From: Aromatoleum evansii | GTDB taxonomy: Bacteria > Pseudomonadota > Gammaproteobacteria > Burkholderiales > Rhodocyclaceae | Length of the DNA: 64,000 bases | Assembly: GCF_012910805.1 (NCBI RefSeq) | Contig: NZ_WTVK01000008.1 | Location: 1 to 64,000, forward strand | Direction: 5' to 3' | Part shown: one piece after another, positions 1-64,000 of the stretch | Position numbering within the stretch: the first letter of the stretch is position 1 | Layout: the number at the start of each line of letters is the position of its first letter | Notes under the pieces: model-generated | Told to the model about the DNA's origin: nothing | What the model saw: the letters and a program-made list of their open reading frames with translations, nothing else | Databases searched by the model: none | Made by a program: the position numbers and the translations under genes

Positions 1-384
1 TCGACGAGCGCAAGATCACCGAAGTGCTGGAATTCACCAACCTCAAGGACAAGGCGCACCGCAACGCCGCGACCGAACTGGCGCTGACCGAACTGAAGGC
101 GCTCGAGGTCGCGAAGGCACTGTCGACCAACCCCAAGCTGCTGATGCTCGACGAGGTGCTGGCGGGTCTGGAAACCAACGGCAAGCGGCGCTTCATGGGC
201 ATGCTCAAGGAGCTGCACGAGAAGTTCGCGGTCGGCATCCTGATCATCGAGCACGACATCGAGACCATCAGCAAGCTGTGCCATCGCGTGGCGGTGCTCA
301 ACTTCGGCGAGCTGATCGCCGACGGCACGCCCGATGAGGTCTTCCGCGATCCGGAAGTGATGAAGAGCTACACGGGAGCCGCCC

Positions 385-392
<8 letters not shown>
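1..392 (+). CDS. livG: Branched-chain amino acid/aromatic acid ABC transporter ATP-binding protein LivG-like, C-terminal part
   Basis: The reading frame is open from the window's first bases and ends at 392, so only the last ~130 residues are present and Walker A is outside. The Walker B segment LLMLDEVLAGLE and the downstream switch His (IIEHDIETI) are visible. The signature region reads ALTELKALEVAKAL, the degenerate form common in LivG-like subunits. It would energise a periplasmic-binding-protein-dependent importer of branched-chain amino acids or organic acids at the inner membrane. Its last codons overlap livF by 8 bp, so the two are cotranscribed and probably form the ATPase pair of one transporter. 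The substrate cannot be read from the ATPase. Confidence 0.85.
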
Positions 393-1063
<671 letters not shown>

Positions 1064-1086
<23 letters not shown>

Positions 1087-1552
1087 GAACGCGGTCGTGG
1101 CGGCCGGTCCGTACGATCACGCGATCGGCTCGGGCTTCGCCCGCCAGCTCGGTTGCCGCGTCGTGCGCTGGGAGCCGGACTACGTAGAGGTCGAGCTCGA
1201 TATCGCCCCCCAGCACCTGAACCGCGCAGGAACGGTTCATGGCGGGGTGATCGCGACCCTGATCGATGTCGCCTGCGCGCTGGCCGGACTGCATTCCAGC
1301 GATCCGAGTACGGTGCGCAAGGCGGTGACGCTGTCGCTGAACACCAGCTTCACGGGCCAGGTGTCGACCGGTACGCTGCGGGCGCACGGGCGCGTGCGCT
1401 CCGGCGGCAGGAGCATCTTTTTCGCGAGCACGGAGGTGACCGATGGCGACAGTCGCCAGGTCGCCCACGGCGAGGCAGTGAACCGCTACCGCCGTGGCAG
1501 TGAAAACCCGCACGGATCGCCCGACGAACACATCAACAGGATGAAGACATGA
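1064..1552 (+). CDS. PaaI-family hotdog-fold thioesterase
   Basis: A product of about 162 aa with the hotdog thioesterase signature [18 protein letters not shown] (HGG loop followed by the long central helix) and a C-terminal strand region [13 protein letters not shown]. PaaI-type enzymes hydrolyse aryl- or acyl-CoA esters and can rescue trapped CoA. The start is uncertain: ATG 1064 lies inside the end of livF and has a weak ribosome site, and GTG codons near 1096 are alternatives. Its stop overlaps the etfB start (ATGA at 1549-1552), so it is cotranscribed with the ETF genes. Confidence 0.75.
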
Positions 1553-2310
1553 AGATTCTGGTCCCCGTCAAACGCGTGGTCGATTACAACGTCAAGGTGC
1601 GAGTGAAGGCCGATGGCACCGGCGTGGATATCGCGAACGTGAAGATGTCCATGAACCCCTTCGACGAGATCGCCGTCGAGGAAGCTGTGCGGCTGAAGGA
1701 AGCCGGCATCGCCACCGAGGTCGTGGCCGTGAGCTGCGGTGTCGCGGCCTTCCAGGAGACGATCCGTGCCGCGATGGCAATCGGTGCCGACCGCGGCATC
1801 CTGGTCGAGACCGATGTCGAGCTGCAGCCGCTCGCCGTGGCGAAGCTGCTGAAGGCGCTGTGCGACAAGGAGCAGCCGACGGTCGTGATCTGCGGCAAGC
1901 AGGCGATCGACGACGACTCGAACCAGACCGGCCAGATGCTGGCGGCGCTGATGGGCTGGCCACAGGCCACCTTCGCGTCGAAGATGGCACTCGGCGACGC
2001 GGGTGGGCAAATGAGGGCGACCGTCACGCGCGAGATCGACGGCGGCCTCGAGACCCTCGAGATCAAGCTGCCGGCGGTGGTGACCACCGACCTGCGCCTC
2101 AATGAGCCGCGCTACGCGACGCTGCCGAACATCATGAAGGCGAAGAAGAAGCCGCTGGAGACGGTGAAGCCGGCCGACCTCGGCGTCGATGTCGCGCCGC
2201 GCCTGGCGACGCTGAAAGTCGCCGAGCCGCCCAAGCGCAGCGCCGGCGTGCGCGTCGCGGACGTCGCACAACTCGTCGACAAGCTCAAGAACGAAGCGAA
2301 GGTGATCTGA
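1549..2310 (+). CDS. etfB: Electron transfer flavoprotein beta subunit
   Basis: The 253-aa length, the start [20 protein letters not shown] and the segment [18 protein letters not shown] (AMP-binding region) are characteristic of EtfB/FixA-family beta subunits. With EtfA it forms a soluble heterodimer carrying FAD and AMP that collects electrons from acyl-CoA dehydrogenases. The start overlaps the thioesterase stop, and etfA follows after 2 bp. With ETF:quinone oxidoreductase at 4753 the complete route from acyl-CoA dehydrogenases to the quinone pool is encoded here. One copy of the 11-mer GGCAAATGAGG lies inside at 2006. Confidence 0.93.
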
Positions 2311-2312
2311 AC

Positions 2313-3269
2313 ATGGCGATCCTGGTTATTGCAGAACACGACAACGCGAGCCTGAAGGCCACGACCCTCAACACGATCTCGGCCGCTGCGAAGCTCGGTG
2401 GCGCGGTTCACGTGCTGGTCGCCGGCGCCAACTGCGGCGGGGCTGCCGAGCAGGCGGCGAAGGTCGCCGGCGTGGCGAAGGTCCGCGTCGCCGATGCCGC
2501 CCACTACGACTCGCAGACGGCCGAGAACGTCGCCGCGCTGGTCGTCGGGATAGTGGCAAATGAGGCGGCCGGCTACACCCACATCCTCGCCCCCAGCACC
2601 GCCAACGGCAAGAACGTCGCCCCGCGCGTCGCCGCGCTGCTCGACGTGGCGCAGATCTCCGACATCGTCGCCGTCGAATCGGCCGACACCTTCGTGCGCC
2701 CGATCTACGCCGGCAACGCGATGGCGACCGTGAAGTCGTCCGACGCCGTGAAGGTGATGACCGTGCGTACGACCGCCTTCGAAGCTGCCGCGGTGTTGGC
2801 AAATGAGGGTGGCTCCGCCGCAGTCGAAGCCGTGACGGCCGGTCCGGACCTGGGTCTCACCGCGCTGACGGGGCGGGAACTGACGAAGAGCGCGCGTCCC
2901 GAACTCGGCGCGGCGAAGATCATCGTGTCCGGTGGCCGCGGCCTCGGCAGCGGCGAGAACTACCACTCGCTACTCGAGCCGCTCGCCGACGCGCTGGGTG
3001 CCGCGCTGGGCGCGAGCCGTGCTGCCGTCGACGCGGGCTACGTGCCGAACGACTATCAGGTCGGCCAGACCGGCAAGATCGTCGCGCCGCAGCTCTACAT
3101 CGCGGTCGGCATCTCGGGCGCGATCCAGCACCTCGCCGGCATGAAGGATTCCAAGGTGATCGTCGCGATCAACAAGGATCCGGAGGCGCCGATCTTCCAG
3201 GTGGCCGACTACGGCTTGGTCGGCGATCTCTTCGAGGTCGTGCCGCAGCTCGTGCGGACGCTCGCCTGA
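2313..3269 (+). CDS. etfA: Electron transfer flavoprotein alpha subunit
   Basis: This 318-aa protein has the C-terminal FAD-binding domain of Etf[13 protein letters not shown] (about residue 207), [32 protein letters not shown] and the closing [19 protein letters not shown]. The N-terminal domain is present, so the subunit is complete. It pairs with the EtfB just upstream. Two further copies of the 11-mer GGCAAATGAGG (2555 and 2798) encode the A-N-E tripeptide in the N-terminal half. A hairpin overlaps the stop codon. Confidence 0.93.
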
Positions 3270-3288
3270 GCCGGCGACGCCGGTTCAG
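3266..3288 (+). terminator. Hairpin at the etfA stop codon
   Basis: CTGAGCCGGCG (3266-3276) and CGCCGGTTCAG (3278-3288) form an 11-bp inverted repeat with one mismatch and almost no loop, starting within the etfA stop codon. There is no T-run, so it may be an RNA-stabilising hairpin or weak attenuator instead of an intrinsic terminator. It separates the etf genes from the MFS gene. Confidence 0.35.
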
Positions 3289-3303
3289 GCTGCGGAGTCC
3301 ACG

Positions 3304-4731
3304 TTGTCGGGGGGATCTTCCGGCGCTCGAGCGACGAACGAGGTCGCGCGGTGGGCTGTCGCGCTGACGATCATGCTGGGGACGACGTCGGTCGTGCTCG
3401 CGACGACCATCATCAACGTCGTCCTCCCCGACATCATGCGCGACTTTGCCGTCGACCAGGGGCGCGTGCAGTGGCTCGCGACCGGCTTCCTCGCGGCGAT
3501 GGCCGCGACGATGCTGACGACCGCCTGGTGGGTGCGCGCCTACGGGCTGCGCCGCACCTACACCGTGGCCCTGGCGGTCTTCATCGCGGTCTCACTCGCG
3601 GGCGGGCTCGCGACGTCGATCGACGCGCTGATCCTGTCGCGTATCGCGCAGGGGGCGATCGCCGGGGTGATCCAGCCGCTCGCGATGATCGCCCTGTTCG
3701 AGGTCTATCCGCCCGAAGAGCGCGGCAGCGCGATGGCGGCCTACGGGCTCGGCGTCGTGCTGTCGCCGGCGATCGGACCCGCGCTCGGCGGCGTGCTCGG
3801 GCAGCTCTTCGGCTGGCGCGCGGTGTTTTTCGTGACCTTGCCCCTATGCCTCGCCGCACTCGCGCTCGCGCCGACCCGGCTCGCGTGCTTCGAGCGGGGC
3901 GACGCACCGCGGCCGGCCTTCGACGGCCTGGGCTTCATGCTGCTGTGCGCCTTTCTGCTGTTCGTCCTCGGCGGACTCGCGCACGCACAGCGGCACGAGC
4001 TTTCGCTGGCGGGCCTCGCCTTCGTTGTCGCTGGGACGCTGGTTTGCGCCGCAGCCTTCCTTGCGTGGGAGTTGCGCCGCAGCCACCCGATGTTCGATCC
4101 CCGCGTGTTTCGCGACCCGGTCTTCGCCGCAGCCGCGGCGGTCGGCTTCGCGTACGGCATGGGCCTGTACGGCTCGACCTTCCTCGTGCCGCTGTTCGTG
4201 CAGACGGTTTCGGGTTTCTCCGTGATGGAGGCGGGCATCCTGCTATTGCCGGGAGGACTTCTGCTGGCGCTGTCCATTCCGCCTGCCGGCCGGCTCACCG
4301 ACCGCCATTCGCCGCATTACATCGTCTGCGCCGGGCTCGTGTGCTTCGCGCTGTCTTTCCTGCTGTTCGCCGGCTCGACCGCGCACACCGGCTTCTGGGC
4401 GCTCGCCGCGTGGATCGCGGTGGGTCGGCTGGGCCTCGCGATGATGATCCCGGCCCTCAACGCGGGCGCAGTGCAGGGCTTGCCGCTCGCGCAGATCGCG
4501 CAGGGCGCGGGCGCGCTGAATTTCGTGCGCCAGCTCGGCGGGGCCTTTGGCACCAGCCTGCTGTCGCTGTTGCTGCAGTGGCGCCTCGCCGTGCATCAGC
4601 AGGAGACGGCCGCCGCGCTCGAGGCGGCGACGCGGGCCTTCCATGACAGCTTCTTTGCGGTGGGCCTCGTGTTCCTGTCCGTGCTCTTGCCAGGCTGGCG
4701 CATCCGGCGCGTGACCGCGCCGACCTATTGA
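3304..4731 (+). CDS. MFS transporter, DHA2 (EmrB/QacA-like) drug:proton antiporter family
   Basis: A hydrophobic protein of about 475 aa with many membrane segments. The opening [20 protein letters not shown] followed by [13 protein letters not shown] matches the 14-TM DHA2 exporters, and a motif-C-like stretch [16 protein letters not shown] sits near residue 155. Such proteins expel drugs or organic acids with proton import. The start is a TTG at 3304 with GGAG-like bases upstream; no better in-frame ATG is visible. It sits between etfA and ETF:quinone oxidoreductase on the same strand and may export a pathway intermediate. The substrate is unknown. Confidence 0.78.
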
Positions 4732-4752
4732 ATCGACCAAGGAAAAACGACC

Positions 4753-6396
4753 ATGCAACGCGAATCGATGGAATTCGACGTCCTGATCGTCGGCGGCGGC
4801 CCCGCGGGGCTGGCGGCGGCGATTCGGCTGAAGCAGCTCGCGAACGAGAAGGGCACGGAACTGTCGGTGTGCCTGATCGAGAAGGCCGCCGAGATCGGCG
4901 CGCACATTCTCTCCGGCGCGGTCATGGACCCGCGTGCGCTCAACGAGCTGATCCCCGACTGGAAGGAACAGGGCGCGCCGGTCACCACCGCAGTCACCGA
5001 AGACCGCGTGATCTTCCTCAACGAAACCGGCGGGCGCAAGGTGCCCAACGGCCTGCTGCCGGACTGTTTCCTCAACCACGGCAACTACATCGTGCGCCTG
5101 GGCAACGTCGCCAAGTGGCTCGGCGAACAGGCCGAAGCGCTGGGCGTCGAGGTCTATCCGGGCTTCGCCGGCGCCGAGATCCTGTATGACGAGACGGGCG
5201 CCGTGAAGGGCGTCGCCACCGGCGACATGGGCGTCACGCGCGAAGGCGAACAGGGCCCCGCCTACCAGCCGGGGATGGAGCTGCACGCCAAGTACACGCT
5301 CTTCGCCGAAGGCTGTCGCGGCCACCTGGGCAAGCAGCTCGAAGCGAAATTCAATCTGCGCGACGGCGTCGATCCGCAGACCTACGGCATCGGCCTGAAG
5401 GAGCTGTGGGAAGTGCCGGCCGAGCGCCATGAGCCGGGCGTGGTCGTGCATACCACGGGCTGGCCGCTGCCCTCGGACACCTACGGCGGCGGCTTCGTCT
5501 ATCACCTCGAGGACAACCTCGTCGCGATCGGCTACGTCGTCGGCCTCAACTACACCAACCCGCACCTCTCCCCGTTCGAGGAGTTCCAGCGCTACAAGAC
5601 CCACCCCGAGATCCGCAAGTACCTCGAGGGCGGCAAGCGCCTGGCCTACGGCGCACGCGCGATCGCCGCAGGCGGACTGCAGAGCCAGCCGAAGCTGGTG
5701 TTCCCGGGCGGCGCGCTGATCGGTGACGACGCAGGCTTCCTCAACGCCGCCCGCATCAAGGGCAGCCACGCCGCGATCAAGAGCGGCGCGCTCGCCGCCG
5801 AAGCCGCCTTCGAGGCCGTGACGGCCGAACGCCAACGCGACAAACTCGCCGCCTTCCCCGAGGCCTTCAAGTCGAGCTGGCTGTACGAGGAACTGCACAA
5901 GACGCGCAACTTCAAGCCCTACATGAAGAAGGGCCTGTGGATGGGTTCGCTGCTCTTCGGCTTCGACCAGAAGGTGCTCAAAGGCAAGGCGCCGTGGACG
6001 CTGCACAACAGCTCGGACCATGACAAACTCAAGCCCGCCGCCGAGTGCCCGAAGATCGACTACCCGAAGCCCGACGGCGTGCTGACCTTCGACCGCCTCT
6101 CCTCGGTGTTCCTGTCGAACACCAACCACGAGGAAGACCAGCCCTGCCACCTGCAGTTGAAGGACGCTTCGGTGCCGATCGCGGTGAACCTCGCGAAGTA
6201 CGACGCCCCCGAGCAGCGCTACTGCCCGGCCGGCGTGTACGAGATCGTGCGCGACGAATCGGGCCAGAACGCGAGGCTGCAGATCAACGCGCAGAACTGC
6301 GTGCACTGCAAGACCTGCGACATCAAGGATCCGACGCAGAACATCAACTGGGTCGTGCCGCAGGGAGGCGAAGGACCGATCTACCAGGGGATGTGA
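4753..6396 (+). CDS. Electron transfer flavoprotein:ubiquinone oxidoreductase (ETF-QO)
   Basis: A 547-aa flavoprotein with an N-terminal FAD dinucleotide fold VGGGPAGLAAA, the mid-protein motif GDDAGFLNAARIKGSHAAIK, and a C-terminal ferredoxin-like [4Fe-4S] cluster region with YCPAGVYE and CVHCKTCDIKDPTQNINW. The enzyme is membrane associated and passes electrons from reduced ETF to ubiquinone. The ATG at 4753 follows AAGGA with good spacing. It closes the livGF-thioesterase-etfBA-MFS block, supporting a role in beta-oxidation-like steps of aromatic or dicarboxylic acid breakdown. Confidence 0.93.
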   Translation: MQRESMEFDVLIVGGGPAGLAAAIRLKQLANEKGTELSVCLIEKAAEIGAHILSGAVMDPRALNELIPDWKEQGAPVTTAVTEDRVIFLNETGGRKVPNGLLPDCFLNHGNYIVRLGNVAKWLGEQAEALGVEVYPGFAGAEILYDETGAVKGVATGDMGVTREGEQGPAYQPGMELHAKYTLFAEGCRGHLGKQLEAKFNLRDGVDPQTYGIGLKELWEVPAERHEPGVVVHTTGWPLPSDTYGGGFVYHLEDNLVAIGYVVGLNYTNPHLSPFEEFQRYKTHPEIRKYLEGGKRLAYGARAIAAGGLQSQPKLVFPGGALIGDDAGFLNAARIKGSHAAIKSGALAAEAAFEAVTAERQRDKLAAFPEAFKSSWLYEELHKTRNFKPYMKKGLWMGSLLFGFDQKVLKGKAPWTLHNSSDHDKLKPAAECPKIDYPKPDGVLTFDRLSSVFLSNTNHEEDQPCHLQLKDASVPIAVNLAKYDAPEQRYCPAGVYEIVRDESGQNARLQINAQNCVHCKTCDIKDPTQNINWVVPQGGEGPIYQGM

Positions 6397-6611
6397 CGGG
6401 CAATTTTTACGGAAAGGTGCCAATCGAGCGCATCAAAGGTCGTTGGGTTCCAACCAACGATTCGTCGCGCGCCAGCGATCGACACTTTGGGCTGCTGGGA
6501 CGCCGCGGCAATCTGAGCCCATACCACGCCGCGCGCGCCAGATCGGCGAAGCTGGCTGGATCAGAGTGTTCATGTGTCCACCGGCCATGGAGACGGGGGT
6601 AATGTGAATAA

Positions 6612-6722
6612 ACAAAGCATGGTTGTGGGTGCCTGTACTGGCAGGATCATTACCGCCGCGACCCTGCCACCCAGTGGCTGCGCGATTTCATCGGGCAGCC
6701 GTCAGCCGCTGATGCGAAGTGA
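6612..6722 (+). pseudogene. Possible remnant of a LysR-type regulator C-terminus
   Basis: The stretch 6397-6911 has no convincing gene. Within it one frame ending at 6722 reads DHYRRDPATQWLRDFIGQ, which resembles the C-terminal tail of LysR-type regulators. It has a stop codon at 6609 just upstream and no start. This is recognised by resemblance only and could be chance. The remainder of the 515-bp gap shows nothing else that I can support. Confidence 0.22.
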
Positions 6723-6911
6723 TGGCCGCCTATGGTCGCCGCACGACCAGCGCCGCTCTCCACGAGCATCCGCAACTACGTATCGATGATGGTATTGGCC
6801 CGTGGATCTGAGGATGGTTGGCGTGATCGGCGCCGATCGACGTCACGCCGGGGACGCTCTCGGAGCCGAATCGACTTCAGATGCTCAGCAGGTGCGCTCC
6901 GGATCGCACGT

Positions 6912-7394
6912 TCATTTCTGCAAGTTTTTCCAGAGATGCCCCGACTCAAAGCGTTCGCGCGAGCCGAATCCGCGGGAGTTATCGATGAAATACAGAACGC
7001 TCGCTCGCAGTCGATACCACGCGATTTTGTTCAACGCCATTGCAATTACCTGGTCAGCCAGTCGAGCGTCGGTAAAGGGGAACTTTCGGGCGAAACGGGT
7101 AGCAGCCTGTGCGCTAGCTGGAACGTCCAGTCGCGTCACGTCACCTTCCAGTTGTATCCCCCTGACTTGTCGCCAGTCCGAGTAGTCATCCTGCACCGTG
7201 GCCGCAACACGTGGGTCGGCCGCGAGATTGCGGGCGTGTCGCGTTGACGGCGCGGACAGGGAATAGACGTCCGGACCATCGTTGACGTAGAAAACCGCTG
7301 CGGCCCAAGGGCCTTCTGGGCCTTGCGTCGCGAGCGTCATGACGTGATGACATCGCAGATAGTTCAGGAGACCCTCGTGCGGATCGTCGCGCAT
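6912..7394 (-). CDS. YhbP-like (UPF0306) FMN-binding split-barrel protein
   Basis: This 160-aa protein has the split-barrel layout of the pyridoxamine-phosphate-oxidase superfamily: HVMTLATQGPEGPWAAAVFY, STRHARNL, VRGIQLEGDVTRL and the C-terminal FIDNSRGFGSRERF, closely resembling the end of E. coli YhbP (FTDNTLGFG). These proteins usually bind FMN, but most lack a known reaction. It is the last gene of the leftward operon, 6 bp after aroC, which itself follows idi. FMN binding fits the flavin theme of the neighbourhood (idi, ubiX, ribA); a specific role is not known. Confidence 0.7.
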   Translation of the reverse strand: MRDDPHEGLLNYLRCHHVMTLATQGPEGPWAAAVFYVNDGPDVYSLSAPSTRHARNLAADPRVAATVQDDYSDWRQVRGIQLEGDVTRLDVPASAQAATRFARKFPFTDARLADQVIAMALNKIAWYRLRASVLYFIDNSRGFGSRERFESGHLWKNLQK

Positions 7395-7400
7395 GACGAA

Positions 7401-8486
7401 TCACTTTATCTCAGGTGGTCGCGCGACATCCGCGTTCTGGCCGCGATCGCGCAGCGCATGGTCGGCGATCACGAGAGCCAGCATGGCCTCGGCGATCGGC
7501 ACCGCCCGAATTCCGACGCAGGGGTCGTGCCGTCCATGCGTTTCGATCGTGGCCGGCTCGCCATCGACGTCGACGGTATTGCCAGGAACACGGATGCTTG
7601 ACGTAGGCTTGAGGGCGATGCTCGCGAGAACGTCCTGACCGGAGGAGATCCCGCCGAGGGTTCCGCCGGCCCGGTTGCTTCGGAAGCCCATCGGCTCGAT
7701 TTCGTCCCGGTATTCGCTGCCTGTTTGTTCGACGCAGGCAAAGCCGTTCCCGATCTCGACGCCTTTGACCGCATTGATACTCATCAGAGCATGTGCGATG
7801 TCGGCGTCCAAGCGGTCGAACACCGGTTCGCCGAGCCCCACGGGCACGCCGCGGGCAACGACGTTTACCCGCGCGCCGATGGAGTCGCCCGCCTTGCGCA
7901 GGGAATCGAGATAACGCTCGAGTTGTGGGATCTTGTTCGCGTCGGGAAAGAAGAAGGGGTTTCGACCGATCTCGTCCCAATCGATGTGGTCGGCGGAAAT
8001 CGAACCCAACTTCGCGACGTATCCCCCGATTTGCACCGCAAAACGTTGCTTCAGGAATTTCTTGGCGATCGCACCGGCGGCCACGCGTGCAGCGGTCTCG
8101 CGCGACGACGAACGCCCACCTCCCCGATAGTCGCGAATCCCGTATTTGCGCTGATACGTGAAGTCGGCGTGCCCAGGGCGAAACAAGTTCTTGATGCGCG
8201 AGTAATCCGTGGAGCGCTGATCGGTGTTGCGGATCAGGAGAGCGATCGGGGTTCCAGTGGTGCGGCCTTCGAATACGCCCGAGAGTATCTCGACCTTGTC
8301 GTCCTCGGACCGTGCGGTGGTGAAGCGCGACTGTCCGGGTCGGCGGCGGTCGAGGTCCGGCTGTATGTCGGTTTCGTTCAACTCGAGGCCCGGCGGGCAG
8401 CCATCGACGATGCAACCAATGGCCATGCCGTGGCTTTCACCGAAAGTCGTCACCACGAACAGCCTTCCGATCGAGTTTCCTGACAT
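7401..8486 (-). CDS. aroC: Chorismate synthase
   Basis: A 361-aa protein with the three chorismate synthase signatures: [18 protein letters not shown] near the start, [21 protein letters not shown] in the middle (about residues 123-143) and [20 protein letters not shown] at the C-terminus. It converts EPSP to chorismate and needs reduced FMN. The start at 8486 ([10 protein letters not shown]) is the family start; the open frame extends 24 codons further without support. It lies 26 bp after idi on the same strand. All motifs are intact, so it is likely active. A catabolic cluster is an unusual place for aroC, so it is probably a second copy, which cannot be verified from this window. Confidence 0.92.
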
Positions 8487-8512
8487 CAAGCTTCTCTGGC
8501 AGTGCTTCGATA

Positions 8513-9025
8513 TCAAGCTCGACAACTGACGACGCGATCCAGGCAGGCGGCGAGCCAATAGCTGTAGGCCTCGGGCCGCTTACGCACGTCGGTCGTCAAT
8601 TCCGCCAGAGGAGTCCACTTCCAGTCGTCGGCTTCGTGCGGATTCAATATCGGCCCTCCGTCATACTGGCCGAAGAACACATGATCGAATTCGTGCTCGA
8701 TCAAGCCATTGCCGAGGTCCGCGCAGTACACGAAGCCGAAAGCCTCCTGCAGTTCGCAATCGATCCCCATTTCCTCCTCCAGCCGACGCCGTGCCGCGAC
8801 CGCATTCGCCTCCCCAGGGCGGGGATGGCTGCAGCAGGTATTGCTCCACAGTCCGCCCGAGTGATACTTGGCAAGTGCACGCCGCTGCAGCATGACCTGG
8901 CCGTCGGAATCGAAGACGAATATCGAGATTGCGCGGTGCAGTTCGCCACGGCGATGCGCCGCCATCTTGCCCGTAAAACCGACTTCACAGTCGTGCCGGT
9001 CGACGAGAATGACCTGGTCTTCCAT
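8513..9025 (-). CDS. idi: Isopentenyl-diphosphate delta-isomerase, type I
   Basis: A 170-aa Nudix-fold enzyme interconverting IPP and DMAPP. The catalytic region [12 protein letters not shown] carries the active-site Cys, and [10 protein letters not shown] matches the Nudix-like helix; [10 protein letters not shown] and HEFDHVFFG are also family segments. The start at 9025 ([12 protein letters not shown]) is chosen because it gives the normal family length; the frame runs far upstream as an antisense shadow of iclR. Bacteria using the MEP pathway make both IPP and DMAPP, so idi is dispensable for growth. Its position divergent from iclR and close to ubiX suggests that it supplies the dimethylallyl group for prenyl-FMN. 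A candidate operator lies ~100 bp upstream. Confidence 0.92.
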
Positions 9026-9123
9026 GGAATTTCCACTCGCAAGAGGTTGGCGCCTTTCGCCCGCGGAGGTGGGCTCCGACGGCGCGAATCCGGTCCGCGG
9101 CATATCGCCGCGCGCTGCATGAG

Positions 9124-9140
9124 AGTCCAACCTATGAACT
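9124..9140. promoter_or_regulatory. Candidate IclR operator, site 4 (idi/iclR control region)
   Basis: AGTCCA-ACCTA-TGAACT, one mismatch from the AGTCCA-N5-TGGAnT element found at four other places in this cluster. It lies about 100 bp upstream of idi and 54 bp upstream of the iclR -35 box, so it could act on both divergent genes. Confidence 0.55.
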
Positions 9141-9193
9141 AACATTCGGCGCATCGCCCGCGGTTGAGCAAAATTTATGTCTAGCGGCGCGCA

Positions 9194-9221
9194 TTGACAA
9201 GGTGCAGGCACGGAATAGAAT
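9194..9221 (+). promoter_or_regulatory. Sigma-70-type promoter of iclR
   Basis: TTGACA (9194-9199), a 16-bp spacer and TAGAAT (9216-9221) form a near-consensus promoter. Transcription would begin near 9228, so the translation start must lie further downstream, which supports the GTG at 9254. Confidence 0.6.
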
Positions 9222-9253
9222 TCCACCATATGGACGAAGGATGGGGGTGGGCT

Positions 9254-10042
9254 GTGAGTGACAAGAACGGGCCGGGCGCGGGGACTCAAAGTATTCAGCG
9301 TGCCGCACACGTACTTCGGATCATTGCTTCGCGTAACGGGACGGGGCTGCGTCTGGTGGATATCGCGGCCCATTCGAGGCTGGAACGGCCGACGGCGCAT
9401 CGCATTCTGAAATGCCTGATCGCCGAAGGGCTCGTCAGTCAGGACGCCGAGAGCCGGCGCTATTTTCTGGGGCGTCTGGTTTTCGAACTCGGCCTTGCCG
9501 CCTCGACGAGCTTCAATACGAGAGACCTTTGCCGGCCGGCACTGGTGCGGCTGGCAGAGAAGACCGGTGATACGGTCTTTCTGACGATACGCAGCGGGTT
9601 TGATACGGTGTGCATCGACCGCGCCGAGGGCTCGTTTCCGATCAAGACGCTCACCTTGGACGTCGGTACGCGGCGGCCGCTCGGCGTTGGGGCGGGCGGC
9701 CTGGCGCTGCTGATGTCGCTGCCGGCCCCGGCTGTCGATGAGATTGTTTCGGCGAACGCATTGAGGCTGGGGGCGTACAACGGGCTCACGGTCCCGGTGT
9801 TGATGCGTCTGCTGAAGCGGTGCCGGGAGCTCGGGTACGCCCTCAATGATGCTCATGTCACGCCCGGCGCAACCTCGGTCGGCTTGCCGATCCGTTCGCG
9901 TTCGGGCGAGCCGTTTCTCGCGATCAGTATCGGAGCGATCTCGAGCCGGATGACTGAGGAGCGTCAGCAGGAGCTGGTAGCTCTCATCCGCGCCGAAGTC
10001 ACGATTCTGGAAGGCGCGGTCAGCGACACCGCTCGTCCGTGA
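9254..10042 (+). CDS. IclR-family transcriptional regulator
   Basis: A 262-aa regulator. The N-terminal winged helix (SIQRAAHVLRIIA, then RLVDIAAHSRLERPTAHRIL, about residues 10-55) is followed by an IclR effector domain with CIDRAEGSFPIKTL, GVGAGGLALLMSLP and TSVGLPIRSRSGEPFLAISI. IclR proteins often control aromatic acid catabolism, either activating or repressing. The GTG at 9254 follows GGATGGGGG and lies downstream of the predicted transcription start; the ATG at 9230 would be nearly leaderless. It is divergent from idi-aroC and upstream of ubiX-ubiD. The AGTCCA-N5-TGGA elements in all three control regions are its probable targets. Confidence 0.9.
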   Translation: MSDKNGPGAGTQSIQRAAHVLRIIASRNGTGLRLVDIAAHSRLERPTAHRILKCLIAEGLVSQDAESRRYFLGRLVFELGLAASTSFNTRDLCRPALVRLAEKTGDTVFLTIRSGFDTVCIDRAEGSFPIKTLTLDVGTRRPLGVGAGGLALLMSLPAPAVDEIVSANALRLGAYNGLTVPVLMRLLKRCRELGYALNDAHVTPGATSVGLPIRSRSGEPFLAISIGAISSRMTEERQQELVALIRAEVTILEGAVSDTARP

Positions 10043-10285
10043 GGGCCTGAGTTTCCCCGGTCGCGCGCGGCGCCGGCCCGCCGCCATCCGTTTGACCTCG
10101 GCAGGCCCGCGGTGTCCCGTGACGCCGCGGCGATCGTGTGCGGCTCCTTTTTGCACAACGTCCGGTGACGCGCCGCCGTCGCCGGCAGTTCCCGTTCTAG
10201 CTCCGCGGGCGCCCGTAACGCGTCGGGCGCCGCATTTTCCATTCCCTGTCCGAGCTCCATCGGCCATCGCGCGCGCTGCAAGAAG

Positions 10286-10323
10286 AGTCCAAAATGTGGA
10301 ATTTAAAGTCCACGAGGTGGATT
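10286..10323. promoter_or_regulatory. Two tandem candidate IclR operators upstream of ubiX (sites 1 and 2)
   Basis: Site 1 is AGTCCA-AAATG-TGGAAT (10286-10302) and site 2 is AGTCCA-CGAGG-TGGATT (10307-10323). They start 21 bp apart, two helical turns, so two bound dimers would face the same way. Site 2 touches the proposed -35 box at 10322, an arrangement typical of activators. They occupy the 425-bp gap between iclR and ubiX; 10043-10285 shows nothing else I can support. Confidence 0.6.
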
Positions 10324-10350
10324 GTTTGTGCGGGCGCACATCACTAGAGT
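10322..10350 (+). promoter_or_regulatory. Possible ubiX operon promoter
   Basis: TTGTTT (10322-10327), 17 bp, TAGAGT (10345-10350). The boxes are imperfect, as expected for an activated promoter, and the -35 abuts operator site 2. Confidence 0.35.
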
Positions 10351-10403
10351 TGCATCCAAGTCCAAGTTTGCAAGCGCTAACAGCAGAGGTGGACGGGCGC
10401 CGC

Positions 10404-10420
10404 AGTCCATACTGTGGACT
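10404..10420. promoter_or_regulatory. Candidate IclR operator, site 3 (perfect palindrome)
   Basis: AGTCCA-TACTG-TGGACT, extending to 7-bp perfect arms (10403-10409 and 10415-10421). It lies about 50 bp upstream of the ubiX start codon, downstream of the proposed promoter, where a bound protein could repress or loop to sites 1 and 2. Confidence 0.55.
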
Positions 10421-10467
10421 GTAACAGGCGACCGATGGACCGCAATCATTCCTGGAGTGGGGGACGT

Positions 10468-11070
10468 ATGAAAAGACTGATAGTTGGTATAACGGGCGCC
10501 ACGGGTGTGATCTTCGGCGTCCGCTTGCTCGAGGCGCTGAAGGACACCGACGTCGAAACCCATCTGGTGTTGAGCAAGTGGGCGATCCAAACGATCGAGC
10601 ACGAGACGCCGTATACGGCCAAGCAGGTGCGCGCGCTCGCCGCCGTCGATCACGTCGAGGGCAATATGGGCGCGTCGATCTCGTCGGGCTCGTTCATGAC
10701 CGAGGGCATGGTCATCGCGCCATGCTCGATGCGCAGCCTCGCGGCGATCGCGCACGGCACCGGCGACCATCTGGTGCATCGCGCCGCCGACGTAATCCTG
10801 AAGGAGCGGCGCCGCCTCGTCCTGGTTGCCCGGGAAATGCCCCTGAGCGACATCCATCTGGAAAACATGCTGAAGCTCTCGCGCATGGGGGTGACGATCA
10901 TGCCTCCGATGCCGGCTTTCTATAACCATCCGGAAACGCTCGACGACATGGTCGATCACGTCGTCGCCCGGATTCTCGATCAATTCGGCATTCCGGCCGA
11001 GTTTGCGCGGCGGTGGGAGGGGGAGATGCGCGGCAAGAAAATCGCGAATCTCCGGCCGCAACGGCAATAG
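10468..11070 (+). CDS. ubiX: UbiX-family flavin prenyltransferase
   Basis: A 200-aa flavoprotein. MKRLIVGITGATGVIFG is the N-terminal flavin-binding signature of UbiX/Pad1, and APCSMRSLAAIAHG (about residue 85) plus LVAREMPLSDIHLENML (about residue 120) are further family motifs. UbiX joins a dimethylallyl group from DMAP or DMAPP to FMN, making the prenyl-FMN cofactor of UbiD enzymes. The ATG at 10468 follows GGGGGA. ubiD starts 56 bp downstream. Size and position match the ~22-kDa UbiX-like partner described for anaerobic phthalate degraders. Confidence 0.93.
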   Translation: MKRLIVGITGATGVIFGVRLLEALKDTDVETHLVLSKWAIQTIEHETPYTAKQVRALAAVDHVEGNMGASISSGSFMTEGMVIAPCSMRSLAAIAHGTGDHLVHRAADVILKERRRLVLVAREMPLSDIHLENMLKLSRMGVTIMPPMPAFYNHPETLDDMVDHVVARILDQFGIPAEFARRWEGEMRGKKIANLRPQRQ

Positions 11071-11126
11071 CTCAACCCTCAATAGCTCAATCCGCAATTT
11101 CAAGCTCAATTCAAGGAGACAGTGCG

Positions 11127-12710
11127 ATGAACGATCTGGTGATGAAGGGGATTAGCGAAGCAATGAGCAGGGTTGGCGAAAAGGACCTGCGCCAGGCAGT
11201 CGAATGGTTCCGCAGCAAGGGCTATCTGGTCGAAACCGACAAGGAGGTGAATCCCGATCTCGAGATTACCGGCCTGCAGAAGATCTTCGACGGCAGCCTG
11301 CCGATGCTGTTCAACAACGTCAAAGGCATGCCGCATGCGCGCGCGATCACGAACCTGTTCGGCGACATCCGCGTCGTCGAGGAACTGTTCGGCTGGAAGG
11401 ATTCGCTCGAGCGCGTCAAGAAGGTCGCGCACGCGATCGACCATCCGTTGAAGCCGATCATCATCGGCCAGGACGAGGCGCCGGTGCAGGAAGAGGTCAT
11501 CACCGAGGACCTCGACGTCAACAAGTGGCTCACCGCGATCCGCCATACCCCGCTCGAAACCGAATTGACGATCGGCTCGGGCATCTCCTGCGTCGTCGGG
11601 CCGTACTTCGACGGCGGCAGCCACATCGGCTACAACCGCATGAACTTCCGCTGGGGCAATGTCGGCACGTTCCAGATCTCGCCGGGATCGCACATGTGGC
11701 AGGTGATGACCGAACACTACAAGGACGACGAACCGATTCCGCTGACGATGTGCTTCGGCGTGCCGCCGTCCTGCACCTACGTCGCCGGCGCGGGTTTCGA
11801 CTACGCGATCCTGCCCAAGGGCTGCGACGAGATCGGCATCGCCGGCGCGATCCAGGGATCGCCGGTGCGCCTCGTCAAGTGCCGCACGATCGACGCCTAT
11901 ACCCTCGCCGATGCCGAATACGTGCTGGAAGGCTACCTGCATCCGCGCGACAAACGCTACGAGACCGCCGAGTCCGAGGCGGCGGACATCCAGGGGCGCT
12001 TCCATTTCCACCCCGAATGGGCCGGCTACATGGGCAAGGCCTACAAGGCGCCGACCTTCCACGTGACCGCGATCACGATGCGCAAGCGCGAAAGCAAGCC
12101 GATCATCTTCCCGCTCGGCGTGCATACCTCGGACGATGCGAACATCGATACGTCGGTGCGCGAGTCGGCGATCTTTGCGCTGTGCGAGCGCCTGCAACCC
12201 GGAATCGTGCAGAACGTGCATATCCCTTACTGCATGACCGACTGGGGCGGCTGCATCATCCAGGTGAAAAAGCGCAACCAGATCGAGGAAGGCTGGCAGC
12301 GCAACTTCCTCGCCGCGATCCTCGCCTGCTCGCAGGGCATGCGCCTGGCGATCGCCGTCAGCGAGGACGTCGATATCTACTCGATGGACGACATCATGTG
12401 GTGTCTGACGACGCGCGTGAATCCGCAGACGGACATTCTCAACCCGCTGCCCGGCGGGCGGGGCCAGACTTTCATGCCGGCCGAACGGATGACGTCGGGC
12501 GACAAGCAGTGGACGGCGTCGAACACGCAGTTCGAGGGCGGGATGGGGATCGACGCGACGGTGCCGTACGGCTACGAGAATGACTTCCACCGTCCGGTGT
12601 ATGGCGTCGATCTGGTCAAGCCGGAGAACTTCTTTGGTGCCAAGGACATCGAGAAGATGAAGTCGCGCATGGCCGGCTGGGTCCTGTCGTTGGCTCGCAC
12701 CGGGCGTTAA
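11127..12710 (+). CDS. UbiD-family decarboxylase, probable phthaloyl-CoA decarboxylase
   Basis: A 527-aa UbiD-type decarboxylase. Family segments include GSGISCVVGPYFDGGSHIGY, NRMNFRWGNVGTFQISPGSH, YVLEGYLHPRDKRYETAESE and the C-terminal GIDATVPYG. ATG 11127 has AAGGAG eight bases upstream; the open frame reaching back into ubiX is not coding. UbiD enzymes need prenyl-FMN and Mn/Fe plus K+. The assignment to phthaloyl-CoA (giving benzoyl-CoA) rests on context: UbiX, two CoA-transferases and a TRAP importer, with a subunit near 60 kDa as reported for phthaloyl-CoA decarboxylase. Another aromatic carboxylate cannot be excluded. Confidence 0.85.
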   Translation: MNDLVMKGISEAMSRVGEKDLRQAVEWFRSKGYLVETDKEVNPDLEITGLQKIFDGSLPMLFNNVKGMPHARAITNLFGDIRVVEELFGWKDSLERVKKVAHAIDHPLKPIIIGQDEAPVQEEVITEDLDVNKWLTAIRHTPLETELTIGSGISCVVGPYFDGGSHIGYNRMNFRWGNVGTFQISPGSHMWQVMTEHYKDDEPIPLTMCFGVPPSCTYVAGAGFDYAILPKGCDEIGIAGAIQGSPVRLVKCRTIDAYTLADAEYVLEGYLHPRDKRYETAESEAADIQGRFHFHPEWAGYMGKAYKAPTFHVTAITMRKRESKPIIFPLGVHTSDDANIDTSVRESAIFALCERLQPGIVQNVHIPYCMTDWGGCIIQVKKRNQIEEGWQRNFLAAILACSQGMRLAIAVSEDVDIYSMDDIMWCLTTRVNPQTDILNPLPGGRGQTFMPAERMTSGDKQWTASNTQFEGGMGIDATVPYGYENDFHRPVYGVDLVKPENFFGAKDIEKMKSRMAGWVLSLARTGR

Positions 12711-12740
12711 GCAGCCCCCAGGACGAAAAGGAGCGCACCC

Positions 12741-13934
12741 ATGTTAAGCGCATACCGCGTCCTGGATCTCAGCAACCGCGTCGGCTGGTTGGCCGGGCGG
12801 TTGCTGGCCGATCTCGGGGCCGATGTCATCAAGGTGGAGGGGCCCGGCGTCGCCATCGACGCCCCCGACTGGCAGGCCTACAACGTCAACAAGCGTCTGC
12901 TCCGGCTCGATCTGGAAACGTCCGAAGGTCGATCGCAGTTCGACCGGCTCATCGACCATGTGGACATTCTCATCGAGTCGGTTCTGCCGGGCGAACCGGC
13001 GGCCGCGTGGCTTGACCCCGCCCGGTTACGCCAGCGCAATCCGCGCCTGATCCAGGTGTCGGTGACGCCGTTCGGCACGGACGGCCCACGCGCCGAATGG
13101 CTCGCCTCGGACCTCGAATTGATGGCGGCAGGCGGCGCGATGTCGCTCGCCGGCGAGCCGGGCGAGACACCGCTGCGCGTCACGGTGCCGCAGTCCTACA
13201 GCTGGGCGGGCGCGCAGGCGGCGGTCGGCGCCCTCACCGCGCTGATCCACCGCACCGCGACCGGTCAGGGCCAGCGCGTCGACGTCTCGGCCCAGGCCGC
13301 CGTGATCCTCGCGCTGTCGCACGCCCCGGCGTTCTGGGACATGGAAGGGACGAATCCGACCCGTGCCGGCGCGTTTGTCAGCGGCCGTTCGGTGAAGGGG
13401 GCGCGCTTTCGCGCCTTCTGGCCCTGCGCGGACGGCTATGTGAACTTCGTCCTGTACGGCGGGCCGGCCGGACGGCGCACCAACGCCCGACTCGTCGAGT
13501 GGATGCGCGAGTGCGGCGTGGAGCTCGGGGTGCTGGCGCAGATCGACTGGATGCGCTTCGATCCAAAGCTCGCGAGTCAGCAAGACGTCGATGACATGGA
13601 GCGCCCGATCGCCGAGTTCTTTCTTCGCCTCGCGAAGCGGGACTTTCTCGAGCAGGCGAGTCGACGGGAAATGCTCGGCTACCCCGTTTCCACCGTGCAG
13701 GACATCGCGACCGACCCGCAACTCGGCGCCCGAGCGTTCTGGCAGGACCTGCCGGGGCCCGACGGCGCCCCCCAGCGACATTGCGGCAGTTTCGCGATCG
13801 TCGATCGGGTGCGTCAGCCGCTGCGCCATCGGCCCGGCACGGAGATCGATGTCGCAAGCTTGCTCGCTGAATGCGGCGTGGCCGCGGAAGGGGCGAAGGC
13901 CGCCACGGCGGCGACGGAGGGGCAATTCGTATGA
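12741..13934 (+). CDS. Family III (CaiB/BaiF) CoA-transferase, probable succinyl-CoA:phthalate CoA-transferase subunit
   Basis: 397 aa. The fold is recognisable from YRVLDLSNRVGWLAGRLLAD-type N-terminus, LGADVIKVEGPG and LETSEGRSQFDRLIDHVDIL. The usual catalytic-Asp region of CaiB proteins (N-K-x-x-x-x-L-D-L followed by ADVLVEN) appears in altered form (VDILIESVLPG). Two adjacent family III genes suggest a heteromeric enzyme, as in succinyl-CoA:phthalate or benzylsuccinate CoA-transferases. The start follows AAAAGGAG, and the stop overlaps the next gene (ATGA at 13931). Substrate is inferred from the UbiD/UbiX context. Confidence 0.82.
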   Translation: MLSAYRVLDLSNRVGWLAGRLLADLGADVIKVEGPGVAIDAPDWQAYNVNKRLLRLDLETSEGRSQFDRLIDHVDILIESVLPGEPAAAWLDPARLRQRNPRLIQVSVTPFGTDGPRAEWLASDLELMAAGGAMSLAGEPGETPLRVTVPQSYSWAGAQAAVGALTALIHRTATGQGQRVDVSAQAAVILALSHAPAFWDMEGTNPTRAGAFVSGRSVKGARFRAFWPCADGYVNFVLYGGPAGRRTNARLVEWMRECGVELGVLAQIDWMRFDPKLASQQDVDDMERPIAEFFLRLAKRDFLEQASRREMLGYPVSTVQDIATDPQLGARAFWQDLPGPDGAPQRHCGSFAIVDRVRQPLRHRPGTEIDVASLLAECGVAAEGAKAATAATEGQFV

Positions 13935-15151
13935 GCGCGATTTCTCAAGCCCTCGACGGGGTCAAGGTGGCCGAGTTCGGTGCGTATGCGGCCGGACCCC
14001 ATATCGGCAAGATGCTCGCGACGTTCGGTGCGACCGTAGTGCACGTCGAGTCGCATCAACGTCCGGACGGGTTCCGCACCGAATATCCGCCCTTCAAGGA
14101 CGGCAAGCCAGGACCGGATCGGAGCGGCTGCTTCGCGATCCTCAATGACTCGAAGCACGCGGTGACGCTCGATCTGAAGACGCCGGCCGGCATCGACCTC
14201 GCCAAACGACTCGTCGGCTGGGCCGACATCGTCGTCGAGAACATGCGTCCGGAGGTGATGGACCGGCTCGGACTGGGCTACGAGACGGCGCGACGATTGA
14301 ACCCGGGCATCGTCATGATCTCGAGCTGCAACATGGGCCAGACCGGTCCGCGCGCGCACACGCCGGGCTTCGGCTCGCAGTTGTCGGCGCTTGCCGGGTT
14401 CTGCGGCCTCACCGGTACGCCGGACGGCCCGCCGATGCTTCTCTACGGCCCTTACATCGACTTCATCGCCTCGACCCTGGGGGCGACGGCGGTGCTGGCC
14501 GCGCTCGACGGTCAGCGGCGAACCGGGCAGGGGGCGTGGATCGACCTGGCGCAATATGAAAGCGGCCTGATGTTCGTCGCCGGCGCACTGCTTGATTACC
14601 ACGTCAGCGGGCGCGTCGCCGAACGGGCCGACAACCGCGATCCCCGCGCCGCACCGCACAACGCGTACCGCTGCCGCGACGGCGCCTGGCTCGCGCTGTC
14701 GTGCTGGTCGGACGATGAATTCGGGCGCCTTGTCGAGACGCTGGGGTTCCCGGAACTGCGCGCCGACAGGCGCTTCGCGACGCTCGACTCGCGCCAGGCA
14801 AACCTCCGCGATCTCGACGAGCTCATTGCCGCAGGCCTGCGGTGGCGGGGCGCCGAGGAGACCGCCGGGCGGCTCCAGTCCGCACGGGTTCACGCCTATC
14901 CCGTCAACACGATCGCCGATTTGTTCCGCGACCCGCAACTCGCGTATCGACGCATCTGGCGTCGTCGGCGGCATGACGGGATCGGCGATGTCGCCTGCTA
15001 TTTTTCGGCGTTCGATCTGTCCGCCACTCCCGGCGAGGTGACCGCGGCCGCCCCCGGCATCGGCCAGCACAATGCCTACGTGTTCCAGGAGCTCCTCGGC
15101 CTGTCCGGCGAGGAATATGCGGCCTATCAGGGCAAGGGCGCCTTTCAATGA
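13931..15151 (+). CDS. Family III (CaiB/BaiF) CoA-transferase, second subunit
   Basis: 406 aa. VKVAEFGAYAAGPHIGKMLA, GATVVHVESHQRPDG and ADIVVENMRPEVMDRLGLGY are classic CaiB/BaiF motifs, and the aspartate expected to carry the acyl-CoA adduct lies in the later LAQYESGL region or its neighbours. It overlaps the previous CoA-transferase by 4 bp, so the two are translationally coupled and probably form one complex that transfers CoA from succinyl-CoA to the aromatic acid. The upstream open frame beginning at 13871 is an overlap artefact. A strong hairpin follows the gene. Confidence 0.85.
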   Translation: MSAISQALDGVKVAEFGAYAAGPHIGKMLATFGATVVHVESHQRPDGFRTEYPPFKDGKPGPDRSGCFAILNDSKHAVTLDLKTPAGIDLAKRLVGWADIVVENMRPEVMDRLGLGYETARRLNPGIVMISSCNMGQTGPRAHTPGFGSQLSALAGFCGLTGTPDGPPMLLYGPYIDFIASTLGATAVLAALDGQRRTGQGAWIDLAQYESGLMFVAGALLDYHVSGRVAERADNRDPRAAPHNAYRCRDGAWLALSCWSDDEFGRLVETLGFPELRADRRFATLDSRQANLRDLDELIAAGLRWRGAEETAGRLQSARVHAYPVNTIADLFRDPQLAYRRIWRRRRHDGIGDVACYFSAFDLSATPGEVTAAAPGIGQHNAYVFQELLGLSGEEYAAYQGKGAFQ

Positions 15152-15174
15152 GGCGCGCCGGCTCGCGGCGGCGA

Positions 15175-15213
15175 CGCCCTTGCCCGCGAGGTCCGTGAGC
15201 ACGGGCAAGGGCG
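15175..15213 (+). terminator. 12-bp perfect GC-rich hairpin after the CoA-transferase genes
   Basis: CGCCCTTGCCCG (15175-15186) and CGGGCAAGGGCG (15202-15213) are perfect 12-bp inverted repeats around a 15-nt loop. No T-run follows, so it is a likely rho-independent-like pause or mRNA stabiliser between the catabolic genes and the transporter. A third partial copy (GGCAAGGGCGCC) occurs at the end of the upstream gene near 15131. Confidence 0.5.
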
Positions 15214-15269
15214 CCCGCCCCCGGCCCGGCGGGGTCGCGGAAAAACCGGGTTGGCCGGACGAGGACACG

Positions 15270-15286
15270 AGTCCAATTCGTGGAAC
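15270..15286. promoter_or_regulatory. Candidate IclR operator, site 5 (TRAP transporter control region)
   Basis: AGTCCA-ATTCG-TGGAAC. It is centred about 74 bp upstream of the start expected from the promoter at 15316-15344, a usual activator distance, and links the transporter to the same regulon as ubiX and idi. Confidence 0.55.
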
Positions 15287-15315
15287 CTTATTTCGGTCGG
15301 GCGAGCCCGGCTGCG

Positions 15316-15344
15316 TTGATCGCGACAAACGCAGTCCTGATAAT
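15316..15344 (+). promoter_or_regulatory. Promoter of the TAXI-TRAP genes
   Basis: TTGATC (15316-15321), a 17-bp spacer and GATAAT (15339-15344). A leader of roughly 100 nt precedes the start codon at 15450. Confidence 0.45.
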
Positions 15345-15449
15345 CCGGGCAAGGAAACGCGATGAAACCACAACAAAGATAAGTCCTTGATCGGGACCCC
15401 GCTCCGACGCTGCTAGTGATTCAGAAGCGACTACAAGGAGGAGACAGAC

Positions 15450-16430
15450 ATGTTGCGCATCATCATTTGCGGCCTGGCGTTCGCGCTTGCGAGCCTGGGC
15501 GTATCGGCCGAATCGTACAAGATGACCCTATCCGGCGCGAGTCCGAGCGGACTGTGGACCATGATCGGCATGGGTATCGACGGCGCGGTCAAGGACAGCT
15601 TTCCGGGCTCGACCATCACCTACCAGACCTCCGGCGGGGGGCTCGCGAATATCGCGCTGATCGATCAGGGCAAAGTCGAATTGGGAATCGCGCACGACGT
15701 CGAATTGCACATTGCCAATCTCGGTGCGAAGCCCTTCCCCAAGCCGATTACCAGCCTGCGGGCGATTGCACTGCTATACAACTGGGCGCCGATGCAGATG
15801 GTCATCACGAAGGCGTTTGCGGAAAAATATGGCATCCACAGCTTCGACGATATCGCGGTAAAGAAACCGCCGCTGCGGGTGGCCTTCAACAAGCGGGGCA
15901 ACATCACTGAGCATGTCGCGGTAGCGATGTTCAAGGCGATCGGTGTGACGGTGGACGACATCAGGAATTGGGGTGGCGACATCATTTACGCAGCATCCGA
16001 TGAGCAGGGCGATCTGATGAAGGACAAGAGGATCGACATGTTCGCGAATGGCGTGTTCGTCCGGACCAGTTTCATCGTCCAGGCCGGCGACGCCGTCGAG
16101 CTCGTTCTGCTGCCGGTTTCCGAGCGCGTGATCAACAATCTGTCCCAAGAGCTGCACGTTGCGCCCTTCGTCATCAAGGCTGGAAGCTATCCCTGGCAGA
16201 CCGTCGATGTCCCGACCGTCGCACTCGGCGCCGTGTTGGCGGTCAATAGCAGGATGGACGACAAGGTCGCGCATGATCTCGCCGGCGCGCTGCACAAACA
16301 CATCGAGCGCCTCCAGGGGGCGCACAGCAGCCTGAAGGTGATCACGCCCGAGTTCCTCGCGAGCCAGAAGGTCATCCCGTATCACCCGGGGGCGGAAGCC
16401 TATTACCGGGAAGCGGGCCTGCTGAAATAG
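15450..16430 (+). CDS. TAXI-family TRAP transporter solute-binding protein
   Basis: 326 aa with a cleavable signal peptide (LRIIICGLAFALASLGVSA) and the TAXI binding-protein pattern: SGASPSGLWTMIGMGIDGAV, TYQTSGGGLANIALIDQGKV, VELGIAHDVELH. It is periplasmic and delivers a small acid to the fused membrane subunit encoded next. The ATG at 15450 follows AAGGAGGAG. In anaerobic phthalate degraders a transporter of this class accompanies the CoA-transferase/decarboxylase genes, so phthalate is the expected ligand; that is inference. Confidence 0.88.
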   Translation: MLRIIICGLAFALASLGVSAESYKMTLSGASPSGLWTMIGMGIDGAVKDSFPGSTITYQTSGGGLANIALIDQGKVELGIAHDVELHIANLGAKPFPKPITSLRAIALLYNWAPMQMVITKAFAEKYGIHSFDDIAVKKPPLRVAFNKRGNITEHVAVAMFKAIGVTVDDIRNWGGDIIYAASDEQGDLMKDKRIDMFANGVFVRTSFIVQAGDAVELVLLPVSERVINNLSQELHVAPFVIKAGSYPWQTVDVPTVALGAVLAVNSRMDDKVAHDLAGALHKHIERLQGAHSSLKVITPEFLASQKVIPYHPGAEAYYREAGLLK

Positions 16431-16638
16431 GTAGGACGAGTCAGCACCGGGGCGGTCGATGCGCGCCGCCCACCCGGTCCTTGCCGACATAACCGGGCAA
16501 GGGTCACGGACTGTCATCGGCCCTGCGGGGCCGGGCGATTCACGTCTGCCTGTAGCCCCGACCCCATCGGTATACGCGTTTCGTTCGCTTCGACGCGCCC
16601 CGGTCGATCGATCTTCGTCGCGGGTCTTCAGGACGTGA

Positions 16639-18591
16639 ATGCCATGCGGAGAACTGAACGTGTCCACTATGAGCCTTTCGTTTCTAAGCCGATTCCTGAC
16701 GACCGGCGCCCGCCGCGATCCGGCCAGTTGGGCCGGGCACTTGCTCAAACCCCTGGCGGCGCTGATCGCGCTCGGGATCGTGTGGGTGACGACGATCCAG
16801 ATGGTGCCGATCTATTCGATGACGATCGTATTTCTCGGGCTGATGCTCGCGCTGGTTTTCCTGACCACCGGCGCGACGGCTGCGTCGAGCCGCGACCGCG
16901 TGCCGGCCTCGGATCTGCTTCTTGCCGCCGCCAGCCTTGCCATTTCGGCGTACTTCTGGTTCCACAATGAGCGGATCGTCACCCGCATCACGCTGCTCGA
17001 TGAACTCACTCCGTGGGACGTCGTCTGTGGCAGCGGATTGCTGCTCGTCACCCTCGAGGCAACGCGGCGCACGGTCGGGCCCGGCCTCACGTCGATCGTG
17101 CTGGCGTTCCTCGCCTACAATCTTTGGGGCCATCAGCTGCAGGGCGCATTCGGCCACGGTGAGATCGACTATCTCCACTTTCTCGACGTGCTCGCGTTCA
17201 CGACCGACGGGATCTTCGGAGCCCCGATCCGGGTCGCACTGACCTACGTCTTCTTGTTCGGCCTGTTCGGAACGTTTCTTTCGCGCACCGGCGGCGGGGA
17301 CTTCTTCTTCGACGCGGCCTCCGCATTGAGCGGGAAGAGCCCCGGCGGCCCAGCGAAGGTCGCGGTCGTGTCGTCAGGCCTCTACGGCACGATCTCCGGA
17401 AGCCCGACGGCCGACGTGGTCACGACCGGATCGATTACGATCCCGATGATGAAGCGGCTCGGTTACTCCGGCGCGATGGCCGGCGGGATCGAGGTTGCGG
17501 CCTCGACGGGCGGATCCATCCTGCCCCCGGTGATGGGTTCGGCGGCCTTCATCATGGCCGAGTTCACCGGCATCCGTTACACGGAGATCGCCGTCGCGGC
17601 GATTGTGCCGGCCTTTCTCTACTACTTCTGCGTATACCTGCAGGTGCATCTGTATTCGCTCAAGGCGGGAATTACCGGACTCGAAACGGTGCCCGCGTTC
17701 GGCGAGACGATGCGGCGCGGCGGAATGTTCGCCGTTCCGTTGATCGCTCTGGTGGTCGCGCTGCTTGTCGGATACTCGCCCAATTTCGTCGCCGCGTTCG
17801 GCACGCTCGCCGTGATCGCGGTGGCGATGTCCAGGCGCGACACGCGTCTCGGTTTCACGGCCTTCTACGAGATCCTGGCGGAGTCGACCCTGCGGGTCGT
17901 GCCGGTCGTGGCTGCCTGCGCCGCGGCCGGACTGGTCGTCGGCGGCTTGTCGATGACCGGCCTGGGCGCAAAGGTCGCCGATTTGATCTTCCTGATCGCC
18001 GGGTCCAACCTGCTTCTGACGTTGGCGGTCGCGGCCGTCGTCACGCTATGCCTGGGCATGGGCATGCCCACCCCGAGCGTCTATATTCTCGCGGCGGTGC
18101 TGGTCGCGCCGGCGCTGACGAAGCTCGGCGTGTCCGTGCTCGCCGCGCACCTGTTCCTTGTCTATTACGCGAGCCTGTCGGCGATGACGCCGCCGATCGC
18201 CGTCGCGGCGTTTGCGGCCGCGCCGATCGCCCACGCGAATCCCCTCGCGGTCGGCCTCGCGGCGGTGCGAATGTCGATGACCGCGTTCGTCGTTCCCTTC
18301 GCCTTCGTCTACCAAACCGGTGTTCTTCTGTCCGGCACGCCGTTGGAGCTGGTGCTCGCCGGCGCGGCGGTGACGATGGCCGTCGCCTGCCTGTGCCTCG
18401 CGGCCGAGGGCTACTGGAAGGGGCGGCTGCGCGGCACGCATCGGCTGTGCTTCTTCGTCGCCGGCGTCGGCCTGATGGTCCCTTCGCATCAGGTTCAATT
18501 GGCTTCGGCCGTCGCGGCGGGGATCGGCGCGTGGATCGTGCTGCGCGGCAACTTGCGGGGCAAGAGTGGCTGCGACGCGCCGTCGAAGTGA
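16639..18591 (+). CDS. TRAP transporter permease, fused small and large membrane subunits (DctQM-like)
   Basis: About 650 residues with many hydrophobic segments. The C-terminal two thirds match the large TRAP subunit: YGTISGSPTADVVTTGSITI, EVAASTGGSILPPVMGSAAF, LGMGMPTPSVYILAAVLVAP, SLSAMTPPIAVAAFAAA. The N-terminal part carries the small-subunit helices, as usual for TAXI-type TRAP systems. It uses a sodium gradient to import the acid presented by the binding protein. The start is uncertain: ATG 16639 (AGGA five bases upstream) or GTG 16660 (GGAGA eight bases upstream). Residues 16431-16638 hold only GC-rich repeats. Confidence 0.88.
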   Translation: MPCGELNVSTMSLSFLSRFLTTGARRDPASWAGHLLKPLAALIALGIVWVTTIQMVPIYSMTIVFLGLMLALVFLTTGATAASSRDRVPASDLLLAAASLAISAYFWFHNERIVTRITLLDELTPWDVVCGSGLLLVTLEATRRTVGPGLTSIVLAFLAYNLWGHQLQGAFGHGEIDYLHFLDVLAFTTDGIFGAPIRVALTYVFLFGLFGTFLSRTGGGDFFFDAASALSGKSPGGPAKVAVVSSGLYGTISGSPTADVVTTGSITIPMMKRLGYSGAMAGGIEVAASTGGSILPPVMGSAAFIMAEFTGIRYTEIAVAAIVPAFLYYFCVYLQVHLYSLKAGITGLETVPAFGETMRRGGMFAVPLIALVVALLVGYSPNFVAAFGTLAVIAVAMSRRDTRLGFTAFYEILAESTLRVVPVVAACAAAGLVVGGLSMTGLGAKVADLIFLIAGSNLLLTLAVAAVVTLCLGMGMPTPSVYILAAVLVAPALTKLGVSVLAAHLFLVYYASLSAMTPPIAVAAFAAAPIAHANPLAVGLAAVRMSMTAFVVPFAFVYQTGVLLSGTPLELVLAGAAVTMAVACLCLAAEGYWKGRLRGTHRLCFFVAGVGLMVPSHQVQLASAVAAGIGAWIVLRGNLRGKSGCDAPSK

Positions 18592-18637
18592 CCGGTGGCC
18601 GTCGCTTGAGGAGGCCCGAAAGTCTACCGAGGTAAGC

Positions 18638-19204
18638 GTGTTCAACGATCCGGTGACGCTAATGATCACACGAGTCCCGCGAGTAGGGCGGGAGAGGGAG
18701 TGGGAGTCGCTGATGGAGGGGGCCCTCCGCGCCGCGCGCGCCTTCCCGGGCAACCTCGGAACGCTGATCCTCAAACCCGGCCGCGAGGGCGAACGTGCGT
18801 ATCGAATTCTCGTGCGCTTCGACAGCTCCCGGAATCTGCGTCACTGGGAGGAATCGCCGCAGCGCCAGAAGGTGCTGAAGCGGCTGGAATCGGTGGAGAG
18901 TGAACCAGTGCTGATCGAACGCGCCATTGGCCTGGAGACATGGTTCGAGCCGCCGGGGACCGCGGTTCCGTCCCAGCCAATGGCTCCGCCGCGTCACAAG
19001 ATGATGATAGCCAGCAGTATCGGCGTGTATCTGACGATCACGCCGATGTTGATGGTGTTACGGCCCGTGCTCGATCGGCTACCGGTCTATGTTGCTACGA
19101 TGGTGCTCGTGCCGATCGCGGTGCTCGTGCTGACCTATGTCGTTATGCCCGCGATTACGAAAGTGCTACGCCCGTGGCTCTATCGGGGGAGTACGGGTGG
19201 GTGA
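18638..19204 (+). CDS. ABM-domain protein with C-terminal membrane segments
   Basis: 188 aa. The N-terminal ~100 residues resemble the antibiotic biosynthesis monooxygenase fold (VTLMITRVPRVGREREWESL, then LRHWEESPQRQKVLKRLESV), and two hydrophobic helices (GVYLTITPMLMVLRPVL and VATMVLVPIAVLVLTYVVM) end the protein. Relatives are annotated as ABM superfamily membrane proteins of unknown function. The GTG start at 18638 follows GAGGT; the frame upstream overlaps the TRAP gene. Its position in the cluster suggests a link to the pathway, but no reaction can be named. Confidence 0.65.
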   Translation: MFNDPVTLMITRVPRVGREREWESLMEGALRAARAFPGNLGTLILKPGREGERAYRILVRFDSSRNLRHWEESPQRQKVLKRLESVESEPVLIERAIGLETWFEPPGTAVPSQPMAPPRHKMMIASSIGVYLTITPMLMVLRPVLDRLPVYVATMVLVPIAVLVLTYVVMPAITKVLRPWLYRGSTGG

Positions 19205-19285
19205 TCAGGGGTTGGTGCGCGTGCGTTATCTCGATGGTCGTCGGGTCATCGACCCGGTTCTTATTCACGAGGGGAGGCAGATGTC

Positions 19286-19915
19286 ATGCGCTTGACAAGT
19301 AGTTGTTTTCAGGTCGATGGAAGAATCCCGGACGAATGCGCATTCGCGGTGCATCACCCGGAGTCGCGCATCGTCCTGTCACGGAATCTCAACCCCGACT
19401 TGGCATGGAGCGATCTCCCCGCGGGAACGCGATCGCTCGTGGTCATCTGTCACGACCCGGATGTCCCCTCCGTGCTTGACGACTTCAACCAGGAAGGGCG
19501 CATCGTTTCGGCTGGGACGCCGCGGATCGACCTGTATCACTGGGCTCTGGTCGATGTGCCTCCCGATCTGCAGGGCATTGGGAAGGGGGAATTCTCGGAC
19601 GCGGTCGTCCCCGGCGGCAAATCCGGGCCGCAGGCGCCGCATGGTACCCGTCAGGGGCTCAATGACTACACGCAGTGGTTCGCCGGCGACGAGCGCATGG
19701 CCGGACAGTATTTCGGCTACGACGGGCCATGTCCGCCGTGGAACGACGAAATTCCGCATCGCTACGTGTTCACGTTGTACGCGCTGGACACGCCGACCTG
19801 CCCGGTGGCGGGAATCTTCGGCGCACGCGACGTCATCGCGGCCGTTCGTCCGCATCTGTTGGGCACCGCGACCCTGACCGGCCGCTACACGCTGAATCCC
19901 GAGGTTGCCATCTGA
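19286..19915 (+). CDS. YbhB/YbcL-type phosphatidylethanolamine-binding protein family
   Basis: 209 aa with the PEBP fold segments NLNPDLAWSDLPAGTRSLVV, CHDPDVP, LYHWALVDVP, GYDGPCPPWNDEIPHRYVFT and LYALD. The D-P-D-x-P and G-P-x-P-P..H-R-Y motifs that form the anion pocket are intact. Bacterial members have no settled role. ATG 19286 follows GAGGGGAGG. It lies between the ABM protein and nadC on the same strand, apparently in the catabolic operon. Confidence 0.85.
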   Translation: MRLTSSCFQVDGRIPDECAFAVHHPESRIVLSRNLNPDLAWSDLPAGTRSLVVICHDPDVPSVLDDFNQEGRIVSAGTPRIDLYHWALVDVPPDLQGIGKGEFSDAVVPGGKSGPQAPHGTRQGLNDYTQWFAGDERMAGQYFGYDGPCPPWNDEIPHRYVFTLYALDTPTCPVAGIFGARDVIAAVRPHLLGTATLTGRYTLNPEVAI

Positions 19916-19940
19916 CGGGGCGTGGCTGGAACCGATATTC

Positions 19941-20786
19941 ATGACCAACGATGGAGACTTCGAATTGCTTACTTCAGCTTGCGTCCGCGCCGCGCTCGAG
20001 GAGGACATCGGCGGCGCCGACTATACGGCGATGCTGGTGCCGGCGGAGCGCCAGGCCCAGGCGATCGTGATCAGCCGCGAAGCAGCGGTGGTGTGCGGGG
20101 GGGCTTGGTTCGAGCAGTGTTTCCGCGAACTCGACGCGGCCGTCCAGATTCGGTGGCGCGCGAAGGAGGGGGAGGAGGTCGCGCCGGGGGACGTCGTGTG
20201 CGAGATCCGCGGCAACGCGCGAGCGCTGCTGACCGCCGAGCGCACCGCGCTCAATTTCCTGCAGACCCTTTCCGCCACCGCGACCGCGACGCGGCGATAT
20301 GTGGCGATGGTCGCCGGAACGAGGGCGCGCATCTACGACACGCGCAAGACGCTGCCGGGGCTGCGCCTGGCCCAGAAGTACGCGGTACGGGTCGGCGGCG
20401 GACACAACCACCGCATGGGACTTTACGCGGGGGTATTGATCAAGGAGAACCATATCGCGGTGGCGGGAGGAATTCCCCAGGCATTGAGCGCCGCGGCGGA
20501 AATTGCACCGGCGGAAATCCCGTTGCAGATCGAAGTGGAGGACCGCGCGGAGCTTGAGGCGGCGCTCGCCGCCGGCGCGAAGCTGATCCTGCTCGACAAC
20601 TTCAGTGTCGAGCAAATGCGCCACGCGGTCGCCATCACGGCGGGGCGGGCCGAGCTCGAAGCGTCAGGCGGAATCACGCTCGACAACTTGCGCGAGGTGG
20701 CGGAAAGCGGCGTGGATCGCATCTCCATCGGAAGCATCACGAAGGACGTCAAGGCGATCGACTTATCGATGCGAACCGCTTGGTAG
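19941..20786 (+). CDS. nadC: Quinolinate phosphoribosyltransferase (decarboxylating)
   Basis: 281 aa with the QPRTase motifs ERTALNFLQTLSATAT, YDTRKTLPGLRLAQKYA, GGGHNHRMGLY, VLIKENHI, ILLDNFSVEQM and ISIGSITKDVKAIDLSMR. It makes nicotinate mononucleotide from quinolinate and PRPP for NAD synthesis. The residues expected to hold the quinolinate carboxylates (Arg and Lys in TRKT, His-Arg in NHR, Lys in IKENH) are present, while the Asp usually found in the G-L-x-D segment before L-I-K is Ala here. nadA and nadB are absent, so this is not a NAD operon. A paralogue tolerant of phthalate, a known QPRTase ligand, is an attractive idea. The start ATG has only a weak ribosome site. Confidence 0.9.
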   Translation: MTNDGDFELLTSACVRAALEEDIGGADYTAMLVPAERQAQAIVISREAAVVCGGAWFEQCFRELDAAVQIRWRAKEGEEVAPGDVVCEIRGNARALLTAERTALNFLQTLSATATATRRYVAMVAGTRARIYDTRKTLPGLRLAQKYAVRVGGGHNHRMGLYAGVLIKENHIAVAGGIPQALSAAAEIAPAEIPLQIEVEDRAELEAALAAGAKLILLDNFSVEQMRHAVAITAGRAELEASGGITLDNLREVAESGVDRISIGSITKDVKAIDLSMRTAW

Positions 20787-20797
20787 GGGAGAGGACG

Positions 20798-21502
20798 ATG
20801 TTCCAGAAGCTTGCTATCGAGGAACCGGAACAAAGGGCGGCACCGGGCGGTGCGGACCGGGGGTGCGACGTCAGCGGCACGGCCCAGCGTCGCGTGCGTT
20901 TCATCGCCTCGAGCCGACTGCCCACGCGTTGGGGCACGTTCGTCGCACACAGTTTCGTCGATTCGGTGCACAAGGAGCACCTCGTTCTGACACTGGGCGA
21001 GGTCGCCGGCGCAGGGGCGGTCCTCACGCGTATCCATTCGGAATGCCTAACCGGCGATGCTTTGTTCAGCCTGCGCTGCGACTGTGGCCATCAATTGCGC
21101 AGCGCACTGAAACGGATCGGCAGCGAAGGCCGGGGCGCGCTGCTCTACCTGCGCCAGGAGGGGCGGGGTATCGGGCTCCACAATAAAATCAGGGCGTATG
21201 GTCTGCAGGATTGCGGCGCCGATACCGTGGATGCCAATTTACGCTTGGGCTTTTCTGCCGATGCCCGGGAATATGCGGTCTGCGGGCCGATGCTTACACA
21301 TATCGGCGTGCGGCGACTTCGCCTGATGACGAACAATCCGGCGAAGACCGATGCCTTGACCGCAATGGGATTCCAAGTCGTCGAGCGGGTGGTATTGCCG
21401 AGCGGACGAAACGCGTACAACGCGGCCTACCTCGACACGAAGGCGTGCCGCATGGGACATGTCTTCGATCTCGTGGGCGAGAGTATCGGCGCGGAGCAAT
21501 AG
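20798..21502 (+). CDS. ribA: GTP cyclohydrolase II
   Basis: 234 aa with all GTP cyclohydrolase II motifs: RIHSECLTGDALFSLRCDCG (zinc cysteines), YLRQEGRGIGLHNKIRAYGL, DANLRLGF and RLMTNNPAKTDAL. It opens GTP in the first step of riboflavin synthesis. It is a stand-alone RibA without the DHBP synthase domain and has a longer N-terminus than E. coli RibA. It follows nadC by 11 bp with a GGGGAGAGG ribosome site. In a cluster that needs prenyl-FMN, a dedicated RibA probably boosts flavin supply. It is the last gene of the catabolic block. Confidence 0.92.
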   Translation: MFQKLAIEEPEQRAAPGGADRGCDVSGTAQRRVRFIASSRLPTRWGTFVAHSFVDSVHKEHLVLTLGEVAGAGAVLTRIHSECLTGDALFSLRCDCGHQLRSALKRIGSEGRGALLYLRQEGRGIGLHNKIRAYGLQDCGADTVDANLRLGFSADAREYAVCGPMLTHIGVRRLRLMTNNPAKTDALTAMGFQVVERVVLPSGRNAYNAAYLDTKACRMGHVFDLVGESIGAEQ

Positions 21503-21624
21503 GTCGTGGCCATGCAACCGCGGCAGAAAACCGGTTCGCGGGGCGCGGCAATTCGTGCATTGCTGGGGTTCGCAGGCGGCGTCGGACGCTCGGGTATTGC
21601 CGGCATACGTGTAAAAAATAGGAC

Positions 21625-22146
21625 TTAGGGAATCATCCCAAATCGGACCTTGACCTTGATTTCGTCAAGCCAACCGTTCCGATAGTGCTCCTTCAGGCTG
21701 CTGACTTGCCCCCGGGCGACCCCCGAGGTTTGTGCAAGGAGCTCCAGCGAGACCAGGGAGTCGAGACCGCCCAGCCGTCCTGTCGCCACGATGGCGGCCT
21801 TGTCAGCCGTCGACACCAGCACGAGGACATGAGGCAGTAACCCTTGTGCATTCAACCAGGCGAGCAGGTGAAGTTCGCCATCGTCGAGTGCCTGACATTC
21901 AGGATGCTGCAAAGCGAAGACCGCAAGGTCGCGTTTGCCGACCGCGTGCCGGGCAGCAAGCCCGTTGATGAGCTCATCGTGATTAACGACGATTCGACCG
22001 GGTTCAGTGGGGTCGCCGGTCTGGGTTTCTTCGATGCATTTTTCGACGGTTTCGATGGCATAGTGCTGGCAGATTGCCGTCCAGCAGCCCGTGCGAAACG
22101 CCTCCAGGATGACATTGGTGTCGACGAAGACGCGGCGTTTGCTCAT
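21625..22146 (-). CDS. PIN-domain protein (putative toxin/ribonuclease)
   Basis: 173 aa. The start MSKRRVFVDTNVILEAFRTG is the PIN active-site strand with its first Asp; an acidic pair DDGELHLLAW (about residue 86) and VSTADKAAI near residue 112 supply the other expected acidic positions. The ATG at 22146 has AAGAGG upstream and lies 13 bp after the XRE/ImmA gene. PIN proteins are usually RNases of toxin-antitoxin or defence modules. Here the partner is an HTH-metallopeptidase instead of a small antitoxin. The gene begins the accessory region to the right of ribA. Confidence 0.8.
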   Translation of the reverse strand: MSKRRVFVDTNVILEAFRTGCWTAICQHYAIETVEKCIEETQTGDPTEPGRIVVNHDELINGLAARHAVGKRDLAVFALQHPECQALDDGELHLLAWLNAQGLLPHVLVLVSTADKAAIVATGRLGGLDSLVSLELLAQTSGVARGQVSSLKEHYRNGWLDEIKVKVRFGMIP

Positions 22147-22159
22147 CTGCGACAACCTC

Positions 22160-23281
22160 TTACTGTTCGAAGGGGCTTGCCAGTGAGTGCTCAGCAAAAA
22201 GGTCGGCCAACTGTGGCAGGGTCATGCCTAGCGCCTTAGCAGCCTTGCGGACCGACAGGCGCCCCTTGTCGATGGCTGCATGCAGCATGGTGACGAAACT
22301 GACGGACAGTCGCTTGGGGGTGCCCGATGTCGTTGGGCGCTGCCGCTCCTGTTTCAGCGCATCGCGAGTCTCCTCGCCAATCCACTTCATGTTGTACAGA
22401 CGCCACGCAAGCGCCATTGGCGAAACACGCAGTTCTGCAGCGATATCAGCCAGATGGTCGGTATCGTTGATGTGGCGCTTATCGATGAGATGCTCAAGCG
22501 AGGCAGTTGGCATGAGCAACGCAGCGGCAAAGTTATTGGCCAGTTGTTCAATACGCCGGGTACGGCCACGCTCTTCATACGAGTTCGATTCGCGGTGTTC
22601 CGGTTGCATTGCGTCCCACGTCAGCGCGTGAAAGAGTTCGTGAGCCAGGTCATAAAAGCGGCGGGCTTCACTTTCGTTTCGGTTGATCAGGATGACCCCA
22701 AGGTCCTGCAGATGGCACGTCGCACCCGAGATCGAATCTCCCTCGGGGGTCGTGACTGTGTCGACGAACAGGATCGGGATATCCAGCTTGTCTTCGATGC
22801 TCTCGATCAGACGTTCGGCCGGCACCTTGCCCAAATTCAGGGCCTGAACCAAGTCTTCCGCGCGGGCGATTGCCTCTTCAAACGTAGACTGCGTCGTCAG
22901 TCGCAGGCTGTGCTTGAGCGGATTGACCCGACCCTGTTCCCCTTCGCGCAACCAACGCAGCAGACCGATCCACTGACCGGCGTGCAGTTCGAAATCGTCC
23001 AGAGGGTCTTTGGGAAGCGCGGGTGACGCCCGCCAGGAAAACTCGGCTTCACCGACCACGGCGAAGGGATCCAGGAAATACTCCACGTCGCGCTCCAGGA
23101 CATCCGACAGCGTGACCAGCTCATCGGGGTGGAGGCGACGCTTGCCGTTTTCGATGTCGGAGATGCTTTGCCGATCCTTGAGCCCGAGCACCTCCGCCAG
23201 TCGTTCCTGATTCCAGTCGGCGGCCTCGCGTGCAGCTTTGACGCGATACCCGATGAGGCGATTGGAAAGTTGTTCAAGCAT
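22160..23281 (-). CDS. XRE HTH regulator fused to an ImmA/IrrE-type metallopeptidase
   Basis: 373 aa. An N-terminal Cro/CI helix-turn-helix (RVKAAREAADWNQERLAEVL, then RQSISDIENGKRRL, residues ~12-50) is joined to a peptidase domain with the zinc motif DLAHELFHALTW (HELFH) and the downstream Glu in EQLANNFAAALLMP. A C-terminal helical part (ARLSVRKAAKALGM-like) resembles another HTH. Such fusions sense a signal and cleave a repressor or partner, as in ImmR/ImmA. It is cotranscribed with the PIN gene and preceded by an 11-bp palindrome overlapping its own promoter, so autoregulation is likely. Confidence 0.85.
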   Translation of the reverse strand: MLEQLSNRLIGYRVKAAREAADWNQERLAEVLGLKDRQSISDIENGKRRLHPDELVTLSDVLERDVEYFLDPFAVVGEAEFSWRASPALPKDPLDDFELHAGQWIGLLRWLREGEQGRVNPLKHSLRLTTQSTFEEAIARAEDLVQALNLGKVPAERLIESIEDKLDIPILFVDTVTTPEGDSISGATCHLQDLGVILINRNESEARRFYDLAHELFHALTWDAMQPEHRESNSYEERGRTRRIEQLANNFAAALLMPTASLEHLIDKRHINDTDHLADIAAELRVSPMALAWRLYNMKWIGEETRDALKQERQRPTTSGTPKRLSVSFVTMLHAAIDKGRLSVRKAAKALGMTLPQLADLFAEHSLASPFEQ

Positions 23282-23314
23282 GGCGGGGACTCCTCTGACT
23301 GGGGTCGGTTGAAT

Positions 23315-23347
23315 ATTCTATTCTTGCGAACTATGTTTCGCAAGAAT
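23315..23347 (-). promoter_or_regulatory. Promoter and operator of the XRE/ImmA-PIN operon
   Basis: On the minus strand TTGCGA (23338-23343), 17 bp and TAGAAT (23315-23320) form a promoter. ATTCTTGCGAA (23320-23330) and TTCGCAAGAAT (23337-23347) are perfect 11-bp inverted repeats with a 6-bp spacer, covering the -35 box and spacer. This is a convincing autorepressor site. The rest of 23348-23759, upstream of the helicase gene, shows no gene. Confidence 0.65.
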
Positions 23348-23759
23348 TTGACGCGAACTAACATGTGCAAGCGTCGTGATCCAAAGCGCACCTGCTCAAT
23401 CACAAGGCTGGCACGATCTCGAATGAAATCTTCGCGCCCACGGTCACAGTGCTGGACGTGCAAGGAGATAAGCCGGCAGCGCCCGTTGCCCACGCCGCGG
23501 CCCTATCGAAGCAGCAGGAGGTCAGCGATGAGCGGCCCCGGTCATCACCGACCAACGCTGCTGAACAGCCCATCGCCCTGTTGCACGCCAATGTCGTGCT
23601 TGCCGTGACGGACGCAACTCGCCCTTCGCATATCAGTATGATAAAAGCACCTGTCTTGCCATCTGGACGTGCAAGGTCGGACCCTGGCCCAGGGGGCACG
23701 GAAGGCAGCCAGCAAATGAAGAGTGCCGCGCCAGCGGCTCAACTCGGCGGAGGGAAAAA

Positions 23760-26700
23760 ATGGAAGAGCGGCAGGCACAAGGCAATACTGCCTCTGTAGA
23801 CCACGCGCATCACATCGATGCAACGTTGGTCGCGAAGCTGAATCTTGCGGACTTCCAGAACGCAGTCCCGCTGCTGCGAGAGCTCAGCGTCGCGAATGAC
23901 GCTGCCGAGACCATCACCGGTCTCGAGCTTCGCCTCGAATCGGCCCCGGCCTTTCTTAAACCGAAGCTCTGGCGGATCGACGCCGTCGCCGCGGGTAGTC
24001 GGTATCACGTCACCGACCTGGACGTGGAACTCGATGGCGGGCTGCTGTCGCGCCTGACCGAAGCCGAGAAGGCCACGCTATCGTTTGGACTGCGACGCGC
24101 TGGCGATATCCCGGACGAACTGGCTCGCCGCGACTGCATCGTCGAACTTCTGCCGCGCAATCAGTGGGGCGGGCTGTCCCATCTACCGGACCTTGTGGCG
24201 GCGTTCGTCCAGCCAAACGAGCCGGCCGTCGAGCGCCTGCTGAAGCAGGCGGCTGAGATTCTCCGTAAAAACGGTCGAAATCCGGCACTGGACGGCTACA
24301 ACGGTGGCCCGAAACGGGCGTGGGAGCTCGTGTCCGGCATCTGGAGCGCAGTTGCGGCGATGGGCCTCGACTATGCATTGCCGCCGGCGAGCTTCGAACA
24401 CGCCGGGCAGAAGGTGCGCGGTCCGGCGCAGATCGCCGAGTCCGGGTTGGCGACCTGCCTCGATCTCGCTTTGCTCTTCTGCTCGGCCCTCGAACAGGCG
24501 GGCCTGAATCCGCTACTGATCTTCACCAAGGGGCATGCCTTCACCGGGGTCTGGCTCAAAGCCGAAGAGTTCTCAACCACGGTAGTCGACGATGTCACCG
24601 CACTGCGCAAGCGCGTCAAGCTTAAAGAGCTCGTGCTGTTTGAAACGACGGTCGTTACCCAACGCCCCGCACCGTTGTTTTCCGAAGCCGCCCGGCTCGG
24701 CGAACAGCAGATTTCCGAGGAGAAGGAAGAAGGCTTCGAGCTTGCGGTGGATATCCGTCGTGCCCGCCTGCAGCGGATCAAACCACTGGCAAGCCACGAG
24801 GAGCCTGTCGCCGTTGCCCCGGCCGAGCCGCCCCCTGTGGTCGAGCTTCCGGTCGAAGATGCTCCGGATCTGCCCGACGAAGACATCACCGTCGAGGCAG
24901 ATCCGGCCACGCTCGATCCCAAGGATCGACTCGCACGCTGGCAGCGGAAGCTCCTCGACTTGTCGCTGCGTAACAACCTGCTGAACTTCAGGGCCGGAAA
25001 GAAATCGCTGCGACTCGACGCGCCCGATCCGTCCTCGTTCGAGGACCTCCTGGCCGGGGGACAGTCCGTCAAGCTCCTGGCGCGGCCCGACCTCATGGAC
25101 GGTTCGGACCCGCGCAGTCAGGCGATCTATGAGGCGCGCGAGCGCGAGGACCTGCGCCGGGCGCACGCCCTCGACGCCCTGAAGCGATGTGAGGTGTTCG
25201 TCGGTCTCGCGCAGGATGAGCTGGACGCGCGCTTGGTCGAGTTGTACCGGTCAGCCCGTAACACCATGCAGGAAGGCGGCGCCAACACGCTGTTCCTCGC
25301 CTTGGGCTTCCTGTCCTGGACGCGCGACGACAAAGCCGGCCAGCGCTACCGCGCGCCGTTGATCCTCGTGCCGGTCACGCTGAACCGCAAGAGCGTCCGT
25401 TCGGGCTTCACCTTGACCCTCCATGACGACGAGCCACGGTTCAATCCGACGCTCATCGAAATGCTACGCCAAGACTTCAAACTCAATCTCGGCGTTGCTG
25501 AGGGCGAGCTCCCCAAGGACGAGGCCGGTCTCGACGTCGCCGCCATCTGGCGGACGGTCTCGCAGGCGATCAAGGACATCAAGGGTTGGGAGGTGACGGA
25601 AGACGTCGCGCTGGCGATGTTCTCCTTCGCCAAGTACCTGATGTGGAAGGATCTGACCGAGCGCACCGATCAACTACGCGAGAATCCGGTGGTGCGTCAC
25701 CTTATCGACACGCCCCGCGAGCCCTATCCCTCGGGCGTGGCCTTCCCGAATCCCAAGCGCCTGGATCACGATTTCGCGCCGGAGCAGACCTTCTGCCCCC
25801 TCCCGGCCGACTCCTCGCAGCTTTCGGCAGTCATGGCCGCTGCCCGCGGCAAGGACTTCGTCCTGATCGGCCCGCCGGGGACCGGCAAGAGCCAGACGAT
25901 CTCCAACCTCATCGCGCAGTGCCTGGCCGAGGGCAAGCGCGTACTCTTCGTCTCCGAGAAGATCGCCGCCCTCGACGTGGTGTACCGCCGTCTGCGGGAG
26001 GTCGGCCTGGGGGAGTTCTGCCTCGAGTTGCACTCCAGCAAGGCCCGCAAGCTCGATGTACTGGCCCAGCTCCAGCGTGCCTGGGAGGCCCGCGGCGAAG
26101 TCGATCCCGAAGTATGGCGCACGGAGGCGGCGCGGCTGAACAGGCTGCGCAGCGAACTCAACGCCTATGTCGAGCGATTGCATTACCGGCACCGAAACGG
26201 CATGACGATCTTCGAAGCGATTGGTCGCATCGTCGATGGGGCGAATCTGCCCGCCCTGGCCATGTCCTGGAACACGCCGGGCTTGCATGACGTTGCCGCC
26301 CTGGAAACGCTGCGCGACATCGCCGACCGTCTGGAAGTAAACGCCCGGGCGGTCGGGTATGACCGTCTCCTCAACAATCCGCTGGCGCCCATCGCGCATG
26401 GCGACTGGTCACCCAATTGGCAGCAAGCCGTGCTCGATGCGGCGCGCGCTGTCGTTTCCGTGGCCGCGGCGGTCGAGCAGGCCGCTGAGCGATTCCTGCA
26501 GGCGATCGGACTTTCGCCAATCACGCTGGACCGCAGGACCCGTGGGGCCGTGGCCGTACTCGCTCGTACCCTGCCGAATGCCGCGGGGCGCGACTGGCGC
26601 TTCGTGTTACGGGCCGATGCGCGCTCGATCGGCGAACGGCTGCAGGCCGGTACCGCGCTCCTGGCCCGGCACCGGGCTGCAAATGACGCGCTCTCACCGC

Positions 26701-29700
26701 AATGGCCGGAGGGGGTGGTTGCCGCATGCCTGCAGGGTTTGCAGCTCCTGCAACAACGCCGGAAGACACTGGCCCAGATCCCCCAGCCGTGGGCAAGTGA
26801 CGTGGCCGATGAGCTGCGGAAAGGCATCGGGCTTCTGGACGAGATGCTCCAGGCGACGAAGCAACTCTCGGTGCAGTACGGCGAAGGGGTCGAGTTACTC
26901 AACGTGAGCCAGCTCCAGCGCGAATGGGCCAAGGCGGAGAAGGCGATCTGGCCCCTGTCGTGGCTTGGGAAGCGCCGCATCCGCAAGCTGCTGGATGGCG
27001 CCGTCGCCGGTGAGGGAGAGCCCGATGTGGCGAAGGATTTGCGCGCGCTCGTCCGGATCCGCTCGCTGCGTGCCGAGGTCGCCGCCCTCGAAATCGGTGC
27101 TGCGACGGACGGCGTCTGGGCCGGCCTGCGGACACGTGCGGAGCTCGCCCAGTGCGCGCTGAGCTTTCAAGGCGCGCTGCATGCCGCACGGAACGAGGAG
27201 CCGTGGGACGATAGTGGCTTCGACCCCATCGCCGAAGGGCGCTGTGGCGAGCGCATGGCCACGGCGCTCGCCCAGCTGCGGGAGCTGCGGGCGCTCGATG
27301 GCGAGCTGAAAGCGCTGGATCACCTCGGCGCCGCCACCAGCGGCCTATGGGGTGGCCTGCAAACCCACACCGATCATCTCGCTGCCGCACTCCGTTTCCT
27401 TGCCGCCGTGCCGGACGTGCGGGAATCGGGGCGGTTGTCCGGCGATCACGAGGCGGTGGCCCAGGGCGCGTGCGGCGCCGTTTTGGCGAACGATCTTCGG
27501 CAATTGCATGAGCGCGCCGAGCTCGAACGTCAGCTTGCCGACTACGATGACCTGCGAGAGCTCACGGCTGGGCTGTGGAACGGCCTCAAGACCCGCATCG
27601 ACGAGGTCGAACAGGCCCTGAAGTTCCAGAGCGCGATTTCGGCCGCGGTGGCGAGCCTAGCGAGCACACCGGAGCAGATCAGCGCGGTCAAGGCGCCGCT
27701 CGAGCGCCTCATCGGGGAGGGCAATGCCCTGCTGGCTGCCGGCGGCGCGATCGCCGAATCCGGCAATACCTATCTCGAGGCATGGGGCTGCTTACAACCG
27801 GCTATCGACCACCTCGCAGGCGCCGGGTACTTCTCCGACAGCACCAAGAACGAATTCGGCGAGCGAGCACTCGACGAGCTCATGGCGCGCTGCGCGGCCA
27901 TCATCCACGCTGAGCACCGTCTTCACGCCTGGTGCGCGTGGCGCAAGACGCGCGACCAGGCCGTGGCGCAGAGCCTGACGTCGCTCGTGGCGGGCATCGA
28001 GCAGGGCTCCGTTGCCGAAGGGAGCGTGCGTCGCGCCTTCGAAACCAACTACAGCCGCTGGTGGCTGAACGCGGTGGTCGACGAAGAGCCCGTGATCCGC
28101 AGTTTTGTTTCGGCCGAGCACGAGAAGCGCATCGACGACTTCCGGGCGCTCGACGACCGCTTCACCGCGCTGACGCGGGCCAGCATCCGCGCCGCGCTGT
28201 GCGCGGAGCTCCCCACCCAGGAGAGCGTCACTCGCAACTCGGAGTGGGGCATCCTGCGCCACGAGATGAGCAAGAAGAAACGGCACATGCCGCTTCGCGA
28301 GCTGCTGTCGCGAATTCCGGCCGCGCTGCCCAAGCTCACGCCGTGCCTGCTCATGAGCCCACTGTCGATCGCGCAGTACCTCGCCACCGATGCCTGCGCC
28401 TTCGATGTCGTGGTCTTCGACGAGGCATCGCAGATCCCGGTATGGGATGCGGTGGGTGCGATCGCCCGCGGCAAGCAGGTCGTCATGGTCGGTGACCCGA
28501 AGCAGCTGCCGCCGACCAGTTTCTTCGACCGTGCCGAGTCGGATCTGGACGACGAGGATGTGGAAGGGGACCTGGAGAGCATCCTCGACGAGTGCCTGGG
28601 GGCCAACCTGCCGACCATGAATCTCGCGTGGCACTACCGTAGCCGCAATGAGAGCCTGATCGCCTTCTCCAACCATCGGTACTACGGCGGTTCGCTCGTC
28701 ACCTTCCCGTCGCCGGTCACCGAGGACCGAGCGGTGAGCTTTCACCACGTCAGCGGCGTGTACGAGAAAGGCGGCGCCCGCATCAACAAGCCGGAGGCCA
28801 AGGCGCTGGTCGCCGACCTGGTCGCGCGGCTGAAATCGCCGGGATTCAGCGCGTCGGGCCTCACTATCGGGGTGGTCACCTTCAATTCCGAGCAGCAGGC
28901 GTTGATCGAGGACCTGCTCGACGAGGAGCGCCGCAAGGATCCTTCCATCGAACCCCATTTCGCCGAGACGGCGCTGGAACCCGTGTTCGTGAAGAATCTG
29001 GAAAGCGTCCAGGGGGACGAGCGCGACATCATGTACTTCTCGATCACCTACGGCCCCGACCATGCCGGTGCAGTCTCGATGAACTTCGGCCCAATGAATC
29101 GCGACGGCGGTGAGCGGCGCCTGAACGTGGCCATTACCCGCGCCCGTCACGAGCTGCGGGTCTTCTCCAGTCTCAAGGCCGAGCAGATGGATCTTGCTCG
29201 CACCCAGGCTGCGGGCGTGCGTGATCTCAAGCACTTCCTGGAGTTTGCCGAGCGAGGTCCGCGCGCTCTAGCGGAAGCCTCCAGCGGCAGCCTGGGCGGC
29301 TTCGAGAGCCCGTTCGAGGCGGGAGTGGCCGCCGCGCTCGCCCACAAGGGCTGGCAACTGCACACACAAGTCGGGGTTTCCGCCTTCCGCGTCGATCTCG
29401 CGGTGGTACATCCCGAAGCAGCGGGCTCCTATCTCGCCGGGATTGAATGCGACGGCGCCACCTACCACCGGTCAGCCACGGCCCGCGATCGGGACAAGCT
29501 CCGCGAGCAGGTCCTGCGCGGCTTGGGCTGGGAAATCCTGCGGGTCTGGTCCACCGACTGGTGGATCGATGCCGAGGGCACCCTGAACACGCTCGATGCC
29601 CGCCTGCGCGCACTCCTCGAGGCGAGCAGCGCCAAGCGCGCCGCGGAGGCGGAGAGGGCAGAAGAGGCATCACGGCTCGTGGCCGAAGCCGTGATCGCCC

Positions 29701-30392
29701 GGGTCAAGGAGCAGGCGGAGGCGGAGGCGACGCCGGCCTCTCCCGAGGAGGCCGACTCGGCGGGGACACCAGCCGACGGCGCCACATCGGATGCTGACAA
29801 CTGGAATGGTCATCGCGATGCGGAGATCGCCCCCACGACATATACGAGGAACGCCGCGGCATCGCCACCTGCGGCGACCGCCGTCTTCGTCGAAGCAGAC
29901 CCGGCGTCGGTGGTTCCGGCCGTCAATCCGGACGCGTTTTTCGAGGCGGCCTATGACGCTACGCTGAGCGCGCAGATTGCCCACGTCGTGAATGTCGAGG
30001 GACCCGTGTTGGACTCCGTGCTCGCCCGCCGCATCGCCCGCGCCCACGGTTGGTTGCGGACCGGTTCGCGCATCAGGGAGCGGATCGAGGCGCTGGCCGC
30101 GCAGGCGTACTCGACCACCAAGGAAGACGTCGGGACGTTCTACTGGCCAAATGGCGTCGATCCCATAACACCCGTCGTGTTCCGGGGATCGGCCGATGCT
30201 GCAAGGGCGGTCGACGAAATCTGCTTGGAGGAGCTTGTCGCGCTGGCGCGCGATGTCTTGGCCGACGGCACACCGGAGGATGACTGCATCGTCGCGATGG
30301 CCCGCCGGGCAGGCTTGCACGCGCTCAGGGCGCCAAGTCGCGCCCGCTTGGAGAAGGCGATGCAATGTGCGGTCGCTCGACGAACGATGTAG
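23760..30392 (+). CDS. Giant DUF4011-helicase-Vsr-like nuclease defence protein
   Basis: A single 2210-aa protein. Residues ~225-280 look transglutaminase-like (Cys233 in ATCLDLALLF, His259 in KGHAFTGVWL, Asp ~277). The DUF4011 motif RWQRKLLDLSLRNNLLNF is near 393. A superfamily 1 helicase follows: Walker A GPPGTGKSQT near 703, a long helical insert, Walker B VVFDEASQIPVWD near 1551, MVGDPKQLPPT and AITRARHE near 1791. A Vsr/DUF559-type nuclease (FRVDLAVV, GIECDGATYH, near 1875-1900) and a DUF3320-like end (FYWPNG near 2127) complete it. This domain order matches a known single-gene anti-phage system (DUF4011-helicase-Vsr, called hhe in defence surveys, from memory). GGAGGG precedes the ATG. 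Confidence 0.88.
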   Translation: MEERQAQGNTASVDHAHHIDATLVAKLNLADFQNAVPLLRELSVANDAAETITGLELRLESAPAFLKPKLWRIDAVAAGSRYHVTDLDVELDGGLLSRLTEAEKATLSFGLRRAGDIPDELARRDCIVELLPRNQWGGLSHLPDLVAAFVQPNEPAVERLLKQAAEILRKNGRNPALDGYNGGPKRAWELVSGIWSAVAAMGLDYALPPASFEHAGQKVRGPAQIAESGLATCLDLALLFCSALEQAGLNPLLIFTKGHAFTGVWLKAEEFSTTVVDDVTALRKRVKLKELVLFETTVVTQRPAPLFSEAARLGEQQISEEKEEGFELAVDIRRARLQRIKPLASHEEPVAVAPAEPPPVVELPVEDAPDLPDEDITVEADPATLDPKDRLARWQRKLLDLSLRNNLLNFRAGKKSLRLDAPDPSSFEDLLAGGQSVKLLARPDLMDGSDPRSQAIYEAREREDLRRAHALDALKRCEVFVGLAQDELDARLVELYRSARNTMQEGGANTLFLALGFLSWTRDDKAGQRYRAPLILVPVTLNRKSVRSGFTLTLHDDEPRFNPTLIEMLRQDFKLNLGVAEGELPKDEAGLDVAAIWRTVSQAIKDIKGWEVTEDVALAMFSFAKYLMWKDLTERTDQLRENPVVRHLIDTPREPYPSGVAFPNPKRLDHDFAPEQTFCPLPADSSQLSAVMAAARGKDFVLIGPPGTGKSQTISNLIAQCLAEGKRVLFVSEKIAALDVVYRRLREVGLGEFCLELHSSKARKLDVLAQLQRAWEARGEVDPEVWRTEAARLNRLRSELNAYVERLHYRHRNGMTIFEAIGRIVDGANLPALAMSWNTPGLHDVAALETLRDIADRLEVNARAVGYDRLLNNPLAPIAHGDWSPNWQQAVLDAARAVVSVAAAVEQAAERFLQAIGLSPITLDRRTRGAVAVLARTLPNAAGRDWRFVLRADARSIGERLQAGTALLARHRAANDALSPQWPEGVVAACLQGLQLLQQRRKTLAQIPQPWASDVADELRKGIGLLDEMLQATKQLSVQYGEGVELLNVSQLQREWAKAEKAIWPLSWLGKRRIRKLLDGAVAGEGEPDVAKDLRALVRIRSLRAEVAALEIGAATDGVWAGLRTRAELAQCALSFQGALHAARNEEPWDDSGFDPIAEGRCGERMATALAQLRELRALDGELKALDHLGAATSGLWGGLQTHTDHLAAALRFLAAVPDVRESGRLSGDHEAVAQGACGAVLANDLRQLHERAELERQLADYDDLRELTAGLWNGLKTRIDEVEQALKFQSAISAAVASLASTPEQISAVKAPLERLIGEGNALLAAGGAIAESGNTYLEAWGCLQPAIDHLAGAGYFSDSTKNEFGERALDELMARCAAIIHAEHRLHAWCAWRKTRDQAVAQSLTSLVAGIEQGSVAEGSVRRAFETNYSRWWLNAVVDEEPVIRSFVSAEHEKRIDDFRALDDRFTALTRASIRAALCAELPTQESVTRNSEWGILRHEMSKKKRHMPLRELLSRIPAALPKLTPCLLMSPLSIAQYLATDACAFDVVVFDEASQIPVWDAVGAIARGKQVVMVGDPKQLPPTSFFDRAESDLDDEDVEGDLESILDECLGANLPTMNLAWHYRSRNESLIAFSNHRYYGGSLVTFPSPVTEDRAVSFHHVSGVYEKGGARINKPEAKALVADLVARLKSPGFSASGLTIGVVTFNSEQQALIEDLLDEERRKDPSIEPHFAETALEPVFVKNLESVQGDERDIMYFSITYGPDHAGAVSMNFGPMNRDGGERRLNVAITRARHELRVFSSLKAEQMDLARTQAAGVRDLKHFLEFAERGPRALAEASSGSLGGFESPFEAGVAAALAHKGWQLHTQVGVSAFRVDLAVVHPEAAGSYLAGIECDGATYHRSATARDRDKLREQVLRGLGWEILRVWSTDWWIDAEGTLNTLDARLRALLEASSAKRAAEAERAEEASRLVAEAVIARVKEQAEAEATPASPEEADSAGTPADGATSDADNWNGHRDAEIAPTTYTRNAAASPPAATAVFVEADPASVVPAVNPDAFFEAAYDATLSAQIAHVVNVEGPVLDSVLARRIARAHGWLRTGSRIRERIEALAAQAYSTTKEDVGTFYWPNGVDPITPVVFRGSADAARAVDEICLEELVALARDVLADGTPEDDCIVAMARRAGLHALRAPSRARLEKAMQCAVARRTM

Positions 30393-30757
30393 GAGCGCCG
30401 CCACCTTCGGTAAGGTCAAGTTCGAATTGTAATTCGGGCCGGTGTTGGCATGAGCGGAGTCGGGGAAGGACAGGCCTCAGTCGGACGCATGGGGTGCGCG
30501 GCGCGAGTAGGTGCGGAGGCTCGTCGGTCGAAACGACGTTCCGCTCCTGCGGACCGAACGACTGCAATCTGCGCGAACTCGGGACACTCGCTGTCGACCG
30601 GGGCTCGGCCATGCTGACGGTGCCATCAGTTCAGCGAAACGACCGGTATTGAACACTCTCCCGACATTGCCGATCGTGGTGGCACTTGAGTGGCCCACAC
30701 CGCTAACCGTGTTACCACCGGCTGCACAAACGCCGCTCAGTTAGAGCGTTTGCAGGG
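30393..30757. other. Gene-free stretch between convergent defence genes
   Basis: About 365 bp between the helicase stop and the capW-like stop. Short open frames exist on both strands but none has a recognisable protein, ribosome site or start context. No clear terminator hairpin with a T-run was found. Confidence 0.5.
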
Positions 30758-31699
30758 TTACAAGGCCTTGATGGTTCTGTTGGGCCCGTCAGGCCTTGGA
30801 TCCTTGTAGCCCGGAGCCAAGGAGGCGTTGCTTGCACCATAAAGCGCCAACGGGTCTGGCAGCCAGAGCGCGTACTCAAGACCTCTAAGACTATGATCGG
30901 GTGAGCAATCTACCGTCCAACGTCGAAGCATATAGCCTGCATTCGCCGCTCGTACCTTCACCTTCAACACCCCGTCCGGCATGTCGTAATCCATTCGAAC
31001 GACTTCCGGTCGCGGATGTTCGGGGTGGGGTATCAGTTCAAGCTCGATGATGCGACTCCACTGGACGTCGTGCTCGACGGTTTCCTCCTTCGCGATCGGA
31101 CTGTCCTCCAGTACGGTCGGGTTCGCCATCCGCGTGAAAACGAAGTCGCGGAATTGCTGACTGCGGCGGTCGAAGGCGCGCACATGCCAGCGAATGCCGA
31201 TATCAACTAGCGCCAGAGGGACAATTTCCCGTTGGGTTTTGCCGCTCTCTATCGACGTATAGCCAAGGCTGATCGCTTTGCCTCTGTTGATTGCTCGCGT
31301 AATTGGCGCGAGTACCGACATCTTCGGCAGGCTCAGCGCATTCGGGAACTCGCACCGGACCATCGGCTGCAGTTGGTTCCCAATTCCCTCACCGAACCCC
31401 TGTGACAAAGCGGTTAACACCCGCTGCGGTGAGTGCTCGAAAAGCGGAGTGAAGGCCGGTGTGGGTCGATATACCTTTGTAGTTGGGTCCAACTCCAAGT
31501 TCTCGGGCGCAATCTCCCTGTATTGCGCGATGTCCCGGGTAGCGCCGGCTGGCCCTGTCTCGAAGCGCTCAACTACGTCTGCGCGACGCAGCTCACCCAA
31601 GAAGTACAGCTTGAAGTCGATGTGAGAGAGACGCTCGCGCTGAACTAGTGGGAGGTGCTCTAGGTCGCGTTGGCGACGTTCAGTCATGCTTTCCATCAT
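30758..31699 (-). CDS. capW: WYL-domain transcriptional regulator, CapW-like
   Basis: 313 aa. The N-terminal ~95 residues form a winged helix (LSHIDFKLYFLGELRRADVV, FETGPAGATRDIAQYREI), residues ~130-215 a WYL domain (RGKAISLGYTSIESGKTQRE, LVDIGIRWHVRAFDRRSQQF) and the rest a WCX-type ligand or dimer domain. This matches CapW/BrxR regulators that sit beside CBASS and BREX loci and repress them until phage infection. It is divergent from the CBASS operon, and a perfect palindrome lies in the shared control region. The ATG pair at 31699/31696 lacks an obvious ribosome site; a second palindrome (ATCATT-N4-AATGAT, 31695-31710) covers the start. Confidence 0.85.
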   Translation of the reverse strand: MMESMTERRQRDLEHLPLVQRERLSHIDFKLYFLGELRRADVVERFETGPAGATRDIAQYREIAPENLELDPTTKVYRPTPAFTPLFEHSPQRVLTALSQGFGEGIGNQLQPMVRCEFPNALSLPKMSVLAPITRAINRGKAISLGYTSIESGKTQREIVPLALVDIGIRWHVRAFDRRSQQFRDFVFTRMANPTVLEDSPIAKEETVEHDVQWSRIIELELIPHPEHPRPEVVRMDYDMPDGVLKVKVRAANAGYMLRRWTVDCSPDHSLRGLEYALWLPDPLALYGASNASLAPGYKDPRPDGPNRTIKAL

Positions 31700-31748
31700 T
31701 TTGTAATGATAGCCCGACTCGAGCAGGACTGAAACTCATCTTACACTG

Positions 31749-31777
31749 TTGACGTGATCAGAATGATCACATATCAT
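31749..31777 (+). promoter_or_regulatory. CBASS promoter with embedded palindromic operator
   Basis: TTGACG (31749-31754), a 17-bp spacer and TATCAT (31772-31777) form the promoter reading into the AAA+ gene. The palindrome GTGATCA-GAA-TGATCAC (31754-31770) fills the spacer. A dimer bound there would block RNA polymerase, as expected of a CapW repressor. Confidence 0.65.
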
Positions 31778-31884
31778 GGCAATCGTGGGTGTGACCCGTC
31801 ATCATTGCTAAGAACATCCGCCGGAATCTGCGCCTCGCATTGCGGTGGGCTGACACCATGCACCTCACACTAGGAATTTTCGCC

Positions 31885-32820
31885 ATGAAGCCTACGAACC
31901 CAGTCCCCCTGCACGACGTCCAGTTTCAAGATCTGCCCCGCGGAATCAGTTCGGTCCGAGCCTTGCCTGATGCCGAACTGGCTGCGCTATGGGATAGCAT
32001 CGTTGTCGGGGATGGCATCAAGGACACGCTGCTTGCTCAGGCCGTCTTGAACTACACGCTCCGGCCGAAGGTAACGCCCAGCGTATTGCCGATGCATGGC
32101 GTCATTCTGCTCGTTGGTCCTCCAGGTACGGGCAAAACTTCGCTGGCCAAGGGCTTGGCCAGCATGGTCGCAGCCTTGATGAAGGGGGCAAAGTTCCGTT
32201 TGGTAGAAGTAGACCCCCATGCGTTGACAAGCTCGGCTATGGGGAAGACGCAGCGGGCTGTTGGGGAGTTGTTTTCTCAGTCGATTGCCGAACAGGCGGT
32301 TAACGGGCCGACTATTGTGCTGCTGGACGAGGTCGAGACGCTGGCAGCCGACCGCACGCGAATGAGCTTGGAGGCCAACCCCGTCGACATCCATCGTGCG
32401 ACCGACGCCGTCTTGGTCCAGCTTGACGCCTTGGCTGCTTCCCATCCGCAATTGTTGTTCTTGGCGACGAGCAACTTCCCGCTGGCCATCGACCAAGCTT
32501 TCACATCGCGATGTGACCTAGTCATCGAGGTGCCGCTGCCGGGTGCACAGGCGGCCCGCCAAATTCTGCACCAATGCCTGAGCAGTGTCGGCGAGATGTT
32601 CCCGTCCATCGCTAGACTGGCCGATAGTCGAGAGTTGGACCGCGTGGCTGAGACGGCCGCTGGTCTCGACGGCAGGACGCTGCGCAAGCTCGTCGTCAAC
32701 GCGATGGCGCTGCGCAAGGAAACCGCGTTAGACCCAAACAAACTGACCCTAGCCGACCTGGAGGCCGCCGCACGAAAGGCACAGAGCAGCAGGGCTGCCG
32801 CTAAAGGGGAACATCAATGA
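31885..32820 (+). CDS. cap6: CBASS TRIP13/Pch2-like AAA+ ATPase (Cap6)
   Basis: 311 aa with one AAA+ module: Walker A GPPGTGKTSLAKG (~78-90), Walker B IVLLDEVETLA (~143-153), sensor 1 LATSN (~193), arginine finger TSRCDL (~207) and sensor 2 GLDGRTLRKLV (~265). In type III CBASS this remodeler opens HORMA proteins and so switches the nucleotide cyclase off. The start at 31885 is preferred because AGGA lies 9 bp upstream; the open frame continues to a TTG at 31840. Its stop overlaps the next gene by 4 bp (ATGA). Confidence 0.85.
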   Translation: MKPTNPVPLHDVQFQDLPRGISSVRALPDAELAALWDSIVVGDGIKDTLLAQAVLNYTLRPKVTPSVLPMHGVILLVGPPGTGKTSLAKGLASMVAALMKGAKFRLVEVDPHALTSSAMGKTQRAVGELFSQSIAEQAVNGPTIVLLDEVETLAADRTRMSLEANPVDIHRATDAVLVQLDALAASHPQLLFLATSNFPLAIDQAFTSRCDLVIEVPLPGAQAARQILHQCLSSVGEMFPSIARLADSRELDRVAETAAGLDGRTLRKLVVNAMALRKETALDPNKLTLADLEAAARKAQSSRAAAKGEHQ

Positions 32821-33293
32821 CGACTGTGGTTCGGCGAGACTTCCGCAGCATTCCTCACCGCGATGCGTCGGCTACTTGGGCCGCGATTGTCGAGTTGCTA
32901 ACTGCCGGCGGGGACGACGCAAAGCGCAAGGAACTCCAAGCAGTAGCTGGGGTAGCTTGCAGTGTTATTGCGGACCAAGGTCCGCGTGAGAGTCCCATCG
33001 TTGCCACCTGCGATGGACCGCGCACACGTATCTATTGCAGCTACGATGACGACGCGCTGGACGACTCTAACAGCAACGAGACAAAGCTCGGCTTTGATGC
33101 CCTCAAGGGTGACTGGCAGGTATCGCTGCCTGTTGCAGAAGAAGATCTGGCTTGGGTGCAATCAGCGCTTACGCAGCACAGCACACGCGTCGTCGCCCGC
33201 GACAAGAATTCCGGAATTGCCGTCGAGAAGGAAGAGCGGGCCGCAGCCAGTAATTCGATGACGTTGGATGTGGAAGGGTTTTGGAAGTCATGA
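32817..33293 (+). CDS. Unknown 158-aa protein inside the HORMA-CBASS operon
   Basis: It is coupled on both sides (ATGA overlaps at 32817 and 33290), so it is an integral operon member. Visible features are the start [20 protein letters not shown], then [20 protein letters not shown] and [20 protein letters not shown], followed by [17 protein letters not shown]. No signal peptide, membrane helix or known catalytic motif is seen. Some type III CBASS operons carry a second HORMA-like protein (Cap8), but I see no HORMA signature here. It could be an adaptor between the HORMA sensor, the AAA+ ATPase and the cyclase. Function unknown. Confidence 0.8.
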
Positions 33294-33790
33294 CTACCGT
33301 ATCGGCATACTCCTACACCCACTCCGTGACGTACGTGGCGGACAACGTGCTCAAGAGCTTGAAGGACATCATCCGTTTGAGCGGCATGGACCCGACCAAG
33401 CTCACCAACGTGTGGGAGAGCACGCACAATGCAATCCGAACCTGGCTGGCGAGCGAGCACCTAGAGAAGGTCGTACTCGAGGTCTACAACCCGGTGACCA
33501 ACGCGCTGGCTTTGCGTTGGGATATCGACATCGTCTACCAGTGGTCCAGCAGCGATGGTGCGTTCTATACGGACACCGACCAACTCAGGTACCACATCAA
33601 GAAGGCCGGTGTCGCTCCGGCCAGCGCGAGCTACGACATCTTGCTCAAGAACAAGCCCGGTTGGCCTGCCGTTGCCGGTTGGGGGGCAGGCTCGTTTCGT
33701 GCGACCGATGGCATGATCCGGCAGAGCCTTGGCTCGACGATTGAACACAGCGGGCTGGGTGGCAGCGCCGCATATTGGAGAACCCGCTAA
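33290..33790 (+). CDS. cap7: Bacterial HORMA-domain protein of CBASS (Cap7-like)
   Basis: 166 aa. [75 protein letters not shown] and [20 protein letters not shown] match the bacterial HORMA family 1 associated with cGAS-like cyclases. HORMA proteins recognise a closure peptide and in the closed state activate the CD-NTase. The ATG at 33290 overlaps the previous stop, and the stop overlaps the next start (TAATG at 33788-33792), so all four core genes are tightly coupled. Confidence 0.88.
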
Positions 33791-34695
33791 TGCTGAACTT
33801 GGATGAAGCCTTCAGGAAGTTCAAGAGCCGCCTTGAACTCAACGACCGCGAGCAAAAAAACGCTAGCAACCGCCACACCGAGGTGCGCGAACACATCAGA
33901 TCGCGGTTTTCCATCAGCCGCGACTTCCTGACAGGGTCCTATGCTCGGCACACCAAGACGAAGCCACTGAAGGACATCGATATATTCTTTGTTCTGGCCG
34001 AATCGGAGCGGAAGACATACCGAGAGAAGGCGCCTAGCGTGGTACTTGATGACTTTCATAATGCGCTGGTCGATAAGTACGGAAAGGACGCAGTGCGCAA
34101 GCAGGGCAGGTCGGTCAATGTTGACTTTGGCGTGGTCGTCGATGCCGACGACAATACCGACTACCGCGTACTCAGTATTGATGTGGTTCCGGCCTTTGCT
34201 GACGGCGAAAACTACGAGATCCCCAATGGCGACACCGGCAAATGGATGAAGACCAACCCGGAAATTCATGCTCAGGAGGCGAAGGATGCGCATCAGGCCT
34301 ACTCCAATGAGTGGAAGGGCCTCGTGCGAATGGTGAAGTACTGGAACAACAATGCAAAGCACGGAAAGGATAAGCCGGTGAAGCCATCATTTCTTATTGA
34401 GGTGATGGCGCTGCAGTGCCTACATGGAGGCTGGCAAGGGCGGTTCGACTACGAGATTCAGGCTTTCTTTTCCTCATTGGCGGACCGCATTGAGGATGAG
34501 TGGCCCGATCCTGCAGGTCTAGGCTCTCCCGTGAGCAACGGCATGGATGAACAACGCAAAGCCCGAGCCAAGGAGCTGCTCCAGGCGGCAAGCCGTGAGG
34601 CATCGAACGCCATCAACCTGGCGCGCAAGGGCCAGAACGGTGAAGCGCTAAAGGCTTGGCGTCAGTTGTTTGGCCCCAAGTTCCCGCTATCCTGA
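33790..34695 (+). CDS. CBASS cGAS/DncV-like nucleotidyltransferase (CD-NTase)
   Basis: 301 aa. The nucleotidyltransferase core reads [19 protein letters not shown], with catalytic Asp62 and Asp64 and a third Asp at ~131 in LSIDVVPAF. The C-terminal helical domain ([17 protein letters not shown]) is of the OAS-like type. On phage sensing the enzyme makes a cyclic di- or trinucleotide that activates the effector. It overlaps the HORMA stop by one base (TAATG). The product cannot be predicted from sequence alone; HORMA-regulated relatives often make cyclic trinucleotides. Confidence 0.9.
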
Positions 34696-34788
34696 TGAAC
34701 GACATCGTAACGAGACCCAGGTGTTCTCTGCACTTGGGTGCGCCATCGGCTTGCAGCCGCCCCAACATTCACTCTGAATTCCTTGCCT

Positions 34789-35547
34789 ATGCCAACTTCC
34801 AGGCCCTCGACTGCTCTCCTGGCACCCGACAACGATGTGTCATGGCTGCGTGACGCCTTTGCCAAGGTTCAGACCAATCTGAGAAGTCAGATGGAGCTGG
34901 CGTCTCAGTCCATTAGTCATGCCGGTACGATGGGCTCGGTCAACGAAGAGCATTGGCTGGACATCTTCCGGTCCTACCTACCCAATCGGTACGACGTTGC
35001 TAGCGGCATCGTCATCGACAGCGTAGGCGGCCGAAGCGATCAGATTGACGTGGTTGTATTCGACCGGCACTTCACACCGACTTTGCTTGACCAAAAGAAT
35101 CACCGTTACATTCCGGCCGAAGCCGTCTACGCGATGTTTGAGTGCAAGCCGACTATCGACAAGGCCTACATTGAGTACGCTCAGGAGAAGGCCGCATCGG
35201 TACGTCGCATGCATCGCACGTCCGTATCCATCGCGCATGCCGGTGGTGTCTACAAGCCCAAGGAACCATTTCGGATACTTGCGGGGCTTCTAGCGCCCCG
35301 TGCCGGTTGGGCGGATGGGCTTGGGGAATCGCTTCGCCGCAACCTAGGCACAGAGGATATCTCTAAGCTCGACTGCGGCTGTGCACTGGAGCATGGCAGT
35401 TTCGATTTTCATGACGGCGAATTGCTGGTCGCGACAGAGCAAGGTGCGCTGATCTTCTTTCTGTTCCGCCTGTTGTCGCGCCTTCAGTCATTGGGAACAG
35501 TGCCAGCCATCGACTGGGCGGCCTACAGCAGAATTATTCGCGCATAG
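34789..35547 (+). CDS. DUF6602-like protein, candidate CBASS effector nuclease
   Basis: 252 aa from the ATG at 34789 (MPTSRPST); a GTG at 34738 would add 17 residues. GSVNEEHWLDIFRSYLPNRY leads to a restriction-nuclease-like core: Asp87 in DQIDVVVFDR, then Glu118 and Lys120 in AVYAMFECKPT, the spacing of a PD-(D/E)xK site. KAYIEYAQEKAASVRRMHRT and EQGALIFFLFRLLSRLQSLG follow. No NucC, SAVED or patatin signature is seen. As the only remaining gene of the operon it is the likely effector. It begins 93 bp after the cyclase. The 280 bp after it hold no gene I can support. Confidence 0.75.
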   Translation: MPTSRPSTALLAPDNDVSWLRDAFAKVQTNLRSQMELASQSISHAGTMGSVNEEHWLDIFRSYLPNRYDVASGIVIDSVGGRSDQIDVVVFDRHFTPTLLDQKNHRYIPAEAVYAMFECKPTIDKAYIEYAQEKAASVRRMHRTSVSIAHAGGVYKPKEPFRILAGLLAPRAGWADGLGESLRRNLGTEDISKLDCGCALEHGSFDFHDGELLVATEQGALIFFLFRLLSRLQSLGTVPAIDWAAYSRIIRA

Positions 35548-35827
35548 GGAACCGCGAGATCACCGAGGTTCTTACCCAGGATATTGATATTGGTTGCCTG
35601 CCCCATACCCAAGTTAAAAATGGTCCGTGGAGGCCAACCGCTTTAGCGAAGTGAGGGACGGGTTGTGCGCTGCCGTTCGGTCCGCGCCAGAGCCGCCGTC
35701 CAGGTCTGAAGCCAGCTTAGCGGCAGCAGTAGCGCGTGTGTTTCTCGGAATTGATGTTTGTTCCAGCCGAGGACTTGTCGCTAAGTGGTCGTCTGGTTGG
35801 ACGGAGGGTTTCAGCGTCGGTCAAGGC

Positions 35828-37006
35828 CTACCAACCAATCCGATGTTTTTGCTCCGTCTCCTTGTGTCGGGCATCGTCATCCGAGTGCAAATACTGACTG
35901 GTCGTCTTCAGGGATTCGTGGCCTAGGTTGTCACGAATCGAGCGTAGATCAATCTGCCGGTCGGCCATGTGCGAACCGGCAGTGTGCCGCAACCAATGCG
36001 CTGAGGCCCGCTCGAGCTGGTCGGCTCGAGCGGCATAGGCATCGCCCCGTAATCGCAGCCGCGCCGCCGCACCGTCGAAGACTTTTTTCACGATCGCATG
36101 TAGCCCAGCTCGGGTGAGCGGCCCCCGTGATTTGCCAATGGGAAGCACCAGCGGTGTGTCTTCGGCGGCCGTAGGGTAGGGCGGAAGACCACACTCTCGC
36201 CGGTAGCGGGCCAGTTCAACGATCATCTCATTTGTTGCCGGCACTAACCGCTCCTTCTCGCCTTTGCCGAGCACTTCCAGCCACCAACGCTCTTCCCCGT
36301 CTCGATCACGCCGGCAGAAGAACGCGCCCATCGTGTTGCAGCCGACTTCGGAAATCCGCAGTCCGCCCAGGTAGAGGAGGGTGAAGAGCCACCGGATTCG
36401 AAAATAGTGCGCACGCAGGCGATCGGTCTCGCACGGCAGCCCCTCGATGTAGGCTTTGACCTCCTGCCAGAGATCGGCGTCAAGGTAGCGCGTAATGCGA
36501 GGTTTTGGGCGCCGCGTGCGGTGCCGCGAGAGCGAGAGCGGATTGCCGGCCAGGTAGCCCGCCTGGACCAGCCACGCGAACATCACGTTGAGGATGACCA
36601 TCGCCTGGCGCTGACTCGCCGGTGACAGTGGTCCATAGAACGGACGCCAGCGCGGATCGCCGCGCGGATGCTTGCGCCCCCCACCGGCAACCCATTTGTC
36701 GCGCGGCTGCGGGTCGGCGAGAAAGCGCTGGTACACGAGGAAGTCCTCGTGCGTGAGCGACGAGATCGGCCGTCCGAGCTGGAACACCGCCCAAAGGTAC
36801 AGCCGCTCGGCTTCCTTGCGGTAGTTGTCGAAGGTGGTCCGGGTGTCGGCAAAGCGCGCGAGCCACGCCTGAATGGCTTGCAGGTCGTTGGCGGCCGCAA
36901 TCTGGGCAACTTTGCCGACGGCACGGTTGTGGCCGTGACTGCCATCCAGATCCGACGGAAGCTGAAGGCCCTCGAACGGGCCGGGAACTAAGAGGGAATC
37001 AGCCAT
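35828..37006 (-). CDS. Tyrosine recombinase/phage-type integrase
   Basis: 392 aa with an N-terminal SAM-like core-binding domain (ANDLQAIQAWLARFADTRTT) and a catalytic domain: Arg in LYLGGLRISEVGC, Lys in EVLGKGEKERLVPA, HWLRHTAGSH (HxxR), LGHESLKTTSQYLHSD with the His and nucleophilic Tyr. All catalytic residues are present. The ATG at 37006 follows AGGACG. It probably mobilises the element carrying the conjugation genes to the right, the defence genes to the left, or both. No tRNA or clear attachment repeats were found beside it. Confidence 0.92.
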   Translation of the reverse strand: MADSLLVPGPFEGLQLPSDLDGSHGHNRAVGKVAQIAAANDLQAIQAWLARFADTRTTFDNYRKEAERLYLWAVFQLGRPISSLTHEDFLVYQRFLADPQPRDKWVAGGGRKHPRGDPRWRPFYGPLSPASQRQAMVILNVMFAWLVQAGYLAGNPLSLSRHRTRRPKPRITRYLDADLWQEVKAYIEGLPCETDRLRAHYFRIRWLFTLLYLGGLRISEVGCNTMGAFFCRRDRDGEERWWLEVLGKGEKERLVPATNEMIVELARYRRECGLPPYPTAAEDTPLVLPIGKSRGPLTRAGLHAIVKKVFDGAAARLRLRGDAYAARADQLERASAHWLRHTAGSHMADRQIDLRSIRDNLGHESLKTTSQYLHSDDDARHKETEQKHRIGW

Positions 37007-37072
37007 TTTTCACGTCCTCGGAGTGATTCCAGGACTCACTATTTCCTAACCACGAACGTGCCGCAATTTTTC

Positions 37073-37092
37073 GACATTAGAGTCATAATGTC
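37073..37092. promoter_or_regulatory. Palindrome upstream of the first kfrA-like gene
   Basis: GACATTA (37073-37079), 6-bp spacer, TAATGTC (37086-37092): perfect 7-bp arms in an AT-rich control region between the integrase and the kfrA-like gene. KfrA proteins bind palindromes over their own promoters, so this is a candidate operator. Confidence 0.45.
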
Positions 37093-37195
37093 AAATCTTA
37101 GGCGCAGGGCGTAGGAAGTAATACGTGTTACGTTGTAGTATTTATAAAATTCCCGTCAAACATCGCCGTTTGTCCTGTGAAGCTCAGTCGCAGCC

Positions 37196-38305
37196 ATGAA
37201 CATTGAAAGCGAAATCCGTGAGGCCATCGACGCGCTGCGCGACACGACGGCGAACACTCAAGAGCTGTATCGAGAGGCTTGCGCGCTATTGTTCTTCCGC
37301 TACGGCATCACGCCGACCGCCAACAAGCTCTATCACTTCGTCAGAAAAGGGAGCATGTCTGCGCCGGCGGAAGCCTTGGCGCGTTTCTGGGAGGAGTTGC
37401 GAGAGAAGAGCCGGGTCCGCATCGAACACCCTGACCTTCCTGACACACTAAAAGCGGCGGCCGGGGAACTTGTTGGGCGGCTATGGGGTGAGGCCCAAGC
37501 GGCAGCACACGAGAATCTGAATGCATTTCGAGAGGAGGCCGACGCTCGCGTCACGGCTGCCGACGCCGCAACGCTGAGCGCTGAACGCGAATGGCAGGTT
37601 GCCAAGCAGCAAGTCGAACGTCTGCATGAGGTACTCGATGACTCCTCGGAGCGCATCCTTTCGCTGGAACGCGTTTTGGCGGCGGAGCGGGCGGAAAAGG
37701 AAGCACTTGCCGGACAACTGTCAGCAGCGAGGCGACAGCATCAGGCGCTCGAAGCGGAACTATCGGCAGCACGCAAGGACTTCGCGTCCGAGCTCGAAAA
37801 GCAGCGCGATGCTATGCGGCGCGCGGAAGATCGCCATGAAGCAGCCGAGAAGCGTGCGTTGCTGGAGATCGACCGCGAACGCACGACCACTGCGAAGGCG
37901 CAGAAGGAACTGGCGCAAATCCGGCAGTCGAATGCCGATCTTGCTCAACGGCAGCGTGACGAACTGAGAGCTCTTGAACAGGAGCTGGGAGACGTTCGCC
38001 AACGCCTGGGAGCGGCAGAAGGCAGCCTCATCAAGATGAGGGAGGGTGCGGAACAGCACCTCGCACAGATGAACGTGATGCGCGAGCAGCTTTCACAACG
38101 GACAACCGAGGCTGCGCTCCTGCAGCGCGAGCTGGAGCTCCGTGACGAGAAGATCAAGACGATGGCGCAGCAAATGCGACCCGCCCGAGAACCGAGCGAT
38201 GCATCCCCCAGCAGGCCTAAGCCGAAGCCGCGAAGACAGAAATCTTTTTCGTCGGATGCAGTCGCGGGTGCAGTAACCACAACACCGCCCCCGAAAGCTC
38301 GATAG
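37196..38305 (+). CDS. kfrA: KfrA-like DNA-binding coiled-coil protein (first copy)
   Basis: 369 aa. The N-terminal ~115 residues resemble the KfrA DNA-binding domain (SEIREAIDALRDTTANTQEL, YGITPTANKLYHFVRKGSMS, ALARFWEELREKSRVRIEHP). From ~120 to ~320 the sequence is an unbroken Ala/Glu/Lys/Arg/Gln-rich coiled coil, ending in a basic Pro/Lys tail. KfrA proteins organise plasmid DNA and repress their own genes. A second KfrA-like gene lies at 39193. Such genes are common on conjugative plasmids and related integrative elements. Confidence 0.8.
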   Translation: MNIESEIREAIDALRDTTANTQELYREACALLFFRYGITPTANKLYHFVRKGSMSAPAEALARFWEELREKSRVRIEHPDLPDTLKAAAGELVGRLWGEAQAAAHENLNAFREEADARVTAADAATLSAEREWQVAKQQVERLHEVLDDSSERILSLERVLAAERAEKEALAGQLSAARRQHQALEAELSAARKDFASELEKQRDAMRRAEDRHEAAEKRALLEIDRERTTTAKAQKELAQIRQSNADLAQRQRDELRALEQELGDVRQRLGAAEGSLIKMREGAEQHLAQMNVMREQLSQRTTEAALLQRELELRDEKIKTMAQQMRPAREPSDASPSRPKPKPRRQKSFSSDAVAGAVTTTPPPKAR

Positions 38306-38343
38306 ATGAGGATCGCTAAGCGATTCGTCGCGGATCAACCCTT

Positions 38344-38595
38344 TCACTCGTCGCCCGTGCTTTTGTCGTTGGGATCCTCGTGCAGGATCGTTTCGTGATC
38401 TTGGCCGCCGTAGAACACGCCGATGATGGAAACCAGATCGGCCGCGACGTCGAAGGCCATCGAATCGACGCTACAAGTCGGCACTCTCAATCGCGTCAGC
38501 GAGTCTAGAATACAAACAGGGCTGGATTGATGCTGCTCACGACTAGAAGCATCGCTGTACTGTTCAGCGGCTTTGCTTCGTCTGGCTGTCGCCAT
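38344..38595 (-). CDS. Hypothetical 83-aa protein
   Basis: An open frame beginning MATARRSKAAEQYSDASS at 38595 and ending TILHEDPNDKSTGDE. No domain is recognised and the ribosome site is weak. Its start codon sits inside the 8-bp palindrome 38592-38612, which argues that it is regulated if real. The frame also continues upstream to 38724 without support. Confidence 0.35.
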   Translation of the reverse strand: MATARRSKAAEQYSDASSREQHQSSPVCILDSLTRLRVPTCSVDSMAFDVAADLVSIIGVFYGGQDHETILHEDPNDKSTGDE

Positions 38596-38612
38596 TTTTC
38601 TGTTAAAAATGG
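38592..38612. promoter_or_regulatory. AT-rich palindrome in the kfrA intergenic region
   Basis: CCATTTTT (38592-38599) and AAAAATGG (38605-38612) are perfect 8-bp arms with a 5-bp spacer. A near-identical direct repeat follows: GCCATTTTTCTGT (38591) and GCCATCTTTCTGT (38614). It may be an operator. Confidence 0.35.
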
Positions 38613-38670
38613 TGCCATCTTTCTGTAACCCGTCGCTGAACGCGTACCCGCCCCGCCGAAATCCTGTTGC

Positions 38671-38698
38671 ATTCACGATAATGTGGCTTATCGTGAAT
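38671..38698. promoter_or_regulatory. 28-bp palindromic operator before the nuclease-kfrA operon
   Basis: ATTCACGATAA (38671-38681), TGTGGC, TTATCGTGAAT (38688-38698): perfect 11-bp arms. A promoter TTGCAT (38667-38672), 16 bp, TATCGT (38689-38694) coincides with it, so the bound protein would repress. A KfrA-like protein is the likely ligand. Confidence 0.55.
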
Positions 38699-38710
38699 GA
38701 AAGTAAAAAA

Positions 38711-38728
38711 CGGCGTGAAATCACGCCG
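38711..38728. terminator. Perfect hairpin with T-run on the minus strand
   Basis: CGGCGTGA (38711-38718) and TCACGCCG (38721-38728). On the minus strand it is followed by six T residues, as in an intrinsic terminator; on the plus strand it would form a hairpin in the leader of the gene at 38754. Confidence 0.45.
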
Positions 38729-38753
38729 CGTTATACGTTAAACTGCAAAAACT

Positions 38754-39185
38754 ATGTCGTTACGCTTCAAATCCATGGATGATCTCGGCCGCGGTGCGTG
38801 GCGCGTCGCGTCAGAAATGCCGCTCAAACCTGCAGCGCCGGCCCGTCCGCGTGCGCGTCGCACGTCGACCGGTCCAACCCCGCATGACCTGCTGTGGGAT
38901 GCGGTACGCGCGCGCTGGCCGCAGGCCGAGCGAGAATTGCCCGGCGCCGTCGAAGGCCGCAAGTTCCGCATCGACATTGGCTTTGCCGCCGCCCGCTTGG
39001 CCGTCGAGGTGGATGGATTCGCATACCATGGCAAGCATCTGGGCGACTTCAAGCGCGATCGCGAGCGCCAGAACCTGCTCACCGTGGCCGGATGGCGGAT
39101 CCTCCGATTCACCGCCGCCGATATACGTCAGACCCCTGAACGATGCCTTGAACTAATCGAGGCTGCACTTCTTCTTCCTCAATAG
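38754..39185 (+). CDS. Vsr/DUF559-type endonuclease-like protein
   Basis: 143 aa. After a basic, Pro-rich N-terminus the protein has a very-short-patch-repair/DUF559-like core: FRIDIGFAAARLAVEVDGFA with Asp and Glu, then YHGKHLGDFKRDRERQNLLT and GWRILRFTAADI. The fold resembles the nuclease domain at the C-terminus of the giant helicase at 23760. It is followed after 7 bp by the second kfrA-like gene, so the two form an operon. The role is unknown; a housekeeping or anti-competitor function of the mobile element is possible. Confidence 0.75.
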   Translation: MSLRFKSMDDLGRGAWRVASEMPLKPAAPARPRARRTSTGPTPHDLLWDAVRARWPQAERELPGAVEGRKFRIDIGFAAARLAVEVDGFAYHGKHLGDFKRDRERQNLLTVAGWRILRFTAADIRQTPERCLELIEAALLLPQ

Positions 39186-39192
39186 GTGCAAC

Positions 39193-40107
39193 GTGACCGA
39201 AATGCAAGAATCCCCGCCCCTGGACCGTCGATCCAGTCGTCGGAACGAGGTATTTGCCGCCTGCAACCGGGTATGTAGCCGGGGTAAGAAACCTTCTCTG
39301 AGCGAGGTTCGGGCGGAGGGTGTGAAAGGCTCCGATGGCGACGTTCATACCTTCATCAAGGCGTGGTACGAGGAAGTGTTCTCAACCTACCTCGGCAAAC
39401 GCGACGCGCTTGGTATGCCTAGCGATGTTGCGGAGCTTTTCTCAGACGTCTTTGCGCGTTGCCGCGATCTTGCGGCCGCACAGTTCGACGTTGAGCGTCT
39501 GCGACTTGCGCGGGAGCGCGACGAGGCGAATGACCTGGCCGACGCCTTGCGTGAGCGTGTTGCACAGCTCGAGGAGGTGCTGCGCGTTCGTGATGATGAA
39601 CGTGCTCGGTTGCAACTCGATCTCGCCGAGATCCGCGATCAGCTGGCTGGGGCGAAAACCGAGATTGCGGAATTCAAGCGGCTGCTGCGCACGCGCGAGG
39701 ACGAGCATCAGACGGCTCTCTCCAATCGTGACGCTGAGCACGCACGGGCCCTCGAAAGGCAGCAGGCAGCGCATCAGACTGCGCTGGATGAGAAGTCACG
39801 AACGATCGAGCGTCTTGATCTCGAGCGAGAGCGCATGGATGCGCAATACCTCGCCGTGCAGGGAGAGAAGGCAGCGGCCGTTGAAGCTCAACGCAAGGCC
39901 CAAGCCAGTGCCGAACGGGCGGAGCAGCAGCGGGCGAGCGCCGCGGTGAGGATCAACGAGTTGGAAGGTCAGTTGCAGCGCGCCAACGGCGAATGTGATC
40001 GCCTGCGCACCGAGGTGGTGAATCTGGAGCGTCGCCTCACGCGGGACCGCTCGGCCCGCGACCACGACACCCCCCGCTTCCTGCGTAGGATTCGAGGTCA
40101 GTCGTAG
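39193..40107 (+). CDS. KfrA-like DNA-binding coiled-coil protein (second copy)
   Basis: 304 aa from a GTG start. The N-terminal part (RRNEVFAACNRVCSRGKKPS, LSEVRAEGVKGSDGDVHTFI, KAWYEEVFSTYLGK) matches the KfrA/plasmid replication region DNA-binding N-terminal pattern, and residues ~105-290 form a long coiled coil rich in Arg, Glu, Ala and Gln. It is cotranscribed with the Vsr-like nuclease. Having two KfrA-like proteins within 3 kb suggests cross-regulation through the palindromes between them. Confidence 0.78.
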   Translation: MTEMQESPPLDRRSSRRNEVFAACNRVCSRGKKPSLSEVRAEGVKGSDGDVHTFIKAWYEEVFSTYLGKRDALGMPSDVAELFSDVFARCRDLAAAQFDVERLRLARERDEANDLADALRERVAQLEEVLRVRDDERARLQLDLAEIRDQLAGAKTEIAEFKRLLRTREDEHQTALSNRDAEHARALERQQAAHQTALDEKSRTIERLDLERERMDAQYLAVQGEKAAAVEAQRKAQASAERAEQQRASAAVRINELEGQLQRANGECDRLRTEVVNLERRLTRDRSARDHDTPRFLRRIRGQS

Positions 40108-40304
40108 TGGCCTGGGCCGTCTTCACCATAATAATTCGTCGACACGCCAGCGCCATGACGCTCCGCTTCGTCCCGACTATTGTAGTAGCCCGGCCCCCAG
40201 CGTTCGTCTTGCGGCTCCTCGTTGGTGGAACTTCCGAAGAAAAGTTTCGCCAGTCCCGCAAGGAAGATCGGCATCACTATCCAGGTCAGCGGATCGAAGT
40301 CCAT
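40098..40304 (-). CDS. Small membrane protein of unknown function
   Basis: 68 aa: one N-terminal hydrophobic helix (PLTWIVMPIFLAGLAKLFF) then a polar tail rich in Tyr, Gly and acidic residues (YYNSRDEAERHGAGVSTNYY). A strong ribosome site (AGGAGG) precedes the ATG at 40304, so it is very likely translated. It overlaps the end of the convergent kfrA-like gene by 10 bp and lies just downstream of the pilus operon. Confidence 0.65.
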   Translation of the reverse strand: MDFDPLTWIVMPIFLAGLAKLFFGSSTNEEPQDERWGPGYYNSRDEAERHGAGVSTNYYGEDGPGHYD

Positions 40305-40349
40305 TTGTTGTTACCTCCTGTCTACGTTTTCAGTATCTCGCAAAAGCGC

Positions 40350-40383
40350 GCGGCCGCAACCCCTTGATTGAGGCGGCGGCCGC
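40350..40383 (-). terminator. GC-rich hairpin at the end of the pilus operon
   Basis: GCGGCCGC (40350-40357) and GCGGCCGC (40376-40383) can pair (the 8-mer is self-complementary), with TTTT close by on the minus strand. It lies just after the PilT-like stop at 40401 and may end the long leftward transcript. Confidence 0.3.
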
Positions 40384-40400
40384 AGCGGGATGTCAAGCGA

Positions 40401-41555
40401 TCAGGAATAACGGGGGGTCGGCGCTCCTGCGCCGTTCGGGTTCAGCAATCCGTGTAGCTCGAGGCGGTCGTTCGTGTGTCGAAGCGCATCGCGTGGCGTG
40501 ATCGACTGCTCCTTGACGAGTCGGCACAGGGACTGGTTCAGGGTGTGCGACATCTTGTCCCGTCCGGACCGCATCCAATCCACAAGAGCGCCGTATTTGT
40601 CGGGCTGTTCGATCATTTCCCGAACCTCGTCGGTTTGGTTCATCAAGACCTCGGTCGCCAGGACGCGATCTGACCCGTCGCCGTTTGGAACCAGGGTTTG
40701 ACTCACGACACAGTGCAGTGTGTCGGCGAGCGATCGGGCGCGATGCGGTGTTTCGTCTGGGAACCACGAGAGCATCTTGTTCAGGCTGCCCTTCGCCGAA
40801 TTGGTGTGGAGCGAAGCCAGCACAAGGTGGCCCGACTCGGCGGCCAGAAAAACGGTGTCGGCGGTATCCCGGTCACGGATCTCCCCCACCATGATCACGT
40901 CGGGTTTCTGTCGGAGGGCATCCCGCAGGCCCTGCGCAAAACTCGGGGTGTCGACCTTGACCTCTTTCTGGCTGAAGATCGACTTCCTGCGCGAATGCAC
41001 ATACTCAATCGGATCTTCGATGGTGACGATGTGCGCGTGGCGCGTCTTGTTGATGTAGTCGAGCATCGCGGCCATCGAGGTGGTCTTGCCGACACCCGTG
41101 GGGCCGGTGAACAGGATCAATCCCTTGGGCTGGTCGAGTAGCGTGCGCAGATACATCGGGAGGCCCGTCTCTTCCAGCGACAGCGGGTTGAGGGGCTGGC
41201 GCCGCACGTTGATGGCGATGCTGAGTCCCGAGCCAATGGTGTAGGCATTGACGCGCAGGCGGCAGCTCATCAAGTCGATGGCGCGCGAGATCGCCGCATA
41301 GCTGATGTTCGCCTGCCAGTCCGGGTCGATGGAGGTGAGAAATGCCGAGATGTCGCCTGCGGTAAACGGCGGGTAGTCCGTCACCTCTTGCCAGCCCATT
41401 GGCATCCTCAGCATGAGAGGGCGTTCTAGCTCAATGTGTATGTCGCTGAAGTTGATCGGACTGGCAATCAAGTCCATCAAGACCTCGTGAGCGCGCGCAT
41501 GGTCGTCGTCATGATCGAACGCGCCGCCGAGTTGAATTGCCTCTTCATGCCCCAT
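40401..41555 (-). CDS. PilT-family secretion/retraction ATPase (first copy)
   Basis: 384 aa. Walker A GPTGVGKTTSMAAMLDYI (~150-167), Asp box TIEDPIEYVHSRRKS, Walker B DVIMVGEIRDRDTADTV and His box LASLHTNSAKGS are those of PilT/GspE-family hexameric ATPases; the N-terminal PAS-like domain is also present. Such enzymes power pilus retraction or DNA transfer (DotB/TraJ relatives). It is the last gene of the leftward pilus operon. R64 PilT is a transglycosylase, so this gene should not be equated with it by name. Confidence 0.85.
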   Translation of the reverse strand: MGHEEAIQLGGAFDHDDDHARAHEVLMDLIASPINFSDIHIELERPLMLRMPMGWQEVTDYPPFTAGDISAFLTSIDPDWQANISYAAISRAIDLMSCRLRVNAYTIGSGLSIAINVRRQPLNPLSLEETGLPMYLRTLLDQPKGLILFTGPTGVGKTTSMAAMLDYINKTRHAHIVTIEDPIEYVHSRRKSIFSQKEVKVDTPSFAQGLRDALRQKPDVIMVGEIRDRDTADTVFLAAESGHLVLASLHTNSAKGSLNKMLSWFPDETPHRARSLADTLHCVVSQTLVPNGDGSDRVLATEVLMNQTDEVREMIEQPDKYGALVDWMRSGRDKMSHTLNQSLCRLVKEQSITPRDALRHTNDRLELHGLLNPNGAGAPTPRYS

Positions 41556-41611
41556 ATTGAGTCCTCGTGTGAAGGCGAAGGGGCCGCGCCCCCACGCCGT
41601 GGTACTCGGCG

Positions 41612-42583
41612 CTAGTGCGCCAGTTGTTCAAGTGTTCCAAGTTCCTCGCGCACCGCGCTCATCCATGCCAGGGGGTTTGCGTTGAGTTCTCCCGTGGCAA
41701 ACTCTTCCGGTGCGTTCTTGCCGCCCTGCCCGGCCTGTTCGTCGTCTTCATCTTCGCCGTCAAGCTCGAGGTATTCGGCGGCCTCAAGAAAGTCCTCGCT
41801 GCAATCCTCGAACGGGCCATTGGCGAGGCCGGCTCGCACTGCGTCCTCGAATGCCGCTTGGTTGAGGCCGGCATTGGCCATGTCGTCGGCGTGCTTCTTG
41901 GCAAGCTGGGCGCAAGTGAGCAGATCGACGGTCGGCACGATGTCGACGTAGTAGAAGATCGACTGCCGTGATCCGCTGCTCGATTTCTGGCGCAACCGCA
42001 GTTGCAGTGGCACCCCGAGGAGCTTGCCGCCGAGCATGGCGGCGAGGCCCGTGAGCTTGGCGCGGATCGTCCGCGCGGTGTTGAAGCCGCCGCTGCGCAG
42101 AATGTAGGTCGACAGCGGGTCGGCCTTGAACGTACCGCTGTCCTTCACGTCAATCTGGACGTTCAGGCGCGTCATCAACTTGCAGCGTGCCATCTTGCCG
42201 TATTCGCAATGGTCAGCGCCGGGGCATGTCGTGGCTTCGACCGTCGCACCCGATTTGCGCCGGGCCGTCTCGCCGTCGCCGGCGCACAGCATGCGGCCGT
42301 CTGCCCCGAAGGCCTCGTAGCGTTCCCGCACCGACAGGTCAGGATCGTTGAACATCAGCTTGATCGGAATCCATTGGATCTTGTCGGCGGCCTGGCCGGT
42401 ATCCGCTGCCACACACTCCTGCACCGGATGCGGCACAAAACGGCCATCCCGCTGATGTTGCGCGGTGATCTGGAAGTGGTTGAGTTTCGAGGGCAATTTC
42501 TTACCGCCCTTCTCGACCTTTTCTCCGATGGTGATACGCCCGACGGTGGGGATGGTGTATGCGAAATTCTTGATCTTGCTCAT
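41612..42583 (-). CDS. Conserved mobile-element protein with Cys cluster ('hydrolase or metal-binding protein')
   Basis: 323 aa from MSKIKNFAYTIPTVGRITIG at 42583; the frame runs further upstream without support. The centre has a putative metal site TCPGADHCEYGKMARCKL (Cys, His, Cys, Cys), followed by GTFKADPLSTYILRSGGFNT, and the C-terminus is very acidic (LELDGEDEDDEQAGQ). Similar proteins occur on conjugative elements under vague names; a link to DNA recombination is possible. It lies within the pilus locus between the two PilT-like genes. Confidence 0.65.
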   Translation of the reverse strand: MSKIKNFAYTIPTVGRITIGEKVEKGGKKLPSKLNHFQITAQHQRDGRFVPHPVQECVAADTGQAADKIQWIPIKLMFNDPDLSVRERYEAFGADGRMLCAGDGETARRKSGATVEATTCPGADHCEYGKMARCKLMTRLNVQIDVKDSGTFKADPLSTYILRSGGFNTARTIRAKLTGLAAMLGGKLLGVPLQLRLRQKSSSGSRQSIFYYVDIVPTVDLLTCAQLAKKHADDMANAGLNQAAFEDAVRAGLANGPFEDCSEDFLEAAEYLELDGEDEDDEQAGQGGKNAPEEFATGELNANPLAWMSAVREELGTLEQLAH

Positions 42584-42656
42584 GTCGATCTCCATTGCCA
42601 TCGCGGCTCTCATTGCCGCTGCCATGTAGATCAGACTACCCCTCAAGATGCCCGAT

Positions 42657-43178
42657 TCAAGCCCCATTCGACCCCCCGAAAAGGACAGGCTGTGTCGCAT
42701 AGGGGACGTACAGTGGATGGCGCGGAGCGCCTGCGTCCTTGGTGGTTCCAAGGCAGTACACCGCGACGTTCTGCTCACGCAGCATCGCCAGGACGGCCTC
42801 CCCACGCCCACGGTGCTGCCCGTGAAATCCCCACGCAACAATCACACGTCCTGCGTCCTGCACGGACGCGAGAATTGCTGCGTCATTGTCGGGGCCGATC
42901 GGATCGTCCGTCATGTAGAGCATCTGCGGATCGGTCGAGCGGAGCGCGAAGATATTGGCCACGCGCAACCCGCCGTACCCTAGATGCATTGCGCGTCGCT
43001 GGCATCGCTCCACGGTCGGGTCGTTTTCGAGTTCTGTGGCGGTCGACGGGTTGAGCATCACGAAGGTGACGACGGGCTTCGGCGCGTCCCACTGACGCCA
43101 CAGCGAGTAGCGATACCGTCCGCACGGCGAATACGTCGCGCCGGACAGTTGGGGGAAGAGAATCGTGGTCTGCTGCAT
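42657..43178 (-). CDS. DUF1643 protein
   Basis: 173 aa. The family pattern is clear: GATYSPCGRYRYSLWRQWD, VTFVMLNPSTATELENDPTV, CQRRAMHLGYGGLRVANIFA, LRSTDP, GPDNDAAI, VIVAWGFHG and CLGTTKDAGAPRHPLYVP. DUF1643 proteins are common on phages and plasmids and have no established function. It starts 2 bp after the PilM-like stop, so it rides in the pilus operon. Confidence 0.85.
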   Translation of the reverse strand: MQQTTILFPQLSGATYSPCGRYRYSLWRQWDAPKPVVTFVMLNPSTATELENDPTVERCQRRAMHLGYGGLRVANIFALRSTDPQMLYMTDDPIGPDNDAAILASVQDAGRVIVAWGFHGQHRGRGEAVLAMLREQNVAVYCLGTTKDAGAPRHPLYVPYATQPVLFGGSNGA

Positions 43179-43180
43179 GG

Positions 43181-43660
43181 TCAGTTGAGGCGCACCTGGA
43201 ATACCGGCACCGCGGCGGGTACGCCAACCGGGGCGAAGATCCCGGTTGGGCCATGCACTGCAGACACAATCTCGCGTGTCGCGGCAGTCGTGCCGGCACC
43301 GAATGCGAAGTCCGTACGCTGGGCCAGCAGGTCGCCGAACTCGACGCCGGCGATCGGCGCGGCGGCGTAGATCGTCACCGTTCCGCCGATGACCTTGTTG
43401 CGCCAGCGCGCATCGCGCACATACCAAGGAGGGAAACTCAGGAAGGCGTCAGGCACAGAGTTGGCGGCCCACGGCGCGGTGTAACCGAGCGGTTGCGCGG
43501 CGACGAAGCGGCCCACCGCGTTGCTGTAGACAAAGAAGTTGTCCGCGAGCGCAGTCGGTGCGCCCTGTGAGGAGGCGACTTCGGCCATCGATGTCTGGTG
43601 CAGCACGTACTGTGCGCCGGTAATGGAGGTCAGGACAGCGAGAACGAACATGATCCACAT
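43181..43660 (-). CDS. pilM: PilM-like thin-pilus protein
   Basis: 159 aa with an N-terminal membrane anchor (WIMFVLAVLTSITGAQYVL), a periplasmic domain containing FFVYSNAVGRFVAAQ, ARWRNKVIGGTVTIYA and a C-terminus ending VPVFQVRLN. Length, topology and position match the PilM component of IncI1/R64-type thin pili. It lies 4 bp after the second PilT-like gene. Confidence 0.65.
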   Translation of the reverse strand: MWIMFVLAVLTSITGAQYVLHQTSMAEVASSQGAPTALADNFFVYSNAVGRFVAAQPLGYTAPWAANSVPDAFLSFPPWYVRDARWRNKVIGGTVTIYAAAPIAGVEFGDLLAQRTDFAFGAGTTAATREIVSAVHGPTGIFAPVGVPAAVPVFQVRLN

Positions 43661-43664
43661 GATG

Positions 43665-44636
43665 TCACCCCATCCGTCCAGTCAGCATCTGGGTTTTCTG
43701 GAGACTGATTTCGGAGCCGAGGCGCTCGTAGTGTCCGCTGCGGATGATGGCCCGCGCACTGGAATTGGTGCGTACCGTGAGCATTTCCGCTTCCAGACGG
43801 CGGGGATTGTTTCCCGTCAGCCGCAAATGCAGCACCATGGCCAGCCCGTCGGACATGAGCGCCTGAGCACTCGCGGCTTCCATGCCTTCGCTGGCCATGA
43901 CCTCAAGACGACGCAGCGCGGTTTGTATGTCTTCCGCGTGGAGCGTCGATACGATCAGGTGCCCGTTCACGCCGGCTCTGAGCACTTCCAGGGCGGCTTC
44001 CCCGTCGCGCATTTCTCCGAGAAATATGAGGTTCGCGCCCGACCGAAGGATGTTCCTCGTTGCTGCGGCATATCCGCCTTCGTTGGACGCGGCCTGCGTT
44101 TGGAAACAGATGCCGGGACCATGTGTTCCCTCCAGCGGCATTTCCACTGGATCCTCCGCCGTGACGGCGACGCCGCCATAAGCGACGAGTCGCTCGGCCA
44201 CAAGCGCACCGGCGGCCGTCGTCTTGCCGGATTTCATCGCACCGGAAATGATGACCAAGCCCGTGAGCCCTTCTTGCATCAATTTCTGAGAGTACAACTG
44301 AGGTAAGCCCAACTCGCGCAGGGACGGTATCTGCGGCGGCATGCGCCGCAACACGTAGACCGTTCCGGATACTGATTGCAGCACGGCGACCCGGTAGGCG
44401 TAGCCGTCGTACTCAATTCGGAAATCCGGCAATCCCTTGGCTTGGGCCTCCGCATAGGCGCATGCCTTGCGCAGCATCTCAAGATCGTCTTGGAGTTCAG
44501 GCCCAGCCTTTACCGGGTTGGTCGGCGCCTTGGGCACCTCCGAAAAGCGATTGCCCATTTTCGGATGGCCCAGGTAGAGATCCGCAAAGAGCATGTCGCG
44601 GACTTTATGAGCGGGTAGCGTTTCAAGCGGAGCCAT
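43665..44636 (-). CDS. PilT-family ATPase (second copy)
   Basis: 323 aa from MAPLETLPAHKVRDML at 44636. Walker A is variant (SGAMKSGKTTAAGALV instead of the usual GPTGSGKT); AVTAEDPVEMPLEG, NLIFLGEMRDGEAALEV and STLHAEDIQTALRRL are the Asp, Walker B and His boxes. It is clearly diverged from the PilT-like protein at 40401. It follows pilS and precedes pilM, and is a retraction or DNA-transfer ATPase of the element. Confidence 0.82.
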   Translation of the reverse strand: MAPLETLPAHKVRDMLFADLYLGHPKMGNRFSEVPKAPTNPVKAGPELQDDLEMLRKACAYAEAQAKGLPDFRIEYDGYAYRVAVLQSVSGTVYVLRRMPPQIPSLRELGLPQLYSQKLMQEGLTGLVIISGAMKSGKTTAAGALVAERLVAYGGVAVTAEDPVEMPLEGTHGPGICFQTQAASNEGGYAAATRNILRSGANLIFLGEMRDGEAALEVLRAGVNGHLIVSTLHAEDIQTALRRLEVMASEGMEAASAQALMSDGLAMVLHLRLTGNNPRRLEAEMLTVRTNSSARAIIRSGHYERLGSEISLQKTQMLTGRMG

Positions 44637-44716
44637 TCGAAAATCGGTAAGCGTGGATGTTGTCGATGGATGCCGCCGAGCGGCGGTTGCGGCCACTCGG
44701 CGGTGTCTTCCTGCGA

Positions 44717-45256
44717 TTAGTTGCTGCGCCACACGATGGTGTTGGTCGCAGCGTTGCACCCGGTCGCGCCCGCTGCCTGTGCCGGGGTGATCGGCGTCGG
44801 CATTGCCGCAGCACCGTTGACCGCGACGCTCTCGAAACCAGCGCTACCGGAAATCAGGTCGATGCACACGTCCTGCGGCACGCCGGCGTACGAGATCGTG
44901 AACTGGTTGTTTGCGCCGGTCACCACAACTGCGCTGTTCCAGGCGTTGAATACGTTGGCGCCGGCGACGCGCAGGGTTGTCGGGAACTTCTGGGCGGTCG
45001 CGATGGTGGTGTTGAGGCTGCCCGTGCCGAAGCCTGCCTGCTGTCCCATGAAGAGCTTCTTCACGTTCATCTGGATCGAAGTGACTTCGTTGAGCGCACG
45101 GTTCGCGTTCGCGCCGCCGAAGGCCGAGTTGAGCAGCATCACAGCACCGAGAATCACCACCGCGGCAATGCCGAGGTAGGAAATGATTTCGAGCAGCGAC
45201 GCGCCGGCCTGTTTGTGGAAACGATAGTTCTTGGCGAGGGTGACGGGTTTTTTCAT
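44717..45256 (-). CDS. pilS: Type IV major pilin PilS
   Basis: 179 aa. A basic leader ends in Gly (FHKQAG) before ASLLEIISYLGIAAVVILGA, the hydrophobic assembly helix with Glu at position +5, so cleavage by a prepilin peptidase is expected between AG and AS. The C-terminal globular domain has two Cys (VCIDL, ATGCNAA) for the pilin disulfide loop. AGGAG precedes the ATG. No pilV adhesin or shufflon is in the window, and no prepilin peptidase is seen. Confidence 0.88.
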   Translation of the reverse strand: MKKPVTLAKNYRFHKQAGASLLEIISYLGIAAVVILGAVMLLNSAFGGANANRALNEVTSIQMNVKKLFMGQQAGFGTGSLNTTIATAQKFPTTLRVAGANVFNAWNSAVVVTGANNQFTISYAGVPQDVCIDLISGSAGFESVAVNGAAAMPTPITPAQAAGATGCNAATNTIVWRSN

Positions 45257-45333
45257 CGTGTAGCTCCTGATGGATGACGAGGTTTGAATCTAAAAAAACG
45301 GGGCAATCGAAGGGGCTAGGTGAGGTTCATGGC

Positions 45334-46410
45334 TTAGCCCCCCATGGAACGGCTCATGGCGGCGATTTCCTGCTGGATCGCAAAGAATCCGCCGACGATC
45401 CACATCAATGTCCCGGCAATGATGCCGAGCGCTAATCCAGAGAGGACTTTCATTTGAGCGCGAACGGCATCGAGGCCTGTCTCCATCCATTCGTTGGCGA
45501 CCTTGTTGATCGCTTCGGAGAAATCGCCGCTGTGGCGCGCATAGATACCGAGGTCGCTGACTAGCTCACGCGATGGGAAGTCGTATCCCGACGTGCGCAT
45601 GGCTTCACCCGCATCCAGTCCGGAGTTCAACCCGAACAAAAAGGCGTCGATGCGCTCCGCAAGGTAGGGCGAGGAGTTCGCCAGCATGGTCTTGAGTGCG
45701 TCCTGAATGCGTCCTGACGAGCTGAGCATCGATGCCAGCGCAAGCATGAATCCGGACCCCACGACGAGCCGGTACAGCGAGTATGGCGGCAGCTTGTCAA
45801 AGGTCACGCGCACGCTGCCGCGCCACCGCGGGAGCGAGGCGATCACGATGGCGATCATCGCCACGATTCCGACGATGAGCCATGCGCCATAGGCGATCAC
45901 GAACTCGCTCAGTTGATAGAGCGAGTAGGCCAGCTTTCCCCATTTGTTCACGTCAAGGATGCGCGTGAACTCGGGGATCACACGCGTTCCAAACAAGAAG
46001 AGGTATGCCAAGGTGGCAGCGAGCAGAATTGCCGGATAGAGCAAGCCGCCGATTACGGCACTCCGAATCTCGTTGGAGGCTTTCACCACCCGAATGACTG
46101 AGCGCAGGGCCTTGGGCAACTCACCCGAACTTTCGCCCGCAAGCAAAATCATGCGTTCGGTCACCGGGACCCAACCATCGATGGCGTCAGCAAAGCGACC
46201 ACCGCTGTGGATGACGTTGCGCCACTCCTGGTAGACGATCGCCATCGCCTCCCCTTTCTTGCGCCCCTCGTCCGACTCGATGTCGTAGAGTTCCTTGAGG
46301 ATCTGGTCGATGCCCACGCCATTATCGAGCATGGTCGCGATCTTTCCGTACGCCCGCAGTCGGTTTGCTGCGCCGAACTGCAACTTTGCGAACGTGACGT
46401 TGAGGTTCAT
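45334..46410 (-). CDS. pilR: Pilus inner-membrane platform protein PilR (GspF/PilC family)
   Basis: 358 aa from MNLNVTFAKLQFG at 46410. Two GspF-like domains are separated by membrane helices: AGESSGELPKALRSVIRVVK, GGLLYPAILLAATLAYLFLF, AYGAWLIVGIVAMIAIVIAS, and SGLALGIIAGTLMWIVGGFF at the end. It anchors the assembly ATPase to the pilus base. It lies between pilS and pilQ in R64-like order. Confidence 0.88.
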   Translation of the reverse strand: MNLNVTFAKLQFGAANRLRAYGKIATMLDNGVGIDQILKELYDIESDEGRKKGEAMAIVYQEWRNVIHSGGRFADAIDGWVPVTERMILLAGESSGELPKALRSVIRVVKASNEIRSAVIGGLLYPAILLAATLAYLFLFGTRVIPEFTRILDVNKWGKLAYSLYQLSEFVIAYGAWLIVGIVAMIAIVIASLPRWRGSVRVTFDKLPPYSLYRLVVGSGFMLALASMLSSSGRIQDALKTMLANSSPYLAERIDAFLFGLNSGLDAGEAMRTSGYDFPSRELVSDLGIYARHSGDFSEAINKVANEWMETGLDAVRAQMKVLSGLALGIIAGTLMWIVGGFFAIQQEIAAMSRSMGG

Positions 46411-46415
46411 GTGAA

Positions 46416-48329
46416 TCAAGCCTTTGTGGTCAGCGGGGCGTAAGCGTCCGAGTCGGCCACGATTGGACCGAGCATCTTCCAAGCGGCGAACGGATCGACA
46501 ATCCCCTCACGGATCTTGTGGATGGCGTGTTGCATGAAGGACTCGCCGCCCATCTCTTTGAGCCAGTGCCCACGCGCCTCGACGCGCTTGCCTGCTTGCA
46601 GGAGGGCGCACAGTTCTGCGGTCGGGCGGATGACCTCGGCGACTACGGTACGGCCGGCGGTGCCGCCGCGGCAGCATTCGCACCCGGAGCCTGTCACGAA
46701 CAGATCGCCGAACGAGGAGCCGAAGGTATGCTTCAGTTGCGCCACCTGGCGCGGGTCGTATTGACCCACCTTGTCGTGCAACGGCGCTTTGCACTTCGGA
46801 CACAGCTTGCGGATCAGGCGCTGCGACACGAGTCCGGTCAGGACGGTGTGATCGAGCAGCATGTCCTTGTCCATGCCCATATTGATCAAGCGATCAATGA
46901 TGTTGAGCGCATTGTTCGCATGTAGGGTCGTCCAGACTTGATGACCGGTGGTTGCAGCGCGTAGAGCCAAATCGGCGGATGGCAGATCGCGGACTTCCCC
47001 GATCATGATGACATCCGGATCGAGGCGCATGGCCGAGCCGATGGCAGCCGTAAATACCTCTGCCCGTTGCGCTTGGGTGTGGGCGTTCGCCACCGGGGTC
47101 TGCACCGCTCCAGGAATCGGATATTCGGGCGGGTCCTCGACGGTAATGACGTGCTTGGTGCCCTGCGTCTGATCAATGAAACCGCGCAAGGTCCGTTGCA
47201 GCGTGGTCGACTTTCCCGATCCGGTCGGCCCTGAAATGATGTTCAGACCAATGGGCAGATCCTTGAGGGCGTCGAAGCTCTCGGTGTGGGCACGCGCCAT
47301 GCCCAATTCGCCGAGGTCGAAGGAATCGTCGACCATCGAGTAAAGCAAGCGCATGACCATCTTGCTACCAGCAGCGGTCGGCGTGGTGGCGATTCGGATG
47401 CCATCCAGACCTGGGGGAAGATGCTGCCCGCGGCCGATTCGGGCGTCGAGGCGCATGTTTTCCTTGAAGGTGTCAGCGCCGATGTCAGCCAGTACCTGAT
47501 AGAAGGTGCGAATGAGCGCCATCCCGACGTCCGGCTGATACTCGGTCACGCTCTCGAGTTCGCCGTCGACGCGGAACTTGAGCGTTGCGTGATCGTGCAA
47601 CTTCTCAAGATGAATATCGGACGCGCGGGCAGCCGATGCATCCGCGATGATCTGATGCGCCGTAGCTTTCGCCTTCGTGTTCAACGTCGACTTGTTGGCG
47701 TGGGAACTGTTGCCGCCGACTTGTTCGTAGAGTGAGGCGATATTTGCCGGGCGCGTTTGCACAGGGTTGTAGCGCTGTCCATGGCGCTCAAGCAAAGCGA
47801 TGTAACTGAGCACATGTGCCGAGTAGCGTTCCTTCCCGGCTGCCACGAGCAATCGGCCGTCCGAGAGTAGGCAGACGAGCTTGCGTTGTTCGGAGTTCGC
47901 CTCGAAGACCCCGGAAAGCGACAGGATCTCGACACGGGAAAGATCGACATTCACCTCGAGATCCACGTCGGAGTCTCGTAGGGGATTGTGCTGCCGGATA
48001 GCCAACGGTGATCCCGTGCTGCCTGTTGAGGTCGCGGTCGAAGCGCTCGAGTGGTCATCGGGCGCAGACTCCATGCTCAGCACCTTGTTCACGCCGTGGG
48101 TGTCGACTCGCGATGGGGCATCGCTATCGAGCCGCGCGCCATGACTGCCAACGCGCGCGGTTACCGGGCCGTTCGCCAATACGATCTCGTTAACCTGCCC
48201 ACTCGCGGTACGACCATGAGTAGGGGGCGTCACGCGCGACCCGATCGCACGCTTGGCCGGTGCCGACGTTTCGCCTACCCCGGTCGATGGCGCAATTTGT
48301 CTGCGTAGAGCGTCGAAGAACCCACTCAT
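46416..48329 (-). CDS. pilQ: Pilus assembly ATPase PilQ (GspE/PilB family)
   Basis: 637 aa. The C-terminal ATPase has Walker A SGPTGSGKSTTLQRTLRGF (~385), TVEDPPEYPIPGAVQ, Walker B DVIMIGEVRDLPSADLA, His box TTLHANNALNIIDRL and a zinc site CPKCKAP with CECCRGG. The long N-terminal region is low in motifs. This is the R64 PilQ type of polymerisation ATPase, not the secretin of that name in Pseudomonas. pilR starts 5 bp downstream. Confidence 0.9.
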   Translation of the reverse strand: MSGFFDALRRQIAPSTGVGETSAPAKRAIGSRVTPPTHGRTASGQVNEIVLANGPVTARVGSHGARLDSDAPSRVDTHGVNKVLSMESAPDDHSSASTATSTGSTGSPLAIRQHNPLRDSDVDLEVNVDLSRVEILSLSGVFEANSEQRKLVCLLSDGRLLVAAGKERYSAHVLSYIALLERHGQRYNPVQTRPANIASLYEQVGGNSSHANKSTLNTKAKATAHQIIADASAARASDIHLEKLHDHATLKFRVDGELESVTEYQPDVGMALIRTFYQVLADIGADTFKENMRLDARIGRGQHLPPGLDGIRIATTPTAAGSKMVMRLLYSMVDDSFDLGELGMARAHTESFDALKDLPIGLNIISGPTGSGKSTTLQRTLRGFIDQTQGTKHVITVEDPPEYPIPGAVQTPVANAHTQAQRAEVFTAAIGSAMRLDPDVIMIGEVRDLPSADLALRAATTGHQVWTTLHANNALNIIDRLINMGMDKDMLLDHTVLTGLVSQRLIRKLCPKCKAPLHDKVGQYDPRQVAQLKHTFGSSFGDLFVTGSGCECCRGGTAGRTVVAEVIRPTAELCALLQAGKRVEARGHWLKEMGGESFMQHAIHKIREGIVDPFAAWKMLGPIVADSDAYAPLTTKA

Positions 48330-48341
48330 GGTTTCAACTCC

Positions 48342-48785
48342 TTATTTGAGGCCGTAAGCGGGGATTTGCGGCATCTGGCCGGTCGAGGGAGCGGCGGCCT
48401 GTTCGCCCGACACGAATGCCAACTCCTTCGTGTCACCCTGTTTCTTGATGCGTACGCCATTGGCGCGGATCTCGCTCACTACGCTGCCATCGGGCAGTCG
48501 GTCGCCCTGCTTCACTTCGATGGGTGCGCCATCGGCCAGGCGCAACCGCGCGCTGATGTCACCGCCGAAGCGCATGATTCCGACAATCTGCGGGGCGCCC
48601 TTTTCGTTCGGGCTGCTCCCCTGTGCGGAAGCCAGATCATTGCGTGCCTTGGCGAGATCAGTTTTCGCTTTCAGGTAAGCCGTTTCCGATTGCACCTCGA
48701 GCAGTTCGCGCGCGGTGTAGTTGCCGGCGTGTGCGGAAACTGCCGCGCACAGCGCAGCAGCCAGAACAATGCATTTATTTCGCAT
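48342..48785 (-). CDS. pilP: PilP-like pilus protein
   Basis: 147 aa with a signal peptide (MRNKCIVLAAALCAAVSAHA), a helical segment VQSETAYLKAKTDLAKARND and a small domain QGDRLPDGSVVSEIRANGV of the PilP/GspC homology type. It should be periplasmic and link inner-membrane components to the secretin. It overlaps pilO by 11 bp. Confidence 0.78.
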   Translation of the reverse strand: MRNKCIVLAAALCAAVSAHAGNYTARELLEVQSETAYLKAKTDLAKARNDLASAQGSSPNEKGAPQIVGIMRFGGDISARLRLADGAPIEVKQGDRLPDGSVVSEIRANGVRIKKQGDTKELAFVSGEQAAAPSTGQMPQIPAYGLK

Positions 48786-50094
48786 AGATGGTTCCCTCGT
48801 AAGTCCATTGCCCCTCGCGGGCGGTGATCTTGGTCAGGCGCACGCCCGGGAAGTCGAACATTTCGCGGATGGTTTCCGGCATCAGCGGCGTGGGTCCCAC
48901 TTGCACGGTACGCTCCACCCAATCGGCCGGCAGAATCTCAACCTTGTCGGCCTGATCCTGCGGGATCGGTGGCGGCGGTGGCGGGGTCGGAGCGCCCACG
49001 GAGATCGAGATGTTCGCGGTCTGTATGCGGGTGAAAATGGGCGTTTCCATCTCGGCCCAGAGACTCAACGACTCGTCCTGCGAGTCGAGCGTCTGGAATG
49101 TGCGCGTCCACGTCGCCGAGTTTTGATCGGCTGCCACGACGGCCTCGGGCAATAGCGCCTTGAGGTAGCCGACGTTCGTGTGGTCGTGACGCGACAAGCG
49201 CACCGTCGAGCCGGTCGGCTCGCAGACATAGCTCGCCAGATCCCATGACCCGGGAGCTGCCGGAATCTCAAGATCGGCCATGCATGCTGCGATGAGGCTG
49301 CTTGGCGTCGGTACGTTCACCCATCCGTGCGGGATTGCGATCTGAACCTTAGCGCCGGCCACTTGCGACGTGTTCGCCATTTCGGCCTGCAGCGCGGCCA
49401 ACTCTTCCGCGGCTTTCTGATCCAGATACTGCTGGTAGAGGAAATATCCGGTTCCCGCAGCGACCAGCGCCAAGCCAGCAATCGCCACTGCAAGCAGTTT
49501 TGCCTTGGGGTTGGACGGCGCGCGCAGGGTGTAACGCCCAGCCTTCGGCAAGTGGTTGTTGCGCATGCCGAGCACTTCCTCGACTGCCACCGGAATGAAG
49601 TTGTGGTAGCTGGCTTGCGCATCCTCCTCAATGCTGGGCGACCCAAGGACGGCGGTCCATCCGCCGACGCTGTAGGTCTGCTCGAGCAGATCGTAGGCTT
49701 CGTGGTAGGTCCCGATGCGGTCGCAATTGGGCACGATCGCGCCGTCGCGCACAGCGATCAGAAACCATTGGTTCTGGGCGACTTCAAACAGGCCAATCCA
49801 GTCCTGCAGCCGCTGACGACGACCGTTCAGCGGGAAATCCCGCATCGCTACGGTGTCCGCCACCGCGCCGGCCAACGTCAGGGCACCCCGAGGAATGTCG
49901 CCGTCCGTACCTGCGATGCCGACCTGAGCCACCCCGGCGCTGTGGCGCACCACGAAAGCGGTGCCGCCGAACTTCGCCATCTGCACCTTGGCATCGCCGA
50001 CGAGATCGCGCTGCTTCGTGAGCGGGACCCACGTGAGTCCGCTCACCCACGCGTGCTTGCCGATCTGGACGGTGGTGATCGGGGTCGCGTACAT
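48775..50094 (-). CDS. pilO: PilO-like pilus protein
   Basis: 439 aa. The cytoplasmic N-terminal half (AWVSGLTWVPLTKQRDLVGD, QNQWFLIAVRDGAIVPNCDR) matches R64 PilO-type proteins; a single helix (LLAVAIAGLALVAAGTGYFL, ~200-220) leads to a coiled segment and a periplasmic domain with a Pro-rich stretch (APTPPPPPPIPQ). It belongs to the inner-membrane alignment complex and lies between the pilN secretin and pilP. Confidence 0.82.
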   Translation of the reverse strand: MYATPITTVQIGKHAWVSGLTWVPLTKQRDLVGDAKVQMAKFGGTAFVVRHSAGVAQVGIAGTDGDIPRGALTLAGAVADTVAMRDFPLNGRRQRLQDWIGLFEVAQNQWFLIAVRDGAIVPNCDRIGTYHEAYDLLEQTYSVGGWTAVLGSPSIEEDAQASYHNFIPVAVEEVLGMRNNHLPKAGRYTLRAPSNPKAKLLAVAIAGLALVAAGTGYFLYQQYLDQKAAEELAALQAEMANTSQVAGAKVQIAIPHGWVNVPTPSSLIAACMADLEIPAAPGSWDLASYVCEPTGSTVRLSRHDHTNVGYLKALLPEAVVAADQNSATWTRTFQTLDSQDESLSLWAEMETPIFTRIQTANISISVGAPTPPPPPPIPQDQADKVEILPADWVERTVQVGPTPLMPETIREMFDFPGVRLTKITAREGQWTYEGTIYAK

Positions 50095-50097
50095 GCC

Positions 50098-51717
50098 TTA
50101 GCTCCCCACCACGATCGGGGTGACCAGGATGACCATCGAATCCTTGTTGCGCGCGGCCTTCATGCCGCCGCCGAGGAGCGGGTTCTTCGCATGGCCGACG
50201 CCGTTGTACTCGACGTTTCCATCGGTCTGCTCGAAGCCAGAGAGCACGAGCGTTTCACCCGATTTCATCTTCACACGCTGCAGGAAGGACTTGGCGTCGA
50301 TGTCCGGGGCCTCGATGAGCGTATTGCCGCTGGTGATCTGTCGCAGTTCGCGCAGACTCGACAGCTCAGCGCTGAACTGCAGGAACAGCGTGCCGTCGGC
50401 CTGAATCGAAGGCAGAACGTGCATCGAGAAGCCGGTATTGACCGACCCCGGGGTGATTTCGGTGGTCGCGCCAACGTCGGGTGTCACGGTGGTGGAGGAG
50501 CTCGCCACATACGTGACCGACTTGCCGGTTTGAATCGGGGCCGGCTGATTGTTCAGCGCCACGACCGAGGCGGTGGTTTCGAGATTCACCGTGCCCTGTT
50601 CGGACAGTGCATTGATAACCGCGGTCGTGCCGTTCCAATTGCTATTGGCGGAGATAATGCCGAGCGAGAGCGAGGAGGCGCCCTGCGCCGGTGTGACAGC
50701 GTTTTTCAGGCCGTATTTGCGGAAAAGGTCCTGATATACGATGTCCCACTGAATCGAGTAGTCATCGCTTTTGTTGCGCTGTACCTGGAGGACCTGAACG
50801 GTGATGAGGACTTGCTTCGAGAGCATCGCGTTCTGCGATTCCACGAAGCTTTCGACGCGCTTGAGCACCTCGGGCGTATCGGTGACGGTTAGCGACCCCG
50901 TAGCGGGAGAAACGACCGCTTTGCCCTTGCTCGACAGCATGGCCGTGACAGCTTCATTGATTGCCGTCCAGACACTCAGATCTGACGTGACGCTGGTGCT
51001 TTGCTTGTTCGAGCCGGCCGGACTGCTATTGCCGTTGCTGCCCTGCCCAGACGAGCTCACGGTCGCAGCGATCGCGGAATTGCCCGGCACCGCCCGGATG
51101 TTGAAGGTCTTGGTGTCGTACGCAAAGAACTGAATTTCGCCCTTGCTGTAGCGCCATGCGACCCCGTACCGCGACGCGGCCATGTCGAGCAGGCCCTTGA
51201 GCGACCCTTTGGTGTACGTGAACTTGATGGGGCGCACCGATTTCTCGCTTGCGGAGCCAGTCAGCGCACCAAAGCTGCCGGGAACCGGCGGCAGCCCAGG
51301 CATGGCGCCTGTGGCTTGCGTCGGATTGATCGAGTTCTTCTTGGTCTCCTGATCAACCCATGCCTCGAAGGCGTCGGGCATGACCGAGGTTGGGATGTTC
51401 GTGCGGCGGGTGATCTGCTCGGCGAACTCGCGCAGATCAGCCACCTCGGCGTCGAACCAGGTTTCCATCCCGAAGGCAGCCGGCAGACGGGGTTCTTCGA
51501 CGACCTTCACGCTCTGGCGCCCGCCGACGTAGAACCCGTTCTCGATGACGACCGGCTCTGCAGGACGTGCCACATTCGTGACGCGCCCGACATCCTTGCT
51601 CAGACGGGTATTCTGCTGTTCGATTTGACTCGATGAGTCTTCCACTTGCGTGGCCAGACCAGCGCAACCGCTCAGAGTGGAGGCAAGGGCCAGTGCGAGA
51701 GTTGTCCTTTTCATCAT
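50098..51717 (-). CDS. pilN: Outer-membrane secretin lipoprotein PilN
   Basis: 539 aa. A lipoprotein signal (ALASTLSGCAG) with the acylated Cys is followed by secretin N-domains (VRPIKFTYTKGSLKGLLDM, VVSPATGSLTVTDTPEVLKR) and a C-terminal secretin core (VNLETTASVVALNNQPAPIQ, VMKSGETLVLSGFE-like). It forms the outer-membrane pore for the thin pilus. It is preceded by the TcpQ-like gene and followed by pilO. Confidence 0.9.
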   Translation of the reverse strand: MMKRTTLALALASTLSGCAGLATQVEDSSSQIEQQNTRLSKDVGRVTNVARPAEPVVIENGFYVGGRQSVKVVEEPRLPAAFGMETWFDAEVADLREFAEQITRRTNIPTSVMPDAFEAWVDQETKKNSINPTQATGAMPGLPPVPGSFGALTGSASEKSVRPIKFTYTKGSLKGLLDMAASRYGVAWRYSKGEIQFFAYDTKTFNIRAVPGNSAIAATVSSSGQGSNGNSSPAGSNKQSTSVTSDLSVWTAINEAVTAMLSSKGKAVVSPATGSLTVTDTPEVLKRVESFVESQNAMLSKQVLITVQVLQVQRNKSDDYSIQWDIVYQDLFRKYGLKNAVTPAQGASSLSLGIISANSNWNGTTAVINALSEQGTVNLETTASVVALNNQPAPIQTGKSVTYVASSSTTVTPDVGATTEITPGSVNTGFSMHVLPSIQADGTLFLQFSAELSSLRELRQITSGNTLIEAPDIDAKSFLQRVKMKSGETLVLSGFEQTDGNVEYNGVGHAKNPLLGGGMKAARNKDSMVILVTPIVVGS

Positions 51718-51723
51718 GTGCGA

Positions 51724-52422
51724 TTACTCCGTGCCACGCGCGACGACACGCAGAACGCGATTGCCGCGGTAAATGATTGCCTTCGGGGGAACGTCAGCGC
51801 TTTGCAGGGATTTCGTCAGCGTCTCGACGGCCACCTCAAATTGGCTCGTGATGGACGCTTCGGCCTCAATCGGGTAATCGACCGGTAGCTCCCAAACCAA
51901 CTGCCAGCCGGCTTGTGCAGACCAGCGTTCCAGCACCCTGCGCACGGTGTTGTCGGCGTGTGTGACCTGCCACTGCGGATCGGGTGCGGTGACTGGCATT
52001 GCAGTAGCGGCGTCACCGTTAGGCTGCGTGGAGGTAGCGGCCATGGTCGTGCCGGCCGTGCGCGGGCTGAACGTCACGATCTTGCTGGCCGTGTCGATTT
52101 CCACCTGCAGTTCGGGCACCTGATCGAGCACGTCCTTCAACACTCGATTCCATGCCCTGCCCCCCTGCCAACTCACGATGGAGGCCTGGATGGACTCGAG
52201 GCCGCGCGAGCGCACCGTGTAGTTGCGCGGCACGATTTGACTGAGCGCTTCGTGCAGCGGGACGTCGCGGGCAAACCCCGGAAGATTCTCGAAACGCTCA
52301 GCGCCGATGACGCGCATTTGAGGGTTATCAGCGAAAGGATTGCTCGAAGACTGATCGACAAAGCCGGCGGTAGCGCCTTGCGCCAAGCCAGCGGCAATCA
52401 GTGCGAGAACGACTTTTTTCAT
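51724..52422 (-). CDS. pilL: PilL/TcpQ-like pilus protein
   Basis: 232 aa from MKKVVLALIAAGLAQGATA at 52422, a clear signal peptide; the frame extends upstream without support. Two repeats resemble the TcpQ/PilL C-terminal (secretin-N0-like) domain: DVPLHEALSQIVPRNYTVRS and NTVRRVLERWSAQAGWQLVW, each followed by short strands. It probably acts with the secretin at the outer membrane. It lies 6 bp before pilN. Confidence 0.75.
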   Translation of the reverse strand: MKKVVLALIAAGLAQGATAGFVDQSSSNPFADNPQMRVIGAERFENLPGFARDVPLHEALSQIVPRNYTVRSRGLESIQASIVSWQGGRAWNRVLKDVLDQVPELQVEIDTASKIVTFSPRTAGTTMAATSTQPNGDAATAMPVTAPDPQWQVTHADNTVRRVLERWSAQAGWQLVWELPVDYPIEAEASITSQFEVAVETLTKSLQSADVPPKAIIYRGNRVLRVVARGTE

Positions 52423-52432
52423 AGCGGGGGCC

Positions 52433-53509
52433 TCAGTTGAATCGCAATACAAGTTCGTTGTCGCGCAGCACGATGGTCGCTTTGTCGCCGATGGCGGCGC
52501 CCACTCGGGCCAGAGCGTTGGATGGGCGTTCGGCGGCGACAGCGACGCCAACACTGATTTCCTTCGCCTCACCTTCAACGCGCACTGCGATCCCCATTTT
52601 TTCGCCGATCTCATTGAGCAGCGTTGCGATGTCGGCGTCGTGCGAAATGACCGTGAGCAAACCGTCCTGCATCCGAACTACCGGAGGCCGCTTGGCGCAG
52701 GGTTTGTCCGTGCCATTCACGAAGACGATCTCGGAATCGCCGCCATAGGCGGCTCCGTACTGATTGCTCACGAACGACCGCGGGATGCCGGTGGAAACGA
52801 GAAGATCGGCCAAGTAATCCTGCCGCTTGCGTCCGAGCGCGGAGGTGCCAATGGTTTCCGGCATGCGCACATGGACTTCCTTGAGCAGCCCGTTGCGGGC
52901 GCGGGCCTCGCGGAGCAACGTTGCTTCCGTTTCGGAGGACAAGCGGGCGTTCCCCGCGGCAAAGGCCACCAGCACGCTCGATTCGCTTTGAATCGCTTTG
53001 GGTGCGCACGCCGGCGCCGGCGTCTCGACCGGTGCCGCCTCGGTCACGGGCGACTGCTTCTGAGCGCGTGGGGTGGCGGTTTCAGCTGCCTTCTCAATCG
53101 CCGGCGTTGTCGAAGAGCCAATTGCCAGCGGCTGGGCGGCGCTGGCTGAGATCGCGGGAGCTACCTGAACTGGCACGGTCGGCACATGTGGCTCGTAGGT
53201 GATTGCGACTTGCTCGCGCTTGCCCCGTAGCACGATCTCCGCGGGAATACCGCGCACGACGTAGTACGGACCTTGGCGGAACGAGTACGCACCGCCTGGC
53301 ACGCTGATGGTTACGTCGGCGTCGAGCTCGATGTAGGTGTCGCGGTTGTCGTTGAAAACGATGGTCGGCCGCAGTGCGCTTGCGCCCGCGACTCGGTATG
53401 AGAAATCGAAAGGAGCGTTGCTGCCGTTCTCGGTCGCAGCCGTTGCTACCTGCGGCACAGCGGCCGTCAGAGCGAGGCAGAAAGCGAGGGTTTTAAGTTC
53501 GGTTCGCAT
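52433..53509 (-). CDS. Chimeric periplasmic protein: VirB9-like, OmpA-like and secretin-N-like domains
   Basis: 358 aa from MRTELKTLAFCLALTAAVPQ at 53509, giving a good signal peptide; ATGs at 53527 and 53551 are alternatives. Residues ~30-110 (RPTIVFNDNRDTYIELDADV, YVVRGIPAEIVLRGKREQVA) resemble the C-terminal sandwich of VirB9 (compare PKQVFDDGKFTWIRL in the VirB9 of this window). Residues ~165-260 resemble an OmpA-type peptidoglycan-binding domain, and the last ~75 (VISHDADIATLLNEIGEKMG) a secretin-N/STN domain. It lies exactly between the VirB10 gene and the pilus genes, so a bridging role is plausible. No named family recognised. Confidence 0.7.
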   Translation of the reverse strand: MRTELKTLAFCLALTAAVPQVATAATENGSNAPFDFSYRVAGASALRPTIVFNDNRDTYIELDADVTISVPGGAYSFRQGPYYVVRGIPAEIVLRGKREQVAITYEPHVPTVPVQVAPAISASAAQPLAIGSSTTPAIEKAAETATPRAQKQSPVTEAAPVETPAPACAPKAIQSESSVLVAFAAGNARLSSETEATLLREARARNGLLKEVHVRMPETIGTSALGRKRQDYLADLLVSTGIPRSFVSNQYGAAYGGDSEIVFVNGTDKPCAKRPPVVRMQDGLLTVISHDADIATLLNEIGEKMGIAVRVEGEAKEISVGVAVAAERPSNALARVGAAIGDKATIVLRDNELVLRFN

Positions 53510-53593
53510 AAACGAGGTCAATTCCATGCAATCAATTTTGACGAAGCGCACCGCTAATTTCTTGCTCTTAAAAGGCCGGTTTTGCGCTGTTTG

Positions 53594-54919
53594 TCAGTTG
53601 TAAGCGGGGATTGCCATGTCCCGATTGACCACCACATTGAACTTGTGGCCCTTGCGGATGTGGATGGTCGGAGGAATGACCTTGTAGCGATCCAGCACTT
53701 GCCGCGACACGTCGACGAGGATCTTCCCGGCCTCGGAGCCGAGGCCCTGACCATTGGTGCTTTGGCCGGTCACCACCACCGTGTCGGGTTGGTTGTTCGT
53801 CTCGAACAGATATGCGAGACCTGCAATCAGGAAGGAGGTCGAGAACATCTTGACGAAGTGGTTATCCACTTCATCGGCCAACCCGGATTGCCCCATTTGA
53901 TCCGCCGCTTGCATCGCACGCAGGTCGATCGATGAACCATCCGGGCGAATGATGCGGGTAAAGGCCGCCATGACCCGCTCCTGCCCTGCCGTGAGCGAAT
54001 TGTTGTAGCTGCCGACCAACTTCGAGCCCTTGGGGATGAGCATCTCGTCGCCGCGTACCGTGTCGTAGATGTCCATCGTCACCATCGCCGTGAGCTGCCC
54101 CGGTAGATCACTGTTGAGCTCGGTGATCAGTACGGCGGGGATGACGGCCCCTTGATGAACGACGGGTTTCGGCCCCGGAGGATCGAGCGTGATCACGTCG
54201 CGTTGACCGGCCCCGTTACTCAGGTCCTCGAGCCAGGAAGCGTTATCGTCGCCCCCTCCGCCCGCGGACCGTGGCCGTGCCGCGCTCGCGCCTTGGCTGG
54301 TCGAGACCTTGCGCAAGGAGCCCAGCAGTTCTTCCTGCATCTGCTTGGCTTTCCCGCTTTGCGCCTCAAGGCGCTGCCGAATGACGTCCGCGGGGTTGGT
54401 CGCTTCGCCCGTGCCCGACGCCCCGGCTCTGGCCGCGGTACCACCTCCCCCGCCGAGAGCCAGCAGACCGGCGCTCCGGATCTCTTCTTCCCGCTTCTGG
54501 CGCGCAAGCTCCGCCGCACGCGCGTCTTCATCAATGCGCGGCGTTGCGGATGGCGCCTGCGGCAGTGCGGGCGCGGAGCCGAGCGAGGCCGGCACTGCGG
54601 GAACGGGGGGCAAACCGTTATCCGGCAGCGGGATGGGGGCCGTGCGCTGACGGTTCAGTTCGGCCTCGATCGCGGCCTGTTCGCCTGCGGCATCAAGGCG
54701 CGAGGTTTCGTTGATCTCCGCGGCAGCCTGGTCAGCGAGCGATTTGGGTCCGGATGCGGCATCCTGCTCGGCCGCATCGGTGAACAGAACGAGCGCGAGC
54801 AGCGCCACGAGGACGCCTGGAATGATGATGTGGAGATTTTTTGCCAGCCGCGACCCGATCTTGGGCTGCACCGGATCGGCCAGGCTCTCCTCGACGGATG
54901 GAGGCCGGTTAGTTGCCAT
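53594..54919 (-). CDS. T4SS core protein VirB10/TrbI-like
   Basis: 441 aa. A short cytoplasmic end precedes the helix IIIPGVLVALLALVLFTDAA (~31-50), a long Ala/Pro/Gln/Arg-rich periplasmic linker, and the VirB10 beta-barrel: HQGAVIPAVLITELNSDLPG, MVTMDIYDTVRGDEMLIPKG, SKLVGSYNNSLTAGQERVMA, FTRIIRPDGSSIDL. It spans both membranes and transmits energy to the outer-membrane complex. It overlaps the VirB9 stop by 11 bp. Confidence 0.92.
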   Translation of the reverse strand: MATNRPPSVEESLADPVQPKIGSRLAKNLHIIIPGVLVALLALVLFTDAAEQDAASGPKSLADQAAAEINETSRLDAAGEQAAIEAELNRQRTAPIPLPDNGLPPVPAVPASLGSAPALPQAPSATPRIDEDARAAELARQKREEEIRSAGLLALGGGGGTAARAGASGTGEATNPADVIRQRLEAQSGKAKQMQEELLGSLRKVSTSQGASAARPRSAGGGGDDNASWLEDLSNGAGQRDVITLDPPGPKPVVHQGAVIPAVLITELNSDLPGQLTAMVTMDIYDTVRGDEMLIPKGSKLVGSYNNSLTAGQERVMAAFTRIIRPDGSSIDLRAMQAADQMGQSGLADEVDNHFVKMFSTSFLIAGLAYLFETNNQPDTVVVTGQSTNGQGLGSEAGKILVDVSRQVLDRYKVIPPTIHIRKGHKFNVVVNRDMAIPAYN

Positions 54920-55727
54920 TCCAGGCGCCTCCGAACGAGAAGAAGCTCTTGCGCATGCGACGGTTCTCGACGGTGATCTCTTCTTCGCCGAGTTTCAGCA
55001 GGAGTTTGCTGGTGAGGCGATGAACGACCATGTACTGATCGCGCATCGTGAAGTTCAGCAGTTCGTGCTGCCCGTCCTTCCCGATCAGGAACAAGGCGGG
55101 CATCTCTTGACTATCGGGGAGCCGAATCCAAGTGAACTTCCCGTCATCGAACACTTGCTTGGGTTTGAAATCGGCGTCGCCCTCGATGTCGTAATCGAAA
55201 TTGAGTTTTTCGACCGACACCCCCGGCGTCACCACGGTGGCGGCAAGGCGCCGCTCCTCGTTGCTGCGGGCCGTCTCGACCGCATTCATCCTCGCCTGCT
55301 GCTGCTTGGCTTGCAGCACGACCAGATCCGGGTGTTCCCATGACACCTGAGCGTAGAACTTGCCGTCTTCCGGGCTCGAACGCAGCGTCAATTGATACGT
55401 TCGCTTGTTCGTGACCAGCGTCCCATTCGTCACCAAGCCGGGGAACATTGGCTTGATGAAAACGTGTCCCGGTGCTTCGCTGACGATCCACTGCGCGGTG
55501 TCGCCGATCGCCATGGCCACCACTTGTTCGTCCTGATGCAACTGGATGTCCGTGATCGACATCGGGCGAGTAAGGAGCGTGTAGGTATTCTTGGCGTCGT
55601 AGACGAAATTCACCAACTTCGTGTCGCCGGGCATGGCAACCGGGCGCACTTCCGCCTGTACCGTGCTGACGGGCAGAATTGCCAGCAGTGCGCTGGCAAC
55701 CGCAAGGGATTTCGCTACGCGACTCAT
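54909..55727 (-). CDS. T4SS outer-membrane complex protein VirB9/TrbG-like
   Basis: 272 aa from MSRVAKSLAVASALLAILPV at 55727 (signal peptide); the upstream frame is antisense to VirB8. N-terminal strands VRPVAMPGDTKLVNFVYDAK and TDIQLHQDEQVVAMAIGDTA, and the C-terminal domain KQVFDDGKFTWIRLPDS...MVVHRL, define VirB9/CagX. It pairs with VirB7 and VirB10 in the outer-membrane core. Its start overlaps the VirB8 stop (ATGA). Confidence 0.9.
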   Translation of the reverse strand: MSRVAKSLAVASALLAILPVSTVQAEVRPVAMPGDTKLVNFVYDAKNTYTLLTRPMSITDIQLHQDEQVVAMAIGDTAQWIVSEAPGHVFIKPMFPGLVTNGTLVTNKRTYQLTLRSSPEDGKFYAQVSWEHPDLVVLQAKQQQARMNAVETARSNEERRLAATVVTPGVSVEKLNFDYDIEGDADFKPKQVFDDGKFTWIRLPDSQEMPALFLIGKDGQHELLNFTMRDQYMVVHRLTSKLLLKLGEEEITVENRRMRKSFFSFGGAWNGN

Positions 55728-56425
55728 ATCGCTTCCTCGGAGATATTGAAATGGGTGACGAACATGCCAATCGGATTGCGGAGAATTTCCGCTTCGCTCT
55801 GCGGCGGTTCGATCGCGAAATGCACAAGCACGGCGTAGCGCTGAGTTGGCACCGTGTCCGTGGCTGAGCGGGTCTGCGTCACAACCCGAACCATGGCGAT
55901 GTTCTCCGCCAAGAACTGGATCGTGCTCGGTTGCACAGTCCTGGTGAGGGTGGTGTCTTTCCGCAGCTTTGCGATCGGTTGCGTCTTGGCCAGATAGTCG
56001 CGGAACTCCTCGATGGCCTTGCCGCGCACCATCCCGTACGCTTCGCTCAAATCCCGTTCGGTTGTGAATGCATCCCAGGTGAGCATCTGCTTGACCCATT
56101 TGGCGAGGAAGAACCGCTTCTGCTTCTCGTCGGGCGAGAACGTTGTCGCAGTGATGCCGACCGCACGTGTCTCGCCAGTGACCTTGTCGACGTGAATCGA
56201 ATACGGCACGACGCTCTTGAGCGGCGAGAGTCCGGCCAACGCGAAGGCCATCGCCACCATTGCGACGATGCTGCAAGCGGCGAGAACGAACAGGCGTCCT
56301 TGATTGACGGACGCGCCCCCAACGGTTTCAGCCCACTCGGCCTTGGCGCGGTCGTAGGCAGTGGGCGGAACGTTCCCGATATCCTGGATGGTCTTGGGTT
56401 TTGGCGATGTTGAACGTTTGAACAT
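55724..56425 (-). CDS. T4SS inner-membrane protein VirB8/TrbF-like
   Basis: 233 aa from MFKRSTSPKPKTIQDIG at 56425. One helix (LFVLAACSIVAMVAMAFALA, ~45-64) precedes a periplasmic NTF2-like domain (VVPYSIHVDKVTGETRAVGI, KWVKQMLTWDAFTTERDLSE, RYAVLVHFAIEPPQSEAEIL). VirB8 nucleates assembly at the inner membrane. It is the first gene after the terminator at 56535-56558, so it should have its own promoter in 56426-56530. Confidence 0.88.
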   Translation of the reverse strand: MFKRSTSPKPKTIQDIGNVPPTAYDRAKAEWAETVGGASVNQGRLFVLAACSIVAMVAMAFALAGLSPLKSVVPYSIHVDKVTGETRAVGITATTFSPDEKQKRFFLAKWVKQMLTWDAFTTERDLSEAYGMVRGKAIEEFRDYLAKTQPIAKLRKDTTLTRTVQPSTIQFLAENIAMVRVVTQTRSATDTVPTQRYAVLVHFAIEPPQSEAEILRNPIGMFVTHFNISEEAI

Positions 56426-56534
56426 GACGTGGGCACGTGGACTAGGTTGCCGACGATTTAGCCACACCCCATGTGCGAAGTCGGTTCGATAAAAGGCCGA
56501 TAAACGCGTGTTTGCGCACAACCCCGGCAAAAAA

Positions 56535-56558
56535 AAGGCCCGGCAGACGCCGAGCCTT
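56535..56558 (-). terminator. Rho-independent terminator after the tandem AAA+ gene
   Basis: AAGGCCCGGC (56535-56544) pairs with GCCGAGCCTT (56549-56558) with one mismatch and a 4-nt loop. On the minus strand it is followed by a run of eight T residues (56529-56536). It separates the AAA+ gene from virB8. Confidence 0.8.
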
Positions 56559-56580
56559 GAGATGCCGATCAGGGTGGCGG

Positions 56581-58563
56581 CTAGAGCGTTCCTACCACGC
56601 TGGTGCGCGCACGCAGGAGGTCGTCCAGCGTCGCATGGCCTTCGTGTCCGTTCACGACGCGGCGTTCTACCATCAGGTCTGCGGCTTGCTGCAGTACGGC
56701 CGCAATGTTCGCGATGGACAGCCCTTCGAGCAGTTCGGCTGCAGCAGAGGGCGTCACATTGGCCTCGAATCGCGCCCTCGACTTGCTCATCCAATTGCAC
56801 ACGAAGTCTGCGATAACAGTCCGGTCAGGTAGCGTGAACTCCACCTTCTCGGTGAAGCGACCCCCACGCAGGGCGGCGGCATCCATGTTCTCCGGATGAT
56901 TCGTCGCGGCGATCCACACCACGTCATGCGTCTTGCCCCCTGCCCCGTCGATCGCAGTGAGCAGGCGGTTCGTCACGCTCGCGCTGTGCGGTGCGTAACG
57001 GCGATCGGCGAGTACATCGTCGGCCTCGTCCAGAAACACGATACACGGCCGGATGTCGCGGGCTTCCCGTGCCAACTCTTCGATGCGGTCGGGGTTTCCG
57101 AGCAACTCATTGCCGGATGCGGACACGAACGCCCATCCTGAACTTTTGGCGAGCGCACGAGCGGTGAGAGTCTTGCCGGTTCCGGGCGGCCCCCAGAACA
57201 GCACGCCGGCGGGCACGGTGCCTCCCAACTCCTCGATGTGCTCGATGTCGCGCATACGCGCCGCGATACCGAGAAGCCGCTGCTTCTGGCTGGGCATCAT
57301 GATCAATTCATCGACCGTGGGGGTGTTTTCTGGCAGTACGCCCTTGCGGCCTTGAATGGTGCGCAAAGCCTCTTGTAGATGCACATACTCGATGGTGCTT
57401 CGCTGCGCTTTGACGGCAGCGCGAGCGGCCTCGTCGGCCACGGTGCGCAGTCTTGCCACGCTGAAACCTGACCAGCGGCGAGCCGCCATACTGAGGGCGT
57501 CTGCATCGAGCGTGAGTTCGCGGTGCTTGGCCAGGGTGTTGCCGATGATGGCCGCACGCGCCGGCTCGTCGGGCGGGGTGATCTCCACCTTGAAGTCGAA
57601 GCGCCCTTCCCGGATCGCGGCCTGATCGAGCTTCGCCAGGAAATTGGTGGCGGCGATGACCACAATCATCGACTCGCGGGCCTTCACGAGCTCCGTGAGG
57701 ATGGCGTTCGTTGTCTTGGCCGACTCCTCGGTACCGCCCGACATGGCCGCATTGCGGTCCTTGATGAGCGAGTCGATCTCGTCGAGGAACAGCACGCACG
57801 GCGATTGTGCGCGCGCATCCTTGAACGCCCGCATGACCTGTTCGGTGGTCTGGTTGACCCAGGAACTGGCCACATCACCGAACGTCACGGAGATCAGCGG
57901 CAACCCGAGTTCGCCCGCCAAGGCTTCGGCGAACAAGGTCTTGCCGTTGCCCGGCTCACCGAACAGGAGGATGCCGTTCCGGGGGGTGAAGTTCTCTTGT
58001 CCGAGAAGCCTTTGCGCCTGGACGATCTCCTGCCCCGCCTCGAACAGGCGCTCCTTGACCTCGGCCATGCCGGTCACGTTGTAGAACGTGACTTTCGGAC
58101 GTACTGCCGGAAACTTGTACGTTGGCCGACGTTCCTCCGTCGCCTGCTCCGAACCGCCAACGGTGGGTACGCGCTGGCGTACCTGTTCGACTTCCGGGGC
58201 GAGCCACCGCTGGCCGATGGCGACGATGGTCAGCAGTACGCCGAAGATCAGGTTCGGGATGAACCACTGCCATTGCCCCCCAGTGGTGATGATCGGCGCG
58301 AACGCGAGAATGGCGACCAGCGAGAGCCCAGGTAGCGCAAAGAGGGTGCGATAGCGCAGCAGGCAGAAGGCTGCGAAGAGCATCATGGCGGCCGCGCTGA
58401 TGGCGATCCCGATGCCGGCCAGAGCGTAGAAGCTGCCCGTGCCGCCGAAAAAGTAGCCGATGCCCTGCACCCCCATCAGGATGAGCGACACGATGAACAT
58501 CCAGTAGGTGATCCCGCGCAACATAGCCTCAACGCGGTCGAGAACGTATTGCTTAGTCATCAT
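56581..58563 (-). CDS. Membrane-anchored tandem AAA+ ATPase of the conjugation locus
   Basis: 660 aa. Four hydrophobic helices occupy residues ~20-116. Then come two Cdc48/FtsH-type AAA+ modules: D1 with GEPGNGKT (202-209), FLDEID (259-264), IAATN (303-307) and REGRFD; D2 with GPPGTGKT (458-465), FLDEAD (510-515), IAATN and RGGRFT. D1 has an aromatic pore-loop candidate (SSWVNQ, Trp235); D2 lacks one (GNELLGNP). No protease domain is present. It looks like an unfoldase or remodeler at the inner membrane. It is not a standard VirB/Trb or Pil component. It overlaps the 126-aa gene upstream by 11 bp and ends at a strong terminator. Confidence 0.85.
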   Translation of the reverse strand: MMTKQYVLDRVEAMLRGITYWMFIVSLILMGVQGIGYFFGGTGSFYALAGIGIAISAAAMMLFAAFCLLRYRTLFALPGLSLVAILAFAPIITTGGQWQWFIPNLIFGVLLTIVAIGQRWLAPEVEQVRQRVPTVGGSEQATEERRPTYKFPAVRPKVTFYNVTGMAEVKERLFEAGQEIVQAQRLLGQENFTPRNGILLFGEPGNGKTLFAEALAGELGLPLISVTFGDVASSWVNQTTEQVMRAFKDARAQSPCVLFLDEIDSLIKDRNAAMSGGTEESAKTTNAILTELVKARESMIVVIAATNFLAKLDQAAIREGRFDFKVEITPPDEPARAAIIGNTLAKHRELTLDADALSMAARRWSGFSVARLRTVADEAARAAVKAQRSTIEYVHLQEALRTIQGRKGVLPENTPTVDELIMMPSQKQRLLGIAARMRDIEHIEELGGTVPAGVLFWGPPGTGKTLTARALAKSSGWAFVSASGNELLGNPDRIEELAREARDIRPCIVFLDEADDVLADRRYAPHSASVTNRLLTAIDGAGGKTHDVVWIAATNHPENMDAAALRGGRFTEKVEFTLPDRTVIADFVCNWMSKSRARFEANVTPSAAAELLEGLSIANIAAVLQQAADLMVERRVVNGHEGHATLDDLLRARTSVVGTL

Positions 58564-58933
58564 GGTATGTCACCTCCACGGCGACGCTGCGCGCATCGAG
58601 CAGCCACCGGAATGGGATCGACTGTTGCGTGATCGCGGCCAGCATTGCCTCACGGACGGCGCTCGTGACGGCAATCGGTTTCGTGCCTTGACGCAGCTTC
58701 AAATGCGCGACATAGACCGGCCGCCGCGCTTCGCCGGAAAAGCCGATGTCCATGCGCGCCGCCTTGCATCCCGGTGCCTTGGCGCAGATGTCCTTTACTT
58801 CCAGTTCGCCGTTGTGTTCGCTGCTCCACACCACATGGGGAGCCGTCCAGTACGCGGCGAGGTAGATCGAGCACATGGCCGCAACGGCAAATACTCCGAT
58901 CAAGGCGCGCTCGGCGATAGGTCTATGCATCAT
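58553..58933 (-). CDS. Small membrane-anchored partner of the AAA+ ATPase, unknown function
   Basis: 126 aa: an N-terminal signal anchor (ALIGVFAVAAMCSIYLAAYW), then a periplasmic domain with two Cys (DICAKAPGCKAARMDIGFSG) and an alternating strand pattern (VYVAHLKLRQGTKPIAV, RWLLDARSVAVEVTYHD). No family recognised. It is translationally coupled to the AAA+ gene and the pair lies between two terminator-like hairpins, suggesting that they work together. Confidence 0.7.
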   Translation of the reverse strand: MMHRPIAERALIGVFAVAAMCSIYLAAYWTAPHVVWSSEHNGELEVKDICAKAPGCKAARMDIGFSGEARRPVYVAHLKLRQGTKPIAVTSAVREAMLAAITQQSIPFRWLLDARSVAVEVTYHDD

Positions 58934-59003
58934 GACTGCGATTCCTGTTGTCTTACGCTTTCAGGGTACGGGAAAGCGCCTTGGTTGCAACCCTCCAAAC
59001 GAA

Positions 59004-59030
59004 AATGCCGCCCGTTCAAGAGGCGGCATT
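59004..59030 (-). terminator. Hairpin between the 84-aa and 126-aa genes
   Basis: AATGCCGCC (59004-59012) and GGCGGCATT (59022-59030) are perfect 9-bp arms with a 9-nt loop. On the minus strand the stem is followed by TTCGTTT, a modest T-run. It would end the VirB4-VirB6 transcript before the AAA+ module. Confidence 0.6.
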
Positions 59031-59062
59031 CGATGACGACGGTCGTGTGCGTGTTGTCTGCG

Positions 59063-59314
59063 TCAGCCTTTGGCGGCAAGGAGCAACAGGCGCCCGATCT
59101 GCCAGAGCAGCAAGACGATTCCGCCCGCGAGGATCAGCGGTCGGTCCTGCCAGAAGATGCGGATCGCCCAATACAGCGCCCCGGCAACGGAAACCTGTGC
59201 CGCACCCGGGGTGGGATAACCCGGTCGGTCCGCGCCTGGAAGGGCTCGCCGTTCGTTACCCGCCGATTGCAGCTCGAGCAGTTCCGCGTCGGTCATTGCA
59301 CGCCAGCGACTCAT
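59063..59314 (-). CDS. Small membrane protein in the T4SS locus
   Basis: 83 aa starting MSRWRAMTDAELLELQSAGN at 59314 (TGATG overlap with the VirB6 stop). The N-terminal helix is amphipathic; one transmembrane segment (RPLILAGGIVLLLWQIGRLLL) ends the protein. No family recognised; coupling to virB6 makes translation likely. Confidence 0.65.
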   Translation of the reverse strand: MSRWRAMTDAELLELQSAGNERRALPGADRPGYPTPGAAQVSVAGALYWAIRIFWQDRPLILAGGIVLLLWQIGRLLLLAAKG

Positions 59315-60798
59315 CACGCACTCCCCTTCGGGCCTTGGCCGCGAAGCGCCGCCTTGTACGCGCTCCTATAACCGGGGGAAACGCCGGTGGGCTTCGCGCC
59401 CGAACCCGACGCGCGATAGCTTACCCCGCCGTTGCCGCCGGCTGCTCGCCATTGCCCGGACGCCGTCGACATGGACGTGCGGCCCGTGCTGAGTGCCGCC
59501 TTCGCCGCGTTGGCTGCCCGCTGTTGGTTAGCCGGCAACGAGGTTGCCGATCCGGAGGGGCCTGATCCGCCACCCCCCTTCCCCGCTGCGGCCTCCCCAG
59601 CTGCGCTTCCTGCTCGGAGGGCTTTGATCGGATTGCGCGTCGCGCCGCGCCCACCCGCCGGTGTTCTGCCTGCGGCCGCTGCGCTGACGGCAGAACCTGT
59701 GCTGACGCCGCCTGAACTCAAGGCTGCCTTGGCGCCGGCACCAAACCCGCTCATCGTGGACCTGGCCGTCTGGAGGGGGCCTGAGCCGGCGGAGGCAGCG
59801 GTCCGCCCCGCGCTGGCCGCGCCCGCGAGGCCACCTGCAACGGCCGCCCCGCCAGTCATGGCGGCACCGCCGGTCTTCTGCATCGAGCTGGAGCCTGCGT
59901 TTGCGGCACCGCCCGCAGTCATCTTGGAGGGAGGGGTGAATTTTCCAATGTTCACGCCGCCCGACATCAAGGCATGTGCGATCCCGGTCGCTTGAGCCAT
60001 CAGGTACGCCATGATGCCCAACACCAGCATCACCACGGCGTAGATGTAGAAGCTGGGCGCGGCTTCGCGGCCCGCGCTCTCGGCGAGCGCGTTGGCCTTC
60101 GTGATGATCCCGGCACTCGCCATGAGCAGCAGTGCGCCGACCACTTTTTGCATGCCGGCCACGATCATGAACTTCAGCCACCCTTCAAACAGGAACTGCG
60201 TCGGGCGGAAGACGATCCATGGCACCATGATCGGCGCCATGATGCCGCCGATGTAGATCATGAACTGCGTGACCAGGTACTGCCCGGCGTACAGCAGCGC
60301 CGCCACGATGATGAAGAGCGCCGAGAAGATCTTGAAAAGCAAGGTCGCGAGGGTCGCGGGAAGGGCTGCAATGGTGTCCCAGGCAGACGCATCGGTCGCG
60401 GTGAGGTCGCCCTCGAACAAGCTGACGGCCGAGTGGAGCATGCCGCCGAGCGACTCGGTAAAGGTCATGCCGTGCAGAATCTTCGCGGCAATCATATCGA
60501 AACCCGAGTTGAGCCCCGTGATGAAATCGGCCTTCCCGTAACCCGTGCCGATGATCCAGCTCGCGAGGCCCCAGATCAACGCGAGCGAGACGAAGCCGCC
60601 TACCGTATCGGCAAAGGTCTCCTGCGCCAGCATGTGCTTGATGCCGAGCAAGACCAATGCGATCAGCGTCAGGGCCCCGAGCAGGAATTGCCCTTCCGCG
60701 GCAAAGGAAAGGCTCGTAAGCGAGTCGGTGACCGCCGAAATCATCGAGCCGACCAGGACGGCCGGGTCGTAAGCGGGGGGGGGAGGAGGCGCAGCCAT
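59314..60798 (-). CDS. T4SS polytopic protein VirB6/TrbL-like
   Basis: 494 aa. Five or more membrane helices lie in residues ~35-270 (LGALTLIALVLLGIKHML, FVSLALIWGLASWIIGTGYG, IFSALFIIVAALLYAGQYLV, FYIYAVVMLVLGIMAYLMAQ), followed by a long Gly/Ala/Ser low-complexity tail typical of TrbL. It forms the inner-membrane channel. It starts with a Pro run (MAAPPPPPAY). The upstream gene is VirB5, 18 bp away. Confidence 0.88.
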   Translation of the reverse strand: MAAPPPPPAYDPAVLVGSMISAVTDSLTSLSFAAEGQFLLGALTLIALVLLGIKHMLAQETFADTVGGFVSLALIWGLASWIIGTGYGKADFITGLNSGFDMIAAKILHGMTFTESLGGMLHSAVSLFEGDLTATDASAWDTIAALPATLATLLFKIFSALFIIVAALLYAGQYLVTQFMIYIGGIMAPIMVPWIVFRPTQFLFEGWLKFMIVAGMQKVVGALLLMASAGIITKANALAESAGREAAPSFYIYAVVMLVLGIMAYLMAQATGIAHALMSGGVNIGKFTPPSKMTAGGAANAGSSSMQKTGGAAMTGGAAVAGGLAGAASAGRTAASAGSGPLQTARSTMSGFGAGAKAALSSGGVSTGSAVSAAAAGRTPAGGRGATRNPIKALRAGSAAGEAAAGKGGGGSGPSGSATSLPANQQRAANAAKAALSTGRTSMSTASGQWRAAGGNGGVSYRASGSGAKPTGVSPGYRSAYKAALRGQGPKGSA

Positions 60799-60816
60799 GA
60801 TGAAGTAGGGTTCCCC

Positions 60817-61569
60817 TTACATGCTCTTGAGACGCTTCAACTGCTCGATGGCGTAGTCATGGTGCCGCACGCGGTCATCACGCAACTTCGCCTTTTGCTC
60901 CATCTCCTCCGCCTCACGGAGCGATTGCTTGAAATTCTTTTCCGTTTCGACGTTGGAGCGTACGGTCGAGAGATCGAGCACGGTGTTCATGGTGCCGATG
61001 AGCGCGTTCATCTGACCGTTGAGAATGCGCATCGACTGATGCTCGCCTTGTGAGGTCGTGATCTCGCGTTGATAGCGCTGATAGCTGCCCCACGTCTCTT
61101 TGACGCGTTGCATGGCAGCCTCCTCCGCTTGGGTCACCGCTTTGGCGCGGCGGCGATCCTGTGCCGCAATTTCTTTCTCACGGGCCACGTAGTCACTCCA
61201 CGTGAGCCCCGAGGCGATGAATCGGTCGTAGCGGCGTTGGGCATGGGTTTCGAGCGAACCCAGGTCCGTCTTGAGTGACTCCAAAGAGCGCGTTGCGCCT
61301 TGAGCACTGGAGAGGAGATTGGATGCCTTGGCGACGTCCGCGAGCAGCGAGGTATCCGAGCCGGGAACTTGCTGCAACGTGTTGACGACGAGGTGTTCCA
61401 CATCGGTCGCGTACTGCATTTCCTGCGTGACGCTCTGCATCAACAGTTGGATGTTGTTGAGTATCTGCGTCACTTCGGTTGCGCCGCCTGCCGCGGCCCC
61501 CGCGTGCGCCGGCGAGTGCAGCAGGGCGCTGGCCACAAATACTGTGGCAAGGAGAGTGCGCTTAACCAT
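60817..61569 (-). CDS. T4SS protein VirB5/TrbJ-like
   Basis: 250 aa from MVKRTLLATVFVASALLHSP at 61569, with a signal peptide (cleavage near AHAG). The rest is helical: GGATEVTQILNNIQLLMQSV, ASGLTWSDYVAREKEIAAQD and a charged C-terminus, as in TrbJ/VirB5. It is a minor conjugative-pilus or tip component. It overlaps the VirB4 stop by 8 bp. Confidence 0.85.
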   Translation of the reverse strand: MVKRTLLATVFVASALLHSPAHAGAAAGGATEVTQILNNIQLLMQSVTQEMQYATDVEHLVVNTLQQVPGSDTSLLADVAKASNLLSSAQGATRSLESLKTDLGSLETHAQRRYDRFIASGLTWSDYVAREKEIAAQDRRRAKAVTQAEEAAMQRVKETWGSYQRYQREITTSQGEHQSMRILNGQMNALIGTMNTVLDLSTVRSNVETEKNFKQSLREAEEMEQKAKLRDDRVRHHDYAIEQLKRLKSM

Positions 61570-64000
61570 TTGCCATTTCCTCGAGATAGTTGACCATCCA
61601 GTCCGGATCATTCGATGCTTGGTGCCGATTGAAGACCTTCTGCGCCTTCGCGTCCGATCGCACCACGGCGAGGATGTGCGGTGGGAGGCTGACCTCGACC
61701 ATGCGTGAGAGCAGCGGTGTCGTGATGTAGTAGTGCAGTTTGGGGCGCGCGTACTGGATACGACGCATCTGCTCTTCGTTGAGCCCGAACTTGTCCGAGT
61801 ACAGCTCGCGGTTGGCCACGATCTCGGGATTGGGTAGATAGATGCGGTTGGGCATGTTCTCGAGAATCGGCACGAACACATCGCTACGGGCCAGTTCGTC
61901 GAGGGATTGCGTCGCCATGACGACCCAGGCGTTTTTCTTGGCGAGGGTCCGCAGCCAGTTGTTCAGCCCCGAGGCGAACCGATCATCCTCGAGCATGAAC
62001 CACGCCTCTTCGACATAAATCAGCGCGGGGCGCCCATCGAGCGCTCTGGCAATACGGAAGAAGGCGTATTCGATGAAGGCGCGCGCCACGATGGGTTCAT
62101 CGAACAGACGGCCCATCTCCATGCAGGTGAATGCGCCGAGACTGAACGTATCCTCCTCGTTGTCGAAGAAGCGTGCGAGCGGCCCTTCTCCAACCCACCG
62201 ACGCAGTTGTTCGTGAAGGTGCGATGGCAGCAGCGTGCACAAGGTGAGCAGTTGCCACTGAGATTCGGGCAGGCCCGCCAGATTCTTGATCGCAGCGCCG
62301 ATGGAGATATCGTCCTCGGCGGTGATTGCGTAACCCCGTGACGTAATCAGAAGTTCTAACCACTTGGTCAGCCATGCCCAATTGTTAGCGTCGCCCACCA
62401 CCTTGAGCGGATTCAGCGCGACCTTGCCGCCATGTTCGCCGGCCAAGTCGACGTGCGTCCCGCCCTGCAGAATCGTGGGGATTCGGCACGAGTAGTCCTT
62501 ATCGAAGATGAAGGTGTGGCATGGCGCGTACTTCTGGTGCTGGGAGATCAGGAAGTTTACGAAGGTCGATTTGCCCTTGCGGCTCGGGCCCACGACGAGG
62601 GTGTGCGCGAGATCCGACTGATGGAAGTTGAAGTAGTACGGGGTGGCGAATTCTGTGGGCAGTGCCGTCAGGGACGGCAGCGGTCGATCAGGTGTCGAGT
62701 ATTGGTCGGTGAAGTGGCGGTTGTACGGGTCGCCCACGCCCAAGCCCCGCACCGGCGCGAGGTCCGCGAGGTTGCCGGTGGATACGAAATGCCACCGCAC
62801 CAACGCCCCTGCTTGTCCTGGCATCGAGCCCGCGTAGCAACTCATCAGGTGCATGGTTTCGCGTACGGATACGAACTCGATGCGGTCGAGATAACCTTGA
62901 ATCTCGCGCGCCATCGCGTCGGCATCCCGCTCGCTGTCTCCGAACGCAAACACGGTGAAGTTGTAGTGCCCGAAGATGCGCGAATCAGTGGAAAGGCTCG
63001 TGAGTGCTGCCGAGGCATCTTCGGCCATCGCCACGCGGCCAATGTCCATCTGTTGGCTTTCTTGGTGCGTGAATGCCTCGGTGATGACCGCCTTCAGCGG
63101 CTTGCTCATATTCCGGTTGTGCCGCTCTACGTCCTGGATGTACTTACGCGTCTTTTCCAGGCTCGAGATTCGCATCACTTGGGATACGGTCAGCTCGAAT
63201 GGCATGGCAAGCAAACCGTCGATCACGCCCGGCATTGTGCCCCGCTTGGGCCACCCCTTGATCGATACGGCTGCTGCGTGCCTGTCCGTGGTGCCGCGGA
63301 ACGCGATCGTGTCGCCGCGCTCGACAAGCAAATTGGCCGTCAGGTAGGAGTCGAGATATGCCGGAGTGTCGGGTAGACGAATGCGCTCTGCGGTGGAAGC
63401 GGGGCTCGCGCGGCGATGCAGGAAGCCCAGCAGGTCCTCTTCTTCGAGCAGCCGGAAACCGGACTCGCTCAGTGTGCGACTGAACGACTGCAGGCGTCCC
63501 TGAAACTCGTTGATGTAGGTGACCAACTGCCGGTGTTCATACCGAAACGCGGCACGTCCGAAGAGCGAACTCTTGATCGTTTCGCTGACCGCGGCGCCGA
63601 AATTCAGACCTTCGACCTTGGTGTAATGAGCGAGCTTCTCGAAAATGCCCTCAATGCCGCCCGGTGGGGTGTAGAGCACGGAAAGGAAGTGCCGATTACG
63701 GAACTGTCCGGCGGTCAGGAATTGTTCCTTCCACCAGTCGTTGACCAGTGCCGACGTGTGGTTCTCAAACTGCGCATCGGGGTAGAGCTGGGTGCGGCGG
63801 CGGTCGAGTGTCCACCACAATGAAATGCGCTCATCACAGGTGATCCGCATGGCGTGTTCGGCTGCGGCGCTCACGGCATCGACCTCGTAACCTTCGCAGC
63901 CTTCGACATCGACGCCATCAAACTCGAAGCACGCGAGCAGGCTTCCGTCCTTGTTCAACACGATGCTGGGCTCGACGAGCGCCATCCATGGCACGAGCTC
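61562..64000 (-). CDS. T4SS ATPase VirB4/TrbE-like (N-terminus beyond the window)
   Basis: At least 812 residues remain open to the right edge of the window. The C-terminal ATPase has Walker A VVGPSRKGKSTFVNFLI (~470), Walker B ALIYVEEAWFMLEDDR (~650) and TQSLDELARSD; the N-terminal half has IVLNKDGSLLACFEFDGVDV of the CagE/TrbE/VirB4 domain. The frame continues upstream of the GTG at 63994 and families normally have 20-30 further residues, so the true start lies outside. It powers pilus biogenesis and substrate transfer. Confidence 0.92.
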   Translation of the reverse strand, partial: ELVPWMALVEPSIVLNKDGSLLACFEFDGVDVEGCEGYEVDAVSAAAEHAMRITCDERISLWWTLDRRRTQLYPDAQFENHTSALVNDWWKEQFLTAGQFRNRHFLSVLYTPPGGIEGIFEKLAHYTKVEGLNFGAAVSETIKSSLFGRAAFRYEHRQLVTYINEFQGRLQSFSRTLSESGFRLLEEEDLLGFLHRRASPASTAERIRLPDTPAYLDSYLTANLLVERGDTIAFRGTTDRHAAAVSIKGWPKRGTMPGVIDGLLAMPFELTVSQVMRISSLEKTRKYIQDVERHNRNMSKPLKAVITEAFTHQESQQMDIGRVAMAEDASAALTSLSTDSRIFGHYNFTVFAFGDSERDADAMAREIQGYLDRIEFVSVRETMHLMSCYAGSMPGQAGALVRWHFVSTGNLADLAPVRGLGVGDPYNRHFTDQYSTPDRPLPSLTALPTEFATPYYFNFHQSDLAHTLVVGPSRKGKSTFVNFLISQHQKYAPCHTFIFDKDYSCRIPTILQGGTHVDLAGEHGGKVALNPLKVVGDANNWAWLTKWLELLITSRGYAITAEDDISIGAAIKNLAGLPESQWQLLTLCTLLPSHLHEQLRRWVGEGPLARFFDNEEDTFSLGAFTCMEMGRLFDEPIVARAFIEYAFFRIARALDGRPALIYVEEAWFMLEDDRFASGLNNWLRTLAKKNAWVVMATQSLDELARSDVFVPILENMPNRIYLPNPEIVANRELYSDKFGLNEEQMRRIQYARPKLHYYITTPLLSRMVEVSLPPHILAVVRSDAKAQKVFNRHQASNDPDWMVNYLEEMANG

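Follow-up and report, generated by a model that had tools for sequence, protein, structure and literature searches.

A putative phthalate island of Aromatoleum evansii that combines ubiX and ubiD with candidate genes for UbiX-substrate supply and a second nadC

Gene content and the closest described phthalate clusters

The closest described system is the anaerobic o-phthalate cluster on plasmid 2 of Aromatoleum aromaticum EbN1 (NC_006824.1), which shares with the locus studied here idi, a divergent iclR, ubiX, ubiD, two CoA-transferase genes, TAXI-TRAP transporter genes and a gene for an ABM protein. Aerobic phthalate clusters provide a second comparison: OphE of Burkholderia cepacia DBO1, on which Chang and Zylstra reportedly published in 1999 (cited in PMC6051330), and phtD are, like the nadC gene described below, second and dissimilar nadC copies among phthalate genes, whereas our nadC would serve an anaerobic, CoA-dependent pathway and adjoins ribA. 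In a 2026 phthalate review, EbN1 appears by name as a strain that degrades phthalate anaerobically (PMC13040137).

We analyzed 64,000 nucleotides of Aromatoleum evansii (contig NZ_WTVK01000008.1; this whole stretch is hereafter the window). A preliminary description had placed a phthalate cluster at 8513-21502, limits that coincide with the stop codons of idi (8513) and ribA (21502), and its list of idi, ubiX, ubiD, two family III CoA-transferases, a TAXI-TRAP transporter and ribA was borne out by profile scores, as was the IclR-type regulator. It had omitted two genes 5' of ribA, namely PEBP and a second nadC. The genes are:

7401..8486 (start by homology), minus strand, aroC, second chorismate synthase, 3' of idi (NF003793, 499.6 bits)
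8513..9025, minus strand, idi, type-1 isopentenyl-diphosphate isomerase (NF002995 and TIGR02150 over cut-off)
9194..10042 (longest ORF), plus strand, iclR-family regulator (PF01614, PF09339; 87% identity to the EbN1 regulator)
10468..11070, plus strand, ubiX, flavin prenyltransferase (PF02441; 93% to EbN1)
11127..12710, plus strand, ubiD, phthaloyl-CoA decarboxylase-like (PF01977, PF20696, PF20695)
12741..13934, plus strand, family III CoA-transferase 1 (PF02515)
13931..15151 (start by homology), plus strand, family III CoA-transferase 2 (PF02515)
15450..16430, plus strand, TAXI-TRAP solute-binding protein (TIGR02122 over cut-off)
16639..18591, plus strand, TRAP fused permease (TIGR02123 over cut-off)
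18566..19204 (longest ORF), plus strand, ABM-domain protein, no role assigned (PF03992, 24.1 bits against a cut-off of 23.1)
19286..19915, plus strand, PEBP/YbhB-like protein, linked to nadC (TIGR00481 over cut-off)
19935..20786, plus strand, nadC, second quinolinate phosphoribosyltransferase (TIGR00078, 315.6 bits)
20798..21502, plus strand, ribA, stand-alone GTP cyclohydrolase II (NF001591 and TIGR00505 over cut-off)

On the minus strand, idi is divergent from iclR and is directly followed by aroC. The true start of iclR is probably downstream of that listed, at ∼9248, as the match to the EbN1 homolog begins at residue 19. Two further minus-strand ORFs (10303-11109 and 11106-12590) run antisense to ubiX and ubiD; they matched no family and were rejected as genes, and a 608-residue minus-strand ORF (8513-10339) is an over-long idi frame in which only the last 170 residues are Idi.

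The window UbiD is 93% identical over 527 amino acids to the EbN1 plasmid UbiD (the remaining plasmid records are all below 60%), the two CoA-transferases are 76% and 78% identical to their EbN1 counterparts, and the ABM protein finds a 64% match in the EbN1 island. Unlike the window, EbN1 carries two ubiX-ubiD sets (ubiX-ubiD is also present twice in genomes G470 and G483; G and L numbers are our handles for genomes and loci), between which lie an ABC transporter, another UbiD, a porin and a DMT transporter; it has an IS5 transposase 5' of TAXI, and PEBP, nadC and ribA are all absent after TRAP-ABM. We considered that the cluster might break down another acid through a UbiD-type decarboxylase rather than o-phthalate, and these CoA-transferases are absent from the loci of 40 of 79 UbiD relatives, partly through contig ends. 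However, the 93% identity of UbiD, a gene order matching the plasmid cluster of a strain named as a phthalate degrader, and an extra nadC, which makes sense if the substrate is a quinolinate mimic, render this highly improbable.

Distribution of idi and candidate operators

By sequence, idi and ribA encode intact enzymes, both scoring over curated cut-offs and aligning to structural homologs. Idi reached 156.9 bits for NF002995 (cut-off 127) and 111.5 bits for TIGR02150 (cut-off 105.8), and its alignment to solved IDI structures retains the Cys (NTCCSHP) and Glu-x-Glu regions, residues presumed functional. It is the sole type-1 idi found in its genome. In an order-wide sample, idi occurred in 3/200 genomes, including that of the window. 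In a family sample of 297 genomes, over-cut-off type-1 idi occurred in nine, all of which encode a phthaloyl-CoA-decarboxylase-like UbiD. Both genes were present in 9 genomes, UbiD only in one (G313, where UbiD is split at contig ends), idi only in one (G310, where idi is below cut-off and has an internal stop, and was excluded from the idi tree) and neither in 286. Fisher tests, uncorrected for shared descent, gave p = 2e-16 across the 297 genomes, p = 2e-5 across 68 genera and p = 0.0013 inside the genus; among the 10 genomes with this UbiD, 8 have idi at most 5 kb from it. The presence of idi in the cluster is thus more than chance, and the expected co-occurrence of idi with related phthalate clusters was near-perfect in the family and accompanied by linkage. 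All nine idi and UbiD genomes contain ispH and so use the MEP pathway. Among 14 named loci with a UbiD of at least 84% identity, no idi was found for 4 genomes, and in 2 idi lies away from the island.

Since the DMAPP formed by Idi feeds every prenyl route, the enzyme might instead meet another isoprenoid need during growth on phthalate, such as quinones or membrane lipids. G138 offers an isoprenoid setting, its idi preceding an apparent dxs (judged by eye from the first residues), and isoprenoid-type loci of this kind encode the same family (TIGR02150) as the island idi. Plasmid searches returned 130 records matching idi, of which the EbN1 and Ensifer contexts were opened; the neighbors of the Ensifer gene are genes for an isopentenyl transferase and a cytochrome P450 rather than ubiX. 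Unlike isoprenoid-type idi, the island gene adjoins ubiX or iclR and has operator-like sites; scanning of island proteins revealed no further isoprenoid gene, and idi is immediately 5' of ubiX in L013 and L050, as well as directly 5' of a different, chromosomal ubiX in EbN1 (L160) and A. toluclasticum (L218), where no phthalate genes were seen. On this evidence we consider a general isoprenoid role quite unlikely and favor a role in UbiX-substrate supply. DMAPP had been described as the donor used by UbiX; some UbiX enzymes do use DMAPP while others use DMAP (PMC6541611), so the donor for the present UbiX is uncertain.

A palindromic operator-like site near GTCCATAATATGGAC precedes both ubiX and idi. 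Sites were scored with a position weight matrix built from ubiX-upstream sites of other loci, the window being excluded, and are listed without strand:

9125..9139, weak operator-like site, idi/iclR intergenic region (8.0 bits, tenth in the window)
9221..9235, operator-like palindrome, idi/iclR divergent promoters, TTCCACCATATGGAC (20.1 bits, second best in the window)
10287..10301, operator-like site 1 before ubiX, GTCCAAAATGTGGAA (21.7 bits, best in the window)
10308..10322, accessory operator-like site, GTCCACGAGGTGGAT (9.4 bits)
10405..10419, operator-like site 2 before ubiX, GTCCATACTGTGGAC (14.6 bits)
15271..15285, operator-like site before the TAXI-TRAP genes (13.6 bits, fourth best in the window)

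The site at 9221..9235 touches the end of a sigma-70-like promoter of iclR (11/12 matches), with that of idi (9/12) on the opposite strand. The closest loci likewise have paired sites 5' of ubiX, at about -62 and -180, and the EbN1 cluster shares with the window operator-like pairs 5' of idi and ubiX. In iclR-type islands, 13/13 idi transcription units had a site of at least 12 bits within 350 bp, where 0.006 would be expected per 350 bp, the ubiX sites of each unit's own locus being kept out of the matrix; in L220, counted among the 13, the site precedes a ribA-idi operon rather than idi itself, and the 13 loci include close relatives (EbN1, G470 and G482; G331 and G483). The 12-bit threshold was chosen after the first scans and equals the score of the weakest training site (12.0 bits). 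Outside such islands, only 1/16 idi loci had a site over 12 bits (G138, one weaker site), and no site was found at the idi genes of L039, L044 and L046, which lie near a UbiD of 75-76%. In a first control set, shuffling gave p ≤ 0.01 in 2/4. The idi promoter is separate from iclR in L013 and L016; a first, 220-bp test missed L016, whose two sites (-249 and -343) were both found by the 350-bp test. The sequence data thus reveal a candidate regulatory site common to idi and ubiX. An iclR-type regulator gene adjoins the palindromes, which precede ubiX-ubiD and idi, with a single one 5' of TAXI-TRAP, and by this proximity they are candidate operators of IclR.

Mobility of the island raises the alternative that idi and ribA are passengers with no role in growth on phthalate. 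The island lies on a conjugative plasmid in EbN1, with transposase genes near idi, and on a plasmid in A. buckelii; because it moves as a unit, genomes are not independent events. The window's genome holds two aroC genes, and the idi-linked aroC of G331, G483 and L220 are 79-82% like that of the window (other copies, 66-69%) and all three are broken, so that aroC is broken in 3/4 loci where it adjoins idi. Thus aroC itself looks like a passenger, probably cargo outside the prenyl-FMN route, and in G310 a decayed idi is accompanied by fragments of the ABM gene and ribA. We rejected the notion that idi belongs with aroC, given this decay and since no aroC was found beside idi in EbN1, L013, L050, L011 or L016. 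Against idi being a passenger, its reading frame stays open where aroC is broken, it is under purifying selection (dN/dS 0.07-0.28, 6 pairs), it is retained in several gene arrangements, and operator-like sites occur at idi even when it does not adjoin iclR. A passenger status for idi and ribA is accordingly, in our estimate, unlikely.

ribA, PEBP and nadC

RibA scored 259.7 bits for NF001591 (cut-off 148) and, when aligned to 2bz0, retains the Cys triad region, residues presumed functional; the window's genome has one further GTP cyclohydrolase II elsewhere. In related clusters, ribA is rarer than idi. It lies directly 3' of nadC in the clusters of the window, G483, L008, L009 and L014, and in L220 it forms an operon with idi downstream of a pair of operator-like sites, yet a close match occurs in only 2/10 family UbiD genomes (that of the window, G000, and G483) and in 4/14 named loci with a UbiD of at least 84% (L008, L009, L014 and the L010 genome), and ribA is missing from the EbN1 cluster and from most clusters. 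Support for ribA is real but thinner than for idi. An alternative is that ribA is tied to nadC in a general cofactor-relief block rather than to prenyl-FMN supply: of the six islands whose ribA match is near full length, five have it immediately after nadC. Two observations argue the other way, namely that nadC is absent from the 6.8 kb read at L220, where ribA shares an operon with idi, and that nadC in L013 and L050 has no ribA right after it, and we regard the cofactor-relief explanation as possible though less likely than not. No operator-like site was found directly 5' of PEBP-nadC-ribA in the window, where a weak terminator-like hairpin precedes PEBP, and only 1/6 other nadC/PEBP upstream regions has a site (L008). 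PEBP matches also stand ahead of nadC in four other loci: L009, L014, L164 and, as a fragment, L008.

NadC, by sequence an intact enzyme, contains the motifs DTRKTLPGLR, GGGHNHRMGL and LIKENHI, which we take to belong to the quinolinate site, and matches 19 distinct PDB sequences, including 4kww, the human enzyme with phthalate. Phthalic acid binds human QPRT with a Kd of 5.2 μM, compared with 4.8 μM for quinolinate (PMC4726147), and according to a citation in a Sphingobium study QPRT enhances phthalate-dependent growth (PMC6051330). As phthalate mimics quinolinate, an extra enzyme would protect NAD synthesis, and the best explanation of the island nadC is, we infer, relief of phthalate inhibition of quinolinate phosphoribosyltransferase; the gene would not be part of prenyl-FMN supply and would fit the known OphE/phtD role. 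nadC is over cut-off at two places in the genome, the other copy being at G000:C232. A search for a phthalate-resistant active site, comparing 9 phthalate-linked NadC rows with 29 rows of relatives, found none: two columns alone separate the sets and neither is within the motifs, so the likely means of protection is dosage rather than altered specificity. In the nadC tree, the window clade joins Sterolibacterium/Massilia, away from relatives' housekeeping nadC (92/83) and separate from an Acidovorax/Polaromonas CJ2 clade. Plasmid matches to nadC numbered 304 records, of which six contexts were opened. In two of these six, Massilia WG5 and Polaromonas CJ2, nadC is near a 4,5-dihydroxyphthalate decarboxylase gene; the Acidovorax carolinensis context holds Rieske and PDR/VanB genes and no named phthalate gene, although this nadC is labeled aerobic-phthalate in our tree. 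The Neptuniibacter gene is near a TAXI-TRAP, outside any phthalate set, and those of P. veronii and Sphingomonas parapaucimobilis are in housekeeping-like contexts.

Proposed mechanism and significance

We propose, with a probability of about 0.7, that the locus is an anaerobic o-phthalate regulon with a dedicated supply of UbiX substrates and an antimetabolite bypass. Phthalate would enter through TAXI-TRAP, the CoA-transferases would form unstable phthaloyl-CoA, and a very abundant UbiD would decarboxylate it to benzoyl-CoA; such abundance would raise the demand for prenyl-FMN. The MEP pathway yields mostly IPP, and for this reason Idi, rare in these bacteria, may be made together with UbiX, converting IPP to DMAPP (or the monophosphate DMAP). 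RibA, where present, would drive flux into flavin so that FMN is not limiting for UbiX. Intracellular phthalate, as a quinolinate mimic, would block the housekeeping enzyme, and the extra NadC would keep NAD synthesis going. Of the local provision of both UbiX substrates put forward in the preliminary description, the idi part is strongly supported by co-occurrence, linkage and a candidate operator shared with ubiX, whereas the ribA part is thinner and the UbiX donor is uncertain.

The main text of the 2026 review contains neither 'isopentenyl' nor 'nadC' (PMC13040137), and a limited search by title, which is no proof of absence in print, found no article on isopentenyl with phthaloyl-CoA or UbiX gene clusters.

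Obtaining UbiD enzymes in active form can be difficult, and among the suspected causes is the supply of prenyl-FMN. An island that seemingly co-regulates Idi, and sometimes RibA, with UbiX suggests an approach that could be tried directly in engineered hosts of UbiD. The nadC finding would extend to an anaerobic pathway the aerobic trick of protecting NAD synthesis from phthalate, and the link between idi and UbiX offers a reason for the occurrence of isolated idi genes in bacteria that use the MEP pathway. More broadly, at what we would call even odds, type-1 idi in MEP-pathway Betaproteobacteria may be mainly an accessory of flavin prenylation rather than an isoprenoid gene, acquired and retained where a catabolic UbiX needs substrate and controlled by the catabolic regulator, with phthalate islands bundling it with ribA (for flavin) and nadC (to protect NAD synthesis) as a support kit that travels with the pathway.

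Composition of the phthalate cluster

All of the genes that the preliminary description had placed in one anaerobic phthalate cluster, namely idi, ribA, ubiX, ubiD, two family III CoA-transferase genes and a TAXI-TRAP transporter, were found at positions 8513-21502, arranged as follows.

Features of the cluster and its left flank
7401-8486, minus strand: aroC (second chorismate synthase), which comes after idi
8513-21502, leftmost gene, minus strand: idi
8513-21502, left to right after idi, plus strand: iclR, ubiX, ubiD and two family III CoA-transferase genes
8513-21502, after the CoA-transferases, plus strand: TAXI solute-binding protein, fused TRAP permease and ABM-domain protein
8513-21502, right end, plus strand, in this order: PEBP/YbhB protein, nadC and ribA

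The encoded UbiD is 93% identical to that of plasmid 2 of A. aromaticum EbN1, and the remaining 374 plasmid records matching it all fall below 60% identity. The EbN1 cluster matches in the order and orientation of idi, iclR, ubiX and ubiD, but these are followed by extra genes and then a second ubiX-ubiD with CoA-transferases and TAXI-TRAP; it stops at the ABM protein and lacks the PEBP gene, nadC and ribA. No aroC was found in the EbN1 cluster, where transposase genes lie beyond idi. Duplication of ubiX-ubiD, which also occurs in the family genomes G470 and G483, fits a high demand for prenyl-FMN. A 2026 review describes phthaloyl-CoA as very unstable, with high decarboxylase levels thought to counter this (PMC13040137).

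The ABM-domain (18566-19204) and PEBP/YbhB (19286-19915) proteins are recurrent in phthalate islands, several of which also hold distant extra UbiD paralogues, 24-26% identical to the main UbiD (loci L009 17021-18397, L013 14206-15489, L050 14044-15321, L173 2927-4204 and L174 2797-4074). In four islands idi is followed by aroC (window 7401-8486; G331:C1:42333-43349; G483:C1:3323670-3326108; L220, a contig from the genome of L010, 5464-6502). Only the window copy is intact, the others showing an in-frame stop, an interruption and a frameshift among them. Chorismate synthase uses reduced FMN, and this cofactor use may or may not be coincidental. To the right of the island, an HTH/M78 peptidase regulator (22160-23281) adjoins a 2210-aa DUF4011 helicase (23760-30392) with an MTES_1575 nuclease domain, a pair that resembles a defence locus.

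Distribution and history of idi

Type-1 idi was present in 3 of 200 genomes sampled from the order, the window's own counted. Among 297 family genomes, idi occurs in 10 (9 over the curated profile cut-off) and a close relative of this UbiD in 10. The proposal that idi recurs in related phthalate clusters held up: 9 of the 10 UbiD genomes have idi, and in 8 the two genes lie within 5 kb (in G266 they are on different contigs). The two misfits are G310, whose idi is below the cut-off and has an internal stop, and G313, an assembly 87% complete with UbiD broken by contig ends. With shared descent ignored, Fisher tests gave p = 2e-16 by genome, p = 2e-5 by genus (both genes in 3 of 68 genera, one alone in none, over the cut-off) and p = 0.0013 inside the window's genus (both genes in 5 genomes, neither in 7). 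The data show linkage as well as co-occurrence, and also purifying selection on idi. All nine genomes with both genes have ispH, and therefore the MEP pathway is in use; IspH yields more IPP than DMAPP. A ubiX gene lies near idi at 11 of the 12 idi places of the family (one place is on a duplicate contig; the ubiX beside the G310 idi is based on a 51% tblastn match).

A scan of named genomes for UbiD relatives, with the best 80 of 154 kept, gave 79 loci, within which idi was present in 7, nadC in 5 and ribA in 3, many loci being cut by contig ends. A search for idi in 50 of the genomes behind these 79 loci (L007-L056) found it over the cut-off in 16: in 9 of the 14 with UbiD at or above 84% (one more being just under, 104 vs 105.8 bits) and in 7 of the other 36. 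The 84% line is unrounded, and L018, which rounds to 84 and is without idi, is not among the 14. In eight of the 14, idi is linked to a phthalate regulator or cluster (L007, L009, L010, L011, L013, L014, L016 and L050); for L009, L010 and L014 this linkage is to iclR and operator-like sites, with UbiD more distant or on a different contig. It lies away from these in L012 and L015, and was not found in the genomes of L008, L017, L019 and L026. At the alphaproteobacterial loci L039, L044 and L046, which lack iclR and those CoA-transferases, less than 4 kb separates idi from a 75-76% UbiD.

Island idi proteins from nine loci cluster together with moderate support (82/84). Those of the gammaproteobacterial L016 and the alphaproteobacterial L039, L044 and L046 are not part of this cluster, a hint of separate acquisition. 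A different ubiX, 52-53% identical to that of the window, adjoins a second idi in both EbN1 and A. toluclasticum, whereas the window strain has a single idi. This second idi lacks an operator-like site, and no phthalate genes were seen across the 17-19 kb read. These chromosomal pairs (L160 9811-11310 in EbN1; L218 7577-8755 in A. toluclasticum) represent a non-phthalate association of idi with UbiX; the EbN1 pair has thiolase-like and SDR genes as neighbours and no UbiD match in 19 kb.

A shared operator-like palindrome

Reading of the intergenic regions revealed a palindrome near GTCCATAATATGGAC. Among 33 ubiX-upstream regions, loci of the iclR architecture mostly have two sites and several regions have none; the closest relatives have the pair near -62 and -180, and its position varies in other loci. 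A weight matrix trained only on ubiX-upstream sites, the window excluded, placed its top four positions in the 64-kb window at 10287 (ubiX), 9221 (idi/iclR), 10405 (ubiX) and 15271 (before TAXI). Of the island idi loci, all 10 of a first set have one or more sites scoring 12 bits or above within 350 bp before idi (a pair in 7). L219, L217 and L220, the last at its ribA-idi unit, bring the total to 13 of 13. The 12-bit line was chosen once the first scans had been seen, and some of these 13 loci are closely related. Outside iclR-type islands, 1 of 16 idi loci has a site (1/8 and 0/8, two of the latter eight being below the idi cut-off), the exception being G138. Background sequence of 222 kb gave 4 sites, which corresponds to 0.006 per 350 bp. 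Shuffle tests on 220 bp gave p <= 0.01 for two of four controls (G138 and G059), and p values of single sites therefore call for caution.

Because most island loci have idi and iclR divergent, the site may act on iclR itself; L013 and L016, however, have a site pair at an idi promoter that stands apart from iclR. We infer that IclR binds the palindromes, with phthalate as the likely inducer. Upstream of PEBP or nadC, a site was found in one of six regions tested (L008). The ABM gene of L220 has its own operator-like pair, and a 13.9-bit site of this type lies outside the island at 36631-36645.

ribA, nadC and proposed cofactor supply

For ribA, the expected recurrence in related clusters was only partly borne out: it is present in the islands of G483, L008, L009, L014 and L220, but in only 2 of the family's UbiD genomes and not in the EbN1 cluster. 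A close match occurs in 7 of 297 family genomes, two with UbiD (G000, the window's own, 100%; G483, 78%) and five of another genus, without UbiD, at 59-62%. In five islands (window, G483, L008, L009 and L014) ribA is immediately 3' of nadC, and these RibA proteins group by themselves (100/100, in a tree of only 10 rows). In L013 and L050 the gene right after nadC is not ribA, and the L174 contig ends shortly past nadC. One contig of the L010 genome carries TAXI-TRAP, ABM and iclR genes together with ribA, idi and the frameshifted aroC, co-directional after an operator-like pair; no other single observation speaks as strongly for joint supply of both UbiX substrates as this ribA-idi operon. In G310, ABM and ribA fragments adjoin the degenerate idi beside a phenylphosphate carboxylase beta gene (L163 8918-16498), in what looks like a decayed phthalate island.

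The island nadC is a second copy in the window's genome. A match at E <= 1e-80 was found in 276 of 297 family genomes and two copies in four (G000, G377, G483 and G356; three with UbiD), an undercount because this threshold misses island copies near 55% identity (L050 and L174). In a midpoint-rooted tree, the window nadC groups with G483, A. toluclasticum, L008 and L009 (100/97), and Sterolibacterium-type island copies group with a Massilia aerobic-phthalate copy (100/100); the two groups join at 92/83, apart from the relatives' copies, and the Acidovorax and Polaromonas CJ2 copies group separately. These groupings make two or more origins of phthalate-linked nadC probable, with one lineage seemingly common to aerobic and anaerobic pathways. 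The ophE gene is reported to be phthalate-induced and required for full growth rate. A paper that cites Chang and Zylstra 1999 places phtD in a Sphingobium aerobic cluster (PMC6051330), and human QPRT is described as having almost the same affinity for phthalic and quinolinic acid, with a highly similar binding mode (PMC4726147). No alignment column within the quinolinate motifs separates phthalate-linked copies from others, which argues that the likely remedy would be more NadC rather than a resistant enzyme. The island nadC would serve in NAD protection.

Flavin synthesis can be limited by RibA, and we infer that idi and ribA would contribute to cofactor supply for this UbiD. UbiX enzymes vary in substrate, DMAP or DMAPP (PMC6541611).
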